Assembly: GCA_964016985.1 (NCBI GenBank)
Contig: OZ024825.1
Coordinates: 32,890,057-32,954,056 of the forward strand
Length of the DNA: 64,000 bases
From: Anodontia alba
Lineage: Eukaryota; Mollusca; Bivalvia; Lucinida; Lucinidae
Direction: 5' to 3'
Position numbers and translations under genes: made by a program. Positions 1 through 64,000 of the stretch are shown piece after piece (the stretch's first letter is position 1; each line of letters opens with the position of its first letter). Below the pieces are notes generated by a model. It saw nothing but the letters and a program-made list of their open reading frames with translations. It was not told the origin of the DNA and ran no database searches.

Positions 1-900
1 TAAAAAGAATAGCCATTTAAAGAAAAACTTTTATTTAATGTGTAGAAAATCATAATGTTTTCAGATTCTATCACAATGTTTTCAGGTTCTTGAATTAGAA
101 TACTTGAAGAAATTTACTTGATCGGAAAAGCTTCATCGATCCTTTTTTCTATTAAGTAAAATAGATGTGGATCGTTTTTAAACGACTGTGGAATAGTCAC
201 ATGTATTGTCACTCCTTTCATATATTTGTCTAGATATGCAGTGTCTCTTCTTTTTTCTTCAAGTCGTCTAACACAACTGTTTCTTCCACATGAACAGTCA
301 CAATCTCAATGTTCTTTGTCCTTCATTTGTTGCTACAAAATATGTGTGAAGCATTCTTTAACCTATTGAATAGGGGAACCATTCCTTGAACGTGAACAAC
401 AAAACTTTAACAATGAACAACAAAGAACTTTAAGAATGAACATAGTGCAATAAACATATGTACCGTGCAATAACAAAGAATTTTAACAATGAACAACAAA
501 GAACTTTAAAAATGAACATATATAAAAGTGGAACTTGAAACATGTTTTGATTGATGTTTATGGTGTTAACAACAGGACTTCTTCATCTTTTTTTTCATTA
601 CCATCCTAAACGTCAACCTGTACATTGTATGTATTTAATGCGGCAACTTGTCTAATTCTAAATTAGCAACATGTTGTCTCTTTAAATACATCCATCAATA
701 TCCTAAATATCAATCAATCAACATAATGATCACATTGATTTAAATGTAAATAGTATAATCATATTGGTTAAATAAACATTTAAATCACATTGATTTAAAT
801 ATAATTATTATAATAATGTTCTTTTGTTTTATTTACAAGGAGAAAGAATATAACCGGTATATTAGATATTTGTGTGGTTAAAGTCGTTGGACCACTTAAG
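1..900. other. AT-rich DNA, no gene seen
   Basis: No recognisable coding sequence. Two short local duplications are visible. The phrase 'aatgaacaacaaagaacttt' occurs at about 413 and again near 485. A segment around 'cacattgatttaaat' is repeated near 731 and 786. Both look like replication-slippage products in simple AT-rich DNA. Confidence 0.5.
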
Positions 901-984
901 TACAGGACAAAAGTTAATGGGGTTAAGCCCTAAACCAAAATAACCACATAAACACCTTTAAGACAAATAAATTAACTCCTAAAG

Positions 985-1090
985 CTGGATTGTTAGAGCG
1001 GGCGGACAGACAGACAGACGGACCGACGGACACTCAAAATTTCAGAGGGTATAACAAAATACCCCGCCACTTTTTTGGTGGCGGGGCATA
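985..1090. repeat. Fragment of a dispersed GACGGACGG-containing repeat with a short hairpin
   Basis: A run of GACAGACGG-type tetramers is followed by 'ggataa'-type sequence and a hairpin whose arms CCCCGCCAC (1062-1070) and GTGGCGGGG (1078-1086) flank a T-rich loop. A related stretch, 'gcccggacagacagacgg' followed by similar sequence, occurs at 48457-48505, so this is a dispersed repeat rather than a unique hairpin. Confidence 0.5.
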
Positions 1091-1322
1091 AAAATGAAAA
1101 CGTTTAGATAAAAAAAAAACTGATATTTTTATTATTTCTGCTCAAAATATAGATTGTGGGTACTCGTTAGAACCGCCTCGGCGAGGCGGTTCTAACGGGT
1201 ACCCACAATCTATGTTTTCGAGCAAAAATAAGAAATATAATGCATAACCCTGCAAACCCCAGTTTTACTGTATAAAAGTGGGGTTCGAGGGGGTCAAAAT
1301 TATATAGTCATGTTTTCGTGAT
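1091..1322 (+). repeat. Foldback repeat family F1, copy 1 (left end missing)
   Basis: This non-coding copy has the F1 hallmarks. A perfect or near-perfect palindrome of about 64 bp is centred at 1180, with arms reading 'atagattgtgggtactcgtt' then 'agaaccgcctcg'. The right third contains 'gttttact.tataaaagtgggg' and the terminus is GTTTTCGTGATG. The left terminal repeat CATTACGAAAACACGCC is missing; the copy starts abruptly next to the hairpin repeat at 985-1090. Confidence 0.85.
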
Positions 1323-1944
1323 GCTTTCTCGAAAAGTGATTGCATGCATATTACCTATTGTGGAAAATCAGTTTAGGCTAATATTATTGCTAACCAGAAC
1401 TCTTAGAGCTCTCGTTACCCATTTCGTCAATTTTTTAGGCCTACACGCCATTTTTATTATGGTAACCAAGGAAAACAATTTGTATCGTCCTTTGCGATAA
1501 ATCTCAGTGCCGAGACTGGACTGGATGACATACATATGGAATTGATATTTTCCTAAATCTTCGTTAACCAAATCAAACTTCTACCCGTGCAGACTGTAAA
1601 ATTTACTTTGCAAGTTGTCCAGGATACACGTCATTGGATTTCTAAAACATAGTGGAATCGAATTCTTGATTTAACAGAGTGGAGTTCGAAAGGGGGCACG
1701 AATACATCAATAAATATACAAATACACACCCCATCCTAACTGGTTGTTGCTGAACAAGTTTTGACTACATCGTATTCTAAGAACTGTTGCAAGCTAATTT
1801 TAAGGCTCATTATGGGAATGCCACATTGAGGCTATTCATTTGAGCATCCGTAATCTGTTTAAAGCAGTAATAAGATTTTCACCGATCAATTCATGGGATA
1901 TCTTAGACATTATTTTCTCACACTGGTGTGGATATCCTAATGAG
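1323..1944. other. No gene recognised
   Basis: Only short open frames on both strands, none with recognisable domains or coding character. Confidence 0.4.
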
Positions 1945-1945
1945 G

Positions 1946-2155
1946 CTTTTAACCCTTCTCTTGCTGAACACGACATGTCCTATCTTAGCAAACAGTGTAG
2001 ATCCAGATCAGTTGCTTCTTCAGTAGCCAACTGATCTGGATCTGCACTGTTTGTCATTAAATATGTGAATTTCTATCAAAAACCCGGATCAAGTAATCTG
2101 ATTGACTGCAAATTAGAAGCGGGGCATCTTAATTTATTCAGCATGATAAGGGTTA
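1946..2155. repeat. Foldback repeat with the F3 palindromic core
   Basis: Outer inverted arms start TTAACCCTT (about 1949) and end AAGGGTTAA (about 2150), with matching 'TGCTGAA'-type sequence inside. The centre (1989-2056) is the F3 core: GCAAACAGTGTAGATCCAGA facing its own complement ending GGATCTGCACTGTTTG. The same core occurs in at least ten other places in the window. Confidence 0.75.
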
Positions 2156-2262
2156 AATGTCGGTGATGTAAAGACCAAGGCGAAACTTTGATTTCGTTTG
2201 TTGTCTCTCATTATTGTCTAGTATAATATATTTGAACAATTTTTTCAATGTCATTATCATCA

Positions 2263-2370
2263 GCCCGGTAAGTTTTCTACATAAATCTATAGTGGGCCGT
2301 TATCGGCCCGTCCGGGTAGCTGACGAGCCGATAACGGCTCGCTGTAGATTTATGTAGAATGCTAGCTGGG
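2263..2370. repeat. Foldback repeat family F2, copy 1
   Basis: A short palindromic element has arms 'taaatctatagtgggccgtt' and its complement, separated by a small 'gggtagctga' centre, and ends with GCTAGCTGGG. Two more copies lie at 12345-12440 and 52199-52305. No coding capacity. Confidence 0.8.
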
Positions 2371-3007
2371 AGGATTAATTTATTGTTTATACAAATAGAA
2401 ACCCTCATCACAAGTGAAAATGAGTTCTTTAATTCTTGGTCATTCCCAAATGAAATATTTTCAGAACCAGAAGTGAAATATCTAAGCTATTCTGGGTGTA
2501 AAACTGAAGATCTTTTACACAAATCCGGTTTGCCTGTAAACAGGCCGGAAAGCCAAGAATACGCGGTGAGGGAAAAAGACTTGTTCAGGCTTACATGGCG
2601 TGTGAATATAATGTTGTTTTGAGGTTGAAATTGGACCGAAAAATGCAAAAACACATAATAACAAAGCTTATTGATCAGCATAACCACACGACCTCAAAAG
2701 GCGAATTCAAGCACTATCCAAAGAGTCGGAAGTTGGATGAAACACAAACAATGAAGTTAAATCCCTTAATAATTTGCAAGTTGAGACGAAAACTATCAAA
2801 GCATATATTCGAGAAAATCAGGAAAGGTTGTAAATTCAAAAGACATGGCCAACATCAAACAAGAACATGTGCGACAAAAAGAGGGCGGTTTGTCAGAGGC
2901 TCAGCACTTTGTGCATGCTCTCAATGACATTACGATCAGGAAAGGTGTGACAACAGTAATTGACGTTAACGACGAAAATACTGTTGAACTTGTTTACATA
3001 CAAACAT

Positions 3008-3172
3008 CAGGCCCCGAATTTATAAAACTTTTTTCATGCTCAACTCAGGTGAGCTTGCTAAGTTGAGTTGAGCATAAAAAGTTTTAACTGTTGGTATTTT
3101 TATCAAGTGAAATTTCATGCTCAGTTGAGTTGAGCATGAAAAAAGTTTTATAACCTCGGGGCCAGAAATGAG
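3008..3172. mobile_element. Palindromic non-autonomous element inserted in the MULE relic
   Basis: Terminal inverted repeats start GGCCCCGA and continue 'TTATAAAACTTTTTTCATGC' on both ends; the right arm is the complement of the left. Internal 'ATGCTCAACTCA'-type sequence folds again. It separates two adjacent coding pieces of the MULE relic, so it inserted after that gene. A related end lies at 63153-63215. A possible short GGCC duplication is ambiguous because the ends themselves contain GGCC. Confidence 0.75.
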
Positions 3173-4136
3173 AGAACATTTTCACAAATATCCCGAGATA
3201 CTGTTTATGGACACCACGTAAATTTAGAAAGGTTATCCTCTTTTCTCAATTTTGGCTGAAGATGGGGGTGGGAGGGGAAGACCTGTTGCTTGAAATCAGA
3301 AGCAAAAGAAAATCTTTAAAAAGTTTTAGTTGTTTTTTTTTTGTTTTTTTTTGTTTGTTTTTTTTTTTGTGTCACAATGATGTAAAGGATGTTAGAATCA
3401 TCATGGCCGATAAAGATCTTAACGAAATTAATGCAATAAAAGAACACAGTCCACATGCTAACATCCTTCTATGCAAGTTTCATGAAATGAAGTACTTCAA
3501 AAGGAAGGTGAGCGACTTAAATTTACTGCCAGCAGAAAAACAACATTGGGGATATTACTTCAGCAAATCATTGACTGCAAAGATCAAGAACATTATGGCC
3601 AGTTGTACAATGAATTGCCACATCATGATCCAAAGCGTGTCGAGTAGTACAATAGAAACTGGCATGGTTGTCAAAGTAGCTGGGTCATCAATTTTCGTAA
3701 AACATTGCAAACACATGGCAACAATACAAACAACAAGATTGAGAGTCATGACCAAAACGTATAACATTATGTAATAAAGATTATGCGTCCCCCAGTCTGT
3801 GACTAATTCGGCAATATTCATTGATGAGGCTTATGCAAAGAGTTCTATGGCTGGATACAGAAATCTCAAAACCACAATAGATTATAGAAATACAGATGGG
3901 ACTTTAATACAGTATTCATTGTTATGCAACAAAAAGGCTTTTGATATTTTGATTGAAAAATATAAAAAGCTCAACTCTGCATCATTTGAATATCCCGAAA
4001 CTGGTGAAAATATTCAGATCATGGCCACAAGGCCAAAAATACACAATTTTTTGTTTCTAAAGATCTGTAGACTTGCAATTTTTCAATGTTTTTTTGAATT
4101 TCGCATTGCCTTATCGACATATTTTTCCCTGTAGGA

Positions 4137-4137
<1 letters not shown>

Positions 4138-4171
<34 letters not shown>
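4138..4171 (+). repeat. A-run of about 33 bases
   Basis: An uninterrupted A homopolymer inside the MULE relic, probably slippage expansion. The T-rich tract at 3331-3374 in the same relic is similar. Confidence 0.85.
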
Positions 4172-4173
<2 letters not shown>

Positions 4174-5384
4174 GCTAACATGTATGAAGAAAAACTAATT
4201 CCCAACACGTGGTGCAAAGACTTTGGACTTGTAGCTGGTGGCGAATGACACATATATTGTCCAAACTTCAACGATAGTCAACAAACGTAAGAAACCTCTA
4301 AGTACCAAACCGAAAACTTCAATTGAAAAATTTGACACAGCCATGGAAATCTGTCGAGACCTCGCAACATTTTATTCGCATGTGGTGAAAAAGAGTTTCG
4401 CGAAAAGTTACTAGTGATAAAAACATTATAATCAGGCTGGCAAAGCTCACAAGAGACTAGTGATCCCATACAAACAAGTCCCTTAAATGCAGGTACAGAA
4501 TTATCTAATTATCTAAATTCGAAGCTAAAAATCAAAAATCGATTTTCCCGACTGTAACTGCTAGTGCCAAGTTGACAGACAATACACAAGGATCAGACGA
4601 AACTGACGCCGTAGGAATCGATGGAGATGAAACATTACAAAAACCAGACATAACTGACACGAACGACATACCTTTGGACGTAGGAATACATGGACTTGAA
4701 GTGACAGACAGGAAGGAAACTACTAACAATGATAGCAAAGAAAGCAACAAACTTTGTGAATTATGGAAAGGGTGAAACTTGAATCAGTCAAAACACGAAG
4801 AGGTAGGCCAAAGGGCTCCGACAAGCCATTTTGGAATTTTATGAAATCAATCTCCGGTAATTTAACACGCCTACCAAACGAATGAATGCGTAACCATTGG
4901 TTTAGAACGTGAAACAATGAACGTGAGCGACATCGATTAGGCATTCGATGACTCTAAATAGGTAAACAAAGTTTGCATTTTCTGTGTGTCATGCGCGATA
5001 TAAATGCTTTGAGGAAATTATTTGAAATACAGGGAATTTACATTCAACAGCCCATTGATATCGGCGTCTATAGAGTAAATCTCAGACTACCTACTTCACG
5101 CATATTGGCTGAATTATTTTTCGCGTGCTGATGAAGTACCGAAAGCCAAAGAAAACACGTGGAAATTCGTGGTGTTTATTGTCCTTTATTTAATTTTGCG
5201 CTTTGCTAGAAGTTCAGCATATCATCACGCACACACGGTAGACACATATGATTATTTGTGGTATGGATATTTTGGTTGTCAATGCAGCATTGTTGAGAAA
5301 TCGCCACGGGAAGGGTCGAAAATGGGTGGTTACGCATTAGATCTAAATAAATAAAAACAAAAATTACAGCTCTAATGCAGCAGC

Positions 5385-5998
5385 AATGGCCTCTTCCTTT
5401 TGGAGAAGTGTGCAGAGCATGAACTACTAATTATCAACACAGTCTTTCGTCTACCAACTCACAACAAGACATGATGGATGCACCATCGCTCCAAACACTG
5501 ACATCTCATTGACTATGTTATAGTGCGAAGGAAGGATAGACACGATGCCTGAAAGACAAAGATTATGTGTAGTGCAGACTGTTGGACAGACCACAAGCTT
5601 GTTGTTAGCAAACTCAACCTGTGCATTCAGCCTGTACGGCGACTACAAGGCAAGGAAGTGCCGAAGAGATTGGATGTCTCCAAGCTGAAACATGACAGCA
5701 AGAGGCAAGCATTCATCAATGATAGCTACAGCCGTTTAGATGCACTGGAACACAGTTCAGAGGCTGTAGAGAGCTGGTCAATTTTCAGAGACACCATTCA
5801 CTCTTCAGCAATGGATTCCAAAGGACCAGTATCTCACAAACACCAAGGCTGGTTTGATGAGAATGACAAAGACATCCAGGGACTCCTTGAAGGGAAACAC
5901 CAAAAACAAGGCATACCTCAGTGATACCAGCTCAGTGTCTAGTAAGACTGCCTATTCAAACATATGTAAGACTGTCCAGACTAGTGTTAAGCTGTAAA
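5385..5998 (+). pseudogene. Non-LTR retrotransposon (LINE) endonuclease C-terminal fragment
   Basis: The reading frame from 5385 encodes 'FLLEKCAEHELLIINTVFRL', then 'DYVIVRRKDRHD', then 'CSADCWTDHKLVVSKLNL'. This is the end of an apurinic-type endonuclease of the kind often mis-annotated as craniofacial development protein 2-like, with the catalytic 'SDH'-type motif replaced by T-D-H. It continues through 'KHQGWFDENDKDIQGLLE' toward the linker before the RT. Two stops near 5470 and 5505 sit where Trp is expected (TGG to TGA). A frameshift near 5905 moves the frame to 'DTSSVSSKTAYSNICKTV', which stops at about 5998. No RT follows. Confidence 0.7.
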
Positions 5999-5999
5999 A

Positions 6000-6293
6000 A
6001 TATAGTATTTCTGTCAAAATACTGTTTTGTCTATATTTCTTGCTTTCTTCATTTTTTTTATACACTTCCTTCATTCTATTATTTGCTTAGCAATAGTTCT
6101 GACAGAGAAAAACTCTTAAGCTATGAAATAATCTTTTTGGATATTTTATGGTATTTAGCTAAAACAACATTTTAAGTCATTTTGTTTGTTATGATTAATT
6201 ATTATGACAACAAGTTTTCACAAGTGTACGTATTTCAGGCTATTTAATACCTAACTTATCACACTTCTTTTGTTAGGCCATTTAAGAAGTATA
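6000..6293. other. AT-rich DNA, no gene seen
   Basis: Short open frames only, with hydrophobic T-rich translations typical of AT-rich non-coding DNA. Confidence 0.4.
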
Positions 6294-6307
6294 TGAGTTT
6301 GGTTTTT

Positions 6308-6594
6308 GTTTGTTTGTTTGTGCTGAGGTTTACTGCCCAATGGGGTCATGTTCAGCGCGGTCAGTTTATCTAGCCACACGTTTACTGGGCAGGCTTAGTT
6401 AACCAGTATTGTGCGCATGTTTTCGCCAGAAACTGACGACTGCCCTTCTTGAATCAGCGGACGGGAGAGAATGACCGTAGAAAATATTTCATGATCAAAT
6501 CTCCACGAAAGAATATTGCCGACCCGGCGGGGGTCAAACCCGCAACCCTTGATCACCAGTCGGACGCGCATCAAACTGCGCCACCGAGGCCGGC
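6308..6594 (-). mobile_element. tRNA-derived SINE, copy 1
   Basis: Read on the minus strand it starts at 6594 with a tRNA-like head: GCGCAGTTTGATGCG resembles an A box, and GGGTTTGACCCCC resembles a B box. A family-specific body follows, then a CAAACAAACAAA-type tail at 6308-6325. Flanks give a target duplication of about 14 bp with one or two mismatches ('tgagtttggttttt' at 6294-6307, 'tgaatttggtttta' at 6595-6608). Homologous copies lie at 19416-19709, 20053-20352 and 39244-39439. Confidence 0.85.
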
Positions 6595-7143
6595 TGAATT
6601 TGGTTTTAACAGGTGTACCGAAATATTCTAATTTCCTACTTAAAGGGGATATATATATTTTGTTGATTATTTGTTGTATTAGCAAATAAGCAACCCTCCT
6701 TTACAATTAATCAGAAGGCTTATTTCGTTTATGTGGAGGAGCTGCACGGCACTTACAAATACTAAAGGCGACCATACTCGTCTTTGACGGTTCCTATAGA
6801 ATCGACGTCGAGTACAAATGAATGGAATAAACTTAAAAGTGTAACCAAATAGTGAAAGTTTGATCTGATGTAATTTTGGATTAAATTGGGTGAAAATATT
6901 CAACTATGTTCAATTTTTTTACTCCCGCAGAACTTTTGTCCTTAAGTATATTAAGGTTGGATTAGAAGTGATGGCTTAGAAATATACCTTTCACATAATG
7001 GCTTCTGATAACATAATGGCTTTTCTTGGTAGTTATCATTAGGTAGAAGAATCCAAGGCAAACTTTCGCTAGTATTTTACACGTCCGTCATTACCCAGTG
7101 GGCACACAACGTTGAGACAACGTATACTGGCAATCTCTTTCGT

Positions 7144-8422
7144 TCTTTCTCAGATTCTAACACGAATACTAACCGCAGTTAAAGAAGGCCTTCAAAATAT
7201 TGTGACACTGCATATGCCAGAAGTGGTGTTAATCAGATGTGGATCCTGAAAAACTCCAAGGAGCTCTTAGAAAACCTAAAGGCACAATCTCTTCATTCCG
7301 TCAACAGTATAAAATCTTTCGATTTCTCTACTCTTTACACTACTATTCCTCATGATAAATTGAAATCTAAATTAAAGGCAATTATCAACCAGTGTTTCTT
7401 CCACAAGAATGGTAACCGTCGATTTCAGTATGTTGTCATTGGCTACAAAGACACATACTTCATTCGGGATCACTCTGATGCACCACAAAAATACTCAGAT
7501 GCAATGTCATTAAGATGCTGGAATATCTAATCGACAATATTTTTGTGGAGTTCGGCGGTCGGATATTTCAACAAACAATCGGCATACCGATGGGTACTAA
7601 TTGTGCACCGTTACTTGCCGACTTGTTTTTATACTCGTATGAGGCGGAGTTTGTACAAAGTCTCCTCCAAGCAGGCAAGAAACACCTCGCACAACAATTC
7701 AATTTCACCTACAGATATATAGATGATGTATTGTCTCTGAAAAACACAAAATTTGCAGAGTATTTAGAATTCATCTACCCACGTGAACTTGAAATAAAGG
7801 AAACAACGGAGACTTCAGCCTCCTCCTCATACTTGGATTGTTATCTCTACATCGACAATGGAAAGCTTACTAATAGGCTTTACGACAAACGGGATGACTT
7901 CAATTTTCCCATCGTTAACTTTCCTTTCCTGAGCAGTAATATCCCTTCTGCACCAGCATACGGCGTTTACGTTTCACAGTTAATCCGTTATGCCAGAACT
8001 TGTTCAAATTATCAGGACTTCATGGAGCGTGGGAAAGTGCTCACTCAAAAGTTGTTGAGCCAGGGGTATCAAAAAACCAAACTGGTAGCAACACTTAAGA
8101 AGTTCTATGGGAGACATCATGATCTAGTCAATCCCTACAATGTGGCAGTTTCCAGACTTGTTTCTGATGTTTTTGCCAGTGACGCGCCATAAGTAGACTT
8201 CCCAAATCCCGACATACGCTTCTACCGATATTTCCTTCGTTCAGGCCCATGGGCATGGTGGGCGAAGCTTGCTTACCAAGTAATGCTTACTATCCGCGGA
8301 CGCCTGATTACACCCTTTGTTCTGGGGTCCATGTCTGTTGGTCTGAACATTCTGATTCGTCATTCGTTTATGGATTTATGATTTTGAATTACGGCTTTGG
8401 TACCATGACCGCAACTACTTTT
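7144..8422 (+). mobile_element. 5'-truncated Penelope-like unit (pseudo-LTR) directly upstream of the full copy
   Basis: Bases 7144-8422 repeat 10505-11786 in the same orientation. By eye there are only about ten substitutions and three single-base deletions (near 7195, 7503 and 8210). It starts inside the RT gene and runs through the stop codon (8190-8192) and the 3' untranslated region, and joins the next unit at about 8423. The unit period is 3,364 bp. A truncated unit in tandem in front of a full-length unit is the pseudo-LTR arrangement known for Penelope-like elements. Confidence 0.9.
7160..8192 (+). pseudogene. Truncated RT domain of the upstream Penelope-like unit
   Basis: Encodes the C-terminal half of the downstream RT. 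Motif A 'FDFSTLYTTIPHDKL' is at about 7320, motif B 'GIPMGTNCAP' at about 7580 and motif C 'YIDD' at about 7725. Two one-base deletions relative to the downstream copy, near 7195 and 7503, put the parts in different frames, so it cannot make a continuous RT. The part after 7515 is open to the stop at 8192. Confidence 0.85.
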
Positions 8423-11400
8423 TACCACTAAGCTGGTGTCTCTGCCTGGTGGACGGTCCGTCCGTCCCCGAGGGCACCGTCAACCTAGTATTATTAACAT
8501 GGTCGCACATATAAACTCAGATAAGATAGTGGCTGGGACGTCGCCCACTATAAAAAGGTCCCGATTAACACAGGTTTCTTCCGCGACAAGTCAGCCCGTG
8601 CATACAATTCCTGCAGGTTCCAAGGGCACGGGATCTGCAGCCCAAACAGGTGCCCCTAGAATACTTTTGAAAGATGTACATAAAATGACATACTTGCAAT
8701 CTGATGACAAATCCCTATGGTACCGGGATGGTGATGTTTATAAACAGATCAAAAACTGTAGTGTTAAACTACGTAACATTTTGGAATTTGATGACAGTGA
8801 GCCACACTGCAGTATAACATCATGCGATTCAAAAAATTGTAAAACCTGTACAATTTTGATCAAAGAAACTCGGTTTACGAGTGGACTCACTAATAAAACA
8901 TACCATACACGGAGCTGGGATGATCTCAATTGTAAGTCCTCTAATGTTGTCTATGGTGTGGAGTGTTCGCTCTGTGGATTGATATACGTTGGTGAGACGA
9001 AAGGACAACTACGCAATAGAATGTCTGGTCATAGATATGAAATAAATCATGGGAGTAATCAGTTGCTTTATCAACATTTCAATCTACCAGATCATTCTAT
9101 TTTGTCCTTCAAAGTAAGAATACTAGAAAAAATATACCACCCTACTAACAATCCCAGCCTGAGCACGCCACTTCGTAGACAGCGTGAGGAATTCTGGATC
9201 AGAGAATTAGGCATTGCAGCACCATATGGTTGCAATGACAAAATAGATTCTGTAGGAAATCTTACTAGCCCAAGATGCAGTTCGGTCAATGTGATGAGGC
9301 TCTTTGGCAGCTCTCAAAGACGTAAGAGAAGTCATGGACATCGGCACTACAATCGTCCTAATTTTCATGTTGATGTCGCATTTGACACTCTCCTTCCATA
9401 TGTACAGCAACCATTAGGACTTCATCATATTCGTACCAAGCTGTATCAGCTGCCGGTAACTAAACTTCGCTCTTTGCAGAAGGAAGTGGTGGATACAAAA
9501 ACATATGTTCAAAATTCTCCGGAATATAAGCTGGTTGCTATCATTTTGGATGTTGCTAAGTTTAGGTTGTACAAGCCTGTTCAAACAGTTTCTCCAGAAG
9601 AGACTCCCACTCGTGATTTTCTGAAACTTGACTTCAGAAACAAGGGTTTTGACGCCGTTAACATTAGCAATATCCTGAACCATAAGAAAGTGACTTCAAC
9701 CATACCAGCTTACTTCAAAAACCAGAGCCCACCTATCATCTCCTACAGTTATTCGTCTCCCATTGCACCTAAAATTTTCAATTACAAAAACGTGCTACAA
9801 GAGCTAAATACTGAGAACATTACTCGAAACCCCTCAGAGTGTTCCTGTAAAGCATCGGAGTTCTGTTATATTCCAGCCGGTCACGTCATAACAGGTGACC
9901 TCAATATAGTCAGGATTAGCAAACTCAGGGACATTCTTTCCAAAGGCCCTAAATATAGGGAACCCAGGTCTTTTACTTGGAAACAGAATTCTAAATTAAT
10001 ATTGGATTCTGCTGAAGAGTATGCACGACGCTGGGCCAAGAAAGAGGACGTAGAAGTTGACACACTGTCTGAATGGGTTAAATCGGTAATGTCCTTGGTA
10101 AACAGACGTGTCTCAGTACTCAGCAGAACCATGTCTCGCCGACATGAATCGGTGTTTGACGATCAAGATGTTGCTGCTGAGTTAGCTGAAATCCATGAGA
10201 AGTTTGTCGTTGTTCCAGCCGACAAGGCATCTAACAACATTATGTTTGTTTGCAAAACACACTATATAAACTGCTTAATGGAAGAGCTTGGTATGAGTAC
10301 CATGACCGGAAACCCTACATATAATCTTACTGCTATGTCCAAGGAAGAAATTCTACAAAACCACCATTCGGTGATGCTGACATTTGGAATTTCCCTCCCA
10401 GAGGAAGATATTGACCTTCCCAAACTGTACTGGATTCCTAAACTTCACAAGAATCCGTACATGCAGAGATATATTGCTGGTTCAGCTAAGTGCTCAACCA
10501 AGCCTCTTTCTCAGATTCTAACACGAATACTAACCGCAGTTAAAGAAGGCCTTCAGAAGTATTGTGACACTGCATATGCCAGAAGTGGTGTTAATCAGAT
10601 GTGGATCCTGAAAAACTCCAAAGAGCTCTTAGAAAACCTAAAGGCACAATCTCTTCATTCCGTCAACAGTATAAAATCTTTCGATTTCTCTACTCTTTAC
10701 ACTACTATTCCTCATGATAAATTGAAATCTAAATTAAAGGCAATTATCAACCAGTGTTTCTTCCACAAGAATGGTAACCGTCGATTTCAGTATGTTGTCA
10801 TTGGCTACAAAGACACATACTTCATTCGGGATCACTCTGATGCACCACAAAAATACTCAGATGCAGATGTCATTAAGATGCTGGAATATCTAATCGACAA
10901 TATCTTTGTGGAGTTCGGCGGTCTGGTATTTCAACAAACAATCGGCATACCGATGGGTACTAATTGTGCACCGTTACTTGCCGACTTGTTTTTATACTCG
11001 TATGAGGCGGAGTTTGTACAAAGTCTCCTCCAAGCAGGCAAGAAACACCTCGCACAACAATTCAATTTCACCTACAGATATATAGATGATGTATTGTCTC
11101 TGAAAAACACAAAATTTGCAGAGTATTTAGAATTCATCTACCCACGTGAACTTGAAATAAAGGAAACAACGGAGACTTCAGCCTCCTCCTCATACTTGGA
11201 TTGTTATCTCTACATCGACAATGGAAAGCTTACTACTAGGCTTTACGACAAACGGGATGACTTCAATTTTCCCATCGTTAACTTTCCTTTCCTGAGCAGT
11301 AATATCCCTTCTGCACCAGCATACGGCGTTTACGTTTCACAATTAATCCGTTATGCCAGAACTTGTTCAAATTATCAGGACTTCATGGAGCGTGGGAAAG

Positions 11401-11786
11401 TGCTCACTCAAAAGTTGTTGAGCCAGGGGTATCAAAAAACCAAACTGGTAGCAACACTTAAGAAGTTCTATGGGAGACATCATGATCTAGTCAATCCCTA
11501 CAATGTGGCAGTTTCCAGAATTGTTTCTGATGTTTTTGCCAGTGACGCGCCATAAGTAGACTTCCCAAATCCCGGACATACGCTTCTACCGATATTTCCT
11601 TCGTTCAGGCCCATGGGCATGGTGGGCGTAGCTTGCTTACCAAGTAATGCTTACTATCCGCGGACGCCTGATTACACCCTTTGTTCTGGGGTCCATGTCT
11701 GTTGGTCTGAACATTCTGATTCGTCATTCGTTTATGGATTTATGATTTTGAATTACGGCTTTGGTACCATGACCGCAACTACTTTT
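8423..11786 (+). mobile_element. Full-length Naiad-like Penelope-like element (PLE)
   Basis: A 3,364-bp unit with a leader of about 76 bp, one long open frame and about 230 bp of 3' untranslated sequence that also ends the upstream unit. The end after 'gcaactactttt' is defined by loss of similarity between the two units. Domain order (endonuclease first, RT last) and the CxC motif fit the Naiad/N-terminal-EN branch of PLEs. I see no clear target duplication around the tandem pair; an F1 foldback copy starts about 24 bp to the right. Confidence 0.85.
8499..11555 (+). CDS. Penelope-like polyprotein: N-terminal GIY-YIG endonuclease, CxC linker, C-terminal reverse transcriptase
   Basis: The frame is open from 8436, where the first codon is GTG. 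The first in-frame ATG is at 8499, giving 1,018 residues, and I use that start. The GIY-YIG-type endonuclease lies at about 145-250: 'VVYGVECSLC' then 'LIYVGETKGQLRNRMSGHR' (Y163-V-G165, R172/R174), a Cys-Cys-His-His set (C156, C159, H178, H193) and 'REEFWIRELG' with the likely catalytic Glu near 230. CxC is C448-S-C450, followed by 'GHVITGDL'. The RT occupies roughly 600-1000, with 'YWIPKLHKNP', motif A D729 in 'SFDFSTLYTTIP', motif B 'GIPMGTNCAPL' at 815, motif C 'YIDD' with D863/D864, and 'YDKRDDFNFPIVNFPF'. The catalytic residues I can place are present and there are no stops. In this family the endonuclease nicks DNA and the RT copies element RNA at the nick. No in-frame UGA is seen, unlike the selenoprotein Naiads reported from clams. 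Confidence 0.88.
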   Translation: MVAHINSDKIVAGTSPTIKRSRLTQVSSATSQPVHTIPAGSKGTGSAAQTGAPRILLKDVHKMTYLQSDDKSLWYRDGDVYKQIKNCSVKLRNILEFDDSEPHCSITSCDSKNCKTCTILIKETRFTSGLTNKTYHTRSWDDLNCKSSNVVYGVECSLCGLIYVGETKGQLRNRMSGHRYEINHGSNQLLYQHFNLPDHSILSFKVRILEKIYHPTNNPSLSTPLRRQREEFWIRELGIAAPYGCNDKIDSVGNLTSPRCSSVNVMRLFGSSQRRKRSHGHRHYNRPNFHVDVAFDTLLPYVQQPLGLHHIRTKLYQLPVTKLRSLQKEVVDTKTYVQNSPEYKLVAIILDVAKFRLYKPVQTVSPEETPTRDFLKLDFRNKGFDAVNISNILNHKKVTSTIPAYFKNQSPPIISYSYSSPIAPKIFNYKNVLQELNTENITRNPSECSCKASEFCYIPAGHVITGDLNIVRISKLRDILSKGPKYREPRSFTWKQNSKLILDSAEEYARRWAKKEDVEVDTLSEWVKSVMSLVNRRVSVLSRTMSRRHESVFDDQDVAAELAEIHEKFVVVPADKASNNIMFVCKTHYINCLMEELGMSTMTGNPTYNLTAMSKEEILQNHHSVMLTFGISLPEEDIDLPKLYWIPKLHKNPYMQRYIAGSAKCSTKPLSQILTRILTAVKEGLQKYCDTAYARSGVNQMWILKNSKELLENLKAQSLHSVNSIKSFDFSTLYTTIPHDKLKSKLKAIINQCFFHKNGNRRFQYVVIGYKDTYFIRDHSDAPQKYSDADVIKMLEYLIDNIFVEFGGLVFQQTIGIPMGTNCAPLLADLFLYSYEAEFVQSLLQAGKKHLAQQFNFTYRYIDDVLSLKNTKFAEYLEFIYPRELEIKETTETSASSSYLDCYLYIDNGKLTTRLYDKRDDFNFPIVNFPFLSSNIPSAPAYGVYVSQLIRYARTCSNYQDFMERGKVLTQKLLSQGYQKTKLVATLKKFYGRHHDLVNPYNVAVSRIVSDVFASDAP

Positions 11787-11809
11787 ACACCGTATGACAT
11801 ACGGCTATC

Positions 11810-12071
11810 ATTACGAAAACACGCCTATTCAAATATACTGAAAATTTTACCATCAAAAAATGAAAATATTCAGAAAAAAATTCTGATACTTTTTGCCATA
11901 TTTCTGCTCCAAACATTGTGGGTACTCGTTAGAACCGCCTTAGCGAGTACCCACAATCTATGTTTTTGAGCAGAAATAAGAAAAATAATGTATACCCCTA
12001 TAAACCCCAGTTTTACTATATAAAAGTAAGCTTTAAGGGTGTCAACATTATATAGGTATGTTTTCGTGATG
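11810..12071 (+). repeat. Foldback repeat family F1, copy 2
   Basis: Starts ATTACGAAAACACGCCTATT and ends GTTTTCGTGATG, which are imperfect inverted repeats of each other. The central palindrome is shortened: 'gtgggtactcgttagaaccg' is followed directly by 'cttagcgagtacccacaat', so part of one arm is deleted. It abuts the 3' flank of the Penelope-like element. Confidence 0.85.
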
Positions 12072-12344
12072 ATAATGCTTGTTGATATAGACTATTAGAG
12101 GGGAAATAATCATGATGAAAGCGCATGACAAAAAGACATTTGGACTTCTCTCCCACAAAAGAAAGTGGAAGTGTTCATATAAATTATACATGGATGAACG
12201 GCTAAAATATTGAACATGATAAGTATTCACCAATGAATTGTTCTGAAGTATCACAGCAAAAATAATAAAAATAAAGAATCTTTTCTAAGCTACTCCAATA
12301 CCGTGAAAATACTAGAATGAGTCCGACAAGCAAACAAGAACATT
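12072..12344. other. No gene recognised
   Basis: AT-rich sequence between two foldback repeats; no coding or structural signal seen. Confidence 0.4.
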
Positions 12345-12440
12345 CCCAGCTAGCATTCTTTATAAATCTATAGCGGGCCGTTATCGGCCCGTCAGCTACC
12401 ATAACGGCCCGCTATAGATTTATAAAGAATGCTTACTGGG
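12345..12440. repeat. Foldback repeat family F2, copy 2
   Basis: Starts CCCAGCTAGCATTCTT and ends AAGAATGCTTACTGGG, with the palindromic interior 'aaatctatagcgggccgtta' facing its complement. One arm is slightly shortened near the centre compared with the other two copies. Confidence 0.85.
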
Positions 12441-13017
12441 TTATTTCATATGTGAACAACGTAGACCAAGGATCGGTCTGTTCATCCAGAGCCTGCAGAT
12501 TCGCACCAGGTTTGAACCCACAAAATCGGAAAACAATGGATATCAGAAAGTGTATGATCAATTTTAAAGCTGAAAACCGTTGATTACATAACGCATCACG
12601 AGTTACAATCCAAATAACCATGCATTAAATTGAAAAGATGGCCCAAAACCCTTTGTTTTGTTTGGCGTGTCTGGACTTTGCCTTTGCGTTATTACTGTAA
12701 GGAAACCTTAATAAAAATGATTGTTTTTAAAACAAGTCAGGTCGCCCTTTCCTGGTCGTCGCCTGATACGGGTCATTTTGTCTTTGACAAGCTATTCTGA
12801 AAGTAAGAAAGACACTTGGCACAAAACTTACCCTCAGTTATTTTCCTTATCTATTCCTGTTGAATCCAGTAAATTTGAATTTGAATGGACTTCGGCATTA
12901 TTTATTAAGTAGCTACGTTAACGTTATTTTACATTCGGATATTCCCTTGTTCTAAATTTAGACGCTTGTTGCGGCTGCATAAAGTTAAGAGTTTACACAG
13001 TTTACTCCTGGGAAACC
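12441..13017. other. No gene recognised
   Basis: Short frames only. No motif or repeat shared with the rest of the window was noticed. Confidence 0.35.
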
Positions 13018-13294
13018 ATTACGAAAACAAGCCTATTCAAATATACTGAAAATTTTACAAAAAAAAAAAAAAAAAAAAAAAAAAATGAAAATTTTTAGAT
13101 AGAAATTCTGATATATTTCATATTTCTGCTCAAAACGTAAATTGTGGATACTTGTCAGAACCGCCTCGGCGAGGCAGTTGTAACGTGTACCAACAATTTA
13201 TGTTTTGTGCAAATGTATACCCCTGTGACCCCAGTTTTACTATATAAAAGTGGGGTTTAAGGGGGTCAAAATCATGTAGGCATGTTTTCATGAT
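13018..13294 (+). repeat. Foldback repeat family F1, copy 3
   Basis: Starts ATTACGAAAACAAGCCTATT and ends GTTTTCATGATG. It contains an A-run at 13059-13085 and a diverged central palindrome ('gaaccgcctcggcgaggcag'). The 'tatataaaagtggggtttaa' block is present, as in the other copies. Confidence 0.85.
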
Positions 13295-13368
13295 GGAGAG
13301 ACCATGCTTTTTTTTATTATTGTCGGCTTGATGTTTAGTCAAAGGTAAGTATAAAATACAAATCAAAA

Positions 13369-13554
13369 TCAGGAACGGAATGTATTTTTTGACTGGTCTT
13401 TGTGTTTTGGAGCCAAAGGCGGGTCATCCAATTTCAGTGTTATTTTCGCTTGAATAGTATGGATGGAAAACTGGACAAGGGTATCGAAATACGCTACGCT
13501 GTTCGCAGTGACAGTTCCGACTTCTTTGCTTCTTGATGATCTCGGTAATCTCAT
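13369..13554 (-). CDS. Unrecognised 61-residue open frame, doubtful
   Basis: The frame starts 'MRLPRSSRSKEVGTVTANSV' and ends 'PKHKDQSKNTFRS' before a stop. It lies outside the repeats I could identify and has balanced composition, so it might be an exon of a host gene. It has no recognisable domain and no convincing splice sites. It is kept only as a candidate; chance is the likelier explanation. Confidence 0.12.
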   Translation of the reverse strand: MRLPRSSRSKEVGTVTANSVAYFDTLVQFSIHTIQAKITLKLDDPPLAPKHKDQSKNTFRS

Positions 13555-13645
13555 ATTCTGTTGATTATATGTTCATTATCTCAGCACTAAACGAACGGTA
13601 TACTCGTAGTTGGTTTTAAATCAAATGCAGTTATAAACAAATGCA

Positions 13646-13706
<61 letters not shown>
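13646..13706. repeat. (CA)n microsatellite
   Basis: About 30 uninterrupted CA units. Confidence 0.97.
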
Positions 13707-13708
<2 letters not shown>

Positions 13709-15016
13709 TTATGGATATTACATTTATCTTATATATAAAATTCATTTCTTACACAATGTTAAAAATAAAAAGAAACGTGATATCCTATAGTACCAGTGTT
13801 GTTATTAAAAAAAAAAAAAGAACTTGCTGTGACCCACTATATACTAACACACAACAAAACCAGACAAAAGGAACAAAAATGAGTTTTATATGGATTACGT
13901 ATACTGGTACATTGCTATTAACAGATACATAACACGTTTCGAATTTTTTTTTATTTTAAATAAATAGGAGAAATCGCTACCGATACTTGGAGATCGATCT
14001 ATACAGAAATATTTTCATTCAATAAATTACGTTCCTACAGCTACATGTAAAACATGAAAATTACATGAGATTCCACTACACAAGCAACTAATTTTACAAA
14101 AACATTTCACATTGCAAGTTTTGCCACCATATCGATGATTAAGCGCTCTCTCTTGTGGTATGGCTCCCCGCTCTATGTATATCTCGTTTGACGTGAATTA
14201 CTATAAAGATGTCTTAAGTCGAAAACCAGTTTGCCAAGAATGGTAACTTACCATATATTTCGCTTAGAAAAGTAGTTCGACGGCTTATTTTCATATTTAA
14301 ACTAAAATTCGAAGTTACTTGAAATATTTTGTGTTTCACAAATAAACGAAATGTTATTTTATACCTCAGCGTCATCTATATAGGTTTTCTATTGACATTT
14401 TTACGATATGTACTATTCCAGCACTACTTTGTGTATGAATATAGGTTAGAAATTAGGAAGTTGTGCTAAGGCTCCAGATCACTATGAAAAATTAGGTTTC
14501 TAAGTACTTTTCGTCGTTATCTCGGAGATCAGAACATATCATGTTATATCTTTTAAATTGCTGATTGGATCTCATCATATTTTGCAACCGATCAAGTACC
14601 ACTGACTCCGACAGACTTTCAAACTTGTACATCTTCGCGTGCTGCGTAAACGGCGGCCATGCCATTTTTTGGACACAAGATTTCAATATGCCACGTGTAG
14701 GTTGAAAAAATATTACCACTTCTTCCTTAAAAATTAAAAATAGCTTCCGGTTATCCTAGACCAAAGTTTACAGATACTAAATGCAGTAATTGTTTAGTGG
14801 TAACTGCTTCTGTTACTCAGATTTTGGTGCACAAAATTGGACCCCAAAATGCATTTTTTATTTTAATGGTCCTGTAATACTCGTTCAGCTGTTTGTTTTA
14901 AAATTTTAAGTATTTCTTCTTATATAAGCTTAATGTTTTGGACTTTTCTTTCATGATCAGTCACTGCCCACTTGGTCTTAATTGGGTTTTTTTTTGTTTT
15001 TGTCAGAAAATGGCAC
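13707..15016. other. Unassigned AT-rich DNA
   Basis: No gene is recognised apart from the weak minus-strand candidate at 14492-14719. No copy of the dispersed repeats was noticed here, which makes it one of the longer repeat-poor stretches of the window. Confidence 0.4.
14492..14719 (-). CDS. Unrecognised 75-residue open frame, possible exon
   Basis: The frame begins upstream of 'MAWPPFTQHAKMYKFESLS' and ends 'SDLRDNDEKYLET' at a stop. It has mixed composition, an ATG in an acceptable A-rich context and no similarity to the window's repeats. No domain is recognised. It could be a short first exon, a relic of an element or chance. Confidence 0.18.
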   Translation of the reverse strand: MVIFFQPTRGILKSCVQKMAWPPFTQHAKMYKFESLSESVVLDRLQNMMRSNQQFKRYNMICSDLRDNDEKYLET

Positions 15017-15295
15017 ATTACGAAAACACGCCTATTCAAATATATAGAAAATTTCACCTAAAAAAACCCGAAAATTTTCAGGTAAAAAACTCTGATATTT
15101 TTCATATTTCTGCTCAAAACATAGATTGTGGGTACTCGTTAGAACCGCCTCGGTGAGGCGGTTCTAACGAGTACCCACAATCTATATTTTTAAACAGAAA
15201 TAAGAAAAACAATGTATACCCCTGTATGCCCCAGTTTTTCTATATAAAAGTGGGGTTTAAGGGAGTCCAAATTATATAGGCATGTTTTCGTGATG
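15017..15295 (+). repeat. Foldback repeat family F1, copy 4
   Basis: One of the best-preserved copies: ATTACGAAAACACGCCTATT at the left end, GCATGTTTTCGTGATG at the right, and a central palindrome whose arms 'atagattgtgggtactcgtt' and 'agaaccgcctcg' meet at about 15153. About 280 bp with no coding capacity. Confidence 0.9.
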
Positions 15296-16280
15296 AGCCG
15301 TGTTAAGTTATCCTTAAGGAATCCTGAGACATAACCCGAAGTAATGTGGAAGAGAGCTGATTAGCATTTTGCACAAATATATTTTGTCTATCTAATGGTA
15401 TAAAAAATCCAATGGCAAGCGATCCTGCAGGTTATTACAGCCATTGATTGATTTGTAACTGACCTGGAAATGGTGACGCTACAGTAACCAGTTTGCCAGC
15501 CTTTAAATGAAGTGTGAAAGTTTCATTAGATTCGGAGATAAAGCGGGAATTACTTGAAGTTCAATATATCAAATCTGTTGACAATAGCTTTATCATTTTA
15601 ATATTACAGAAATTCGAAAGGTTTCATAGTAAATATTAAACTTTGCTTAGGGCTATCCATGTTTCAACAGACAACAATGTTACTACCAGTAGTTGTATAA
15701 CCAGTTTGTAATAAACGATAAACACAACGCTCCAAATATACACCTGGTCATCTGCTTGTGGAAAGTGGTTATGTACTCAAACACAACGCACGAACTCGTA
15801 GTTTGTTACTATTATAAAAAAAAGCGACGAAAATCGATTTGAGACATGATTGACCACATCTGTCAGACCACAGCTTTCACGGGCCTCCCTTGTTTGAGCT
15901 GTTCATTTCAGATTATGGTCTATATAATAAGGGAATTGTGACTTAAGAGGTCATGTTATGATGAACAGAAGTGTTTTGCGACAGGGGAACTTGTTTTCCT
16001 TGAAGCATACTGCTCAAAGTATTGACATATTTTGTTGCGGGTCGCCGTTTAGGAGTTATGCTAATCACACAACTATTACAGGAACTATACCGGTCCCAGC
16101 TTAAGCGGCAGTAACTACCAAGACTTTTGACATGATAGTCGTGCATCTGATAACGATGAGAATAGAATAGAATGTTTTATTATCTAATTATAACTTCTTT
16201 CGGGTATTACCGACTTCATCTTCAAATGAAATTCTGCTTCAGAAAGTACGAGGATAATTCATTAAGACATTAAAGGGGCA
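15296..16280. other. No gene recognised
   Basis: Short frames only; no repeat identified. Confidence 0.35.
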
Positions 16281-16287
16281 TCATAAA

Positions 16288-16410
16288 GGATTGGTGCGTC
16301 CAGTCCTGGAGTAAGGCAGTTAGGTTTGAGACCCCAAGGTGTAGTCAGAATCAGCTAGAAAGCATGCACAAGCGCGCAGCCAGATTTGTAAAAGGAAACT
16401 ACTATTATTG
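16288..16410 (+). pseudogene. LINE reverse-transcriptase C-terminal scrap
   Basis: A short region encodes 'LVRPVLE' followed by stops at positions where the common LINE motif has Tyr or Trp. After a frame change it encodes 'NQLESMHKRAARFVKGNY', a very typical post-RT motif of CR1/jockey-like LINEs. The remainder is not recognisable. Confidence 0.6.
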
Positions 16411-17080
16411 TTTTAGAAGCAAATTATTTCGCCCTCAGATGAAATTATGCTTCTGCAGGTACAATAATTCATAAAATTTCTTTATTGAAAGGTCTGAAAA
16501 AATGATAAAGACTAAACCAGAAAAGGCGATTAATGTGACTTAAAAGACGTCATTCTAATGAGACATTTAATCGGGTTCTAAGTACATGTATTTTGCACAT
16601 AATTCGGTCTGACTAAACAGCGAAAAAGACTCCTTTTTTGATGGGTTCACTATATTTTCTGATACCAGTTAGCCAGAATATTCAGTAAAAAAAGGTCATA
16701 CTTCAAATGTGCTGAAGACTTTGACGTGCATATTGATTGCAAAAATTAGCTGGTAAGATGTATCTGCGCATATCATAAACCACTGTGAGCGAATAGGTAC
16801 AGATAGATAGACCTGTATATTATCACTGTTCTCGTTGTGTACGCCAACCGCAGATGGATCTACATATTAAGTTGCGGCCTAAGCCACTCCTCGTCTTTCA
16901 CGGTTGGTACTGCCAACTAAATCACATATCGTGAAATCATGGATTTTGACGCACTTAAACATTATTTGACAGTGTTTTCATTTCTCCAGAAGCACAGTGG
17001 CGTAGCTTACACGGAATAATTTGTACGCACATCCAGGAAAACTCTTAAAAAAAAGTATGCCTTGAAGCACTTCTAAATAA

Positions 17081-17147
17081 GGGGCTGTTCTTAAAGGAAA
17101 GAATTTGCTCCCAGAGGGAGCAAATTCTTTCCTTTAAGAGCAGCCCC
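17081..17147. repeat. Near-perfect 67-bp palindrome (family F5)
   Basis: Arms 'ggggctgttcttaaaggaaa' plus 'gaatttgctccc' face their complement with a single mismatch and a 3-base loop. Related sequence forms the outer arms of the nested repeat at 18269-18628, and a half copy lies next to the CT microsatellite at about 54672. Confidence 0.9.
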
Positions 17148-18268
17148 AAATGTAACGAACCAATTTTTTTTATGTTAATGCCACTTTATCATAAAAATGT
17201 TTCTTAAGCATGTTACGCACATGCGTACGTGCGTATTGAGCGCTACGCCCATGGAAGCACACCATATATTATCTTTATGCAAGATATTCATGGACTACAA
17301 CTACATTATTGAACTTCATTAAGTTAACTGACTGCGCTCGAAATGACTAAAATGTGTCGATGGGCCGTAAAACTCCAGTACAAACAAAACCAAAATCATT
17401 GCAGATACTTTAACAGATTTTTGTTTTGAAATGTTTGTTCAATAGTCATAAACCATGTATACGTTTTTTAAGGCAACGGAAAGTCTGAAATGCTGAACTG
17501 AGCTTTTATAGTTCCTCAGTCGTTTACTCAGGTGGCCCATTGCGGCCAGTGGGCTTCTTTATATATAAAGTTATTGATATTTTCACAGAGTTTGAGAATT
17601 ATCTTTACTTGCATTAAAATGAAAGCATCCCATCGTCGAATCAGCTAAAACTAGCCCAGGGCTCCCCTATCTAGTGATCTGCTATTGTCAAAATGTTGAA
17701 AAACTAACAGGATAATAGTAACTGTCAAGAAGGCCGTGGCACCTATCATTTGTGTACACGTCAGAGGTAAATTTGACAGTTCGGAGTGAACCAAAACTCG
17801 GAAAATAACTGGAGTCATTTAGGTTAGTTCAATGAATCCTGATACATATGCCATCATGTGCGGCATAAGCGTACATGCCATTGCTGAAGCTAAACGACCC
17901 GCTAGCTTTTTGATAAAGCTAATACTTGTTCAGTATTCACTATGTACAAATCAGGAAATCATCGGTACAAGCTTAAAGCTTACCGTCTTATCCCGACACC
18001 TTACCTGTTGCAAAATGTATATCCATGGAATTGAAAGAATAAAATATTGTTTAACCCACTTAAGTCTGGAGATCTTTTGATCCTTTAGACTGTACATAAC
18101 CAGTATAGGGAAAGTGAAAATGCTGACGTAACTGCCCGGATGTGCGTATTGCTCTGGTTCATCGGTGCTCACTACGGAGAATATGTTGGTCTTCAAAAGA
18201 AAGACTTATTAAATGGAAATGAATACGCTTTAATGTCAGATAAGTATGTCAAAATCGTTTTGTCTCCC
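17148..18268. other. No gene recognised
   Basis: Short frames on both strands without domains; no repeat family identified. Confidence 0.35.
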
Positions 18269-18628
18269 TTCTGAAAAGAGGTATACTCTAAAAGGAAAAC
18301 AGTAAGCTCCTTCGGAAAAAAGGGTAGACTGGCTCCAGTCTCCAGTCTCCAGTGACTAAATATTTTTCTTATAATTCTGTTTAATAATCCACTAAAATAA
18401 AACCAAAATAATATCATGACTATAAAGGCTGGTCACTAGTGACCAGCCTTTATAGTCATGATAATACTTTGGTTTTATTTTAGTGGATTGTCAAGCAGGA
18501 TATTATAAGAAAAAAAAAATAGTCACTGGAGACTGGATTCTATGAAAGAGTTTGCTCATCTTGGGGAGAAAAATTCTTTCCGGAAAAAAAATCTTTCCTT
18601 TTAGAGCTGATCCCTTTTCAGAAGGAAC
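18269..18628. repeat. Nested foldback: F5-type outer arms around an F6 palindrome
   Basis: The outer arms 'cccttctgaaaagaggtata' (18271) and their complement ending 'cccttttcagaagg' (18624) enclose a second palindrome (18336-18545). The inner arms carry 'gactggctccagtctccagt', 'aaaataaaaccaaaataata' and 'catgactataaaggctggtc', facing their complements. The inner family recurs alone at 40127-40316, which shows that two elements are nested. Confidence 0.8.
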
Positions 18629-19036
18629 ATCATGCACGAGAAGTCAAATGTTAGTCCCTTAATTGTAACAAATGGCGGCAAAATCTAACAAGTTTGCTAA
18701 GTCCCCTTTAAAGCTTTAAAAGGTCAAGAGTTCGACATGGAATTACAGTAAAACAGTTAATTATTAATAGTTTTATCAGAGATATTTTAAGTTCCAAAGT
18801 TCATGACCTACGCCCACTCCTAACATACTAGTCGCGTTTTCAGACATACACGGCCTTCCTTTAGTTTGCCTATATATATATATTAAATTGTGATTTATGC
18901 ATGCGCAGCATACACTGCGCATATACGCAGCCTGGTCCCGGCTTATATCCAAAGGCAATGTTCAAAGTGTCGCTTCGCATATAATTGGTTTGTCACTTAT
19001 GCCGTGCTACTTATTTCTAGACATGGCTTAATATCC

Positions 19037-19228
19037 TTATAGCGCTAATCACAACTACAGCAGACGACGCTTTGAAATATTTGTTCATATTTTTCAGAGA
19101 AAATAAGATTTGACATTTTATGTGAATCGTCTGCCTAGGCAGACGATTTACATGAAACATTAAATCTTATTTTCTCCATAAAAATTCAAAATCAACTTTA
19201 GAATGTCTTCTGTTTGCTTAGCGCTTTA
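19037..19228. repeat. Foldback repeat family F8, copy 1
   Basis: Outer arms carry 'agcgctaa...gcagacgac' and its complement; the inner part is the near-perfect palindrome 'gtgaatcgtctgcctaggca' with flanking 'aaaataagatttgacatttt'. Related copies with GCAGACGAC ends occur at 21238-21426, 32247-32420 and 57652-57812. Confidence 0.75.
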
Positions 19229-19415
19229 AAGGTCAATTAATGGCAGCGAATCAACTGCTTGGGTCATGACCTGAAACTCAAGGCTGAAAGGCGTCTGCTG
19301 TACCAAATGACCCATATGTTCAAGGCCGTCATGTCACATACTCAAGGCCGTCGTGTTTTTTTTTCCTATACCCAACTAAAGGCGACAGGAAGCAGACGTA
19401 TAAATATCCTTACAG

Positions 19416-19709
19416 GTTTTTGTTTGTGTTAAGGTTTTACGACCCAGTCAATCCGTTGGGGTCATGTTGAGCGCGGTCAGTTTAACTAACCACACTTTTC
19501 CTGGACATGCTTAGTCCTTCTAAGCGGTTAATTAGTTTTGTGCACATTCTTTCGCCAGAAACTGACATTTGCCTATCAAGAATCAGCGGAAGTGAAAGAA
19601 TATTTCATGATCAACCTCCACGAAAGAAGTTGCCGACCCGACGGGGTCGAACCCGCAATCTCCTGATCACCAGTCGGACGCACATCCAACTGAGCCACCG
19701 AGACTAGCG
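19416..19709 (-). mobile_element. tRNA-derived SINE, copy 2
   Basis: Same family as 6308-6594, minus strand. The tRNA-like head at 19636-19706 includes TGGCTCAGTTGGATGTG (A box) and GGGTTCGACCCC (B box). The tail is 'aacacaaacaaaaacc'. The flanking duplication is 'tccttacag' (19407-19415) and 'tctttacag' (19710-19718), one mismatch. Confidence 0.87.
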
Positions 19710-19725
19710 TCTTTACAGACTCTGC

Positions 19726-20002
19726 ATTACGAAAACATGCCTATTCAAATATATAGAAGATTTCATCTCCAAAAACTAAAAAATTCTCAGATAAAAACCC
19801 CGATATTTTTCAAAACATTGCTCAAAACATAGATTGTGGGTACTCGTTAGAACCGCCTGGGCGAGGCGGTTCTAACGAGTACCCACAATCTATATTTTTC
19901 AGCAAAATAAGAAAAATAATATATACCCCTGCAAACCCCAGTTTTACTATATAAAAATGGGGTTGAAGGGGGTCAAATTTATATAGGCATTTTTTCGTGA
20001 TG
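19726..20002 (+). repeat. Foldback repeat family F1, copy 5
   Basis: Starts ATTACGAAAACATGCCTATT and ends TTTTTCGTGATG, with a central palindrome at about 19829-19894. It lies 7 bp after the right target duplication of SINE copy 2 and about 50 bp before SINE copy 3. Confidence 0.88.
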
Positions 20003-20052
20003 GACTACTATTTGAACTGGGGTTATTATAAAGTTTGGTTTTAGCTATTTTA

Positions 20053-20352
20053 ACGGGCATCGGTGGCTCAGTTGGATGCGCATCCGACTGATGATCAGGA
20101 GGTTGCGGGTTCGACCCCCGCCGGGTCGGCAACATTCTTTCGTGGAGATTGGATCATGAAATATTTTCTACGATCATTCTCTCCCATTCTCCTTTGCTGA
20201 TTCAAGAAGGACAATTGTCAGTTTCTGCCGAAAAAAATGTGCACAAAACTGCTTAGAGGACTTAGCTTGTCCAGTAAAATTGAGGTTCGGTAAACTGACC
20301 GCGCTCGACATGACCCTAATGGATTGACTGTGTCGTAAAACCTTTACATAAA
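20053..20352 (+). mobile_element. tRNA-derived SINE, copy 3
   Basis: Plus-strand copy with the clearest tRNA-like head: TGGCTCAGTTGGATGCG at about 20063 (A box) and GGGTTCGACCCCC at about 20107 (B box), followed by 'GCCGGGTCGGCAACATTCTT' and the shared body. The end, near 'cgtaaaacctttacataaac', is diffuse. No clear target duplication was found. Confidence 0.88.
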
Positions 20353-20532
20353 CATCTGGATCACTGTTTACAAACCCGTTTTCTCGTCTTTGGACGAAAG
20401 GATTTATTATACCTACTGTACACAAAATACTGGCTATATGTTCAAGGATCGTGCTCTCCGTGGTCAGTCTTTAAGGGTAATCTGAAAATAAAAAATAAAT
20501 CGCCCAGCACCCCGCCCCCTCTCCTCCGCCCG

Positions 20533-20565
20533 CCCCCCCCCCCCCCCCCCCCCACACACACACAC
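20533..20565. repeat. Poly-C run followed by (CA)n
   Basis: About 21 consecutive C followed by six CA units. Confidence 0.95.
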
Positions 20566-20834
20566 CTTTTTTTTCCAAAATTTGGATGAGCATCTAATAA
20601 TTAAGTTTATCTGGCCTTGGGTGCTTTTTTTCAACCGAAAATTATTGATGTTTTTTTTATTTCTCCGCAAAAGCTCATGCTGTCGGTACATATTAGAAGG
20701 GCAACAGCATATGAAATTTCAAGACATAACATACAGAGTTGTTGATTTATGAAACATGTCTGCAAATGGATAAATGCCAAAGTCGAAAAAGGAGCGTGAC
20801 TAAGACAACACATAACGGTTATCAGATCAGTATT

Positions 20835-20918
20835 AGCTTTCACACACACACACACAGAAAAAAAAAACAAAAAAAAAAAAAACCAAACACACACACAAAA
20901 ACAAAAAAAAAAAAACAG
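20835..20918. repeat. Low-complexity (CA)n and A-rich tract
   Basis: Alternating CA repeats and A-runs (such as 'cacacacacacagaaaaaaa'). Confidence 0.9.
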
Positions 20919-21237
20919 TCAATCTTCAATCGGCTTTTAACATTTATTGTGTGCTAAGCGTAATTCAAGCGTTTAGTAAAAGCTAATAATAGTTATAATA
21001 ATGTTGAGCATCCATGGAAAATGGTACCGGACCAGTCCATGGCTTTTTATAAAGTCATTCTGGAGCAATGACAAACTAAGATTTTTTACAATCAACACAT
21101 ATGTTCAGCTTCTTAGGGCAGTCTTTATAGATTTTATTTAAAAGTATACCAAATTTAAAGGCTTTAGGACAAATGCGTTTTACAAAATGCTTGTAAGGAA
21201 ATCGTGAGACGAAAACTGCAGCATATTTTTAACTTTT

Positions 21238-21426
21238 ACCACTCTCTCGGCTAATTCTGCAGACGACAAATTGGTGATATTTTTTCTTAAGTTCCCAGAC
21301 AATACGATTTGACCTGATACATTGGAGACAATTTGCATGGAATTTCAAAACCTGTTTTCTGGGGGAAAATAAAAATATTTTAATATGACGTCTGGTGAAA
21401 TTTCCACCCAGAGTGCTAAGCGTTAA
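21238..21426. repeat. Foldback repeat family F8, copy 2
   Basis: Left end 'ctctcggctaattctgcaga' and right end 'acgtctggtgaaatttccac' carry inverted similarity; the interior has 'cgatttgacctg...aatttgcatggaatttcaaa' as in the 57652 copy. More diverged than copy 1. Confidence 0.6.
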
Positions 21427-21429
21427 CAA

Positions 21430-22825
21430 AAGCGACATAACTCTGCAAGTGCAAGTCCGACGGGAAAGAAAAACAAAGTTCGGTTTGTTGTTTATGGACA
21501 ATACAAATAGGTTATTCTTATGCCCCGGCTTCCGCTCGCCATTAAGACCTTTGCTTTGTTTCATCACAGTGTTTGTGATTATATTTGTTTCACTGTGATG
21601 TTTCACAGATAAGGTACAGAGCCCCATATCACTGTAGTCCAACCGCCCCGTTGGCACTCCGACTGGTAATATAGGCCCCGTTGTAAATTCGGTTGATAAA
21701 AGTTTTAGAATGGCGCTGAACCAACAAGGCGTTGAAAGCGACAGGTAAAAGTTTATGTTTTTTACTATCTAAGGTTAGTTTTAGAATATACGAACCTCAC
21801 AAATGCTGCAGCCTTAATTGCGTAGTTGACTTCGTTCTCCAGGAGTTGAACTGCCCTTCGTGCGACTAGCTGTCTCTCACAATCAGCGTGCTCATTTTTA
21901 AGAAGAATTTTTGAATCGAGAAAAACCTCGCCGAAAGCCAATTTTCTAGTGTCTTTGAAGTATAAAAAAACATGTTGAACACAGAGCGTACGTTTGTTGG
22001 TCGTGTACGAAATAAGTAAATGTATTTCTGGGGCTAATCACCTGTTCCTCGTCATGATAGGCTATTCGGACTTGAAATGTGGAGATCACGGGTTTGTTTC
22101 ACTGTGTGATTGGCCAAGTCCTGGGATTGCTGAGCAGAGAGTGCGGGTTTGACAATAAAAGGCACGGGTCGGTTTTATTTGAAAACTGTTTTCTAAAAGG
22201 CAAGACGAGGATGCGAAGGGTAAACATGGTTGAAAAAAAATCAGCAGCAACGGCTTTTATATTGTAATTATGGAATTCAAAGCACCAAGTCACTTAGTCC
22301 GAGCCTTCTCTGGCGTTTAAGTGGCTTTTCTTTATTTAGATATTTACCACTGACCGTCAGAGCAACTTAGCTATCGGAAATGCAGAATTCCACTTTCAAA
22401 GGTAAATTCTGAATATCATCAAGCAGATAGCAAAATTAAATTTTAGAATAAACAAAAGAAACCATTTTTCCATTAAATTAAATGATTTGTTTCATTGGAA
22501 ACTTGCATAATCAGCGTTTACACTATACCTGTCAAAGTCTACCCTCGTTGCCTAGACTGTACACAGTAAAAGCCAACATGTTAATTATTCATTACGAAAT
22601 TAAAGTATTATAATTTTTTTTCAATCATAAAATATTAGTTCGATAATCTTTAGTGGCTATCTACATTACACATTAACTTCCATGCCTCTATTTTGGTGAA
22701 AACTCTCATTTTAGACAAGACAGGAAAATTCGTGATTTTCATAATAGGAGTTACTCTGATGTTAGTGGCAAATATCAGTACAAAGAAAGGCCACTATAAC
22801 ATCAAAGAAGATTCGAATTACAAGT
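21430..22825. other. No gene recognised
   Basis: Several short frames (for example 22079-22267 plus strand), none with recognisable content. No dispersed repeat noticed. Confidence 0.35.
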
Positions 22826-22829
22826 CACT

Positions 22830-24235
22830 AAAATCCCTCAGCTACCTAACCTATTGATTTCGTGCTCAGTCTGCTCGAAACGTTCAAAAGTGACCATTTT
22901 AGATGCATTCACACACTAAAAACGAATCCTTCCTGTCTATTTAAATTGTACTGGACCGAAACTTCTACAAATGGCTCCTAGAATTTTATCACCAAGTTTA
23001 ACATTTATTTACAATCAAAGTCTGTCTTCTGGCATTTTTTCCAGAGTCTTGGAAAAAAAAGCCAAAGCCAATCCTATATTTAAAACAGGAGCACAAGATG
23101 ACGTAAATAACTATAGGCCTATTTCTGTACTACCAACTGTCAAAATAATTAAAAATGGGTTTGCAAGAAACTTATGGCTTATCTAAATAACTATAAGCTT
23201 CTTCATAAACATCAGAGCGGAATGGGTCATTCAACAGAATCGGTCCTTACACTGATAGCTGATACTTGGCCGAAAGGATCAATAATGGGGACTTAGTGGG
23301 GTGTATCTTGGTAGATTTTCGTAAGGCCTTTGACCTGGTAGATCATAACTCACTCCTTCAAAAGCTACGAAATTACAAACTAAGTGAATTGAGTTTATCA
23401 TGGTGGTACGAGCCAGGCGCAACGAGAAAGAAGTGGAAAGTGAAACTAAAAACTCGCTTTAAATTATTCACAATATTATTTACAAAAAATAAGACAAAAT
23501 TAAAAACAGAAGCATATAAGTAAACAGTACCTTTCAAGATTTTAGTTCACGTAGTCCCTCAGAAATATTCCACAAGAATATTTAAAACACATCCTTTGAA
23601 TAACAGTTTCTGATCCCACAATTTGAATTCAGAGTTTTATTCCAGAATGAATAAAATATTAAAGTAATCCAATACAGAATAATTTCCAAAGAAAGTACAC
23701 AAAGATGCCCGCATGCAATGCTTTCTCCTTATATATAATGAAAGAACATTTTAAAGAAAGACTTTGCTAGAGGCATCAATCATTTTCTAGTTTTAGTCAA
23801 GAATAGTCTAAATGCTCTATGACATACCAAAAAAAAGCTCAATCCAGAATATTCCGTCTGGAAAGTTCTAAATGGAGCATAAACAACTTGTTATTGTAAA
23901 CATGATTTTCCAGAAAGTTCTATGGAAATTTGCAGTAAACAAAAAAAATAATGATATTTAAAATAATTAATCTTCTTATATTCTAACTATGGTTTTATTC
24001 GTATCTGTGTAACAGGTCCCAGCAAGTCCATATAAATAGGAACTTATCTGAATTTGATAGGGTAAGGTACGGCGTTCCTCAAGGATCAATTTTAGATCCC
24101 TTTCTATTTTTGATTTTTATAAATGATTTATCACTTAACATGAAAGATGTCATTAGTTCTGTTGATTTATATGCCGATGACACTGCATCTTTCTTAACAT
24201 ATTTTCTGAAGGTTAGCCGTAACTTCAACTACCTT
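22830..24235 (+). pseudogene. LINE (CR1/jockey-like) reverse-transcriptase relic, split by an insertion
   Basis: The first part (22830-23403) encodes 'SPSLTFIYNQSLSSGIFSRV', 'NPIFKTGAQDDVNNYRPISV' and 'LVGCILVDFRKAFDLVDHNS' (RT motif A with catalytic Asp), and 'LLQKLRNYKLSELSLSW'. After about 0.6 kb of unrelated DNA the gene resumes at about 24007 with 'RSQQVHINRNLSEFDRVRYG', 'VPQGSI' (motif B) and 'YADDTASF' (motif C, the catalytic Asp pair), then stops being recognisable at about 24235. Several frame changes (near 23045, 23150 and 23265) make it a pseudogene. In life such a protein primes reverse transcription at a nicked target. Confidence 0.85.
23404..24006. mobile_element. About 0.6-kb non-coding insertion inside the LINE relic
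   Basis: It separates RT codons for 'SLSW' from 'RSQQ', where related RTs are continuous. AT-rich, no long frame. I see no convincing terminal repeats or target duplication, and a few bases of the host sequence seem lost at the left junction. It contains several GAA/TTC pentamer groups, including TTCCAGAAAGTTC at 23908-23920. Confidence 0.6.
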
Positions 24236-24342
24236 TGGCAAGTGTTATATAAATGATTATGCTACAAAAATGTGCGAAGTACAGCTGCAAGTATAGGTTG
24301 TTGATTAATTTTCAAGCTATCGGGCGAGAAATGTAATTAATA

Positions 24343-24365
24343 AAAAAAAAAAAAAAAAAAAAAAA
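24343..24365 (+). repeat. A-run
   Basis: About 23 consecutive A, about 110 bp after recognisable LINE coding ends. It could be the poly-A tail of a short retroposon or slippage. Confidence 0.8.
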
Positions 24366-24791
24366 GGTTTGTCGCCAACGTTTTAGACCGAGGTAGTTTA
24401 ATTAGACTGCTTGTCGTTATATGTGCGATGAGCTGTGGTACGTAAAACCATAATAAAGTTTCCTTTCAAAAGGAAAGTTTTGCCAAGTTTTGTCAGTGAA
24501 AGTGTGCATGTTTATAGAAATGCAAATGCTACAAACCATGATCCTAGTTTATTCACACAGTTCCCTATATTCCAAATAGGGGCGACACCTATTTAACCTA
24601 TCCAACATACCAACTACGTATCAAGAACTGTCTCAAAGTGTACCGCAGTTATCGAGCGTACACAGTTCATAACTAAACGTGCCAAAGGAAAGTAACTCGA
24701 AAACGAAGACAATATGAATTAGAATTCTTGAACTTGACACTTGGTTTGTCTTACATACATACCAAATATCATCAAAATAGCTAAAAGTATA

Positions 24792-26020
24792 TACGAGGGT
24801 GAGTCAATAAGTAACAAGCCTATCCCATTTTCAATGGACCGAGATTGTCACGATTTTCATGCTTTGTTTCAATATATGTTTTATACATGGATACAAAATT
24901 GCACACGTATCGAGTCATTCTTTAATAAGATATTGACTGTCAAACATGGCAAGTGATGCAAAGGCATGATTTTCATCTAAAGTTGAGTACCGTGCTGTAA
25001 TTCTGTACTTGTATTTAAAAGGTAAAACAGGCAAGGAAATACACGGTGAGCTGACCGATATTTATGGATCTTCTGCACCAGCTTATGCTCAGGTTAAATT
25101 CTGGGTAGGGGAATTCAAACGCGGTAGAACGTCTTTAGAAGATGAAGCCAGGTCTGGAAGCCCACTGGATGCCACCGACGAAGAAATGTGTAAGAAAGTT
25201 CGGGATCTGGTATACTCTGATAGGCGAATTTAGGTGGAAGAAATAGCGCAGACATTAGGCATTTCACATGGTAGCGTTTCAACAATCCTACATGATCGTT
25301 TAGGTATGCGCAAGCTAACAGCCCGTTGGGTCCCCAAATCTCTTAACAATGAGCAAATGGCAACCGGAGCATCAATATGCAGCGCCTTGTTGAAGCGTTT
25401 AAGGTCAAAAGATGATTTTCTTTGGTGTCTGGTGACTGTAGATGAGACTTGGGTTCATTATTATGAGCCAGGGAATAAAGCTCAAGAGTCGTCGGTGGGT
25501 AGGGCCTAGGTCCCCGAGGCCAAAGAAGTTCAAGACACAACGATCTGCTGGCAAGGTGATAGCCACAGTATTTTGGGACACAAAAGGCGTTATTATGTTG
25601 GACTTTTTACCCAAGAGAAGTACAACAACTGGAGTGTACTATGCAAACTTGTTACACCAGCTGAGAACCGCCATCCATGAAAAAACGCCGAGCAAAGTTG
25701 CAATGGATGCTGTAGAGCGAAACGGGTATGAATTAATACCACATCCTGCCTATTCGCCTGACCTAGCTCCTAGCAACTTCTTCCTATTCCCAAACTTGAA
25801 AAAGGATATCCGTGGACTTCATTTCCGGTCTGATGAAGAAGTGACGGCAGTTGAGGAGTGGGTCAATGGAAAGGATCCTGACTTTTTCAGTTCTGGGCTG
25901 ATGGCACTTGAACACCGTTGATCTAAATGCATCACACTAGAGGGCAATTACATCGAAAAGGAAGAGGTGGATCTCAACCGGAAATAAGTTAGGCTCGTTA
26001 CTTATTGACTTACCCTCGTA
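24792..26020 (+). mobile_element. Mariner transposon, nearly full length, non-autonomous
   Basis: Inverted ends match over about 28 bp. The left starts TACGAGGGTGAGTCAATAAG (24792) and the complement of the right end starts TACGAGGGTAAGTCAATAAG (26020 inward). TA flanks both ends, as expected for the Tc1/mariner target duplication. The body holds one broken transposase gene in the same orientation. Confidence 0.95.
24946..25921 (+). pseudogene. Mariner transposase pseudogene
   Basis: The ATG at 24946 starts 'MASDAKA', followed by a stop (24967), then 'KTGKEIHGELTDIYG', 'AQVKFWVGEFKRG' and 'SLEDEARSGSP' (helix-turn-helix region). A second stop lies at 25231, then 'EEIAQTLGISHGSVSTIL'. The first catalytic Asp is in 'VTVDETWVHYYEPGNKAQ' (about 25440). 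A one-base frameshift near 25489 leads into 'SRRWVGPRSPRPKKFK'. The 'QDNAPAH' segment that carries the second Asp is missing between 'EKTPS' and 'KVAMDAVERNGYEL' (about 25690), an internal deletion. The third Asp lies in 'YSPDLAPSNFFLFP' (about 25755). The gene cannot make an active DDD enzyme. Confidence 0.92.
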
Positions 26021-26536
26021 ACTAAATATTACCAGGGGAAGTCATAAGTTCTGTTATAATACAACCGCCCATTCATGCCAAGAAGTTTATGGAAATGGTC
26101 CAATCTTTCCATTCCACTACAATACGATTTCCTTTTTGCATGATTTAACCGCAACCCCTATTTCTGAGTCTGATAAATTTTACAGCCAATGACATCTCTT
26201 TCCTACTTCTACGTACAGTGCAAGGACAGTAAATCCGATCACCTCGAGGGCTTTCAAACAAAGTAGGACTCGATAAAAAAAAAGAGCCACATACACATGT
26301 GAGATTTTACTTTCTATTTGTTTGTCAGATCTTGTACCACTCGAGCACCCGTTCTGCTCCCCCGTGTTTGCCAGTATAAATCTGAACTTCATGCACACAG
26401 CAATTTTGCGCAATGCTCCTTCCCACACGGTTAATTCCAAATTTTGCCGTTTTTTTTTTCGGAAATACTACTTCAACGTAAGTCTGCCCTTAAGTGCTAT
26501 CGTCCTTTTGTAAGCCGATTGCTCTCTGTGTCAGTG

Positions 26537-27710
26537 GCCCGTAGTTGTAAGCTTGACCTTTGATACTGCATCCAGTAATGTCCATATGCGACAAAACTTG
26601 TCGTTATCAGGCTGGTCTACGAGGAGAATTTCACTTGTTATTATTTGGGGTATAGTGGGAATAGCAAGTCGGTAAATGAATGTCACTTGTATTATTAAAG
26701 GACGGAAATTCATCCAAACAATATGTCCAAGTCGAGATATTTTATACCGATGAATGAATCTGTTTGACTGTCCGATATAGCCCACAACGACCGTCACATT
26801 AAAACCAGCCAATATACCGCACCGGCTCTTGGATATAAAAATTATCGAAACTTTGTCTCTTCAGGTGCATTCGATATATCTTTACAATATTTTAGCTCAT
26901 CGAGACCTTGAAAATATTACGAAAAGGTTCTAAGGGAAAGGTTTTTAAAGGTGGCCGATATTCCCCGGCCCTACTCTCCTTTTTCCGATAGATGCTTTCT
27001 AGTCGATCCTTTCTCAGAGTGAGAAATGGGTTTTACTACTGTAAACATGATAAAAACGGACACACTATGTAACGAAATTAATTATGGAACAGAAAAACAA
27101 CGAGAACAAGAAACAGTATAGTATACAGCATCATGTTATACAAAGGTGTTGCTTTTAGTAAATTCATCTTTTAAAATATTTGAAGTATTTGGTAATATCT
27201 ACATGAAAAAAGAAATATTTATAGATATGTAAAAGGCAGATAACTTCAGAACGTAAATGACCAGAGTAGTTGCCCTTGGCTTTAGTATTCTTTACTATAA
27301 AAGAACTTTGGTCATAACTGATATTTTTTTCACATACATCAAGTGCAGATAAAAAACTAAAAAAAAAATAATAATATGCAACTTACAGTATGGTATACAT
27401 CTGTAAAATCTCATAAAAAATTCCATATAATAATCGAGCTACTGATCAAAATGGAGCTACTGGTCAAAATGTTTCATATACGGCCGCAGTGACAGGAGCC
27501 GCTGCTTATTCACCCGTCTGCCGGTTGTCCGACACCTTATACACCCGGCAACCGTGTGAATAAACACGGCCGCCGTATCAATGGCCTTTTATGGCAGTAG
27601 ACGGGTTTTTTCGACTATTCCTGTTTCAGAAGATGACTGAGCCCTGAAAACGAGGACAAACACAGACTAAAACCGGAACGAGCTTTCCATTCGTACGCGC
27701 AAGCCAAGGA
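26537..27710. repeat. 1.2-kb dispersed segment, copy 1
   Basis: Aligns in the same orientation with 59816-61044 over its whole length, with scattered differences and small indels. Shared landmarks are 'actgcatccagtaatgtcc' near the start, 'ggctcttggatataa' in the middle, 'ccgtctgccggttgtccgac' near 27516, and 'accggaacgagctttccatt' near the end. Minus-strand frames conserved between the copies include 'LCRIRTLLDAVSKVK'-like and 'DISNAPEETKFR' stretches. No transposon protein is recognised. Confidence 0.8.
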
Positions 27711-28965
27711 GTGCCCATGCAGAAAATGGGAACCACTGGTAATCATGCGAGACTGAACCAATTAAACTCCTCACACGCAGAGATAAACCTAACGCTTAGA
27801 AACAATATTTTATTTATTGTTATGACAGCAAACATTTAGTATGCTGAACTTGAAACGGTAGCAGACATTCAAATACTTTCTTACTCTATGCCCCTTAAAT
27901 CATATGTTTGTATTTCATTATCATTTGCATTTAAAGATTTTCTTTTGTTTCAAGTACGCTTTCCCCAACCCTACCCTGACAAAACTATAAATCAGAGAAA
28001 GGTGTGTTTTTCGTCTGCTATTTCTCCCCTCAGCACCCTATATATCTAGATGGTCCTGTGATCACCAAACCAGCAGTGCGTCTACATACTTCAATTAACT
28101 TCTGTATCAAAAACAAAGTAGGCAAGCCTGCGACAAACTGGTTGTTGATTGTTTTAAATTTCTCGACTGATGGCTCTGAATTTAAAACTAATCAACAAAC
28201 TATACTTACCTTAAAATAACAGTTGTTCTTCATTTCGTGGAAAACATGGTCATCTAAATATATGGCATACTGAAAAGGAAATAACAGGCAACAAAAGTCG
28301 TACTGTTTTTCTTCTTATAAATAGTTTTATTGGGGGAATGCAAACTTGAAGCTGTATTCAAATGAAATGCTTCAAATGCTAATCTCTGTTTTATGGTCAG
28401 AGTAAGACGGACTTTAAATACTGAAAATATTGACCGAGTTTTAAATTCAGCATACTGAATGTTTGCTGTCAATTAGATTGTTTCCATAAGAGTGTGGTTT
28501 ATATCTACAGGTGGTAGATTTAATTGATTCAGTCTCGCTTAATTTGAAACTGTTCCTATTTTCGGCACAGGTATCACAGCTACTGGTACCATAGGTCATT
28601 TATTGCACAAATAGCGACACGTATAGGTTATTGTATAGTTTTAAATTTCGAGCCGTCAGACAACCGATTTGTCGCAATAACCCTTTAGAACCATATTTCA
28701 CAGATGCCATGTTCAGACTGACAACAGTGTACACCGATCATGTATTTAATCAAGGATATCACGTTTCATTTAATGGTTTAATGGCTTATTGCGACAATGT
28801 CTGTTTCATATCTTTTTGCATGGTATTTAGATTTTTGTGACTTAGTTCATTCAAAAAAACAAAACAAAAAACGGGCCGTTCATATCATATTCCAGCCTAA
28901 ATAGTATTGAGGTTTCTTATACGAGTACCAAAACTTATTTGAGCCTTAATCGAATTACACCGAGT
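27711..28965. other. No gene recognised
   Basis: Short frames only, AT-rich. Confidence 0.35.
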
Positions 28966-29174
28966 GGATTCTTCTACCATAACTCTTTGGACTGGTCCAT
29001 TTCCAATAGAAAGGGTGCCTAATTACTTTTTGTTATAACCATGTTTTATAGAAATTCCTGTATTTAATGCAAACAGTATAAACCCTGATCAGAGGCCGCG
29101 TTTTCGGCGTCTGATCTGAGTCTACACTGTCTGTAAATGTCCCTTTAATGGGACGCTAGGCATAAATGGGTTAA
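28966..29174. repeat. Dispersed repeat with F3 palindromic core
   Basis: The body 'gattcttctaccataactct', 'ttggactggtccatttccaa' and 'atgttttatagaaattcctg' is followed by the F3 core (29069-29136) and 'gggacgctaggcataaatgg'. The same arrangement occurs at 55948-56176 and, inverted and interrupted by a SINE, at 36976-37507. Confidence 0.8.
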
Positions 29175-29504
29175 TGGTGAAAGAGATTTTAAACTTTATA
29201 TGTATGTTTCTTAACAATTTTATGACCATCAGAAGTTTCAATTCATAGAAAAATTCAACGAACCTTTTGAAAAATCTATACCAGAACGCTCATCTGACCG
29301 CATGTGCTTCAATATGGCAAAGCTACAAACTCGGCGACTGCTTCTGATTGATTTTAAGCCGTTTTGAACAGGCGAACATCTTTCCGAATCTGGTGTCAGC
29401 TTATGTTAAAAGTTATCCGTACTCGTGATAATTGCCTGTGCCGAGGTACCTGTACGGAATATCCAATCTGTCGCGGGAATGTTTCGTGGGCGTCGACAAG
29501 TATA

Positions 29505-31882
29505 AACATTAAAAACAAGAGGCCCATGGGCAACAGTTCGCTCACCTGCATATTTGCAAATGCCGTGCAACAGTCTTCCAGTATTGCCACAGCAACTTGG
29601 ACACAAATTTGACCATCCCATAAAAAGGTCGAAGGTCATCCTAGTCTCATCATTTTAACAAATTTGGTAGACCTTAAGTCCCTGATGCTGTATACCAAGA
29701 TTCAGCATTAAAGCTTTCTAAGAACTGGAGAAGATTTTTAAGTGTTTTACCATATATGGGCATGGCAGCGATCTTGTTCAATGATACAAAACCATTTGAA
29801 CAATGTGTCAACATCCCTTCGACAGAAGGCCCCATATGAAATCTGGTGAAAATTGGTCAAGTGGTTTTAGAGAAGAAGAGGTTTAAAGATTTTATGATTT
29901 TATACCTGTATATAGCAGAGGGGCAAGGGCAGATAACCCCCAGGGGGGAAATTTTGATCATACCTAAAACGTTTTACTACTTTAATGATACATTGTAAGT
30001 TTCAGCCATTAGTTTTAGGTACATATTGAAAAAAAAAAATTCACCCCCCTTACAAATCTATAGAGACGCAAATGTGACCTTATCGTAAAAAGGTCAAAGG
30101 TCAACCTATGGTCATCATTTGAACCAACTTGGTAGAGCTTGAGTCCTCGATGCAATATACCAAGATTCAGCCCCAAAGTTTTCTTGGTTCTGGAGAAGAA
30201 GATTTTCAAGAGTTTTTACCATATGTGGACATGGCGGCCATCTTGTTCAGTTGCGCGGAACCATTTGCACAAATTGGCAATACCCTTTCAACAGAAGGCT
30301 CATGTGAAATCTGGTGAAAACTGATCAAGCAGTTTCAGAGAAGAAGACATTTAAAAATTACACATTTTTATACAAGTATATAGCCCAGTGGCAAGGGCAG
30401 ATAACCCTCAAGGGACAAAATTTTGATTATAACTAAATTATTTTACTACTTTAATCACACATTATAAGTTTCAGCCATTAGTCTTTAATACGTTCTGAGA
30501 AAATAACTTTTCAACATTATCACCATACAAATGCATGGGAACGCAATTTTGACCTTGCCATAAAAAAGTCAAAGGTCCACTTACGGTCATCATTTGAACA
30601 AACTTGGAGGACCTTGAGTCCTCAATGATATATACCAAGATTCAGCCCAAAAGCTTTCTTGGTTCTTGAGAAGAAGATTTTTAAGTGTTTCTACCATATA
30701 TGGGCATGGCGGCCCATTTTGTTCAATTTCGCAAAACCGTTTCAACAAATTGGTAATACCCTTTTGACAGAAGGCCCCATGTGAAATCTGGTGAAAACTG
30801 CTCTCGCGGTTTCCGAGAAGATGACATTTAAAAAATTTTACACAATTTTATACATGTATATACCCCAGTGGCAAGGGCAGATAACCCTCTGTGGACAAAA
30901 TTTTGATTATAACTAAAATGTTTTACTACTTTAATCACACTCTGTAAGTTTCAGCCATTAGACTAATACATTTTGAGAAAGTGACTTTTCAACATTTTCC
31001 CCATATAAATGTATAGGGACGCAAATTTGATCTTGCCGTAAAAAGGTCAAATATCAATCTACGGTCACCGTTTGAACAAACTTGGTTGACCCTAAGTCCT
31101 CGATGCTGTATATTAAGATTCAGCTTTGAAGCTTTCTTGGTTCTTGAGAAGAAGATTTTTAAGTGTTTTACCATATATGGGCATGGCGGCCATCTTGTTC
31201 GATGGCGCGGAACCATTTGAATAAATTGGCACTACCCTTTTGGCAGAAGGCCCCATGTGAAATCTGGTGAAAATTGCTCGAGCAGTTTCAGAAAAGAAGA
31301 CATTTAAAAATTACACAATTTTATACATGTATATAGCCAGGGGCACGGGCAGATAACCCACCAGGGATAAAATTTTGATTATAACTACTTTAACCACTCA
31401 TTGTAAGTTTCAGCCATTATGCTTTTATATATTTTGAGAAAATGACTTTTCAACATTTTCACCATACAAATGCATGGGGACGCAAATTTGACCTTGCCGT
31501 AAAAAGGGTCAAAGGTCAAACTAGGGTCATCATTTGAACAAACTTAGTAGATCTTGAATCCATGATGCTATATACCAAGATTCAGCCCCAAAGCTTTCTT
31601 GGTTCTTGTGAAGAAGACTTTAAGTGTTTTTAACATATATGGGCATGGCGGCCATCTTGATTAACGAACCTTAACCATTGGTACAAATTTTCAGTCGCCC
31701 CTCTAATAGAAAGCTCAACATGAAGAAAATTGGCCCAGGGGTTACAGAGGAGAAGTCGTTCAAAGGTGTGGACGGACGCCGGACGACGGACGGGCGACGA
31801 CGGACGACGACAGACGACGGACTGCAAATGATCACAACAGCTTATCCTGAGCTTTGCTCAGTTGAGCTAAAAACGAGTATGA
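29505..31882 (+). repeat. Tandem array of about 470-bp units inside a dispersed element
   Basis: The phrase 'gggcatggcggccatcttg' (with variants) recurs at about 29758, 30228, 30700, 31178 and 31642, a spacing of 464-478 bp. Each unit shares 'ccccatgtgaaatctggtga', 'gggcaagggcagataaccc', 'taagtttcagccattag' and 'accaagattcagccc'. The array starts after 'aagaggcccatgggcaacag' and ends in CGGACGACGG repeats and a hairpin (cttatcctgagctttgctca, then GTTGAGCT). The last unit degenerates into the flank. A single-unit relative in inverse orientation lies at 59300-59815. Confidence 0.9.
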
Positions 31883-32246
31883 GACAGCGGTATGCACATT
31901 AGAATCAGAAAGGAAAAAAAAAAAAAAAAAAAAAATGGGCGGGTGTGGGGTTGGGCGGGCGGGTGCATATTTGAAGATGTGTTCATATCGGTATCATTAT
32001 TTTTCTTCTCTACTGGTATGCAAAAATTGTAACCATGATAAACAGATATCATTTTTCGTACGTGGCGTACGAAAATGATACGCAGAATATCATTTTGACA
32101 CCTAATGTACGAAAAATGATGCCGTTTTCGTCGGCGTATCATGTTTCACGGTCTCGCCGTTTGATATTGGGATTCTACAAAGAATGCGGATAGCAAAGAC
32201 CGTGATCAAACTGCGCGGAGCTCACCAATGGCGCCATGCAAAACAT
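31883..32246. other. No gene; A-run and short foldback
   Basis: An A-run at about 31913-31935, GGGCGGGTGTGGGG-type G-rich sequence, then a small inverted repeat ('tatcatttttcgtac' and 'gtacgaaaatgata') at 32047-32115. Confidence 0.5.
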
Positions 32247-32420
32247 ATAGCAGACGACATGCTATTTATCATAATTTTTTTTTTTTTTTTTTTGTTTTTT
32301 TTTTTTCAGAGAAAATAAGTTGTGGCATATATCAACCAGACGATTCACATGAAATGTCAAGCCCTAATTTATCTGAAAATAAAAATCAGAATGTCGTCGG
32401 CCGCGGTTGTGACTGGAGTT
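32247..32420. repeat. Foldback repeat family F8, copy 3
   Basis: Left end 'agcagacgacatgctattta' and right end 'aatcagaatgtcgtc', with 'cagagaaaataagtt' and 'gacgattcacatgaaatgtc' inside, as in copy 1. A T-run has expanded in the left arm (32276-32306). Confidence 0.65.
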
Positions 32421-32487
32421 TAAAAGGGTTGACATTCCACTTTTACTGTCCTCATAAACAGTCTTTTTTGCACTCCGAATAAATAGT

Positions 32488-32640
32488 TGTGTTTGTGTGT
32501 GTGTGTGTGTATGTGTGAGGGGGGGGGGGGGGGAATAAATAATTTTGTGTATGTAGGCGCGTGCGTGTGTGTGTGTGTGTGTGTGTGGGGGGGGAATAAA
32601 TAATTTTGTGTATGTAGGCGCGTGCGTGTGTGTGTTTATT
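32488..32640. repeat. GT/G-rich minisatellite with a tandem duplication of about 78 bp
   Basis: A (GT)n tract, a G-run of about 15 and 'aataaataattttgtgtatg' are followed by the same block again (32590-32640) with a shorter G-run. Simple-sequence slippage and one tandem duplication explain it. Confidence 0.9.
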
Positions 32641-32644
32641 TTTC

Positions 32645-33108
32645 TTGCTTTCACGCGCTTATGATACTTGGTTTTGATCAGTTACTGTCACAATTAATAC
32701 AGAAGTACTGATCCAGACATGTTTACTACATGTATTGATTTCAAGGGTCATCTGATGGTCAGTTCGTCTGCGAAATGGCAAATTTGATACAACTATCCGT
32801 ATTAAATCTTATTTGGTTTGTTAGTACGTGAGCGTTGCAGACGACAGCTTAAATCTTGCTTCGTCCTAGTAACCTTGTGTACAATACAAGGAAGACGTCA
32901 AAAGTTTAAGATAATTAATTTACCTAATGAATATGCTAAAGCTAACTTGGTTTCCAAATATCGAATTTCATCTTTCGACTTGCACATGTCAGAAAGCCGC
33001 AAATCTCAGTGAAAATGAGCCGAACAAGTGCACCGAGGTTAATTGGTCTGGACATGTGTGGCAGTATGGGATGAGCTTTGCGATAAGTGGAACATGCCTA
33101 CTGGGTCT
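32645..33108. other. No gene recognised
   Basis: Short frames only. Confidence 0.35.
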
Positions 33109-33384
33109 CATTACAAAAACACGCCTATTCAAATATATAGAAAATTTCACCTCCAAAAACTGAAAATTTTCAGATAAATCTGATATTTTTTCATATTTCT
33201 GCTCAAAACATAGATTGTGGGTACTCGTTAGGACAGCTTCGACGAAGCGGTTCTAACGAGTACCTACAATCTATGTTTTCGAGCAAAAATAAGTAAAATA
33301 ATATATATCCCGGTAAACCCTAGTTTTACTATATAAAAGTGGGGTTTAAGGGGGTCAGAATTGTATAGGTATGTTTTCGTGATG
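33109..33384 (+). repeat. Foldback repeat family F1, copy 6
   Basis: Ends CATTACAAAAACACGCCTAT and GTATGTTTTCGTGATG. The central palindrome has a few mismatches ('ggacagcttcgacgaagcgg' at the centre), with the usual 'tatataaaagtggggtttaa' block on the right. Confidence 0.88.
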
Positions 33385-34050
33385 TGAAAAAGTATCCCAA
33401 AAGCAATATCACGTATTACTGAATGCACGAAAAACCACACACAAAATATCCAGTATTCGTTTAAAGGCATAAGGAAAATGAGGCCAAAAGTGGTACCATT
33501 CACTAATGATTTTATTGCCCCTCCTTAGGCGCTCTGCAAGGTAGATCAAAGACATGTCCTAAAGAGGTGATTATGAATTACCAGCAGGGGGTAGTAAAAA
33601 GACCTTCTGAAGGGTAATCAATATTCTTGAGGGAATAGCAGATAGTTTGGAAAATTTACTTATTTGGAGAGCAGATTTGAATGATTTGTTTACTTATTGA
33701 TTTGTATCGTCATAGTAAAAAATATTTATTTAATTTTAGTTGTTTTTTGCTTTTGTTTAAGAGGCTTCTAAAAAATATTTTGAAGGAAAAAAATCATAAT
33801 TTATATTGATTACTTTGGAGGGTAGAGTGAATTGTTTTTTGTTTATGAATTAAATTCTTTCATTGTTAAAATATTTTTTTGTTCATGTATCTAAGTTGCT
33901 ATAAATATTTTGGGGCTGTTTTGATAAAAGAGCATAAAGAAAAAAACTGTTTTTTTTTTTTTTTTGTTTTTTTTAATTCGTTTTTTTCTTAACTGTTAGA
34001 GTATTTATTTATTTGTTTTATTTATACCTTTAGTGGCCTTCTAAAGGGTT
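33385..34050. other. T-rich DNA, no gene recognised
   Basis: Strongly T-rich on the plus strand from 33700 to 34030, including a T-run at about 33951-33965. No domain found. Confidence 0.4.
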
Positions 34051-34051
34051 A

Positions 34052-34495
34052 TTATTAGGAATTGTTGATGGCTATGCTTCATTCATTAATTGCACTACGG
34101 CGGTTCGGGCCTCAGACTCAATGACGGCCTCTTCGTAAAACTTTAACCAGTGGGTTGGGGCTTGACGATATGTCTTTGGCTTGGCCCGCCGTGGTTCAAC
34201 TATTGGTTTTCATTTACTCTGGCATACAGTAGAATTAACCATGAGTACTCGTCTTTCTTTATTATAGTGATTAATTTGATTTTTATGTTTTCGCTTTGAT
34301 GCATTGACTGAGTTTGGAGCCTTTATGCGAACCGAATTTTTATGTATTTCTGTATTAAGAGTAGCATCGGGACTCAGGGTGAAGTTGGCTAGCTGTAAAA
34401 GTGCTTTCAAACCCTCTTCCTCTTGGTGTCTGGGAAGGGTTGCGGTTTGTGATTGTGGTACTCCTTGGACTTTTCTCTTACCTTTTTTTTCATAT
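34052..34495 (+). mobile_element. 3'-end fragment of a Penelope-type retroelement (family of 42420-43895)
   Basis: Starts with codons for 'DGYASFINCTTAVRASDSM', the C-terminus seen on the minus strand at 43043-43110, and continues into the same 3' untranslated sequence ('gtgaagttggctagctgtaa', 'ggttgcggtttgtgattgtg'). Compared with the 42.4-kb copy it lacks an internal block of about 280 bp. It has the look of a 5'-truncated retroelement insertion. Confidence 0.75.
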
Positions 34496-34499
34496 TCGT

Positions 34500-35036
34500 C
34501 CGTCGATATATACTCAATGTAATTTAAATCTTATTTCTTTAAAGTTTGAAGTTTTTTATTTGGTTTATTTATTTATTCGCTGTTTATAACATCAGTGTGT
34601 ATAAGGCTAATATGTTTGAAATCAGAATTTATAGATATCAGCGTAGACGGAGGACAATTCGTTAGGTAGTTATTTGGTTGGTAGTAACAGGAAAACGGAA
34701 GTCGGAATATGGAATGTTTAATCTAGTGGCGGTTCGGCAACCGCCCCCATCCCCAATAAATAAATAAATAAATGAAATAATGATGAATACCTCCGTTACA
34801 TTATGTAATGTATACCGCCATGTTCCCTTATGATATATAGTGAAAACTCAACTTTTTAAAAAGTTAAACTTGTTTATTCCCCCACGACTTTCGACCTCTC
34901 ACTGATATATCCAAAAGCTATTTAGTAAAGTGTTAAATCCTTTTACAAAGTTAAATACTATACATATTTGTCAATTTATCTTGATATACTAAAAGCTAAA
35001 ACATATATTGAACTAACCATTTATGTTTTTGGAATG
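34500..35036. other. No gene recognised
   Basis: AT-rich, short frames only. Confidence 0.35.
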
Positions 35037-36352
35037 TACGAGGGACGATAAAAAAGTTCTCGACTCCTGTACTTTGGGAATAACCAAGAGTAGAAACTGT
35101 GCCATTATTTCTCAATATAATATCTTTTTGTCTCGGTGCACTTTCTCCAACGCTGATCGAGTTTGCTTATTCCTTTAAAATAGAAGCCCTCTTCTTGGTC
35201 CCTCAAGTACTCGTCAACAACATCTATGACGCATTCATTGCTTCGAAAATTGCTACCACGAAGGTAAGATTTCAGATTTGGAAATAGATAGATCTGAAGG
35301 GGCTAAATCTGGTGAGTACGGGGATGATGAAGAACCACGAAGCTGCATTTAGTCACAGAAGCTAGAGCAACGAGGGGTGTGGGGGAGGGGGATGAGGGCG
35401 GTGGGCTGGAGCATTATCTTGCAAGAGCAGAACACCTCGAGTCAACTTTCCTCTTCTTTTCTCCACAATATCCTGACGCAGCCGCCTTAGTTCTTTTGCA
35501 TAATATGCACCATTTAACGTGTGACGTTCCTCAAGATAATCCACAATGATAACGCCCTGAATATCCCAAAAGATAGAGGCCATCACCTTTCCTGCTGATG
35601 AAACTCTCTTAAATTTCTTAAGAGCGGGTGAGCCAGGGAGCTTCGATTGCATACTCAGCTTTTGGCCTCAGGATCAAAGTGATGGACCCGTCTCATCTTG
35701 GGTCACAACTCGATGCATAGATTCCCCAGGATCATTTTAATAGAGAAACAGGATAAACTTAGAACTATCAAGCTTGCTATTCTTCTGATCTTTGGTCAAC
35801 ATTCTGGGGATCATCCATCAGGCTGAGACTTTAGACATCCCTAAGATGTCGGTGAAGAAAGACCGAACTGCCCCAGAACTTATGCCAATTTGTCTAGCAA
35901 TATCACACAGGCTTCTTCTTATGTCACACATGATCAGACTGTGCACATAGCCTAACGTTGTTGTCTGTAGTAGCCTCTTTAAGGCGCCCTGACCGTTCAT
36001 AATCCTCCACACTCTCCCTCCCTATCCTAAATTCAGCAGTCCATTTCTTCACCCTGCTGTAAGAAGGAACTCATTCCTAAGGATTTTAATGAAGTCGTCA
36101 TGAATTTACTTCGGGAACACGCCCTTCTTACAGAAGTACTTTATGACTGCTCTAACCAACTTTTCCATTTTCTAAGTTTAACACACCCTTCCCCTGTTTG
36201 CACCGAATTGCTACTGAAATTAATAGCTTTGAAATTTTATTCTTTCTACCCAAGATGTTAAATAAGATAAAATTATCAACTGATTGGGGTTCCATTTCAA
36301 TTTATTTATTCTAAGTAATACGGTCCGAGAACATCTTGATCGTACCTTGTTA
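35037..36352 (-). mobile_element. Second mariner transposon, full length, degenerate
   Basis: The left end reads TACGAGGGACGATAAAAAAG (35037). The right end (36321-36352) reads 'gagaacatcttgatcgtacc', an imperfect complement of the left ('gagaacttttttatcgtccc'). The enclosed transposase relic is on the minus strand. The left TA is clear; the right is mutated. Confidence 0.88.
35080..36170 (-). pseudogene. Mariner transposase pseudogene
   Basis: Reading from 36170 downward: 'MEKLVRAVIKYFCKKGVFPK' then a stop, 'IHDDFIKIL', 'KKWTAEFRIGRESVEDYER' in another frame, 'CDIARQIGISSGAVRSFF' (helix-turn-helix), 'LPGSPALKKFKRVSSAGKVM', 'SIFWDIQGVIIVDYL', 'LLLQDNAPAH' (second catalytic Asp, about 35415), and after further frame changes C-terminal pieces such as 'SYLRGSNFRS'-like and 'FYFKGISKLDQRWRKC'. 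Several stops and frameshifts. It differs in sequence from the mariner at 24.8 kb, so it is a separate family. Confidence 0.87.
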
Positions 36353-36975
36353 TCTCATCAAATATCTCGTATATAATGATTATTGTAAAGATGTCATTTC
36401 ATCAGACTTGATATTTTTATATGGGCTTATGACCCCAATGTATGTTGATTTTCTTAATGAAATTATGTTCCGTTATGTTATGTTCTGTTCCGCAATGTTA
36501 TATTTTGTTCTGTGGAAACGAGTATGTAGAGTTCTACGTTATTAGACATATGCAGAATCAGGCTATAACGCAGAATGTATGAATGGAGAAAAAAGGTGCG
36601 GATGAGACATAGCGCATGTTCAGAATGATGTGACTCCGCTTATTTTGCGCATGTTCAATGGCACCTTTTCGCTTGGCGCGGCCAGTATGATGAAGATATA
36701 GTAAAAATCGTATTGTGAAAGATACATTTTGGGTTCTGGTAACTTGCAAAACTATAAACGTAACTACAGCAATATCTTCCTTTTTTGCATGTGCGTTCCA
36801 AATGATTATTTTTACCATTTATATCTAAAGTTTAAAATGCATTAAAATTATTTAAACATTATTTTTCCCGAACTATGATTTTATTTAGGGTAAAATCAGG
36901 AAAAGATAATTAAGCTGCTTTCTGCTTTCTATAAGACACAAAATTCACTTTTTTTTTTGCCCGGAGATTTCTAAA
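36353..36975. other. No gene recognised
   Basis: Short frames only. 'gcgcatgttcaatggcacctttt' near 36648 loosely resembles 'gcgcatgctcgaaggactc' near 55765, suggesting an old repeat fragment. Confidence 0.35.
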
Positions 36976-37507
36976 CCCATTTATGACCGGTGTCCCTTAA
37001 AAGGGACATAGGCAAACTGCGTAGACCCAGATCAGAGGCCGCAGAACGCGGCGTCTGATCAGGGTTTACATTGTTTGTATTAAGTACAGGAATTTCTGGG
37101 GGGTGGTCGGGTGGTGCGAAGGTGCTGTGTATCTTACATCACCGGGGCGTCCAACTGATATTGGCTTACAGTTGGGCAAGGCCTGCTATCCTTGTAGTGG
37201 GTAAGGGTAGAGGGGGAATGTTTTTATTTCTTCTGTTTCTTCACTTTCATTCCTGTTCCTCTTTCTTCCCTGTCCCTCTCTTTCATCTCCTCTACTCTCT
37301 CTTCTATCTCTTTTCTCCCTTTCTCTGGGAGACGACACAAAATGACCCTCAAGGGTTGACGTGTCGTTAAACCCCAACACAATCAAAAAAACAGGAATTT
37401 CTGTAAACCATGGTAATAATAAAACTAACCAGACATCCCTTTTACTGGAAATAGACTGGTCCAAAGAGTTATGGTAGAAGAATCCACTCGGCATAAATGG
37501 GTTAATG
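36976..37507. repeat. Dispersed repeat with F3 core, interrupted by a SINE-like insertion
   Basis: Inverted relative of 28966-29174: 'aacccatttatgaccggtgt' at the left, F3 core at 37011-37077, and after the insertion 'aaaccatggtaataataaaa', 'agactggtccaaagagttat' and 'ctcggcataaatgggtt' at the right. Confidence 0.85.
37099..37390 (+). mobile_element. SINE-like retroposon with 13-bp target duplication and A-tail
   Basis: A 292-bp insert is bounded by exact copies of ACAGGAATTTCTG (37086-37098 and 37391-37403). It starts GGGGTGGTCGGGTGGTGCGA and ends 'acgtgtcgttaaaccccaac' plus ACAATCAAAAAA. The G-rich start might be a degenerate Pol III promoter; I cannot place a clear B box. The T/C-rich middle (37208-37325) looks like expanded simple sequence. 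It is a different family from the tRNA-headed SINEs. Confidence 0.85.
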
Positions 37508-37909
37508 TTTGTGTCTGCCTAATCCTAGGATCCTGGAGAGTGTTCAGGGTTTTATAGAGCGACTAAGCAAATCATTAAAATGATTTCTGTTAGTAAGCAT
37601 GCTACAGTTGAACTGTCTATGCTTGATAACATATAAAGGTAAGCTGTTGAAAGCTGATACCAAGAATCTATGAAACGGTCTTATGCACTGAATAACTATG
37701 GTTGTTTTTGTTGTTGTTATACAGCTCAAATATGTTTGGTACGGTATGTACATTTGTTAATATGAATTTAATAGGTGCTACCTACTATATCCGTGCGTCC
37801 AAATTATCATCACATTCTTCATAGGTGGATTGGCAAGATCTAACTGAATTGATTTCAGACCACGCTTGACTTCTGAATCCACTGCATGAATTGCTATATA
37901 ACGTCCAAG

Positions 37910-38005
37910 TCAACAATATTTCAGTAGTTTAGAGACATTGCCTCCAAATTTGTGGGACTTTTTCCCGACCGGATCACATGAATTCGGGTCCTGCAGCTCT
38001 GCCAT
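37910..38005 (-). CDS. Possible short first exon or upstream frame, unrecognised
   Basis: The ATG at 38005 opens 31 codons starting 'MAELQDPNSCDPVGKKSHKF' and ending at a stop (37910). The same frame is open back to 38140 without an ATG. The stretch is richer in GC than its surroundings, repeat-free, and lies just downstream (on this strand) of a promoter-like cluster. No domain recognised; splice sites not convincing. Confidence 0.2.
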   Translation of the reverse strand: MAELQDPNSCDPVGKKSHKFGGNVSKLLKYC

Positions 38006-38122
38006 GGAGGCTTTAGGCAGCCCATCTACTTCGCGGGCCCCGATGGGCGGGGGCCATGCTTTCCGAAAACCGAAAACTAGTGTATGCCGGTAACAGGCAC
38101 AACGACAAGTGGAGACAAAATT

Positions 38123-38170
38123 CAAAATGGCGGCGATCACAAATTTTGTAGGCTGACGTCATGAGTCGCG
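38123..38170. promoter_or_regulatory. Promoter-like CRE plus YY1-type motif cluster
   Basis: CAAAATGGCGGC (38123-38134) is a YY1-type motif of the kind found just downstream of animal transcription starts. TGACGTCA (38154-38161) is a perfect CRE palindrome 19 bp further. The immediate area is GC-rich relative to the window. If this is a promoter, transcription toward the minus strand would run into the short frame at 37910-38005. Motif-based inference only. Confidence 0.3.
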
Positions 38171-38616
38171 TGATTCACCCCCCTGCAGTTGGAATACTTG
38201 GCGTTATTAGCTGTTTTATTGCTATTGTTGGCACGGCCGGCGTGTCAATAGTCTCTGCCAAATCACGGAACGCTTATTGTTTTTCAGGATAAGCACCGAA
38301 CCACCCAAACGTTTGTTGGACCAGTACATTTGTGGTCACACACATCACTGGTCACATAGTTAGTCTAAAGTAGTGTATCTGCACGCCGAACCGCTTCGCG
38401 ATTCGGGTTGGACGCACTTATAAGGTATACTGAGGGGAAACTGGGCTGTAGAAAAACTAAAAAGTAAAATTTGATTTCATTTATAAATGATATCTTTGAC
38501 ATCTTGCTCAGGAATTTATTTCACTCAATTGGCATGGTTAGCATATGCTCATATGTAATGGTCACCGATTTGACACAGGGATCAAATTTATGGTGTTCTT
38601 CACTTTAATAAAGGGT

Positions 38617-38845
38617 TTAACCCATTGTATACTGAACAGACTCGCCCACACTATATATTGAAAGAGTCCAATTTCAATTTAAGGTACGTCCGGCTATGAG
38701 ATTTACGTATTCCTAGAGAAAAATGGCTAAACTATTTGCAAACAGTGGAGACCCTGACAGACGCCGCGTTCTGCGGCGTCTGATCTGGGTCTGCACTGTT
38801 TACCAATTACCCTTTTTACAGGTCTCCCGACTACAATGGGTCAAT
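38617..38845. repeat. Dispersed repeat with F3 core (second subfamily)
   Basis: F3 core at 38743-38803 (GCAAACAGTGGAGACCCTGA facing its complement) within a body containing 'cacactatatattg' and 'tattcctagagaaaaatggc'. The same body surrounds the core at 61530-61690. Confidence 0.75.
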
Positions 38846-39016
38846 GACTACAATGGGTTTGGAAAAAAATATATATCTATGTGAACTTGTTCTGATATTT
38901 CGAGGAGCACATTGCACGTATGAAGATTTTTACAAGAATACGCAGAATGGTGCATGGGTGAAGTAGAAATATTGACATAAGACTGTTGTTATTTGAAAGT
39001 CAAATGATCAGCAACT

Positions 39017-39208
39017 TGAGAAAACGTACCTTCTGACATGTGCGCCCAACGAAGACGCAAAACAGCCTGCACAGCCGTGGTGTTTGCATGAAGAATCTTT
39101 GTGTCCTTACCTATTCAAAATGCGCCCAGTGAAAACTCTGATCAGACTCTGCGAATGCGCAGACTGATCTTAATCTGCGCTAGGCGGACATGTCCGAAGG
39201 TACGTGTA
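39017..39208. repeat. Foldback repeat family F4, copy 1
   Basis: Ends 'gagaaaacgtaccttctgac' and 'atgtccgaaggtacgt' are inverted; internal 'gcgcccaacgaagac' and 'aatgcgcccagtgaaaactc' blocks are typical of F4. Non-coding. Confidence 0.8.
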
Positions 39209-39243
39209 GTGACGTTGCAGTTGAAATATTTACTGGAGCGTGT

Positions 39244-39439
39244 CTATTTTCTACGTTCATTCTCTCCCTTCCGCTAATTCAAGAAGGGCAGTTGTCAGTT
39301 TTTGGCGAAAGAATGTGCACAATATTGGTTAACCGCTTAGAGAACTAAGCCTGCCCAGTAAACGTGTGGTAAGGTAAACTGACCTCACTCGACATGACCC
39401 CACTGGGTTGACTGAGCCGTAAAACCTCAACACCAAAAA
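39244..39439 (+). mobile_element. tRNA-derived SINE, copy 4 (5'-truncated)
   Basis: Contains only the body and tail of the SINE family ('tctctcccttccgctaattc', 'aagggcagttgtcagttttt', 'ctgcccagtaaacgtgtgg'). Target duplication 'tactggagcgtgt' (39231-39243) and 'tactggagcttgt' (39440-39452), one mismatch. The tRNA head is absent, as expected for incomplete reverse transcription. Confidence 0.85.
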
Positions 39440-39579
39440 TACTGGAGCTTGTTCTGAACCCATTGCACGTTTTGAGATAGCTATACGAAGAAACAAACTG
39501 GTGCCTTGATGAAGCAAAAATACTGAAATAAGACTATCAGACCAAGGTTAAACAAAATATAATGAGATGAGCTACTACG

Positions 39580-39833
39580 TGATAAAACGTACTTTCTCAC
39601 ACGTGCGCCATTCAAAGACTCGAATCAGTTAAGGATGCATCGTTTCTTTATGCAGACAACGAAGGCTCTGATCAGATTGCGCGGATGCGCAATCTGATCA
39701 GAGCCTTCGTTGTCTGCATAAAGAAACTTTGCACCCTTAACTATCCAAATTACCTAGTGAAGATTCCTAGGAGACTGCTCGAATGCTGATCTGAATCTTC
39801 GCTGGGCGCACATGTCCAAAGGCACGTCTTCTG
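39580..39833. repeat. Foldback repeat family F4, copy 2 (extended)
   Basis: Same ends as copy 1, with a long palindrome in the middle (39615-39745): 'atgcagacaacgaaggctct', 'gatcagattgcgcggatgcg' and their complements. Confidence 0.8.
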
Positions 39834-40126
39834 ATTTTGCGGCTCAAATATCTGCTGGAACTTGTTCTGATGTTTCGAGGAACACACTGGAGCTTTGACT
39901 GTCGCTATACGAAGAAACAGAATGGTACATTGATGAAGTAGAACTATCATATCAAACGAAAGATAATGATATAATTAGATTAATTTTAATATTTAAATCA
40001 CATTCGAAGCTTCGAAACATTTTTAAACCCACTTTTTTATATTTAGATAATCGATGATATTGTTGTTGTTTTTTAATTTGCAATTACTGGCTTTCGATAT
40101 GGTTCAGATCGATCGCCATGTGGCAT

Positions 40127-40316
40127 AGAATGGCTCCAGTCTCCAGTGATTAAATATTTATTCTTATAATTCTGTTTGATAATCCACAAAAATAAAACCA
40201 AAATAATATCATGACTATAAAAACTGGTCTAGTGACCAGTCATGATATTACTTTGGTTTTATTTCAAGAGATTATCAAACAGGCTTATAAGAATAAATGT
40301 TACTGGAGACTGAAGC
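40127..40316. repeat. Foldback repeat family F6, solitary copy
   Basis: Arms 'tggctccagtctccagtgat', 'aaaataaaaccaaaataata' and 'catgactataaaaactggtc' face their complements ending 'actggagactgaagcca'. Same family as the inner element at 18336-18545. Confidence 0.85.
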
Positions 40317-40470
40317 CAGTCTACATCTGGCCCTCTAGTTTGGTTCATCACATCATTTTTTATTTTGTGATTATTTGCGTTAATTGTGATGTGTCACTGA
40401 GGTAGAGGACCCCATGCGGATCGAACATACATTTGAACTTTGGAGCCCGCATCAGCATGAAATAAGTAAC

Positions 40471-41086
40471 ATTACGAAAACCTCGGGGTGGGGGTGGGGG
40501 GGGGGGGGGTAACTTGGGGGGTAACTTCCTATATATGGCATAGTACGGATATGCGTGCCGAATAACCCCCTTTTTCAGCACTGCCAGGTATATGATTGGC
40601 CCCCTTTTTTCAACAAAAAGTATATGAATGGCCCAATTTTTCTGGATTCCTTTGTGAAAGGCCCCATTGTTCTGACATCCTGGTATATGCACATATTTTT
40701 CGCTCAGAGATTTTTCGAGGCTGCTTATCCTCTTGGTATTACATGAATTGACTGATATATTTGTCTAACAACCAGCAAAAAATATGTACAAAAATCAAAG
40801 GGCAGTATATGAATAGGTCAACATTTTGGATGATCAAGTATATGAATGGGTCCGTTTTTTCAAAGGCCAGGTATATGAATTGGGTAGGTTTTGAAATACT
40901 GGCTCGCACACCCGTACCAAAATTACCCCTAAGTTACCCCCTCGAGACGAAAACACGCCCATTCAAATATATTGTGAATTTTACCACCAAAAAAATGAAA
41001 ACTTTCAGATGTAAAACTTTGGTAGTTTTCATATTTCTGCTCATAACATAGATTGAGTGTATTTGATAGAACCACCTCGGCGTCAG
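40471..41086 (+). repeat. Foldback repeat family F1, copy 7, interrupted and truncated
   Basis: The left terminus ATTACGAAAAC (40471-40481) is separated from the rest (ACGAAAACACGCCC from 40947) by an inserted element. The copy then ends in the first arm of its central palindrome at about 41082 and continues directly as 'tcagggtctgcactgttt', half of an F3 core, so its right half is lost. Confidence 0.85.
40482..40946. mobile_element. Non-autonomous DNA element with 8-bp target duplication (hAT-like), inserted in an F1 repeat
   Basis: A 465-bp insert is flanked by exact ACGAAAAC copies (40474-40481 and 40947-40954). Ends start CTCGGGGTGGGGG and, on the complement, CTCGAGGGGGTAACTTAGGG; both arms contain GGTAACTTNGGGG, so inverted ends are present though uneven. 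The interior repeats 'gtatatgaat(g/t)gg' at least five times. An 8-bp duplication is typical of hAT elements; no transposase is encoded. Confidence 0.85.
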
Positions 41087-41101
41087 GGTCTGCACTGTTT
41101 A

Positions 41102-42208
41102 CTTAAATTACAGGACCATTTTTCCAACTTTCACTCAGAAACAATCGACCAAAGAGTGCTGTCAGCGCTTGGCCAAATAAATTTGCATTGTACTCCCCTT
41201 TGTAATAGAAGCGCTGCAAGCACTGCACCATAGCCCGCCACAGCACTTACATCAAGCAAGTTTTCAACTTACAGAGCGGACACGAGTGTATGGTAGAAAT
41301 GGCTATGTACAATATTCAAAAGGTAATAACTCCAAAAGTAGGCAAAACAGAGTTACGGTACATGTATGCTGCACGTCGTCTTATAGTGCTTTACATCTGT
41401 GTAAAGTTTCGTGAAAATATCTTGGACGGTATAGAGTTATGGAGCGGACACGGATGACGGAAGCGCTGACGGACGGACGGCGTTCTAATAAAGTGGGTGT
41501 TATCTGACTTTTAGTAGGGTAGACCGGGTCTGGTTTATGTACTTTTTAGATTTTTCTATATATCTCCTGAACCGATTGGCCGATTTCGACAATGTTTGTA
41601 TCTACAATAACAGCTATCTTTACTGCATTCATAATTATAAGGTTTTGGAATAGTTTCCTTCTGTTAAGAAAGATTTATTTCGAAGGTCGAATGCATTAAC
41701 TTGCCGCGGTATTGGGGCACATTGCTGCAATAATTGGGGCAGTTTGGTGCAGTTAAAGTTTCATGCACCATATGACACAGACCAGAGCTTCGCCGAACGC
41801 GAATGTCACGCCTGTCCGTGCGGAGGTTAAGTTCCAAGATTATGGACATATCTATTATTTTACATACACGTTATCTGAAGAATATCTTTACAAAACATGA
41901 ACAACGTATCTTTCATAGTTTGTAAGTTATGAACTTATAGTCTTGGGTTGACATTAGGGTGGACATAAATGAACGGAGAAACGGACGGGCGGACGGAAAC
42001 TTGCACCCCTCTGTACCGCACTCCTAAAGCAGGCGTGACAAAAATTGAACTATCTATTGCATTAGACAAATTGAAAGTGTGTTTTTTATACTTATTGTTG
42101 ACTTTGTTGCGACGAAATGGTCAAAACGCTCGTATAAACTTATTTTAAACATGACACTAGCTTTCAATGTAGCAGTAATTCATCATTATTCTCTGTATAA
42201 TATCATGG

Positions 42209-42210
<2 letters not shown>
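41102..42210. other. Fragments of dispersed GACGGACGG repeats, no gene
   Basis: 41270-41480 has 'gagcggacacgagtgtatgg' and 'gacggacggacggcgttcta'; 41520-42010 has 'gaccgggtctggtttatgta' and 'acggacgggcggacggaaac'. They look like pieces of degenerate dispersed repeats. No coding sequence recognised. Confidence 0.5.
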
Positions 42211-42214
<4 letters not shown>

Positions 42215-42250
<36 letters not shown>

Positions 42251-42257
42251 TATATAT

Positions 42258-42309
<52 letters not shown>
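42215..42309. repeat. (TA)n microsatellite
   Basis: About 95 bp of TA repeats with a few single-base slips ('ataatata'). Confidence 0.96.
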
Positions 42310-42312
<3 letters not shown>

Positions 42313-42744
42313 GATTGTGTTCTATGATATAATGTGAAAAATCGCAAAATACTGTACAGAAGTGAAACCAATCGATTTAGAGATCAAGCCCCTGAAAAGC
42401 TCATGCAATCCAATTTCAAAAACAGGTAATAGAAAAGTCCAGGGAGTGCGACAAACACAAACCGCAGCCCTTCCCAGACACCAAGAGGACGAGGAAACAG
42501 ACAAAACCAAACAAGCGCAAATCGAACAAACACACAAAAAGCACTAAGATTAGCTCTCGCTTCCCCAAGCGAGGTAATCACAATTCTCAAAGGACCGAAA
42601 AAAAAAAACAACAACACAAGAACAAAACAACACCAGGCAAACCTTAAAACAAATCGCCTCGTATAATAAACTACAAAGCAACAAAAAGTAAGACTAACAC
42701 CGGGACCACCGCCTTAGAACGGTCAGTAGAATAAACTACCGGGA

Positions 42745-42770
42745 GGGGGGGGGGGGGGGGGGGGGGGGGG
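42745..42770 (+). repeat. Poly-G run of about 26 bases
   Basis: Uninterrupted G after 'ccgggag'. It sits inside the 3' untranslated region of the minus-strand retroelement. Confidence 0.95.
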
Positions 42771-43039
42771 TTAAAGCACTTTTACAGCCAGCCAACTTCA
42801 CCCTGGGTCCCGATGCCACTCTTGATACAGAAATACATAAAACTTTGGTTCGCAAAAAGGCTCCCAACTCAGTCAATACATCAAAGCGAAAACATAAAAA
42901 TCAAATTAATCACTATGATAAACAAAGACGAGTACTCATGGCTAATTCAACTGTGCGACAGAGTAAATGAAATCCAATAGTTGAACCACTGCGGGCCAAG
43001 CCAAAGACAAATTCATCAAGCCCAAATCCACTCGTTAAA

Positions 43040-43895
43040 GTTTTACGAAGAGACCGTCATTGAGTCTGAGGCCCGAACCGCCGTCATGCAATTAAAGAGT
43101 GAAGCATCGCCATCTACAATGATTGGGTTGATAACTAGGCATGCAGTCTGCCGCATAATATCCAGGCTATAGCCAATTCTTTTATAACGGTTAATTAATT
43201 TTCTGAATTGCTCCGAAAAGTTAGATTTTCCCACATTTTTTCTAAATCTTTACACTATGGTAAAATTCTGGTTCCGATGTACCTTGTTGCAGAAATGTTT
43301 TCAGACTTATATTTTCTACAAGGGCACTGTGTCGGCGATAAAATTTCGAAAACGCCTTACGAAGTTTAAGATAACGATAGCCCTGCCTAAGAAGTTTGGC
43401 AGTAAGGGTTTTATGACGGCAGTTAAAATCACTAAGATTTGAAGAAGGTCTGGCGAATCTAATAAGTTGAGACATGTATACCCCATATGAGGCACGCCGG
43501 TGGACATCGCCATCCAGAAAAGGGAAATGGACTATATCAAAATCAAAATCGTCCCGTTTATCATCAATTTTGATGGAAACTGTACCATTAGATATACATA
43601 GATTCAAATAAAGAAATGCCTCAGTATCGGAAGAATTGGCTCTATTTAACTGGAGTTCAGTAGGGTATATGCAATCCACCATTTGGTCAAAGTAAATATT
43701 GCCAATATTTAATAAATCATCAAGGTATCTTGATGTGGAATTGAAAGCCTCAATAATGTTAGCCTGATTTTCTCGTGAGAGAGACTTCATGAAATCTTTT
43801 TCATAAGAAAAAAGAAACAAATCTGCAACAAGAGGAGCACAATTAGTTCCCATCGTAATACCAATAGTTTGCCTATCATGTTTTGTGCCAAATCT
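43040..43895 (-). pseudogene. Penelope-type reverse transcriptase, C-terminal half, broken
   Basis: From 43895: 'FGTKHDRQTIGIT', 'MGTNCAPLVADLFLFSYEKD' (motif B with the usual Pro replaced by Thr just before MGT), 'STSRYLDDLLNI' (motif C with Asp-Asp), 'DDKRDDFDFDIVHFPFLDGD', 'ASYGVYMSQLIRFARPSS' and 'LLRQGYRYLKLRKAFSKFYR'. A stop at 43242 follows, but a one-base frameshift near 43250 restores coding: 'FRKNVGKSNFSEQF', 'LINRYKRIGYSLDIM', 'ACLVINPIIVDGDASLFNC'. The RT fingers and motif A are missing upstream. It is clearly related to, but well diverged from, the RT at 8.5-11.5 kb. Confidence 0.85.
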
Positions 43896-44039
43896 ACTAA
43901 AAATGTATCAAAACATAGCGGCTACTTAAGAATTGCAAATGCAACAAAGCTCCAACTCAGATAACTATTCAAAACACACTTAAAGTTGGTGAACTTCCGG
44001 ATAGTCATCGCGTAAATGATTTCATCTGGAAGAGATTGC

Positions 44040-46858
44040 CCTCCCCACCAGAGTCGCAGTTGTGACAAACGTAGATATTATTTTTGACACGTTTGTGCAC
44101 TCTTCGTGCAACCAATTCTTGCAGCCCTGGTATTGAATCCATGCCTCTCTTGGACGGCTGTTCGAGTAAAACTCCACGCACACCAAGCAGTACCATTCGT
44201 CTTCGTCAGATGTCCGTATTTCTTTTGTGTACTTCCTACGACTTTTCTTTACTTACTCTTCAGCGACCGCCTAACACCGTTAGGGTACTTCTGTTTTCGC
44301 TTTACTTCTTCCTCTCTGGCGTTTTTCTCTGGGGTATCTGTGAGAATGGCGCTTTTACACGTCTTTCGACCTCCTGTTTGCTTTCTTGGTGCTGCCTTCG
44401 GGAACGGCCGTACTTTTTCTAGAGAGAAAACTCTTTAAAAAAATTCTTAAAATTATGCATTCGCTCATTACTTAATACTGTGGAAAAGGAGTTTCCTAAT
44501 GTTTTCATAAGACTGACAAGCTTACGTAACTGTCATAAAGTGCAGAGATACAAGTGTGTTCAATAATCCTATTTGATATGGTATTGATATGTTTTCGTAT
44601 TTACTGGCATTTTCTGTTTATGCAATATTGATAAGAATGTCGTAGTCTCTGCGTTTGTTGTTCGTTTGTTCCTATTTTAGTGGCTTGGGATAGTTATGAA
44701 ATTTAATTATTACACTGCCTGAGAATCTAGCTAGTTGTACTGGCATATTAGAAGGCAGTATGGAAACAATTCTGAAAAAGCTTTTGGACCTGAGAAAGGT
44801 TTGTGCTAGGTGGGTACCTCATTTGCTCACTGAGGAGCAAAAGACATAACGCCTTAAATGTTCCCGGGAACTTTTTAAAACATACAAAGGCTGTAATAGT
44901 CGGGTTATTTCTAACTTTCTAACAGGTGATGAAACCTGGGTGCACATGTTTGAGCCACAAAGAAGGGCTGATAATAAGCAATGGAAGCGAAAAGATAAAA
45001 AAAAAACAAAAAAAAAAAAACAAAACAAAAAAAAACGCCCATGTATTGCCAAGAGAACCATAAGTTCGCAAAAGATGTTGTACGCAATTTTCTTTAATTC
45101 AAATGGGCCAGTCGTTCAAGTGCCTTGTCCATCTGGTCACACAGTCACCAGCCGATTCTACAAGCGTTCTGTACTGAAGAAAGTGAAAGAGTTTTACAAT
45201 AAGAAACGACTAAGCAAAGGATGGTCAGAAGTCCACCTTTTACATGACAACACCTCCTCTCATAAATGTGAGGTTGTTAAGTCTTTTTTGGCGTCTGAAA
45301 AGGTGAAAGTTTTAAACCATCCACCTTATTCACCTGACCTGAGTCCCTGCGACTTCTTTTTATTTCCAAGGCTTAAGAAAATGCCTTCTGGAAATAAGTA
45401 TACGTCTAGAAGTTCTCAGCGCTTTTTATCAGAGTCTCCAACAGATACCGAAAGAAGACTAGTTATCTGCTTTTCACGACTTTGTAAAAAGGTTAAAAAA
45501 TGTGTTTCAGTAAAGGGGGAATACTTTGAACGTTTGTAATAAAAATATGTTTGATAAAACATAGCACTAAAGTAACCCGAACCCAATGACAAAACTTTTT
45601 TGCAGGACCCTTGTGTGTATATATATAGAGTAGATTACTCAGAATTATCAACCCATGAAAGAATTTTATTATTCAGATATCATCAAGTTGTAGAATACTA
45701 GACCTTTACCTTAAACCCTCTTTCATTATGTTGGTTTGCGTGGCTGCTCTAGGCCTTGCTTCTCGAACGATTCCCGTTCAAGTCGTTGACTGACATAACT
45801 TCCGCCGGATTATTTCTCATCTACATGCCCTGTCCGCCTGAAAAGTACTTCTTTAGGGGCCAAAACACAGACCTATCTAGCGGCTGCAGTGGAGTGGGGA
45901 AGAAAGCATAACTATTCCGTTATCTCTCGCAAACTTGATAGTCTCTAGACAAATATGTGAATGATGATTATCGAGGAGTAACAGTACCTTCTGGTCCATG
46001 CTGGGTTTACTATTCTCGCAAAATGCTGGATGAATACATAGAAATTTTCTGACGTCATCCAACCGGATTGATGTGCTGCACCGATGGCTACAGAGGATCC
46101 ATCACGAATGAAGTGGTCCTTGAACCGAACTCTAGGAAATATAAACATAGCGGGTACTGTATTCCCAGTAGCTCTTACTGCCGCACACATAGTTATGAGG
46201 TTTCCTCGTTCGTAGGAAGTTGAAGACCCGACTTGTTTGACACCTTTAGGTCCGACAATACTAGAGGGTTTTTGAACAGTGGTCAGTCCAGTCTCATCAA
46301 CGTTCCATATGTCATAGGGTATAATGTGGTCTCTATGGAGTATTGTTTCAAGTTGCTCATCGAATCTATTGACGTAGCTTCTGTTAAAACCCGTAGCCCT
46401 CGATAAGCTAGTTGGTTCATGCGTACGGATACATAGAGATGAATTTCGCTTAAGAACTCCTGAAAACCAGTCAGGGCCAGCACAGTGGTCACAACTCCAC
46501 TGATCGGGCATTTGCACTCCAAAGTCAGTAACACATTCATATGCGAGGCTTCTTACCTCTCCTTAGGAGAGACTAAAGTACATGTTTGCCGCCCTACAAG
46601 AAACATGTAGTATTGCAAAGCAGTCTTCTGCTCATCTGAAAATACCTGATGATCGGACCGATAACCAATGTTTAAATCACGTGTACCCACCACTTGAGCT
46701 TGCTTCACATAGGCCGAGTGTACAGTTGTCCAAACCAATCTCCTTGGCAACCAATCGAATGGAAAGCCCCATGAAAATGATTTCATTTACACCTTGTTCG
46801 ACCCCATAGCGCAGAGTTTGCACCCACTTCGTTTTACTGATTTAGTTTCTCACCATTC
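44040..46858 (-). pseudogene. Pogo-like (Tigger/jerky type) transposase relic, split by a mariner
   Basis: From 46858: 'KTKWVQTLRYGVEQGVNEII' and 'MGLSIRLVAKEIGLDNCTLG', 'RDLNIGYRSDHQVFSDEQKT', 'GPDWFSGVLKRNSSLCIRTH', 'YDIWNVDETGLTTVQKPSSI' (first catalytic Asp of the DDE_1 fold), 'GVKQVGSSTSYERGNLITMC', 'VLLLLDNHHSHICLETIK' (second Asp), 'PLQPLDRSVFWPLKKYF' (third Asp region) and 'MRNNPAEVMSVNDL' to about 45715. The C-terminal part resumes at 44440-44040 with 'DTPEKNAREEEVKRK' and a PHD-like zinc finger ('WYCLVCVEFY', 'YQGCKNWLHEEC', 'IYVCHNC'). Between them lies a plus-strand mariner relic. Many frameshifts and stops. The live enzyme would cut and paste a pogo-like transposon. Confidence 0.82.
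44755..45600 (+). pseudogene. Mariner-like transposase relic (third mariner family) inside the pogo relic
   Basis: 'METILKKLLDLRKVCARWVP' is followed by a stop in 'LTEEQKT', then 'TGDETWVHMFEPQRRADNKQ' (first catalytic Asp), an A-rich insertion coding almost only Lys (44995-45040), 'PCIAKRTISSQKMLYAIFF', 'VHLLHDNTSSHKCEVVKSFL' (second Asp) and 'PPYSPDLSPCDFFLFPRLKK' (third Asp), ending at the stop 45537-45539 after 'VSVKGEYFERL'. The N-terminal DNA-binding half is absent. No clear left terminal repeat; the right limit is about 45600. Opposite strand to the surrounding pogo relic. Confidence 0.83.
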
Positions 46859-46919
46859 TGAAACAAACCGATCAACAGAGAGTTAATCAAAGTTTAAATA
46901 TGGTTGTAAAAATAGACGA

Positions 46920-47055
46920 GATTGCGCAGTCAGTGGCACGCCATCGCAAAATCCCCACGCTCCGTGCTGATGTTACTACTAGTCGGGCGGACGAAACAAA
47001 AATGCTGCTCTCGCAACACCCTGACCACGTGGGGATGTCTTGTAAGTTTGAATAA
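46920..47055. repeat. Fragment of a dispersed repeat
   Basis: 'tgctgctctcgcaacaccct' and 'attccgcctagtgg' match, in inverse orientation, sequences around 47440-47500 and 58755-58935 ('cactgggcggaatttaacca', 'gcgagagcaaca'). Confidence 0.6.
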
Positions 47056-47059
47056 ATTC

Positions 47060-47350
47060 CGCCTAGTGGCGGTGGTCCCGGTGTTAGTCTTTCTCTTTAT
47101 TGCTTTGTGGTTTATTCTACGAGGCGATTTGTTTTATGTCTTACCTTGTGTTATTTGGTTCTTGTATTGTTCAGTCCTTTTAGCATTGCGATTACCTCGC
47201 TTGGGGAAGAGAGAGCTGATCTTGGTGCTTTTCGTGCGTTTTTTCGATTTGTGCAGGTTTGGTTTTGTCGGTTTCCTCTTCCTCTTGGTGTCTAGGAGGG
47301 ACTGTGGTTTGTGATTGTGGCACTCCCTGGACTTTTCTCTTACCTTTTTA
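47060..47350 (+). mobile_element. 3'-end fragment of the Penelope-type retroelement, copy 3
   Basis: Matches the complement of 42420-42720: 'ggtggtcccggtgttagtct', 'ttctacgaggcgatttgttt', 'gattacctcgcttggggaag' and 'ggtttgtgattgtggcactc'. Non-coding 3' untranslated region only. Confidence 0.8.
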
Positions 47351-47735
47351 GGAGGAGATAGTGTGACGAACAAACGGACACATAGTAACCTTTTGACCCC
47401 ACCGAGGGCAGAGTGTAAGATAGTTTTGCTCTCACACACCCTTACTACATGGTGAAGTCATGTGACAAATTTGGTTAAATTCCGCCCAGTGGTTTGGGAA
47501 GAAATAGCTTGATGGACGGACTGACGAGCGTGGGAATAAAAATGGGCAGTTTAAACTCTGATATACGCTCATTTTTTCTCTATACCATTGACTAGTAACA
47601 CGACGGGACAGGTTGATGCACTGTATAACATGCCCCGTGCTCTTTGCATCAACTTGCTCTAATAATGCCCCACGTGACATTTACCAAGGGAGACAACTAA
47701 TACATAGTGCCTTCTATCAGTAGACCGCATGGATT
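47351..47735. other. Repeat fragments, no gene
   Basis: 47440-47500 resembles the 'attccgcccagtgg' dispersed repeat; the rest is unassigned. Confidence 0.4.
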
Positions 47736-47739
47736 TAAA

Positions 47740-48012
47740 TGCTTCATTTTTCTCAAAAATAGACATCATCCAAGAAAGGTTTAATAAACAGATACATGTA
47801 TATGGTATTAGTACAAACATAAAATGTGGCATCTGACAGCCTGTAAAATTGCAGTTAGTCTCTCGATCGTGAACCGGATCGAAAATGAAATGATTTTTGT
47901 TGTATCTCTGAATTAATGTTGGCAGCATTAATTCAGAGATGCGATAAAAATCGTTTCATTTTTGATCCATTTGACTAACTGAAATTTTACGGGCTGTCAG
48001 ATACCACATTTT
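47740..48012. repeat. Foldback repeat family F10, copy 1
   Basis: The left arm 'ctcaaaaatagaca...cataaaatgtggcatctgac' faces a shorter right arm ending 'ccacattttatgatcctta'; the centre is 'tctctgaattaatgttggca' with its complement at about 47920. The outer part of the right arm is lost. Confidence 0.85.
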
Positions 48013-49018
48013 ATGATCCTTAAACCCTATGCATTGATGAATACATGAACAATTTGTTCGTTAAACGATGAATTTCGAAGTATCTTAAAATTTACTTGCC
48101 TGGGTCAAAAATACACTTTTCCGTCTCAAAACGGTGTCTTTTGTCTAAACTCCGCACAAGTTCCGTGAAAAATGGCTGCTTTCAAGGACTACATATTTTC
48201 GTCACAACTGACGTCATGAATGGCGCCATTATATTTTTATTTGGACTGTATTAATTTGCCCCGTGCATCAACTAGCCCCGGTCTCTCCTACTCACAACTG
48301 ATGGCTATGTGACTCTTTTTTTATGTGACTCGGCACACAAAACAAAAATATGTCACATAACGCTCACCTAGACGTAATAAATCTGCCCAGTTGAGAGTTG
48401 TGTGACTCAAGTCACATAAACATATGGACAACAGTCACATCACACCAATTTCGTTAGCCCGGACAGACAGACGGACGGACAGTCAAATATCGGAGGATAT
48501 AACCTAAACCCCATGTTTTGTATTTGGGCATAAACAGTCCAACAGAATGGTTCTTTTGGTGTCCCAAAACACATTGACCATCACTTTGCCAGCCGAGGAG
48601 TATATCTTGAACTTCATAGGCTTCAGGGAAGCAGGTCCTACCAATTGACGACTTTGATGGCATTTTCTTGGTATCTTCACTTATATTTTTGAGTTTTGTT
48701 TTTGGACTCATATTAATGGCTCGAGGTCTAATCTGCAATTACAAGACGTCAAAGAAAACATTTTCCGTCGACCTGAACCCGTTAACATTCCGCTGTTTAC
48801 TGATGCTCTGGCTAACTGTCATTTGCTCATCACTAAGGGATTTGGGGATCCAGTGGGCTGTTAGCTTGCATATACGAAAACGATTATGTAAGATTACTGT
48901 ATACACTCTGCAAGATCACGCACTTTATTGCAAATTTTCCCATCTGTGGTAACTATTGGGCTTCCAGACCTGTTTTCATCTTCTAAAGAAGATCTACCCA
49001 TTTGAACTCGCGAACTCA
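48013..49018. other. No gene recognised
   Basis: Contains TGACGTCATGAATGGCGCCA at about 48210 (CRE-like), a GACAGACGGACGG repeat fragment at 48457-48505, and overlapping frames of about 94 residues on both strands at 48454-48952 with no recognisable domain. One plus-strand stretch ('NIPLFTDALANCHLLITKGF') has balanced composition but no identity I can give. Confidence 0.35.
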
Positions 49019-49256
49019 GGGCCCACTTATTCAAAGCATTGTTAGCTTAACGAGCTCGTTAATGGTCAAAATGTTAACTGTTCTAGTAATTACAATATCT
49101 ATAATTCACAGGTATTATTGCTGAAAAAATGTGAGTAGCTTTTGCTAAAAGCTACTCACATTTTTCAGCAAAAATATTAATGCCATATTTAATGATCAAA
49201 AGTTTAACGATAAGTTTAATAACTAACGACATCGTTAGTTTTGAATAACTGGGCCC
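49019..49256. repeat. Foldback repeat family F7, copy 1
   Basis: Ends GGGCCCACTTATTCAAAGC and TTTGAATAACTGGGCCC are inverted; the centre is a near-perfect palindrome 'atgtgagtagcttttgc' with its complement (about 49130-49160). 'gttagcttaacgagctcgtt' recurs near both ends. Confidence 0.88.
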
Positions 49257-50628
49257 AGATTTTTACTTGATCATATGATGGTGCAGAAGATCCGTATACA
49301 TCGGTAGTAGTTTATTATGTATTTCCATACCTGCTTTCCTTTTCAAAACATGTAACGAATTGCAGTTCTACATTCCAATTTAGATGAAAAGACCAAGACA
49401 ACCTGGGCAAACAGTGTAGACCTAGTCTACACTATATTTTAGACAGAAATCTCTGTTTGCATCAATGGGTATGTCCAAATTAAAAGACAGAAGAATCCAC
49501 TTCTGCAACTCAGGGGTGAAAGGCGTGTATTTTATGAAAATTTGATGAACATTTTAGTTTGCGGAAACTATGTCAATTATTATATTTGGTCTTCATACAT
49601 TCTTACTAAGTATATTCGTCAACAAAGGTTGTGAAATTATGGACATGAAGAAATGCACGGCGATGTCCCTGAACATACATGTTTAAGACTTATGTAAGTA
49701 CGTAAGTGCAGTACAGTTTTCTCTAAGATGTTTTTCTTGAAACAAAAAAAACAAACAAACAAAAAAACATAAGCACGAACGCCCGAAAGATGTCTGGTAA
49801 AATTTAAAATGTGTCATAAAAGTTGCAATCAAACGTTTTCTTACAGGTTTTTTGTAGCGGCCGTATTGGACGAAAAATCGAATAGTGTTTGGTGTTAATC
49901 CATTTCTATGTGCCTTCTAATAAAGGCTATAGACAACGGTAGACGGTTTATTAAAATGCAGTTTGCATGCGAAATTGAAAAATTGATGTCAGACAGGAAA
50001 ACGAGGTGCTCTCCCTTAAATGCGGAAAACAACCAGGGTGTCATAAATGACGTCGTGTTTACATATGTGCATCAGAAAGTAAACATTCTGCTTTCTGTTT
50101 TGAGCATTTTTCTTTCTTTTTTATGATTTTAACTGGAATACCCAAGGTTTTGTATACTTAGAATTTGTTAGGTATCACGTGCCTCAATAGAAACGTGCCA
50201 GTTTTTGCGAGATGCAGTGTGTGCATAGCTGCTACACAGTTGTTTTTATATACAGATATGGCCAGGCTTTCTTCCTATATCGAAATAAATCGTATATCTT
50301 TCCGATGCTAGGATTAGCAAAAATTGATTACTTGAGTCCGTACTTACATTCGTTAGCCATGATACTTTTTAACTCACCATCGAAGTACAGAATTATAAAA
50401 AAATCCATTCAATTATTGTGGCCGAACCTTGTAAGTAAAGAATTCGAGAGGTTGTTATGTTGTTCTTTTTCTTTCTACCATTGCCATTCAGCAGACAAAA
50501 AAATGCATGTGACCTAAGCGTAAGTAGCTGATCACTGTTCATATTTTCTCAAGGACAAACGATCAGAAACTACTAGGGAGTCAGTCTTGTCCTACATATA
50601 CACATATTTGAACCATATTTGAATGTCA
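49257..50628. other. No gene recognised
   Basis: A degenerate F3 core at 49410-49442; otherwise unassigned AT-rich DNA with short frames. Confidence 0.4.
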
Positions 50629-51187
50629 GAAAACGAGCCTCAGGACATGTGCGCCCAGCGAAGATTCAGCTCAGCCTGCACATCCTTACAATCTGGTCTA
50701 ATATGGTAATCTTAGCGCATTCTAGAATAACTTGGCTTTTGTTTAGTTCTAAAATAAAATCCAGTTCCCAAAATTTGGTTTAAGCACGCCTACCGTATTC
50801 TGTTCATTAGTCACACGATAGCCACGTCATGCTGAAAGGGTCTAATCGCGTAGTCCAAATCGGCCTAGTATAAGGACCTTCTTTGTTCGCCAGGTGGATG
50901 AGGTTTGGATACTCCACCAATAGCAAAGGTTTTTCGAATGCGAAGAACACGTTGTTTAAAAGTTGGTTTCCTGCGCGAGCTCTTTCGTTTGCCTGGTTTC
51001 GATGTGATGCCATTGGTACAGCCGCACAGCTCGCCAGCATCTTTTCCGGGTATGATATTAATGTATATACTTGAGAAAGATGGTTTAACCCTTTCATCCC
51101 TGAGTTTCTGAAATGGACTCTCTTCCATGTTTGGATCTGTCAGAACCATTGTTCCAAAGAGGGGTTTCAGTCAAAAATACAAACAGA
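50629..51187. other. F4 fragment and unassigned DNA
   Basis: 50629-50700 carries an F4 left end ('acatgtgcgcccagcgaaga'). 50807-51149 has overlapping frames on both strands without recognisable domains. Confidence 0.4.
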
Positions 51188-51256
51188 ATGGCAAACAGTG
51201 TTGATCCTGATGAGATTATCATTATGAGCCGTTTTGTCAGGATCTACACTATTTGC
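51188..51256. repeat. Diverged F3 palindromic core
   Basis: 'ggcaaacagtgttgatcctg' faces 'caggatctacactatttgc', with a mismatched centre. Confidence 0.7.
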
Positions 51257-52198
51257 AAAAGATTGTTCTGGTCTGCAGGGCAAAAAGGGTTGACTAATAG
51301 TTTATATGTATAATTTTATGTGAGAGTAGAATGATATCTAACGCCAGCTCTGTATCGGTGTCACTTTGTGTCATCATGGCGAGTCCTTGTACAAAGAGCG
51401 TGCTGTTAGGACATTGGTTGACGCCACATGCACTCTCGTAAAGGATCTTTGTAAGAAAGGACACAGCTGATACCGAGTTCGCTCTCATCGTTTTGATGTC
51501 ATATTTATGGACGTGTTTGAGGTAGATTGCTTTATTTTATGTTATATGTCATAGTTCATATATGAACGACAATTTTACACTCTTATGTGATATTAAATAT
51601 CTGTTTTTATGTACGTATGAAATTGGTGAGGTGTTAATAAATAGGCCGTGTCGAGCGACAAAGTGCCTTCGAGCGTGCGCAAAATGCAACAGATTCAGAT
51701 CATCCTGCGCATGCACGGGGTATCATCCGGGTTTTTCCTCTCCATCCATACATTCTGTAGTATCCAGAGACTCTGTTAGCGGATAGTGAAGGCCCTAATC
51801 AGACTGCCCGGATGCACAGACTGATTTGGGCCTTCGCTGTCCGCATATGCCCGAAGATAAATTATGACCAAAATATACCTATATCTATTTATGCATATGC
51901 GAGGCGATCCCCGCTTGTCTGACGCGAGGCAGATGTATTATCATTAGTTTCATTTCAGCAATAAGGCAAATGTTTACAAGTAACACGATAGCCTTTTAAC
52001 AAGATGTGTGGACACAAATTACCTAAATCCTCACACGAAAATAGAGGACCATAGTGTATGAATGGATATAAATAATTTATATTCCGCAATCTGGTGATTA
52101 TAGAGCTTAAGGATTTTGCGTAGGTAGCAAGAAGTTCAGTGGAACTTCAGTGGCTCAAATATCTTTAGGACCATGGAAATTTGTTTCAGACATGGGTA
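51257..52198. other. No gene; F4-like palindrome fragment
   Basis: 51788-51850 is a short inverted repeat ('gaaggccctaatcagactgc' and 'gatttgggccttcgctgtcc') related to F4. The remainder is unassigned. Confidence 0.45.
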
Positions 52199-52305
52199 CC
52201 CAGTAAGCATTCTTTATAAATCTACAGCGGGCTGTTATCGGCCCGTCAGGGTAGCTGACGGGCCGATAACGGCCCGCTGTAGATTTATAAAGAATGCTAG
52301 CTGGG
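52199..52305. repeat. Foldback repeat family F2, copy 3, with TA flanks
   Basis: The best F2 copy: starts CCCAGTAAGCATTCTTTATA, ends AAGAATGCTAGCTGGG, and is flanked by TA on both sides (52197-52198, 52306-52307). The whole 107 bp folds on itself with few mismatches. TA flanks suggest mobilisation by a Tc1/mariner-type enzyme. Confidence 0.9.
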
Positions 52306-52379
52306 TAGTTAGGGCCACTGGGAGTTAGTCATAGCGCCAGGTCGGTGGCAAATGGGAATAATTTTAGGGTGTCTTTTCG

Positions 52380-52470
52380 ATCTTCTATAAAATAATGGTA
52401 TGCTGAGTGTACTAATTGGAATCGCCTCGATAAAGCGATTCTAAGGAGTACACACGACATACATTTTCAT
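52380..52470. repeat. Highly diverged F1 centre
   Basis: 'gtactaattggaatcgcctc' and 'gaggcgattc'-like inverted sequence resemble an old F1 core; termini not recognisable. Confidence 0.45.
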
Positions 52471-52668
52471 GACAGAATAAGAAGAATCCCTCAAGTGTTC
52501 CAAAATATTTGGTTTCTTAAGCTGTCGGAGGAATTTCCTAGGGACTCAAAAACGAGTTCGAATCAGCCTCGGTAAACAAGCTATCGGTGTTCGAGTCATT
52601 GAGTTGTTATTATAGTGCTTAACGAGATTACATATATAAGACGACTTTTACTTAATTGGACCGTAACA

Positions 52669-52885
52669 TGAGAAAAACGTATCTTCTGACTTGTGCGCCC
52701 AACGAAGACTCAAATCAGCCTGCGCACCCGTGCAGTCTGATAAGAGTCGTCATTGTCCGCATGAAGAACCTTTGCATCCTTGGCTGTCCAAATTGCGCCC
52801 AGTGAAGATTCTGATCAGACTGCGCGAATGCGCAGGCTGATCTGAATCTTCGCTGGGTGCCCATGACCGTAGGTACGTTTTCTCT
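52669..52885. repeat. Foldback repeat family F4, copy 3
   Basis: 'gagaaaaacgtatcttctga' at the left, 'ccgtaggtacgttttctc' at the right; the centre has 'ttgcatccttggctgtccaa' and 'gactgcgcgaatgcgcaggc'. Confidence 0.85.
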
Positions 52886-53319
52886 TGAAGTTGGTTTGGT
52901 GGAATCTAAAAAAAAAATCCCAACAGCACCTACTTTTTAAAATACACACTTATTTCATCTCAATACAGAAAAATTGTGGCGAAAGTCCTTATGATTTTTG
53001 TTTTGTAAATACAAAGTTTAAAAGAACGACTAATGAAGCCTAAAATTTGCTGAAAAATCAAAGTCTGTTAATCACTGGCCGTGTCCCGTAATCATTTAGT
53101 GGAAAGATTGTACTTTCTGGTTTTGGGTACTTTTTTTTCTGAATTACCCCTTTCCGAGCTAGACAATAGACAATACGTTTTGTGAAACAGCTGCAAAATG
53201 CCGTTTTCAGCATTTTAACAATTTGTTACTCTTATCTAGTATAGAACACACTGAATACTAAAAGATATTAAAATATGTTGTAGCCTGTGACAAGATCTAC
53301 ATCATATATCAATATCTTT

Positions 53320-53695
53320 AAAGGCTCCATATTCCTCAAAAATAGACATTTTTTATCCAAGAAAAGTTTACTAGATTGGTATATAGTATTGATACGATCA
53401 TAAAATGTGGCATCTGAAAGCCTGTAAAATTTCATTTTGTCTCGTTTTTGAACTGAATCAAAAATGAAATGATTTTTTGTCGTATCTCTGAATAAATGTT
53501 GGCAACATTAATTCAGAGATATGATAGAAAAAACAACAACAAAATAACATTTCATTTCATGAACAAGAGACTAACTGAAATTTTACAGGCTGTCAAGTGC
53601 CACATTTTATGATTCTATCAATACCATATATCTATTTATTAAACCTTTCTTGGATAATAAAATGTCTATTTTTGAGGAAAATGGAGCCTTTAAGT
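53320..53695. repeat. Foldback repeat family F10, copy 2, about 375 bp
   Basis: Long inverted arms: 'aaaggctccatattcctcaa', 'aatagacattttttatccaa' and 'cataaaatgtggcatctgaa' face complements ending 'gtctatttttgaggaaaatg' and 'gagccttta'. Centre at about 53503. One of the longest palindromes in the window; non-coding. Confidence 0.9.
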
Positions 53696-54132
53696 ATTCA
53701 GGTATGCTCTATACCAGCAAGTGTTGAATGTCAGCAGAAATGTCAAAATTGGCCTAATTTTGCTCATTTCATCAAACGTGAGCCCTAATGAATCCTTATT
53801 CAGACATAATCCCAAGTCAAAACCCAATCCTGAAATTTAATTCATTCCTAAACATACAAAAAAAAAACAACTAACACTTTGATTCTGCCACAACTTGCAT
53901 TTTTTGACCATTTTCTCATGCATTATAGCAATATAAAATTAATGATATTGAATTGTATAGATTACATAGCTGATCCTGAACTTTGACATTACTTATTTTC
54001 CCTCAAAGAGTCCCGAAACATAAAGGTACAAAATATGTAGCGATGTATCTGTTCAGAAGGTGGCCAAAATTTGGCTTTAATGCACGTACTCCTTTGTACA
54101 GTGTTCAAAAATTGTTTTGGTATTAGATACCC

Positions 54133-54382
54133 GGGCCTAGTTGTTCAAAGCACCGTTAACTTGACGAGCTCGTTCATGACAAACTCGTTATATAACTCAT
54201 GCAGCTAATGTATTTTCAAATACATTGATATTTTTGCTGCAAAAATGTGAGTAGCTTTTGCAATGCAAAAGCTACTCACATTTTTTTCAGCAAAAAATAT
54301 CAGTGAATTTGCCACATTTCAAGACAGAAATTTTAACGTCACGTCAGCTAACAACTTCGTTAAGTTTTGAACAAGTGGGCCC
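54133..54382. repeat. Foldback repeat family F7, copy 2
   Basis: Ends GGGCCTAGTTGTTCAAAGC and GTTTTGAACAAGTGGGCCC; centre 'aaatgtgagtagcttttgca' facing its complement. Confidence 0.88.
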
Positions 54383-54568
54383 TGATAGATATTCAGACCT
54401 TTTTAAAAATGTGACAATATCTGTGACTTTCTGTTTGCTACATGCATACTAATCACCTTATTTATCCTAAGTATTCCGACACCTCAACTCCCTACCATAC
54501 TTGCTCCAAAATTTGAACAAGTACAATTTACTATTCGATGTTGTGTCTACAAATTGCTGGATGAGTGG

Positions 54569-54640
54569 CAAAAAGTGCAGACCCTGATGAGACGCCGCGC
54601 ATTATGCGGCGCCTCATTTGGGTCTACACTGTTTGCTCAG
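54569..54640. repeat. F3 palindromic core
   Basis: 'ggcaaaaagtgcagaccctg', 'atgagacgccgcg' and complements ending 'gggtctacactgtttgc'. The centre contains an 'attat' spacer. Confidence 0.8.
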
Positions 54641-54696
54641 GCCTGTCTGTCCGAATATATACGGTAAATGCGGTACTCTAAAAGGAAGGAATTTGC

Positions 54697-54714
54697 CTCT
54701 CTCTCTCTCTCTCC

Positions 54715-54787
<73 letters not shown>
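54697..54787. repeat. (CT)n microsatellite
   Basis: About 90 bp of CT units with two point interruptions, immediately following an F5-type half palindrome ('ctctaaaaggaaggaatttg'). Confidence 0.97.
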
Positions 54788-54790
<3 letters not shown>

Positions 54791-55069
54791 GTGTCTATTG
54801 AGGGAGTGGGAGAAGGGAAGTGATGGATTGGCGATGAAAATTATTCTATTTAAGAACTGCTCTAGCCGCGAATTGTTAGTTTAACATATTTTATTTCAAC
54901 ACTTTAACACGTACTTATTACAAATAACATATTCAATAGGATAAGAACGAAAGCATTCTGCCTGTTTGGTTCCTTGCCCTATTATAATTGTTCAGTATAC
55001 ATTGCGACAGAAAACTCTGTGTGAACAAGTATTGAAATCACTATTACGAGTACAGTATATACCAATATG

Positions 55070-55201
55070 TATCTAAATACATACATATACATGCACACGC
55101 ATACACATACATTCATACACATTTGCATGCATAGGCATAGACACGCACACGTATACACACATATGAATACATATATGCATACATATACGCACATATATAT
55201 G
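55070..55201. repeat. Imperfect ACATAY-type microsatellite
   Basis: A degenerate run of hexamer-like units ('acatacatatacatgcacac'). Confidence 0.9.
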
Positions 55202-55337
55202 GAACAAAACAAAAATACTGCAAATTATGCTTGGGTTGTGCAATGGAAATGACATTCGAAGGCAAGTAAAATACAATTAATTCTAACATATAAGAAAAAA
55301 AAACAACATAAGAAGTAATTTGATCATAATTGTAATT

Positions 55338-55340
<3 letters not shown>

Positions 55341-55377
<37 letters not shown>
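55341..55377. repeat. (GA)n microsatellite
   Basis: Eighteen GA units. The complement of the CT tract 0.6 kb upstream, but not part of an obvious larger inverted repeat. Confidence 0.97.
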
Positions 55378-55379
<2 letters not shown>

Positions 55380-55380
<1 letters not shown>

Positions 55381-55947
55381 AGCAAACGTTTCGGGTCTGG
55401 AATGATCCTTCCAACTAAAGAGTGTTTGAGAGTCTGATTTGGTTTCTCTTATAATATGGAAATACAATATTATCTGATACAAAATCTCTTAGTGTCACGA
55501 ATACATGTACTGCCTCAAATATGAGTGTATTTTCTGGACAAACAATTTGCTATCGCCAAATAAAATAATTTGGAGACTATTGGCGGCGGTGTATTGGGTG
55601 AAATGGAGGGCGTGAATTGTTAAATAATAAATTACAGGTTAGAGGTCAATAGTAATGTAGATCAAATCACGAGCGCAATCTGATCAGGGCCTTCGCTGTA
55701 CACTGCCAGAATCTCTGGATTCTATAGAATATATCAAAGGACATTAAAGGCCAAGATGACACATTGCGCATGCTCGAAGGACTCTTTTTTCGCTTGAAAC
55801 AGCCCAAATATTAAATTTTATATTTCGTATTGTATATGTTCGGTGTGGTTTAATGCAAGCAATGTCGGCAATGATGTTTATCGCTTTATTTGAATAAAGA
55901 CTTGTTTCTAAAATTGTTAAATGTCTCAGAAATGTACCCTACGTAAA
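55380..55947. other. No gene recognised
   Basis: Short frames; a small F4-like piece ('cgcaatctgatcagggcctt') near 55675. Confidence 0.35.
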
Positions 55948-56176
55948 ATGTAACCCATTTATGCCGAGTGGACTCTTCTATCTTAACTCTTTGGACCGGT
56001 CCAATTCCAATAGAGAGAATGTCTGGTTATTTTTGTTATTACCATGTTTTATAGAAATTTCTGTATTCAATGCAAACAGTGTACACCCTGATCAGACGCC
56101 GCGTTCTGCCGCGTCTGATCTGGTATACACTGTTTGCCAATTTCCCTTATGGGACGCTAGGAAAAATGAATTAAAG
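55948..56176. repeat. Dispersed repeat with F3 core
   Basis: 'taacccatttatgccgagtg', 'ctctttggaccggtccaatt', F3 core at 56077-56142 (CAAACAGTGTACACCCTGAT), then 'gggacgctagg'. Same subfamily as 28966-29174. Confidence 0.85.
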
Positions 56177-56724
56177 TACATTTACAGTCTATTGTGTAAA
56201 AAACCATCGAGTTCCCATACGTGGACAGCGAAAAACAAGGCCTATCAGCAGCATTCTTGCACTCCTTGTTCATCTTCACAACAGTTGTCTGAAAGAATGT
56301 ATTGTGCGAACAGTCGCAATGCAAGGTAAGGTAAGCGAATGTACAGCTTTGTCAGAATCGTGGCTGTTCGCAATATGTGAAGGAGAAAACGTCGACTTTT
56401 CAGTGGTAGTGTCTCAGTACTGGAACCTGCTTGAATGGGAATATGACAAAAATAAGTTTTCAAATGTCAAAATGTGAGCCTCGCTCTGGGGAGTAGCTTT
56501 TGATCGGATTATAACAAAAAAGTAAGTTTGACGCAATAAGTTAAAATGTTCATTATTAAGCTAAGCCATTTTATTCTTACCGTGGCAACTGTGCTCAGTC
56601 AAACTCAGTGGCAATCACAATTGGAGTTCTTCGCAACCAGCGGGGATCTAACTCGATTTTAGAAGCAGCATTTGAAAAAGTTCAGATAGAAAGCCACTCC
56701 TCTTAAGATAATATGCGCCACAAC

Positions 56725-56936
56725 GAGAGAAAACATACCTTCTAGCATGTGCGAACAACGAAGACTCAAATCAGCCTGCGCATCCGCGCAGTCTGATCAG
56801 AGTTTTCATTATCCGCATTAAGAAACTTTGCATCCTTGGCTATCCGAAATGCGCCCAGTGAAGATTCTGATCAGACTGCGCGAATGCGCAGGCTGATCTG
56901 AATCTTCGCAGGGCGCACATGTCGGAAGGTATTTTA
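56725..56936. repeat. Foldback repeat family F4, copy 4
   Basis: 'gagagaaaacataccttcta' at the left, 'gcgcacatgtcggaaggta' at the right; internal 'cctgcgcatccgcgcagtct' and 'gactgcgcgaatgcgcaggc' palindromes. Confidence 0.88.
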
Positions 56937-57376
56937 CAAACGTTGCGGCTCATATGAGCCGCATCATGTGAAAATATACCTTTGGGGCATATGCGGCCAG
57001 CGAAGGGTCCGATCAGGACCTTAAAATTCCGCTAACCGAATCATTTTCTACTAGAGAATATATCGATGCGTAGTTTCTTATCGGATTGTACTACTTCGCT
57101 GGTTTTTCAGGATCTTGACTGTTTGCGCATTCCCCGAATACACATTTTTCTCAAGACGCTGCTTATATTTTGGCCAAGTCCTGCATAAGAGGCTATAATT
57201 TACGGACGTACTCTATTTGTGTATGTTTTAAGCAGATTTTGGTGACTTGAATCTTTACCTCATCGCTGTATTTAATACCAAGAATGATTCAGTAAACAAT
57301 TCCAGTGCACTTTTAATTTTGTTTGCTAAAAACAAACGAGGTTGCATGCACCCTTAGCAATATTTGAGCCCCAGCG

Positions 57377-57570
57377 TGAGAAAATGTACCTCCTGACATG
57401 TGCACCCAACGAAGACTTAAAACAGCCTGCAGTCTTCGTTGTCCGCATGAAGAAACTTTGCATCATTGGGTATCCAAAATGCGCCCAGTTAAGATTCTGA
57501 TAAGACTGCGTGAATGCGCAGGCTGATCTGAATTTTGGCTGGGCGCACATGTCCGAAGGTACGTTTTCTG
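57377..57570. repeat. Foldback repeat family F4, copy 5
   Basis: 'gagaaaatgtacctcctgac' and 'catgtccgaaggtacgtttt'; part of the first inner palindrome is deleted ('acagcctgcagtcttcgttg'). Confidence 0.85.
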
Positions 57571-57651
57571 ATGTAGCGGCTTATTTGTATTCAGCATCTT
57601 TCAGACAGATTACCATTTTACGACAATCCTTTCTTTAAAACTTATTTAACG

Positions 57652-57812
57652 CTTAGTACTCTAGGTAAGATTTTCACAGACGACAAGTTGAACTATTTTT
57701 TCTTATTTTTTCCCCTGCACAATTTGCATGAAATATCAAATCCTGTTTCCTGGGAAAAATAAAAAAGTATCATCAGTTTGTCGTCTGCTGAATTAGCCCA
57801 GAGAGTGGTAAA
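57652..57812. repeat. Foldback repeat family F8, copy 4
   Basis: 'cacagacgacaagttgaact' and 'agtttgtcgtctgctgaatt' are inverted ends; interior 'aatttgcatgaaatatcaaa' shared with copy 2. Confidence 0.75.
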
Positions 57813-57860
57813 GGTCAAAGTGAATACATAGTATATGTTTTCTTTTGACCCGCAACGGCG

Positions 57861-58050
57861 TCAGAAAGCGTACCTTCGGACATGTGCGCCTAACGAAGAT
57901 TCAGATCAGCCTGCGCATTCGCGCAGTCAGGTCGGAATCTTCACTGGACGCATTTTGGATAGTTAAGGAAGCAAACTTTCTTCATGTGGACGCGAATGCG
58001 CAGATTGATTTGAGTCTTCGTTGGGCGCATATGTCAGAAGGTACGTGTTT
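57861..58050. repeat. Foldback repeat family F4, copy 6 (opposite orientation)
   Basis: 'gcgtaccttcggacatgtgc' at the left and 'atgtcagaaggtacgtg' at the right; block order is reversed relative to copies 4 and 5 ('agattcagatcagcctgcgc' comes first). Confidence 0.85.
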
Positions 58051-58735
58051 TAGGGTACTGGCAATGGTAAGGTTATTTGAACAAAATATGTCAGTCTGTA
58101 ACTTATTGTGATAAATGAGCCGTAACTATTTCCAAGCAATTGAATAACGTCGCTACCCACATACGAGTATAACGTCATCAGCTTTATACTTGCAAAGCAA
58201 AGCGGGCGAAGCACGCCTATAGATAACCTGTAGCATTTAAAAAGTTCATTCAAATGTGAAGTTATACCTGAAAAATCAAATACCTTAAGACAACATGGCA
58301 TGGCGCTTTGCGTAAACCGTAGGTTGACGCAGCATCAATCCCGAGTTTGAGTGACGCTCAATAAAGCCGGAACACAGAGTTTGCCCACAAATCCCTTCTC
58401 CATATTTCGAGAGAAGATTAAAATCTGTTTACTTCGCATTTAAATGAACTAAATATTTTTCAAAGTCCAAATTCCAAAATCAGAAGCTAAACGAAATGAA
58501 AGTTATCCGAATTTACATCGTACTGGAAAAAAGATAATGCAAATGAATATGCGCGCGTTCTTTTGTCTCTGGCCAACCAGACCTGCGGTCAGCCAATCAA
58601 ATCGCTGGATTCATGCAGTCGGCCGAGAATTCCGCATGATGCATGTATGGCGTGCTTAGACGGGATGCTTTGCATGCATCTAGGTAGTGCCTAATTATCC
58701 CACGCTTTAGCGATGGGGATATTGTGAACGCCACC
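58051..58735. other. No gene recognised
   Basis: Short frames only. Confidence 0.35.
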
Positions 58736-59030
58736 GTCTGTCCGCCCATCATCTCCTCTTAAACCACTGGGCGGAATTTAACCATGTTCCCAGCGGGTAA
58801 CGGTGTGCGAGAGCAACATTATTTTTCCGTCCGTCCGTCCGTTCATCCATCTGTCCGTCTTCCATCTTCTCCTAAACCACGGGGGAATTTAACCAAACTC
58901 CGTACATGACTTCCCAAAGTGGTAAATGTACGCGAGCGCAACATGATTTTCCGTCCGTCCGTCCGTCCGTCCGTCCGCCCGTCCGCCCGTCACGCTATTA
59001 GCAACATTTGCACCGAGCGTAGGGATTTTG
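58736..59030. repeat. Dispersed repeat with two (GTCC)n tracts
   Basis: Two tandem-like blocks each contain 'ggcggaatttaacca' or 'gggggaatttaaccaaactc', 'gcgagagcaaca' or 'gcgagcgcaaca', and (GTCC)n (58829-58850 and 58951-58991). The inverse of the repeat pieces at 46920-47055 and 47440-47500. Confidence 0.75.
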
Positions 59031-59299
59031 TGATGGCGTACCACCGACTGCGCAATCTGGTTTCATATTAGGTCTATGTGTTGTTATTCGAAAATAACAA
59101 AATTGTGTTAAAAAAAACTAATCATAAAAATGCCATTTAAAAATAGTTTGGGAGTTTTTCCAATTTTTTTTTTTTCATGAAAATATGAAGAAATAAATGT
59201 TGTTGTTTTTTTGTTTGTTTGTTTTTTTCATTCGTTTGTAAGTGGTAACAGTTGTTACTGGGAAACGCCTGTATTTTTTATTTATTCATTTTTATTTAT

Positions 59300-59815
59300 T
59301 AGCTCACCTGAACCGAAGGCTCAAGGTGAGCTATTGTGATCACTCACCGTCCGTCGTCGGCGTCGTCGTCGTCGTCCGTCTGTCAGTCCATAATCTTTAA
59401 TCAACGTCTCCTCCTAAACCACTGAGCCAGTTTTAACCAAATTTCACAGAACTGATCCTTGGATGATATTGATTGAAAATTATTCAAAGATTTGGAATCC
59501 ATGCAGAATTCTAGTTGTCATGGCAACCAAAAAAATAACCATTTAAAATAATCTAATCAGAAATCACTGGACCGATTTCAATATAATTTTGCAGAAATGT
59601 TTCTTTGGTGATCCTCTATCAAGATTATTCAAGCCATCGTGGTTCGTCAAAAACATGGCCGCCAGGGGTGCGGAGCTTATTTCCCCTATATATCTATATA
59701 GAAAAATTTAAAAATCTTGTTGTCAGAGACCACTGACCGATTTCAATATGACTTGGCAGAAATGTTCCCTTGGTGACCCTCTACCAAGATTGTTCATACT
59801 TTCGAAGGCTGACTG
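59300..59815 (-). repeat. Single-unit relative of the 470-bp tandem element
   Basis: Starts with the hairpin 'ttagctcacctgaaccgaag' and 'gctcaaggtgagct', then CGTCGTCGTC-rich sequence and 'aaaccactgagccagtttta', 'aaaacatggccgcc', in inverse order to 29505-31882. It runs directly into copy 2 of the 1.2-kb segment. Confidence 0.7.
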
Positions 59816-61044
59816 CGCCCGTAGTTATGTAAACTTAACTTTAGAAACTGCATCCAGTAATGTCCTTATGCGACAAAGCTTATCATTACCAGGCTGGTCT
59901 ACGAAGAGAAATTCACTTGTGTCATTCTTGGGAATCCTTTTTTCTAAGGCATCTCCTTGTTATTATTTGGGGTAAAGTGGGAACTGCAAAAAGGTAAATG
60001 AATGTCACTTGTATTATTAAAGGACGGAAATTCATCCCAACAGCATGTCCAAGTCGAGATATTTTATACCGCTGAATGAATCTGTTAAACTGTCAGATAC
60101 TGTCAGATACACCCCGCAACGACCGTCACATTAAAACCAGCCAATAAACCGGCTCTTGGATATAACAATTATCGAAACTTTGTCTCTTCAGGTGCATTCG
60201 ACGTATCTTTACAACGTTTAAGATCATCGAAACTTTGGAAAATATCACGCAAGGGTTCTGTGGGAAAGGTTTTCGAAAGGTGACCGATATTACTCGGCCC
60301 TACTATCCTTTTTCCGATAGCATGCTTTCTAGTCGATCCGTTCTCAGAGTGAGTAATGGGTTTTACTACTGTAAACATGATAAAAACGGGCACACTATGT
60401 AACGAAAATAATCATGGAACAGAAAAACAACGAGAACAAGAAAAAGTATAACACGAAACATCATGCTATACAATGGCGTTGCTGATAGTATTTCATCTTT
60501 TAAAGTACTTGAAGTATTCGGTAAAATATACAGGAAAAAATATTCATTAGATATATTAAGGGCAGATAAGAACTTGGCTACAGTAGTAGCCCTTGTCCTT
60601 ACTATTCTTTACAGCGTAAAATTTTATTAAGATATTCCATAAAAGAACTTTGGCCAAAACTGATTTTTTTCACATATATCAAGGACAAGATAACTCAAAA
60701 ACCAGAACATACGACTTATAGTATTCTATACATCTGTAAAAGTCATCAAAATATTCCATATAGTAATCGAGCTACTGGTCAAAATGCATTTTTTCAGATA
60801 CGGCTACCGTGACAACAGCCGCTTGTTATTCACCCGTCTGCCGGTTGTCCGACGGCTTATACACCTGGCAGCCCTGTGAATATACACGACTGTCGTATCA
60901 ATGGCTTTTGACGGCAGTAGACGGGTTTTCTGACTACTCCTGTTTCTAAAGATGACTGATCCCTGAAAACGAGGACAAATACAGACTAAAACCGGAACGA
61001 GCTTTCCATTCTAAATGGCATGCGCGCGTACGCACAAGCCAACA
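59816..61044. repeat. 1.2-kb dispersed segment, copy 2
   Basis: Second copy of 26537-27710, same orientation. Minus-strand coding-like stretches are better preserved here: one ends 'FLFVDQPGNDKLCRIRTLLD' and 'AVSKVKFT' at a stop near 59829; another (60169-60393) reads 'VKPITHSENGSTRKHAIGK', 'NIGHLSKTFPTEPLRDIFQS' and 'CKDTSNAPEETKFR'. No domain is recognised. It could be a duplicated piece of a host gene or part of an unidentified element. Confidence 0.75.
60169..60393 (-). CDS. Unrecognised 74-residue frame within the 1.2-kb segment
   Basis: The frame starts 'MPVFIMFTVVKPITHSENGS' and ends 'DTSNAPEETKFR'. The other copy at 26850-27050 keeps 'TVVKPISHSEKGSTRKH' and 'DISNAPEETKFR' but has a stop and frame changes between. 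A 'tgtttacag' acceptor-like sequence precedes 'TVVKP' on the minus strand. It may be an exon copy; function unknown. Confidence 0.3.
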   Translation of the reverse strand: MPVFIMFTVVKPITHSENGSTRKHAIGKRIVGPSNIGHLSKTFPTEPLRDIFQSFDDLKRCKDTSNAPEETKFR

Positions 61045-61149
61045 ATATGAAAAATCCCGACATATCAAACTGCGATAAGCTCGCTTAGTTTCATGTATGA
61101 TGCTGAATAGTGGAATATTAGCATATTCCCCGTCAAAAAAGTAATCGAA

Positions 61150-61530
61150 ACAGTGCAGACCCAGATCAGACGCCGCAGAACATTATATTAGAGCGTTCTA
61201 AAAAGTTAAATCTCCTTCAAGTTCTTTCAGGAAAGTTTCAGTATGATGTAATTATTTTCCAGGAAAGTATCTGTATAATGTCAGTTTTTTTTTTTTTGTT
61301 GTTTTTTTTTTTTTTTTTGGTTTCAAGAAAGTATCTGTATGATGTAAGTTTTTTTTTTGTGTTTTTTTTTTTTTTTTTCAGGAAAGTTTTAATATGATGT
61401 AAGCAAACATATAGGCTAGTTGCGTACAAATCTTAGATAATCTGCTAACTCTTCCTGACTGGAAGAATATGTCGCATATATTTGTAGGCAACGAAACCAC
61501 TAACAATTTTTACACTGAATTCACCGCCAC
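61150..61530. other. Half F3 core and T-rich tandem repeats
   Basis: Half F3 core at 61153-61190 ('cagtgcagacccagatcaga'). Then three to four tandem units of about 56 bp share 'caggaaagt.t...atgatgta' followed by T-runs (61225-61400). Confidence 0.7.
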
Positions 61531-61690
61531 ACTATATATTGGGAGGGCTATGTGATTTAGATATTCCTAGAGAAAATATTTGCAATCAATGGAGATCCTG
61601 ATCAGACGCCCCATTCTGCGGCGTCTGATCTAGGTCTGCACTGTTTTTCAGTTACCCTTTTTGGGATCTCCAGACTAAAATGGGCTAATA
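61530..61690. repeat. Dispersed repeat with F3 core (second subfamily)
   Basis: 'cacactatatattgggaggg', 'tattcctagagaaaatattt', then an F3 core at 61585-61648 and 'gggatctccagactaaaatg'. Matches 38617-38845. Confidence 0.8.
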
Positions 61691-62058
61691 TAACACTATT
61701 CAACATCATAGATGGAACTAAGTGAGCTCATCGCAGTTAGATATGTCACATTTTGATATTGTCTCGATATAATTACAAGCGGAGATTTGGACTCTCTGCT
61801 GCAAAAGAAATACCGGAAAGACCAACAGCAAAGCCATTGAAAGGAGGGGAATTTTAAATCTGATATGCGTTCAGTAAAGCAAGAAAAGAACATTCAACAA
61901 ATTCCATATAGTTATTCGATTCATGTTCCTGACATTTAAACGGGTGATCATAATTTCAGTACATCATGCTTTGACATTTCATTACTTCAGCACATTATCG
62001 AAGTATATAGACATATCAGGTATCCATACCGGCGCACACAGTAGGCTTTAAATGATAA

Positions 62059-62336
62059 TTTTATATCTACTATTTCTGTATATTTTGCTGTGCAACAAAA
62101 GTTTCCGTTCTCTTCGTAATTTCACTAATTTTACTGAGTGGAGATATCCATCCAAACCCTGGCCCAGACTCTGTCAACGGTGTAGCAGATTCCGTGTCAA
62201 ACACCAGCTCCGAGAGTTCGTTTAGCTATCTGGATAACCATCTCAGCCTCATACAGCTTAACGTCCAGAATATACTTGACATAATAAAAAAGAGAACTCT
62301 TCGAGGACAGAAAAGTAATGCATCTGGAACTGTAAA
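62059..62336 (+). pseudogene. LINE ORF2 N-terminal fragment with 2A-like NPGP motif
   Basis: The open frame starts without Met (after stops at 62053-62058) and reads 'FCCATKVSVLFVISLILLSG' (hydrophobic, signal-like), then 'DIHPNPGP' (62143-62166), then 'FSYLDNHLSLIQLNVQNILD'. The last is the conserved start of an apurinic-type LINE endonuclease ('LNVQ' at the first active-site region). The LINE sequence stops at about 62335, where an F3-core half begins ('ggcaaatagtgtagacccag'). The endonuclease remainder is absent. The NPGP motif resembles 2A recoding peptides but has His-Pro where Glu-x is usual. Confidence 0.65.
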
Positions 62337-62504
62337 AGGGACGTTGGCAAATAGTGTAGACCCAGATAAGCATATTAAAATAACGTGACAAAACACTTTA
62401 TGGTTTATGGTAACATTTATGAATGTGAAGGTCTAAAACTTAAAAAAAAAATGCGGTATTATCCTCTTGATATTGGGGGGGTGGGGGTTATGTTCTGTGA
62501 TTTT

Positions 62505-62757
62505 CATCACGAAAACATACCTATATAATGTTGACCCCTTTAAACTCCACTTTTATATAGTAAAACTGGGGTTTACAAGGATATACATTATTTTTCTTAT
62601 TTCTGTTCAAAAGAACCGCCTCGCCGAGGCGGTTCTAACGAGTACCACAATCTATGTTGTAAGCAGAAATATGAAAAATATCAGATTTTTTATCTAAAAT
62701 TTTTAATTTTTTGGTGGTAAAATTTTCAGTATATTTGAATAGGCTTGTTTTCCTAAT
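62505..62757 (-). repeat. Foldback repeat family F1, copy 8 (inverse orientation)
   Basis: Starts CATCACGAAAACATACCTAT and ends 'atatttgaataggcttgttt'. The central palindrome has lost part of one arm ('caaaagaaccgcctcgccga' and 'ggcggttctaacgagtacca'). Confidence 0.88.
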
Positions 62758-63150
62758 TGGCTCTTCCTGGACATCTATATATATATTTTTTGTTATCTTT
62801 CATGGCACCTCCTTTAAAATCTTTGTTTATTGTTGCAAAGAAAGTCAATAACTTCCACTAAAAATGCAAAATTAGAAACAAATTGTGGGTAAATGTAAAG
62901 TTCTCGAGACTGACAAAATTCGGTTGTCAGATAAGAAAATATTTAAATATGGAGCATCCAGAATAGGCCTCAATCACGAAGCACAGCCCTCCCAAAGCAT
63001 CTGCAAAAGGTTTGATAAGAAATGACTATACAAAATAGCAGTCCATCAAACACAGAACAAAAATAATAAAGATAGAACAGAAAAAAGAAAAGGAACGATA
63101 ACAGAAATACCGCCTTAGAATGGTCAACATTAAAACTGCTTTGGGGTTTA
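62758..63150. other. No gene recognised
   Basis: AT-rich. 'taccgccttagaatggtcaa' near 63108 resembles the retroelement 3' region boundary at 42710 ('accgccttagaacggtca'). Confidence 0.4.
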
Positions 63151-63152
63151 AA

Positions 63153-63215
63153 CCTGGCCCCGAGATTATAAAACTTTGTTTATGCTCAAATTAGCTGAGC
63201 ATGAAATTTGTTCTG
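63153..63215. repeat. End of the palindromic element found in the MULE relic, copy 2
   Basis: 'ggccccgagattataaaact' then 'ttatgctcaaattagctgag' match the terminus of 3008-3172. The second arm is not recognisable. Confidence 0.65.
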
Positions 63216-63348
63216 CTAATAAATCTCAAATTACTAATAATTGCAAAGTCTTTCTTCAGGCTACACTGTTTGCACTAAATACAGGAATGACTATAAAACA
63301 TAATGATAATAAAACTTACCTTTCTTGTTGGAAATGGTCTTTCCAAAG

Positions 63349-63600
63349 AGTTCACTTGTGGAAGATACTGGGCATTTTTTTCTTTACTGTCCCCTCTATC
63401 TTAATCACAGAGACGATATGTTAAGATCTATTAATCATCTCTGTCAACCCAGTCTTAATATTCTTCTCTATGGAGACCCCAACCTGAATGATAATGATAA
63501 CAAGCAAATCTTTCTGTCTGTGCAAAAATACATTTTGAATACTAAAAGATTTCAAGCCAATCGCTAGCATACCTCCGCCCTAATATATGTACCCTATTGA
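63349..63600 (+). pseudogene. LINE reverse-transcriptase C-terminal end
   Basis: The frame 63325-63567 ends a LINE ORF2: 'GHFFLYCPLYLNHRDDMLRS', 'INHLCQPSLNILLYGDPNLN', 'DNDNKQIFLSVQKYILNT', stop at 63565-63567. The 'H.F..CPLY...R' zinc-knuckle-like stretch and 'LL.GD..L....N..IF..VQ.FI' ending are typical of bivalve and cnidarian LINE termini. The rest of the RT is not upstream; it could belong to the same element as 62059-62336, with the middle lost. Confidence 0.7.
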
Positions 63601-64000
63601 AGAGTCTTCTGAGACCGTTTATTGAACTGTATACGTGAGCTAATACCCTTGATTAGTATGTCTAACATCGCTTAATGTAGCAGTAAGAGTTCAATGTTAT
63701 ATTACACACACCCCAACCCCCCGTGGAGCCCCACCTTCTTTTTTGAATCTTTCAGTGTTCCATTCTACTTATTTCTATAAAATTATAATTGAATATGTAT
63801 ATTTATTGTTTATAATAAGTAAAAGTAAACATTTTGACTTTTGAAATTCACTTGCAAAGTAAAATATTATATACAACAGTTTTTGGAAACGACAATTGTT
63901 TTGATTTATAAGTGTTGTATTATTGCAAAACTTCTAGGGATACAGATTTACATAAGTCTTAGACTTTCTTCTGAATCCCTTTTGTATGAGTTCATTCATG
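63601..64000. other. No gene recognised
   Basis: AT-rich; possibly LINE 3' untranslated sequence at its start, otherwise unassigned. Confidence 0.35.

What the first reader, a model, noticed from the sequence alone, without database searches (positions are those of the whole stretch)
7144..11786. Near-identical tandem Naiad-like Penelope element with an intact 1,018-residue frame
Seen: a truncated unit (7144-8422) and a full unit (8423-11786) in direct tandem with a 3,364-bp period, differing by about ten substitutions and three 1-bp deletions by eye. The full unit has an uninterrupted frame with the GIY-YIG, CxC and RT motifs I looked for. Known: N-terminal-endonuclease PLEs (Naiad/Chlamys) form pseudo-LTR tandem structures. 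Inference: a very recent insertion from an active lineage, the youngest mobile element in this window.
Basis: partly seen in the sequence, partly recalled or inferred. Interest (0 to 1): 0.85.

Follow-up and report, generated by a model that had tools for sequence, protein, structure and literature searches.

The report
Tandem Naiad-type Penelope retrotransposon, intact frame
A piece of an animal genome, probably from a bivalve mollusc, holds a young, apparently intact copy of a known kind of jumping gene (a Penelope-like retrotransposon with its DNA-cutting domain at the front) lying head-to-tail behind a shortened copy of itself, which is a usual layout for this kind of element.

Summary
Window 7144-8422 is a 5'-truncated unit joined head-to-tail to a full 3,364-bp unit (8423-11786). 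The overlap is 99.06% identical: 9 substitutions and three 1-bp gaps, all on the truncated side. The full unit has a 1,018-codon open frame (8499-11555).

'Recent' is supported: most similar of 99 repeat pairs in the window. 'Active lineage' is not shown: all 15 fetched relatives with a stretch at 78% identity or more are partial, and the host genome search did not complete.

Extras: a leader motif 24-27 nt before the start codon, implied in different frames among relatives; a relative's frame that appears to cross the same kind of junction; a sister lineage with a C-terminal ubiquitin protease. New member of a known kind.

The parts
7144..8422 (+). 5'-truncated upstream unit (corresponds to unit positions 2083-3364): C-terminal part of the RT plus 3' untranslated part; reading frame broken
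   Evidence: 99.06% to 10505-11786; 225-aa open piece, 7515-8192
8423..11786 (+). full-length 3,364-bp element unit, joined head-to-tail to the truncated unit; its start is defined by the end of the repeat at 8422 (give or take about 2 bp)
   Evidence: alignment of both 3' ends; junction printout
8423..8498 (+). 5' leader of the full unit
   Evidence: start methionine of relatives relative to the AGTSPxIKR-like motif
8448..8474 (+). leader motif GGTGGAC-N9-GTCCCCGAGGG, 24 nt before the start codon; conservation implied at DNA level because relatives' open frames show it in different frames
8499..11555 (+). open reading frame, 1,018 residues plus stop: endonuclease, CxC linker, reverse transcriptase
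8937..9251 (+). GIY-YIG endonuclease domain (residues 168-272 in the 1,039-residue numbering) with Y184, G186, R195, E231, N267 and C177, C180, H199, H214 all invariant
9750..11552 (+). telomerase-like part (residues 439-1039): linker, reverse transcriptase and C-terminal extension
   Evidence: Foldseek and VIA-align against PDB, telomerase in the first ranks
9840..9848 (+). CxC motif (C469, C471) between endonuclease and RT
   Evidence: Invariant in all 29 sequences
10683..10685 (+). RT motif A aspartate (D750)
   Evidence: Invariant in 29 of 29
11079..11090 (+). RT motif C, YIDD (D884, D885)
   Evidence: D884 and D885 invariant in 29 of 29
11556..11786 (+). 3' untranslated part of the full unit, ending in ACTACTTTT

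Best explanation
It is a young partial-tandem insertion of an N-terminal-endonuclease Penelope-like retrotransposon of the Naiad type. The single protein has a GIY-YIG nuclease that would nick the chromosome, a CxC linker, and a telomerase-like RT that would copy the element's RNA from the nick (target-primed reverse transcription). I think it most likely that the template was a head-to-tail RNA from a tandem donor: the RT copied one whole unit starting at the 3' end, ran on into the unit upstream and stopped 1,282 nt into it, leaving a truncated unit followed by a complete one. Shown here: the anatomy, the intact conserved residues, the head-to-tail junction, the broken upstream copy. Inferred from work on a canonical Penelope element and from the family: nicking, priming, tandem template. 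The single-event history is the weakest step (about 0.6 on its own).
Confidence: 0.85

Rival explanations
1. Same element, but two events: one copy inserted first and the second inserted next to it, because the nuclease cuts at the element's own junction (self-targeting), giving a tandem by successive insertions.
For: [quoted passage not shown] The 0.70% divergence, with derived states apparently on both sides, fits copies of different age or source.
Against: At most about 2 bp of target-derived sequence could lie between the units; a similar junction in relative P0172 suits a tandem template at least as well.
Confidence: 0.3
2. Tandem made by the host: unequal exchange or replication slippage rearranged an older insertion.
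For: Head-to-tail copies in register can also come from unequal exchange (general knowledge; no call bears on it).
Against: A simple duplication inside one insertion would put the extra piece next to its source, not in front of unit position 1 as here; an older full tandem plus a deletion would be needed.
Confidence: 0.07
3. Assembly artefact: collapsed or misjoined copies of a repeated element.
For: High-copy elements are prone to misassembly; no reads or assembly were available.
Against: Nine scattered substitutions and three gaps separate the copies and the outer flanks differ; the layout is a known one for the family.
Confidence: 0.04
4. Canonical Penelope (C-terminal endonuclease) or a non-LTR/LTR element.
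For: RVT_1 alone does not tell them apart.
Against: GIY-YIG lies N-terminal, CxC linker present, no C-terminal endonuclease found, no hammerhead found, telomerase ranks above group II, LINE-1 and R2 RTs.
Confidence: 0.02

Closest known systems
Naiad Penelope-like elements (Craig, Yushenova, Rodriguez, Arkhipova, Mol Biol Evol 2021; recalled, nothing of it seen, not held under the identifier tried)
   Same: N-terminal GIY-YIG nuclease, CxC linker, C-terminal telomerase-like RT, tandem/pseudo-LTR organisation, no hammerhead, found in invertebrates including clams
   Different: No in-frame UGA (not one of the selenoprotein Naiads); flank is not a microsatellite; no named Naiad sequence could be compared
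Canonical Penelope/Poseidon elements, e.g. Poseidon of Anolis carolinensis (PMC11167929, parts 1-2 of 4 read) and Pen2_Av of Adineta vaga (PMC3846280, passages seen)
   Same: Tandem or partial-tandem units; one full plus one 5'-truncated copy as in Pen2_Av; GIY-YIG plus telomerase-like RT
   Different: There the nuclease is C-terminal and, in the Anolis element, a hammerhead ribozyme overlaps the ORF start; here the nuclease is N-terminal and no hammerhead was found
Unnamed long relatives P0002-P0014 (56-63% identity over 92-99% of the query) and Pinctada imbricata proteins P0031 (56%), P0048 (54%)
   Same: Similar length and architecture; 36 of 67 proteins of 840 aa or more pass all three motif patterns, in the same order; the window falls among them in the tree
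   Different: About 40% of residues differ; the window's branch is its own lineage within an unresolved group

Membership tests
Naiad (N-terminal-endonuclease PLE) | GIY-YIG endonuclease N-terminal to the RT in one ORF | tested here: met
   GIY-YIG at residues 168-272, RT at 725-891
Naiad (N-terminal-endonuclease PLE) | CxC motif in the linker between endonuclease and RT | tested here: met
   C469-x-C471 invariant in 29 of 29
Naiad (N-terminal-endonuclease PLE) | CCHH motif in the endonuclease (separates Naiad from Chlamys; definition recalled) | tested here: met
   C177, C180, H199, H214 invariant in 29 of 29; the assignment of these four to the published motif is from memory
Naiad (N-terminal-endonuclease PLE) | RT of the PLE/telomerase kind | tested here: met
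Naiad (N-terminal-endonuclease PLE) | Insertion-in-fingers domain in the RT (recalled) | tested here: inconclusive
   Two helices (689-717, 728-735) lie between strands 663-682 and motif A in the model; not compared residue by residue with the telomerase IFD
Naiad (N-terminal-endonuclease PLE) | Pseudo-LTR / tandem organisation | tested here: met
   probable junction in relative P0172
Naiad (N-terminal-endonuclease PLE) | No canonical hammerhead ribozyme | tested here: met
   No Rfam match in the window at gathering score; no hammerhead among matches at E up to 10 in 7000-12100; the one regex hit in 7001-12100 lies in the coding part, with no stem evident by eye
Naiad (N-terminal-endonuclease PLE) | Insertion bias to microsatellites (recalled) | tested here: inconclusive
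   One insertion only; flanks are not microsatellite
Naiad (N-terminal-endonuclease PLE) | Position inside the named Naiad clade on an RT tree | not testable with these tools
   No named reference sequences on hand; the tree holds 36 mostly unnamed proteins
Canonical Penelope/Poseidon/Neptune PLE | C-terminal GIY-YIG endonuclease | tested here: not met
   Pfam gives GIY-YIG only at residues 171-232, N-terminal to RVT_1; I-TevI rows align at 168-272; the frame ends 154 residues after YIDD
Selenoprotein Naiads | In-frame UGA codons read as selenocysteine (recalled) | tested here: not met
   Uninterrupted frame

The most novel reading that the evidence does not exclude
Naiad-type elements carry a conserved cis-acting RNA element in the leader, GGTGGAC-N(5-9)-GTCCCCGAGGG at a nearly fixed 24-27 nt before the start codon. 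It sits close to where canonical Penelope elements keep their hammerhead ribozyme, and could serve transcript processing, translation of tandem RNAs or recognition by the element's own protein. The evidence is that the same nucleotides are implied in different reading frames among relatives: of 8 proteins (window included) with 20 or more residues before the AGTSPxIKR-like motif, 7 match the right-half pattern and the eighth (P0161) is a near variant; P0008, found by a second scan of the first 60 residues of all 254 proteins, makes nine. Several of these are close kin, so perhaps four or five independent lineages; no chance expectation was computed.
Probability: 0.25. Interest if true: 0.5.

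Novelty: new member of a known kind. Interest (0 to 1): 0.3.

Why it matters
An apparently intact, young copy of an N-terminal-endonuclease Penelope element would be a practical starting point for biochemistry. The only purified, active, full-length PLE protein in the papers seen here is a canonical one from a lizard (PMC11167929). With the conserved catalytic residues present and the tandem junction defined, this copy could be used to ask whether Naiad-type elements also start reverse transcription internally, and what, if anything, replaces the hammerhead. As a genomic finding it is ordinary: elements annotated as Penelope cover 4.46% of the Ostrea edulis genome and 5.84% of Pinctada martensii (table passage of PMC9679248).

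Tried and rejected
Hammerhead or other known ribozyme: none by Rfam at gathering score over the whole window; at E up to 10 in 7000-12100 the only two rows are sub-cutoff microRNA models; the one regex hit is in coding sequence. HDV-like folds of the leader were considered by eye and given up; the leader folds only modestly better than shuffles (z -1.9 for 8423-8500, -0.6 for 8380-8500).

Target-site duplication: none flush with the ends. Insertion inside the short repeat family that begins at 11809: rejected, that repeat starts 22 bp beyond the element's end.

DNA of relatives: viral contigs gave none by protein. The leader pattern hit two stretches of IMG/VR with identical surroundings that look unrelated. 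Genome contigs gave none with P0001 (27 pattern matches, 0 relatives) and three with the alignment (3 of 87), partial relatives on symbiont MAG contigs of a Bathymodiolus host (L001, L002) and on a Thioglobus MAG (L003); the leader pattern was found in none of the three.

Sequence against PDB: nothing for the window protein; only I-TevI at E 0.029 for the profile. The telomerase link rests on the predicted fold.

Tree: 36 of 67 proteins of 840 aa or more (window included) entered. The 31 dropped failed at least one of three strict motif patterns (some are truncated, some only spell the motif differently), so the tree is a sample. The window row sits in a group of 18 (support 83/95, drawn open) inside a starred group of 20 that holds the Pinctada row; the root is a midpoint.

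Dating: 0.70% (Poisson 95% 0.32-1.34%) gives 0.35 to 3.5 My for assumed rates of 1e-8 to 1e-9 per site per year, 0.16 to 6.7 My with the interval. The rates are assumptions, and differences older than the insertion would make the age an overestimate.

Literature: 10 of 10 searches used. The 2021 Naiad paper was not held under the identifier I recalled. Passages only were seen of PMC10941475 (lists Naiad as a PLE class), PMC8848866, PMC10294476, PMC9679248, PMC7761336. One search (Penelope-like + ubiquitin-specific protease + retrotransposon) found 0 papers in the open library, which does not show that it is unpublished.

Full report
What is there. Two direct repeats fill 7144-11786. The second is a 3,364-bp unit (8423-11786). 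The first (7144-8422) matches the last 1,282 positions of that unit at 99.06%, with 9 substitutions and three 1-bp gaps, all three on the truncated side. The first unit's 3' end runs straight into the second unit's 5' start. After the second unit the sequence changes at the same point, so the unit's 3' end is fixed to within about 2 bp. Searching the window with the unit found no other near-identical copy. An older Penelope-like remnant lies at 43904-43314 on the minus strand, about 49% protein identity.

The frame. 8436-11555 is open from a GTG; the first ATG at 8499 gives 1,018 residues. Of 32 proteins with an AGTSPxIKR-like motif near their start, 24 begin 9-11 residues before it; from 8499 the window has 11. 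Chance would not give such a frame (about 4e-25 at the window's own stop frequency).

Relatives. The first protein search scored the 7,993 candidates sharing most words and returned 396 at E 1e-3 or better, 120 listed. P0002-P0014 are 56-63% identical over 92-99% of the query. P0020 (590 aa, a cluster of 559 sequences) is 98.5% identical over 540 residues before its frame departs from ours. A second search with the N-terminal 446 residues returned 135, 120 listed, of which 14 match at 82-96% over part of the query. Of all fetched proteins, 15 have a stretch of 78% identity or more and all 15 are partial, 252-590 aa. So a multi-copy family, probably with many broken members, exists in some sequenced genome. 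Two of these proteins also match other repeats of this window: P0222 the 478-bp satellite at 29.6-31.7 kb, and P0141 stretches at 47.1 and 34.4 kb. They therefore probably come from the same or a close species. Named hits are Pinctada imbricata and Ostrea edulis, and relatives lie on contigs of symbiont genomes from a Bathymodiolus host. I infer a bivalve host; this is not proven.

How it probably works. For a canonical PLE from Anolis, purified protein cuts AT-rich DNA and starts reverse transcription inside the RNA, and PLEs are described as tandem or partial tandem with pseudo-LTRs (PMC11167929, parts 1-2 of 4 read). [quoted passage not shown] The window shows the same layout, also without a flush duplication. 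The simplest history is one reverse-transcription event on a head-to-tail RNA that ended early in the upstream unit. Self-targeted second insertion is the main rival. A protein-level sign that such junctions recur: P0172's residues 2-25 match the C-terminal tail of P0033 (92% over 24 residues), which I read as 3' untranslated sequence translated through, and P0172 then continues through the leader motif into an N-terminus.

Age and activity. The pair is the most similar of 99 self-matches of 100 bp or more in the window; the next is 92.2% over 103 bp. That supports 'young', and 'youngest' only as far as paired repeats can tell. Of the 8 coding substitutions 4 are synonymous. At residue 830 P0020 agrees with the truncated copy, at 934 with the full copy, so differences lie on both sides. 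Activity is not shown.

Leader motif. Proteins whose open frame reaches into the leader show peptides that fit GGTGGAC ... GTCCCCGAGGG read in different frames: WWT..CPRG (P0002, P0029, P0128, P0172, and P0161 with a variant end, CPRV), GGQFVPEG (P0008), SPRA (P0173), CPRG (P0069), and the window itself. The spacer is 5 nt in the relatives where both halves are seen and 9 in the window. Counted by hand on those printouts, the motif ends 24-27 nt before the start methionine in the eight where one follows, 24 in the window. Fit in different frames points to the nucleotides, not a peptide; the DNA of the relatives was not seen, several are close kin, and no chance expectation was computed. Function is unknown. 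In the Anolis element the hammerhead overlaps the ORF start, hence the speculative comparison in the section on the most novel reading.

Verdict. A real, well-preserved member of a known kind of retrotransposon in a known layout. Interest 0.3.

Noticed in passing
Relatives P0073, P0076, P0078, P0228 (not in the window): Naiad-like proteins of 1,297-1,326 aa (P0228 840 aa, partial) carry a ubiquitin-specific protease domain after the RT (PF00443, E 9e-31 to 1e-33 over profile positions 1 or 2 to 254 of 254 in the three scanned; P0228 by precomputed Pfam). By pattern the Cys and Asp boxes are present in 4 of 4 and the His box in 3 of 4; P0078 reads NGHYTS by eye. P0073 and P0076, the two in the tree, form one starred branch.
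   Followed up: partly
8448-8474: Leader motif implied at nucleotide level in relatives, 24-27 nt before the start codon.
   Followed up: partly
43314-43904 (minus strand): Second, older and broken Penelope-like RT remnant, about 49% identical in protein.
   Followed up: partly
11809-12072; also 13017-13295, 15016-15296, 19725-20004, 33108-33384, 62757-62504, and part at 1090-1323: Short repeat family of about 255-280 bp, most copies starting CATTACGAAAAC or close to it, with inverted ends; the element's 3' end lies 22 bp before one copy.
   Followed up: partly
29599-31659: 478-bp satellite, 4.4 copies, 81% matches; an open frame in P0222 joins a matching stretch to a fragment of this element family, so the two adjoin elsewhere.
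   Followed up: no
10189-10112 (minus strand): Sub-cutoff Rfam match to the mir-5365 precursor family, antisense within the RT frame (28.2 bits against a cut-off of 70, E 0.0082); possibly that microRNA family derives from a related element, or chance.
   Followed up: no
25442-25921, 44940-45539 (+), 45945-46517 (-): Open frames that by eye look like mariner-type (first two) and pogo-like transposase remnants; not scanned.
   Followed up: no
L001, L002 (JACCHT010000024.1, JACCHT010000015.1): Contigs filed under a Bathymodiolus symbiont MAG encode partial relatives of this animal retrotransposon, so they are probably host contamination.
   Followed up: no
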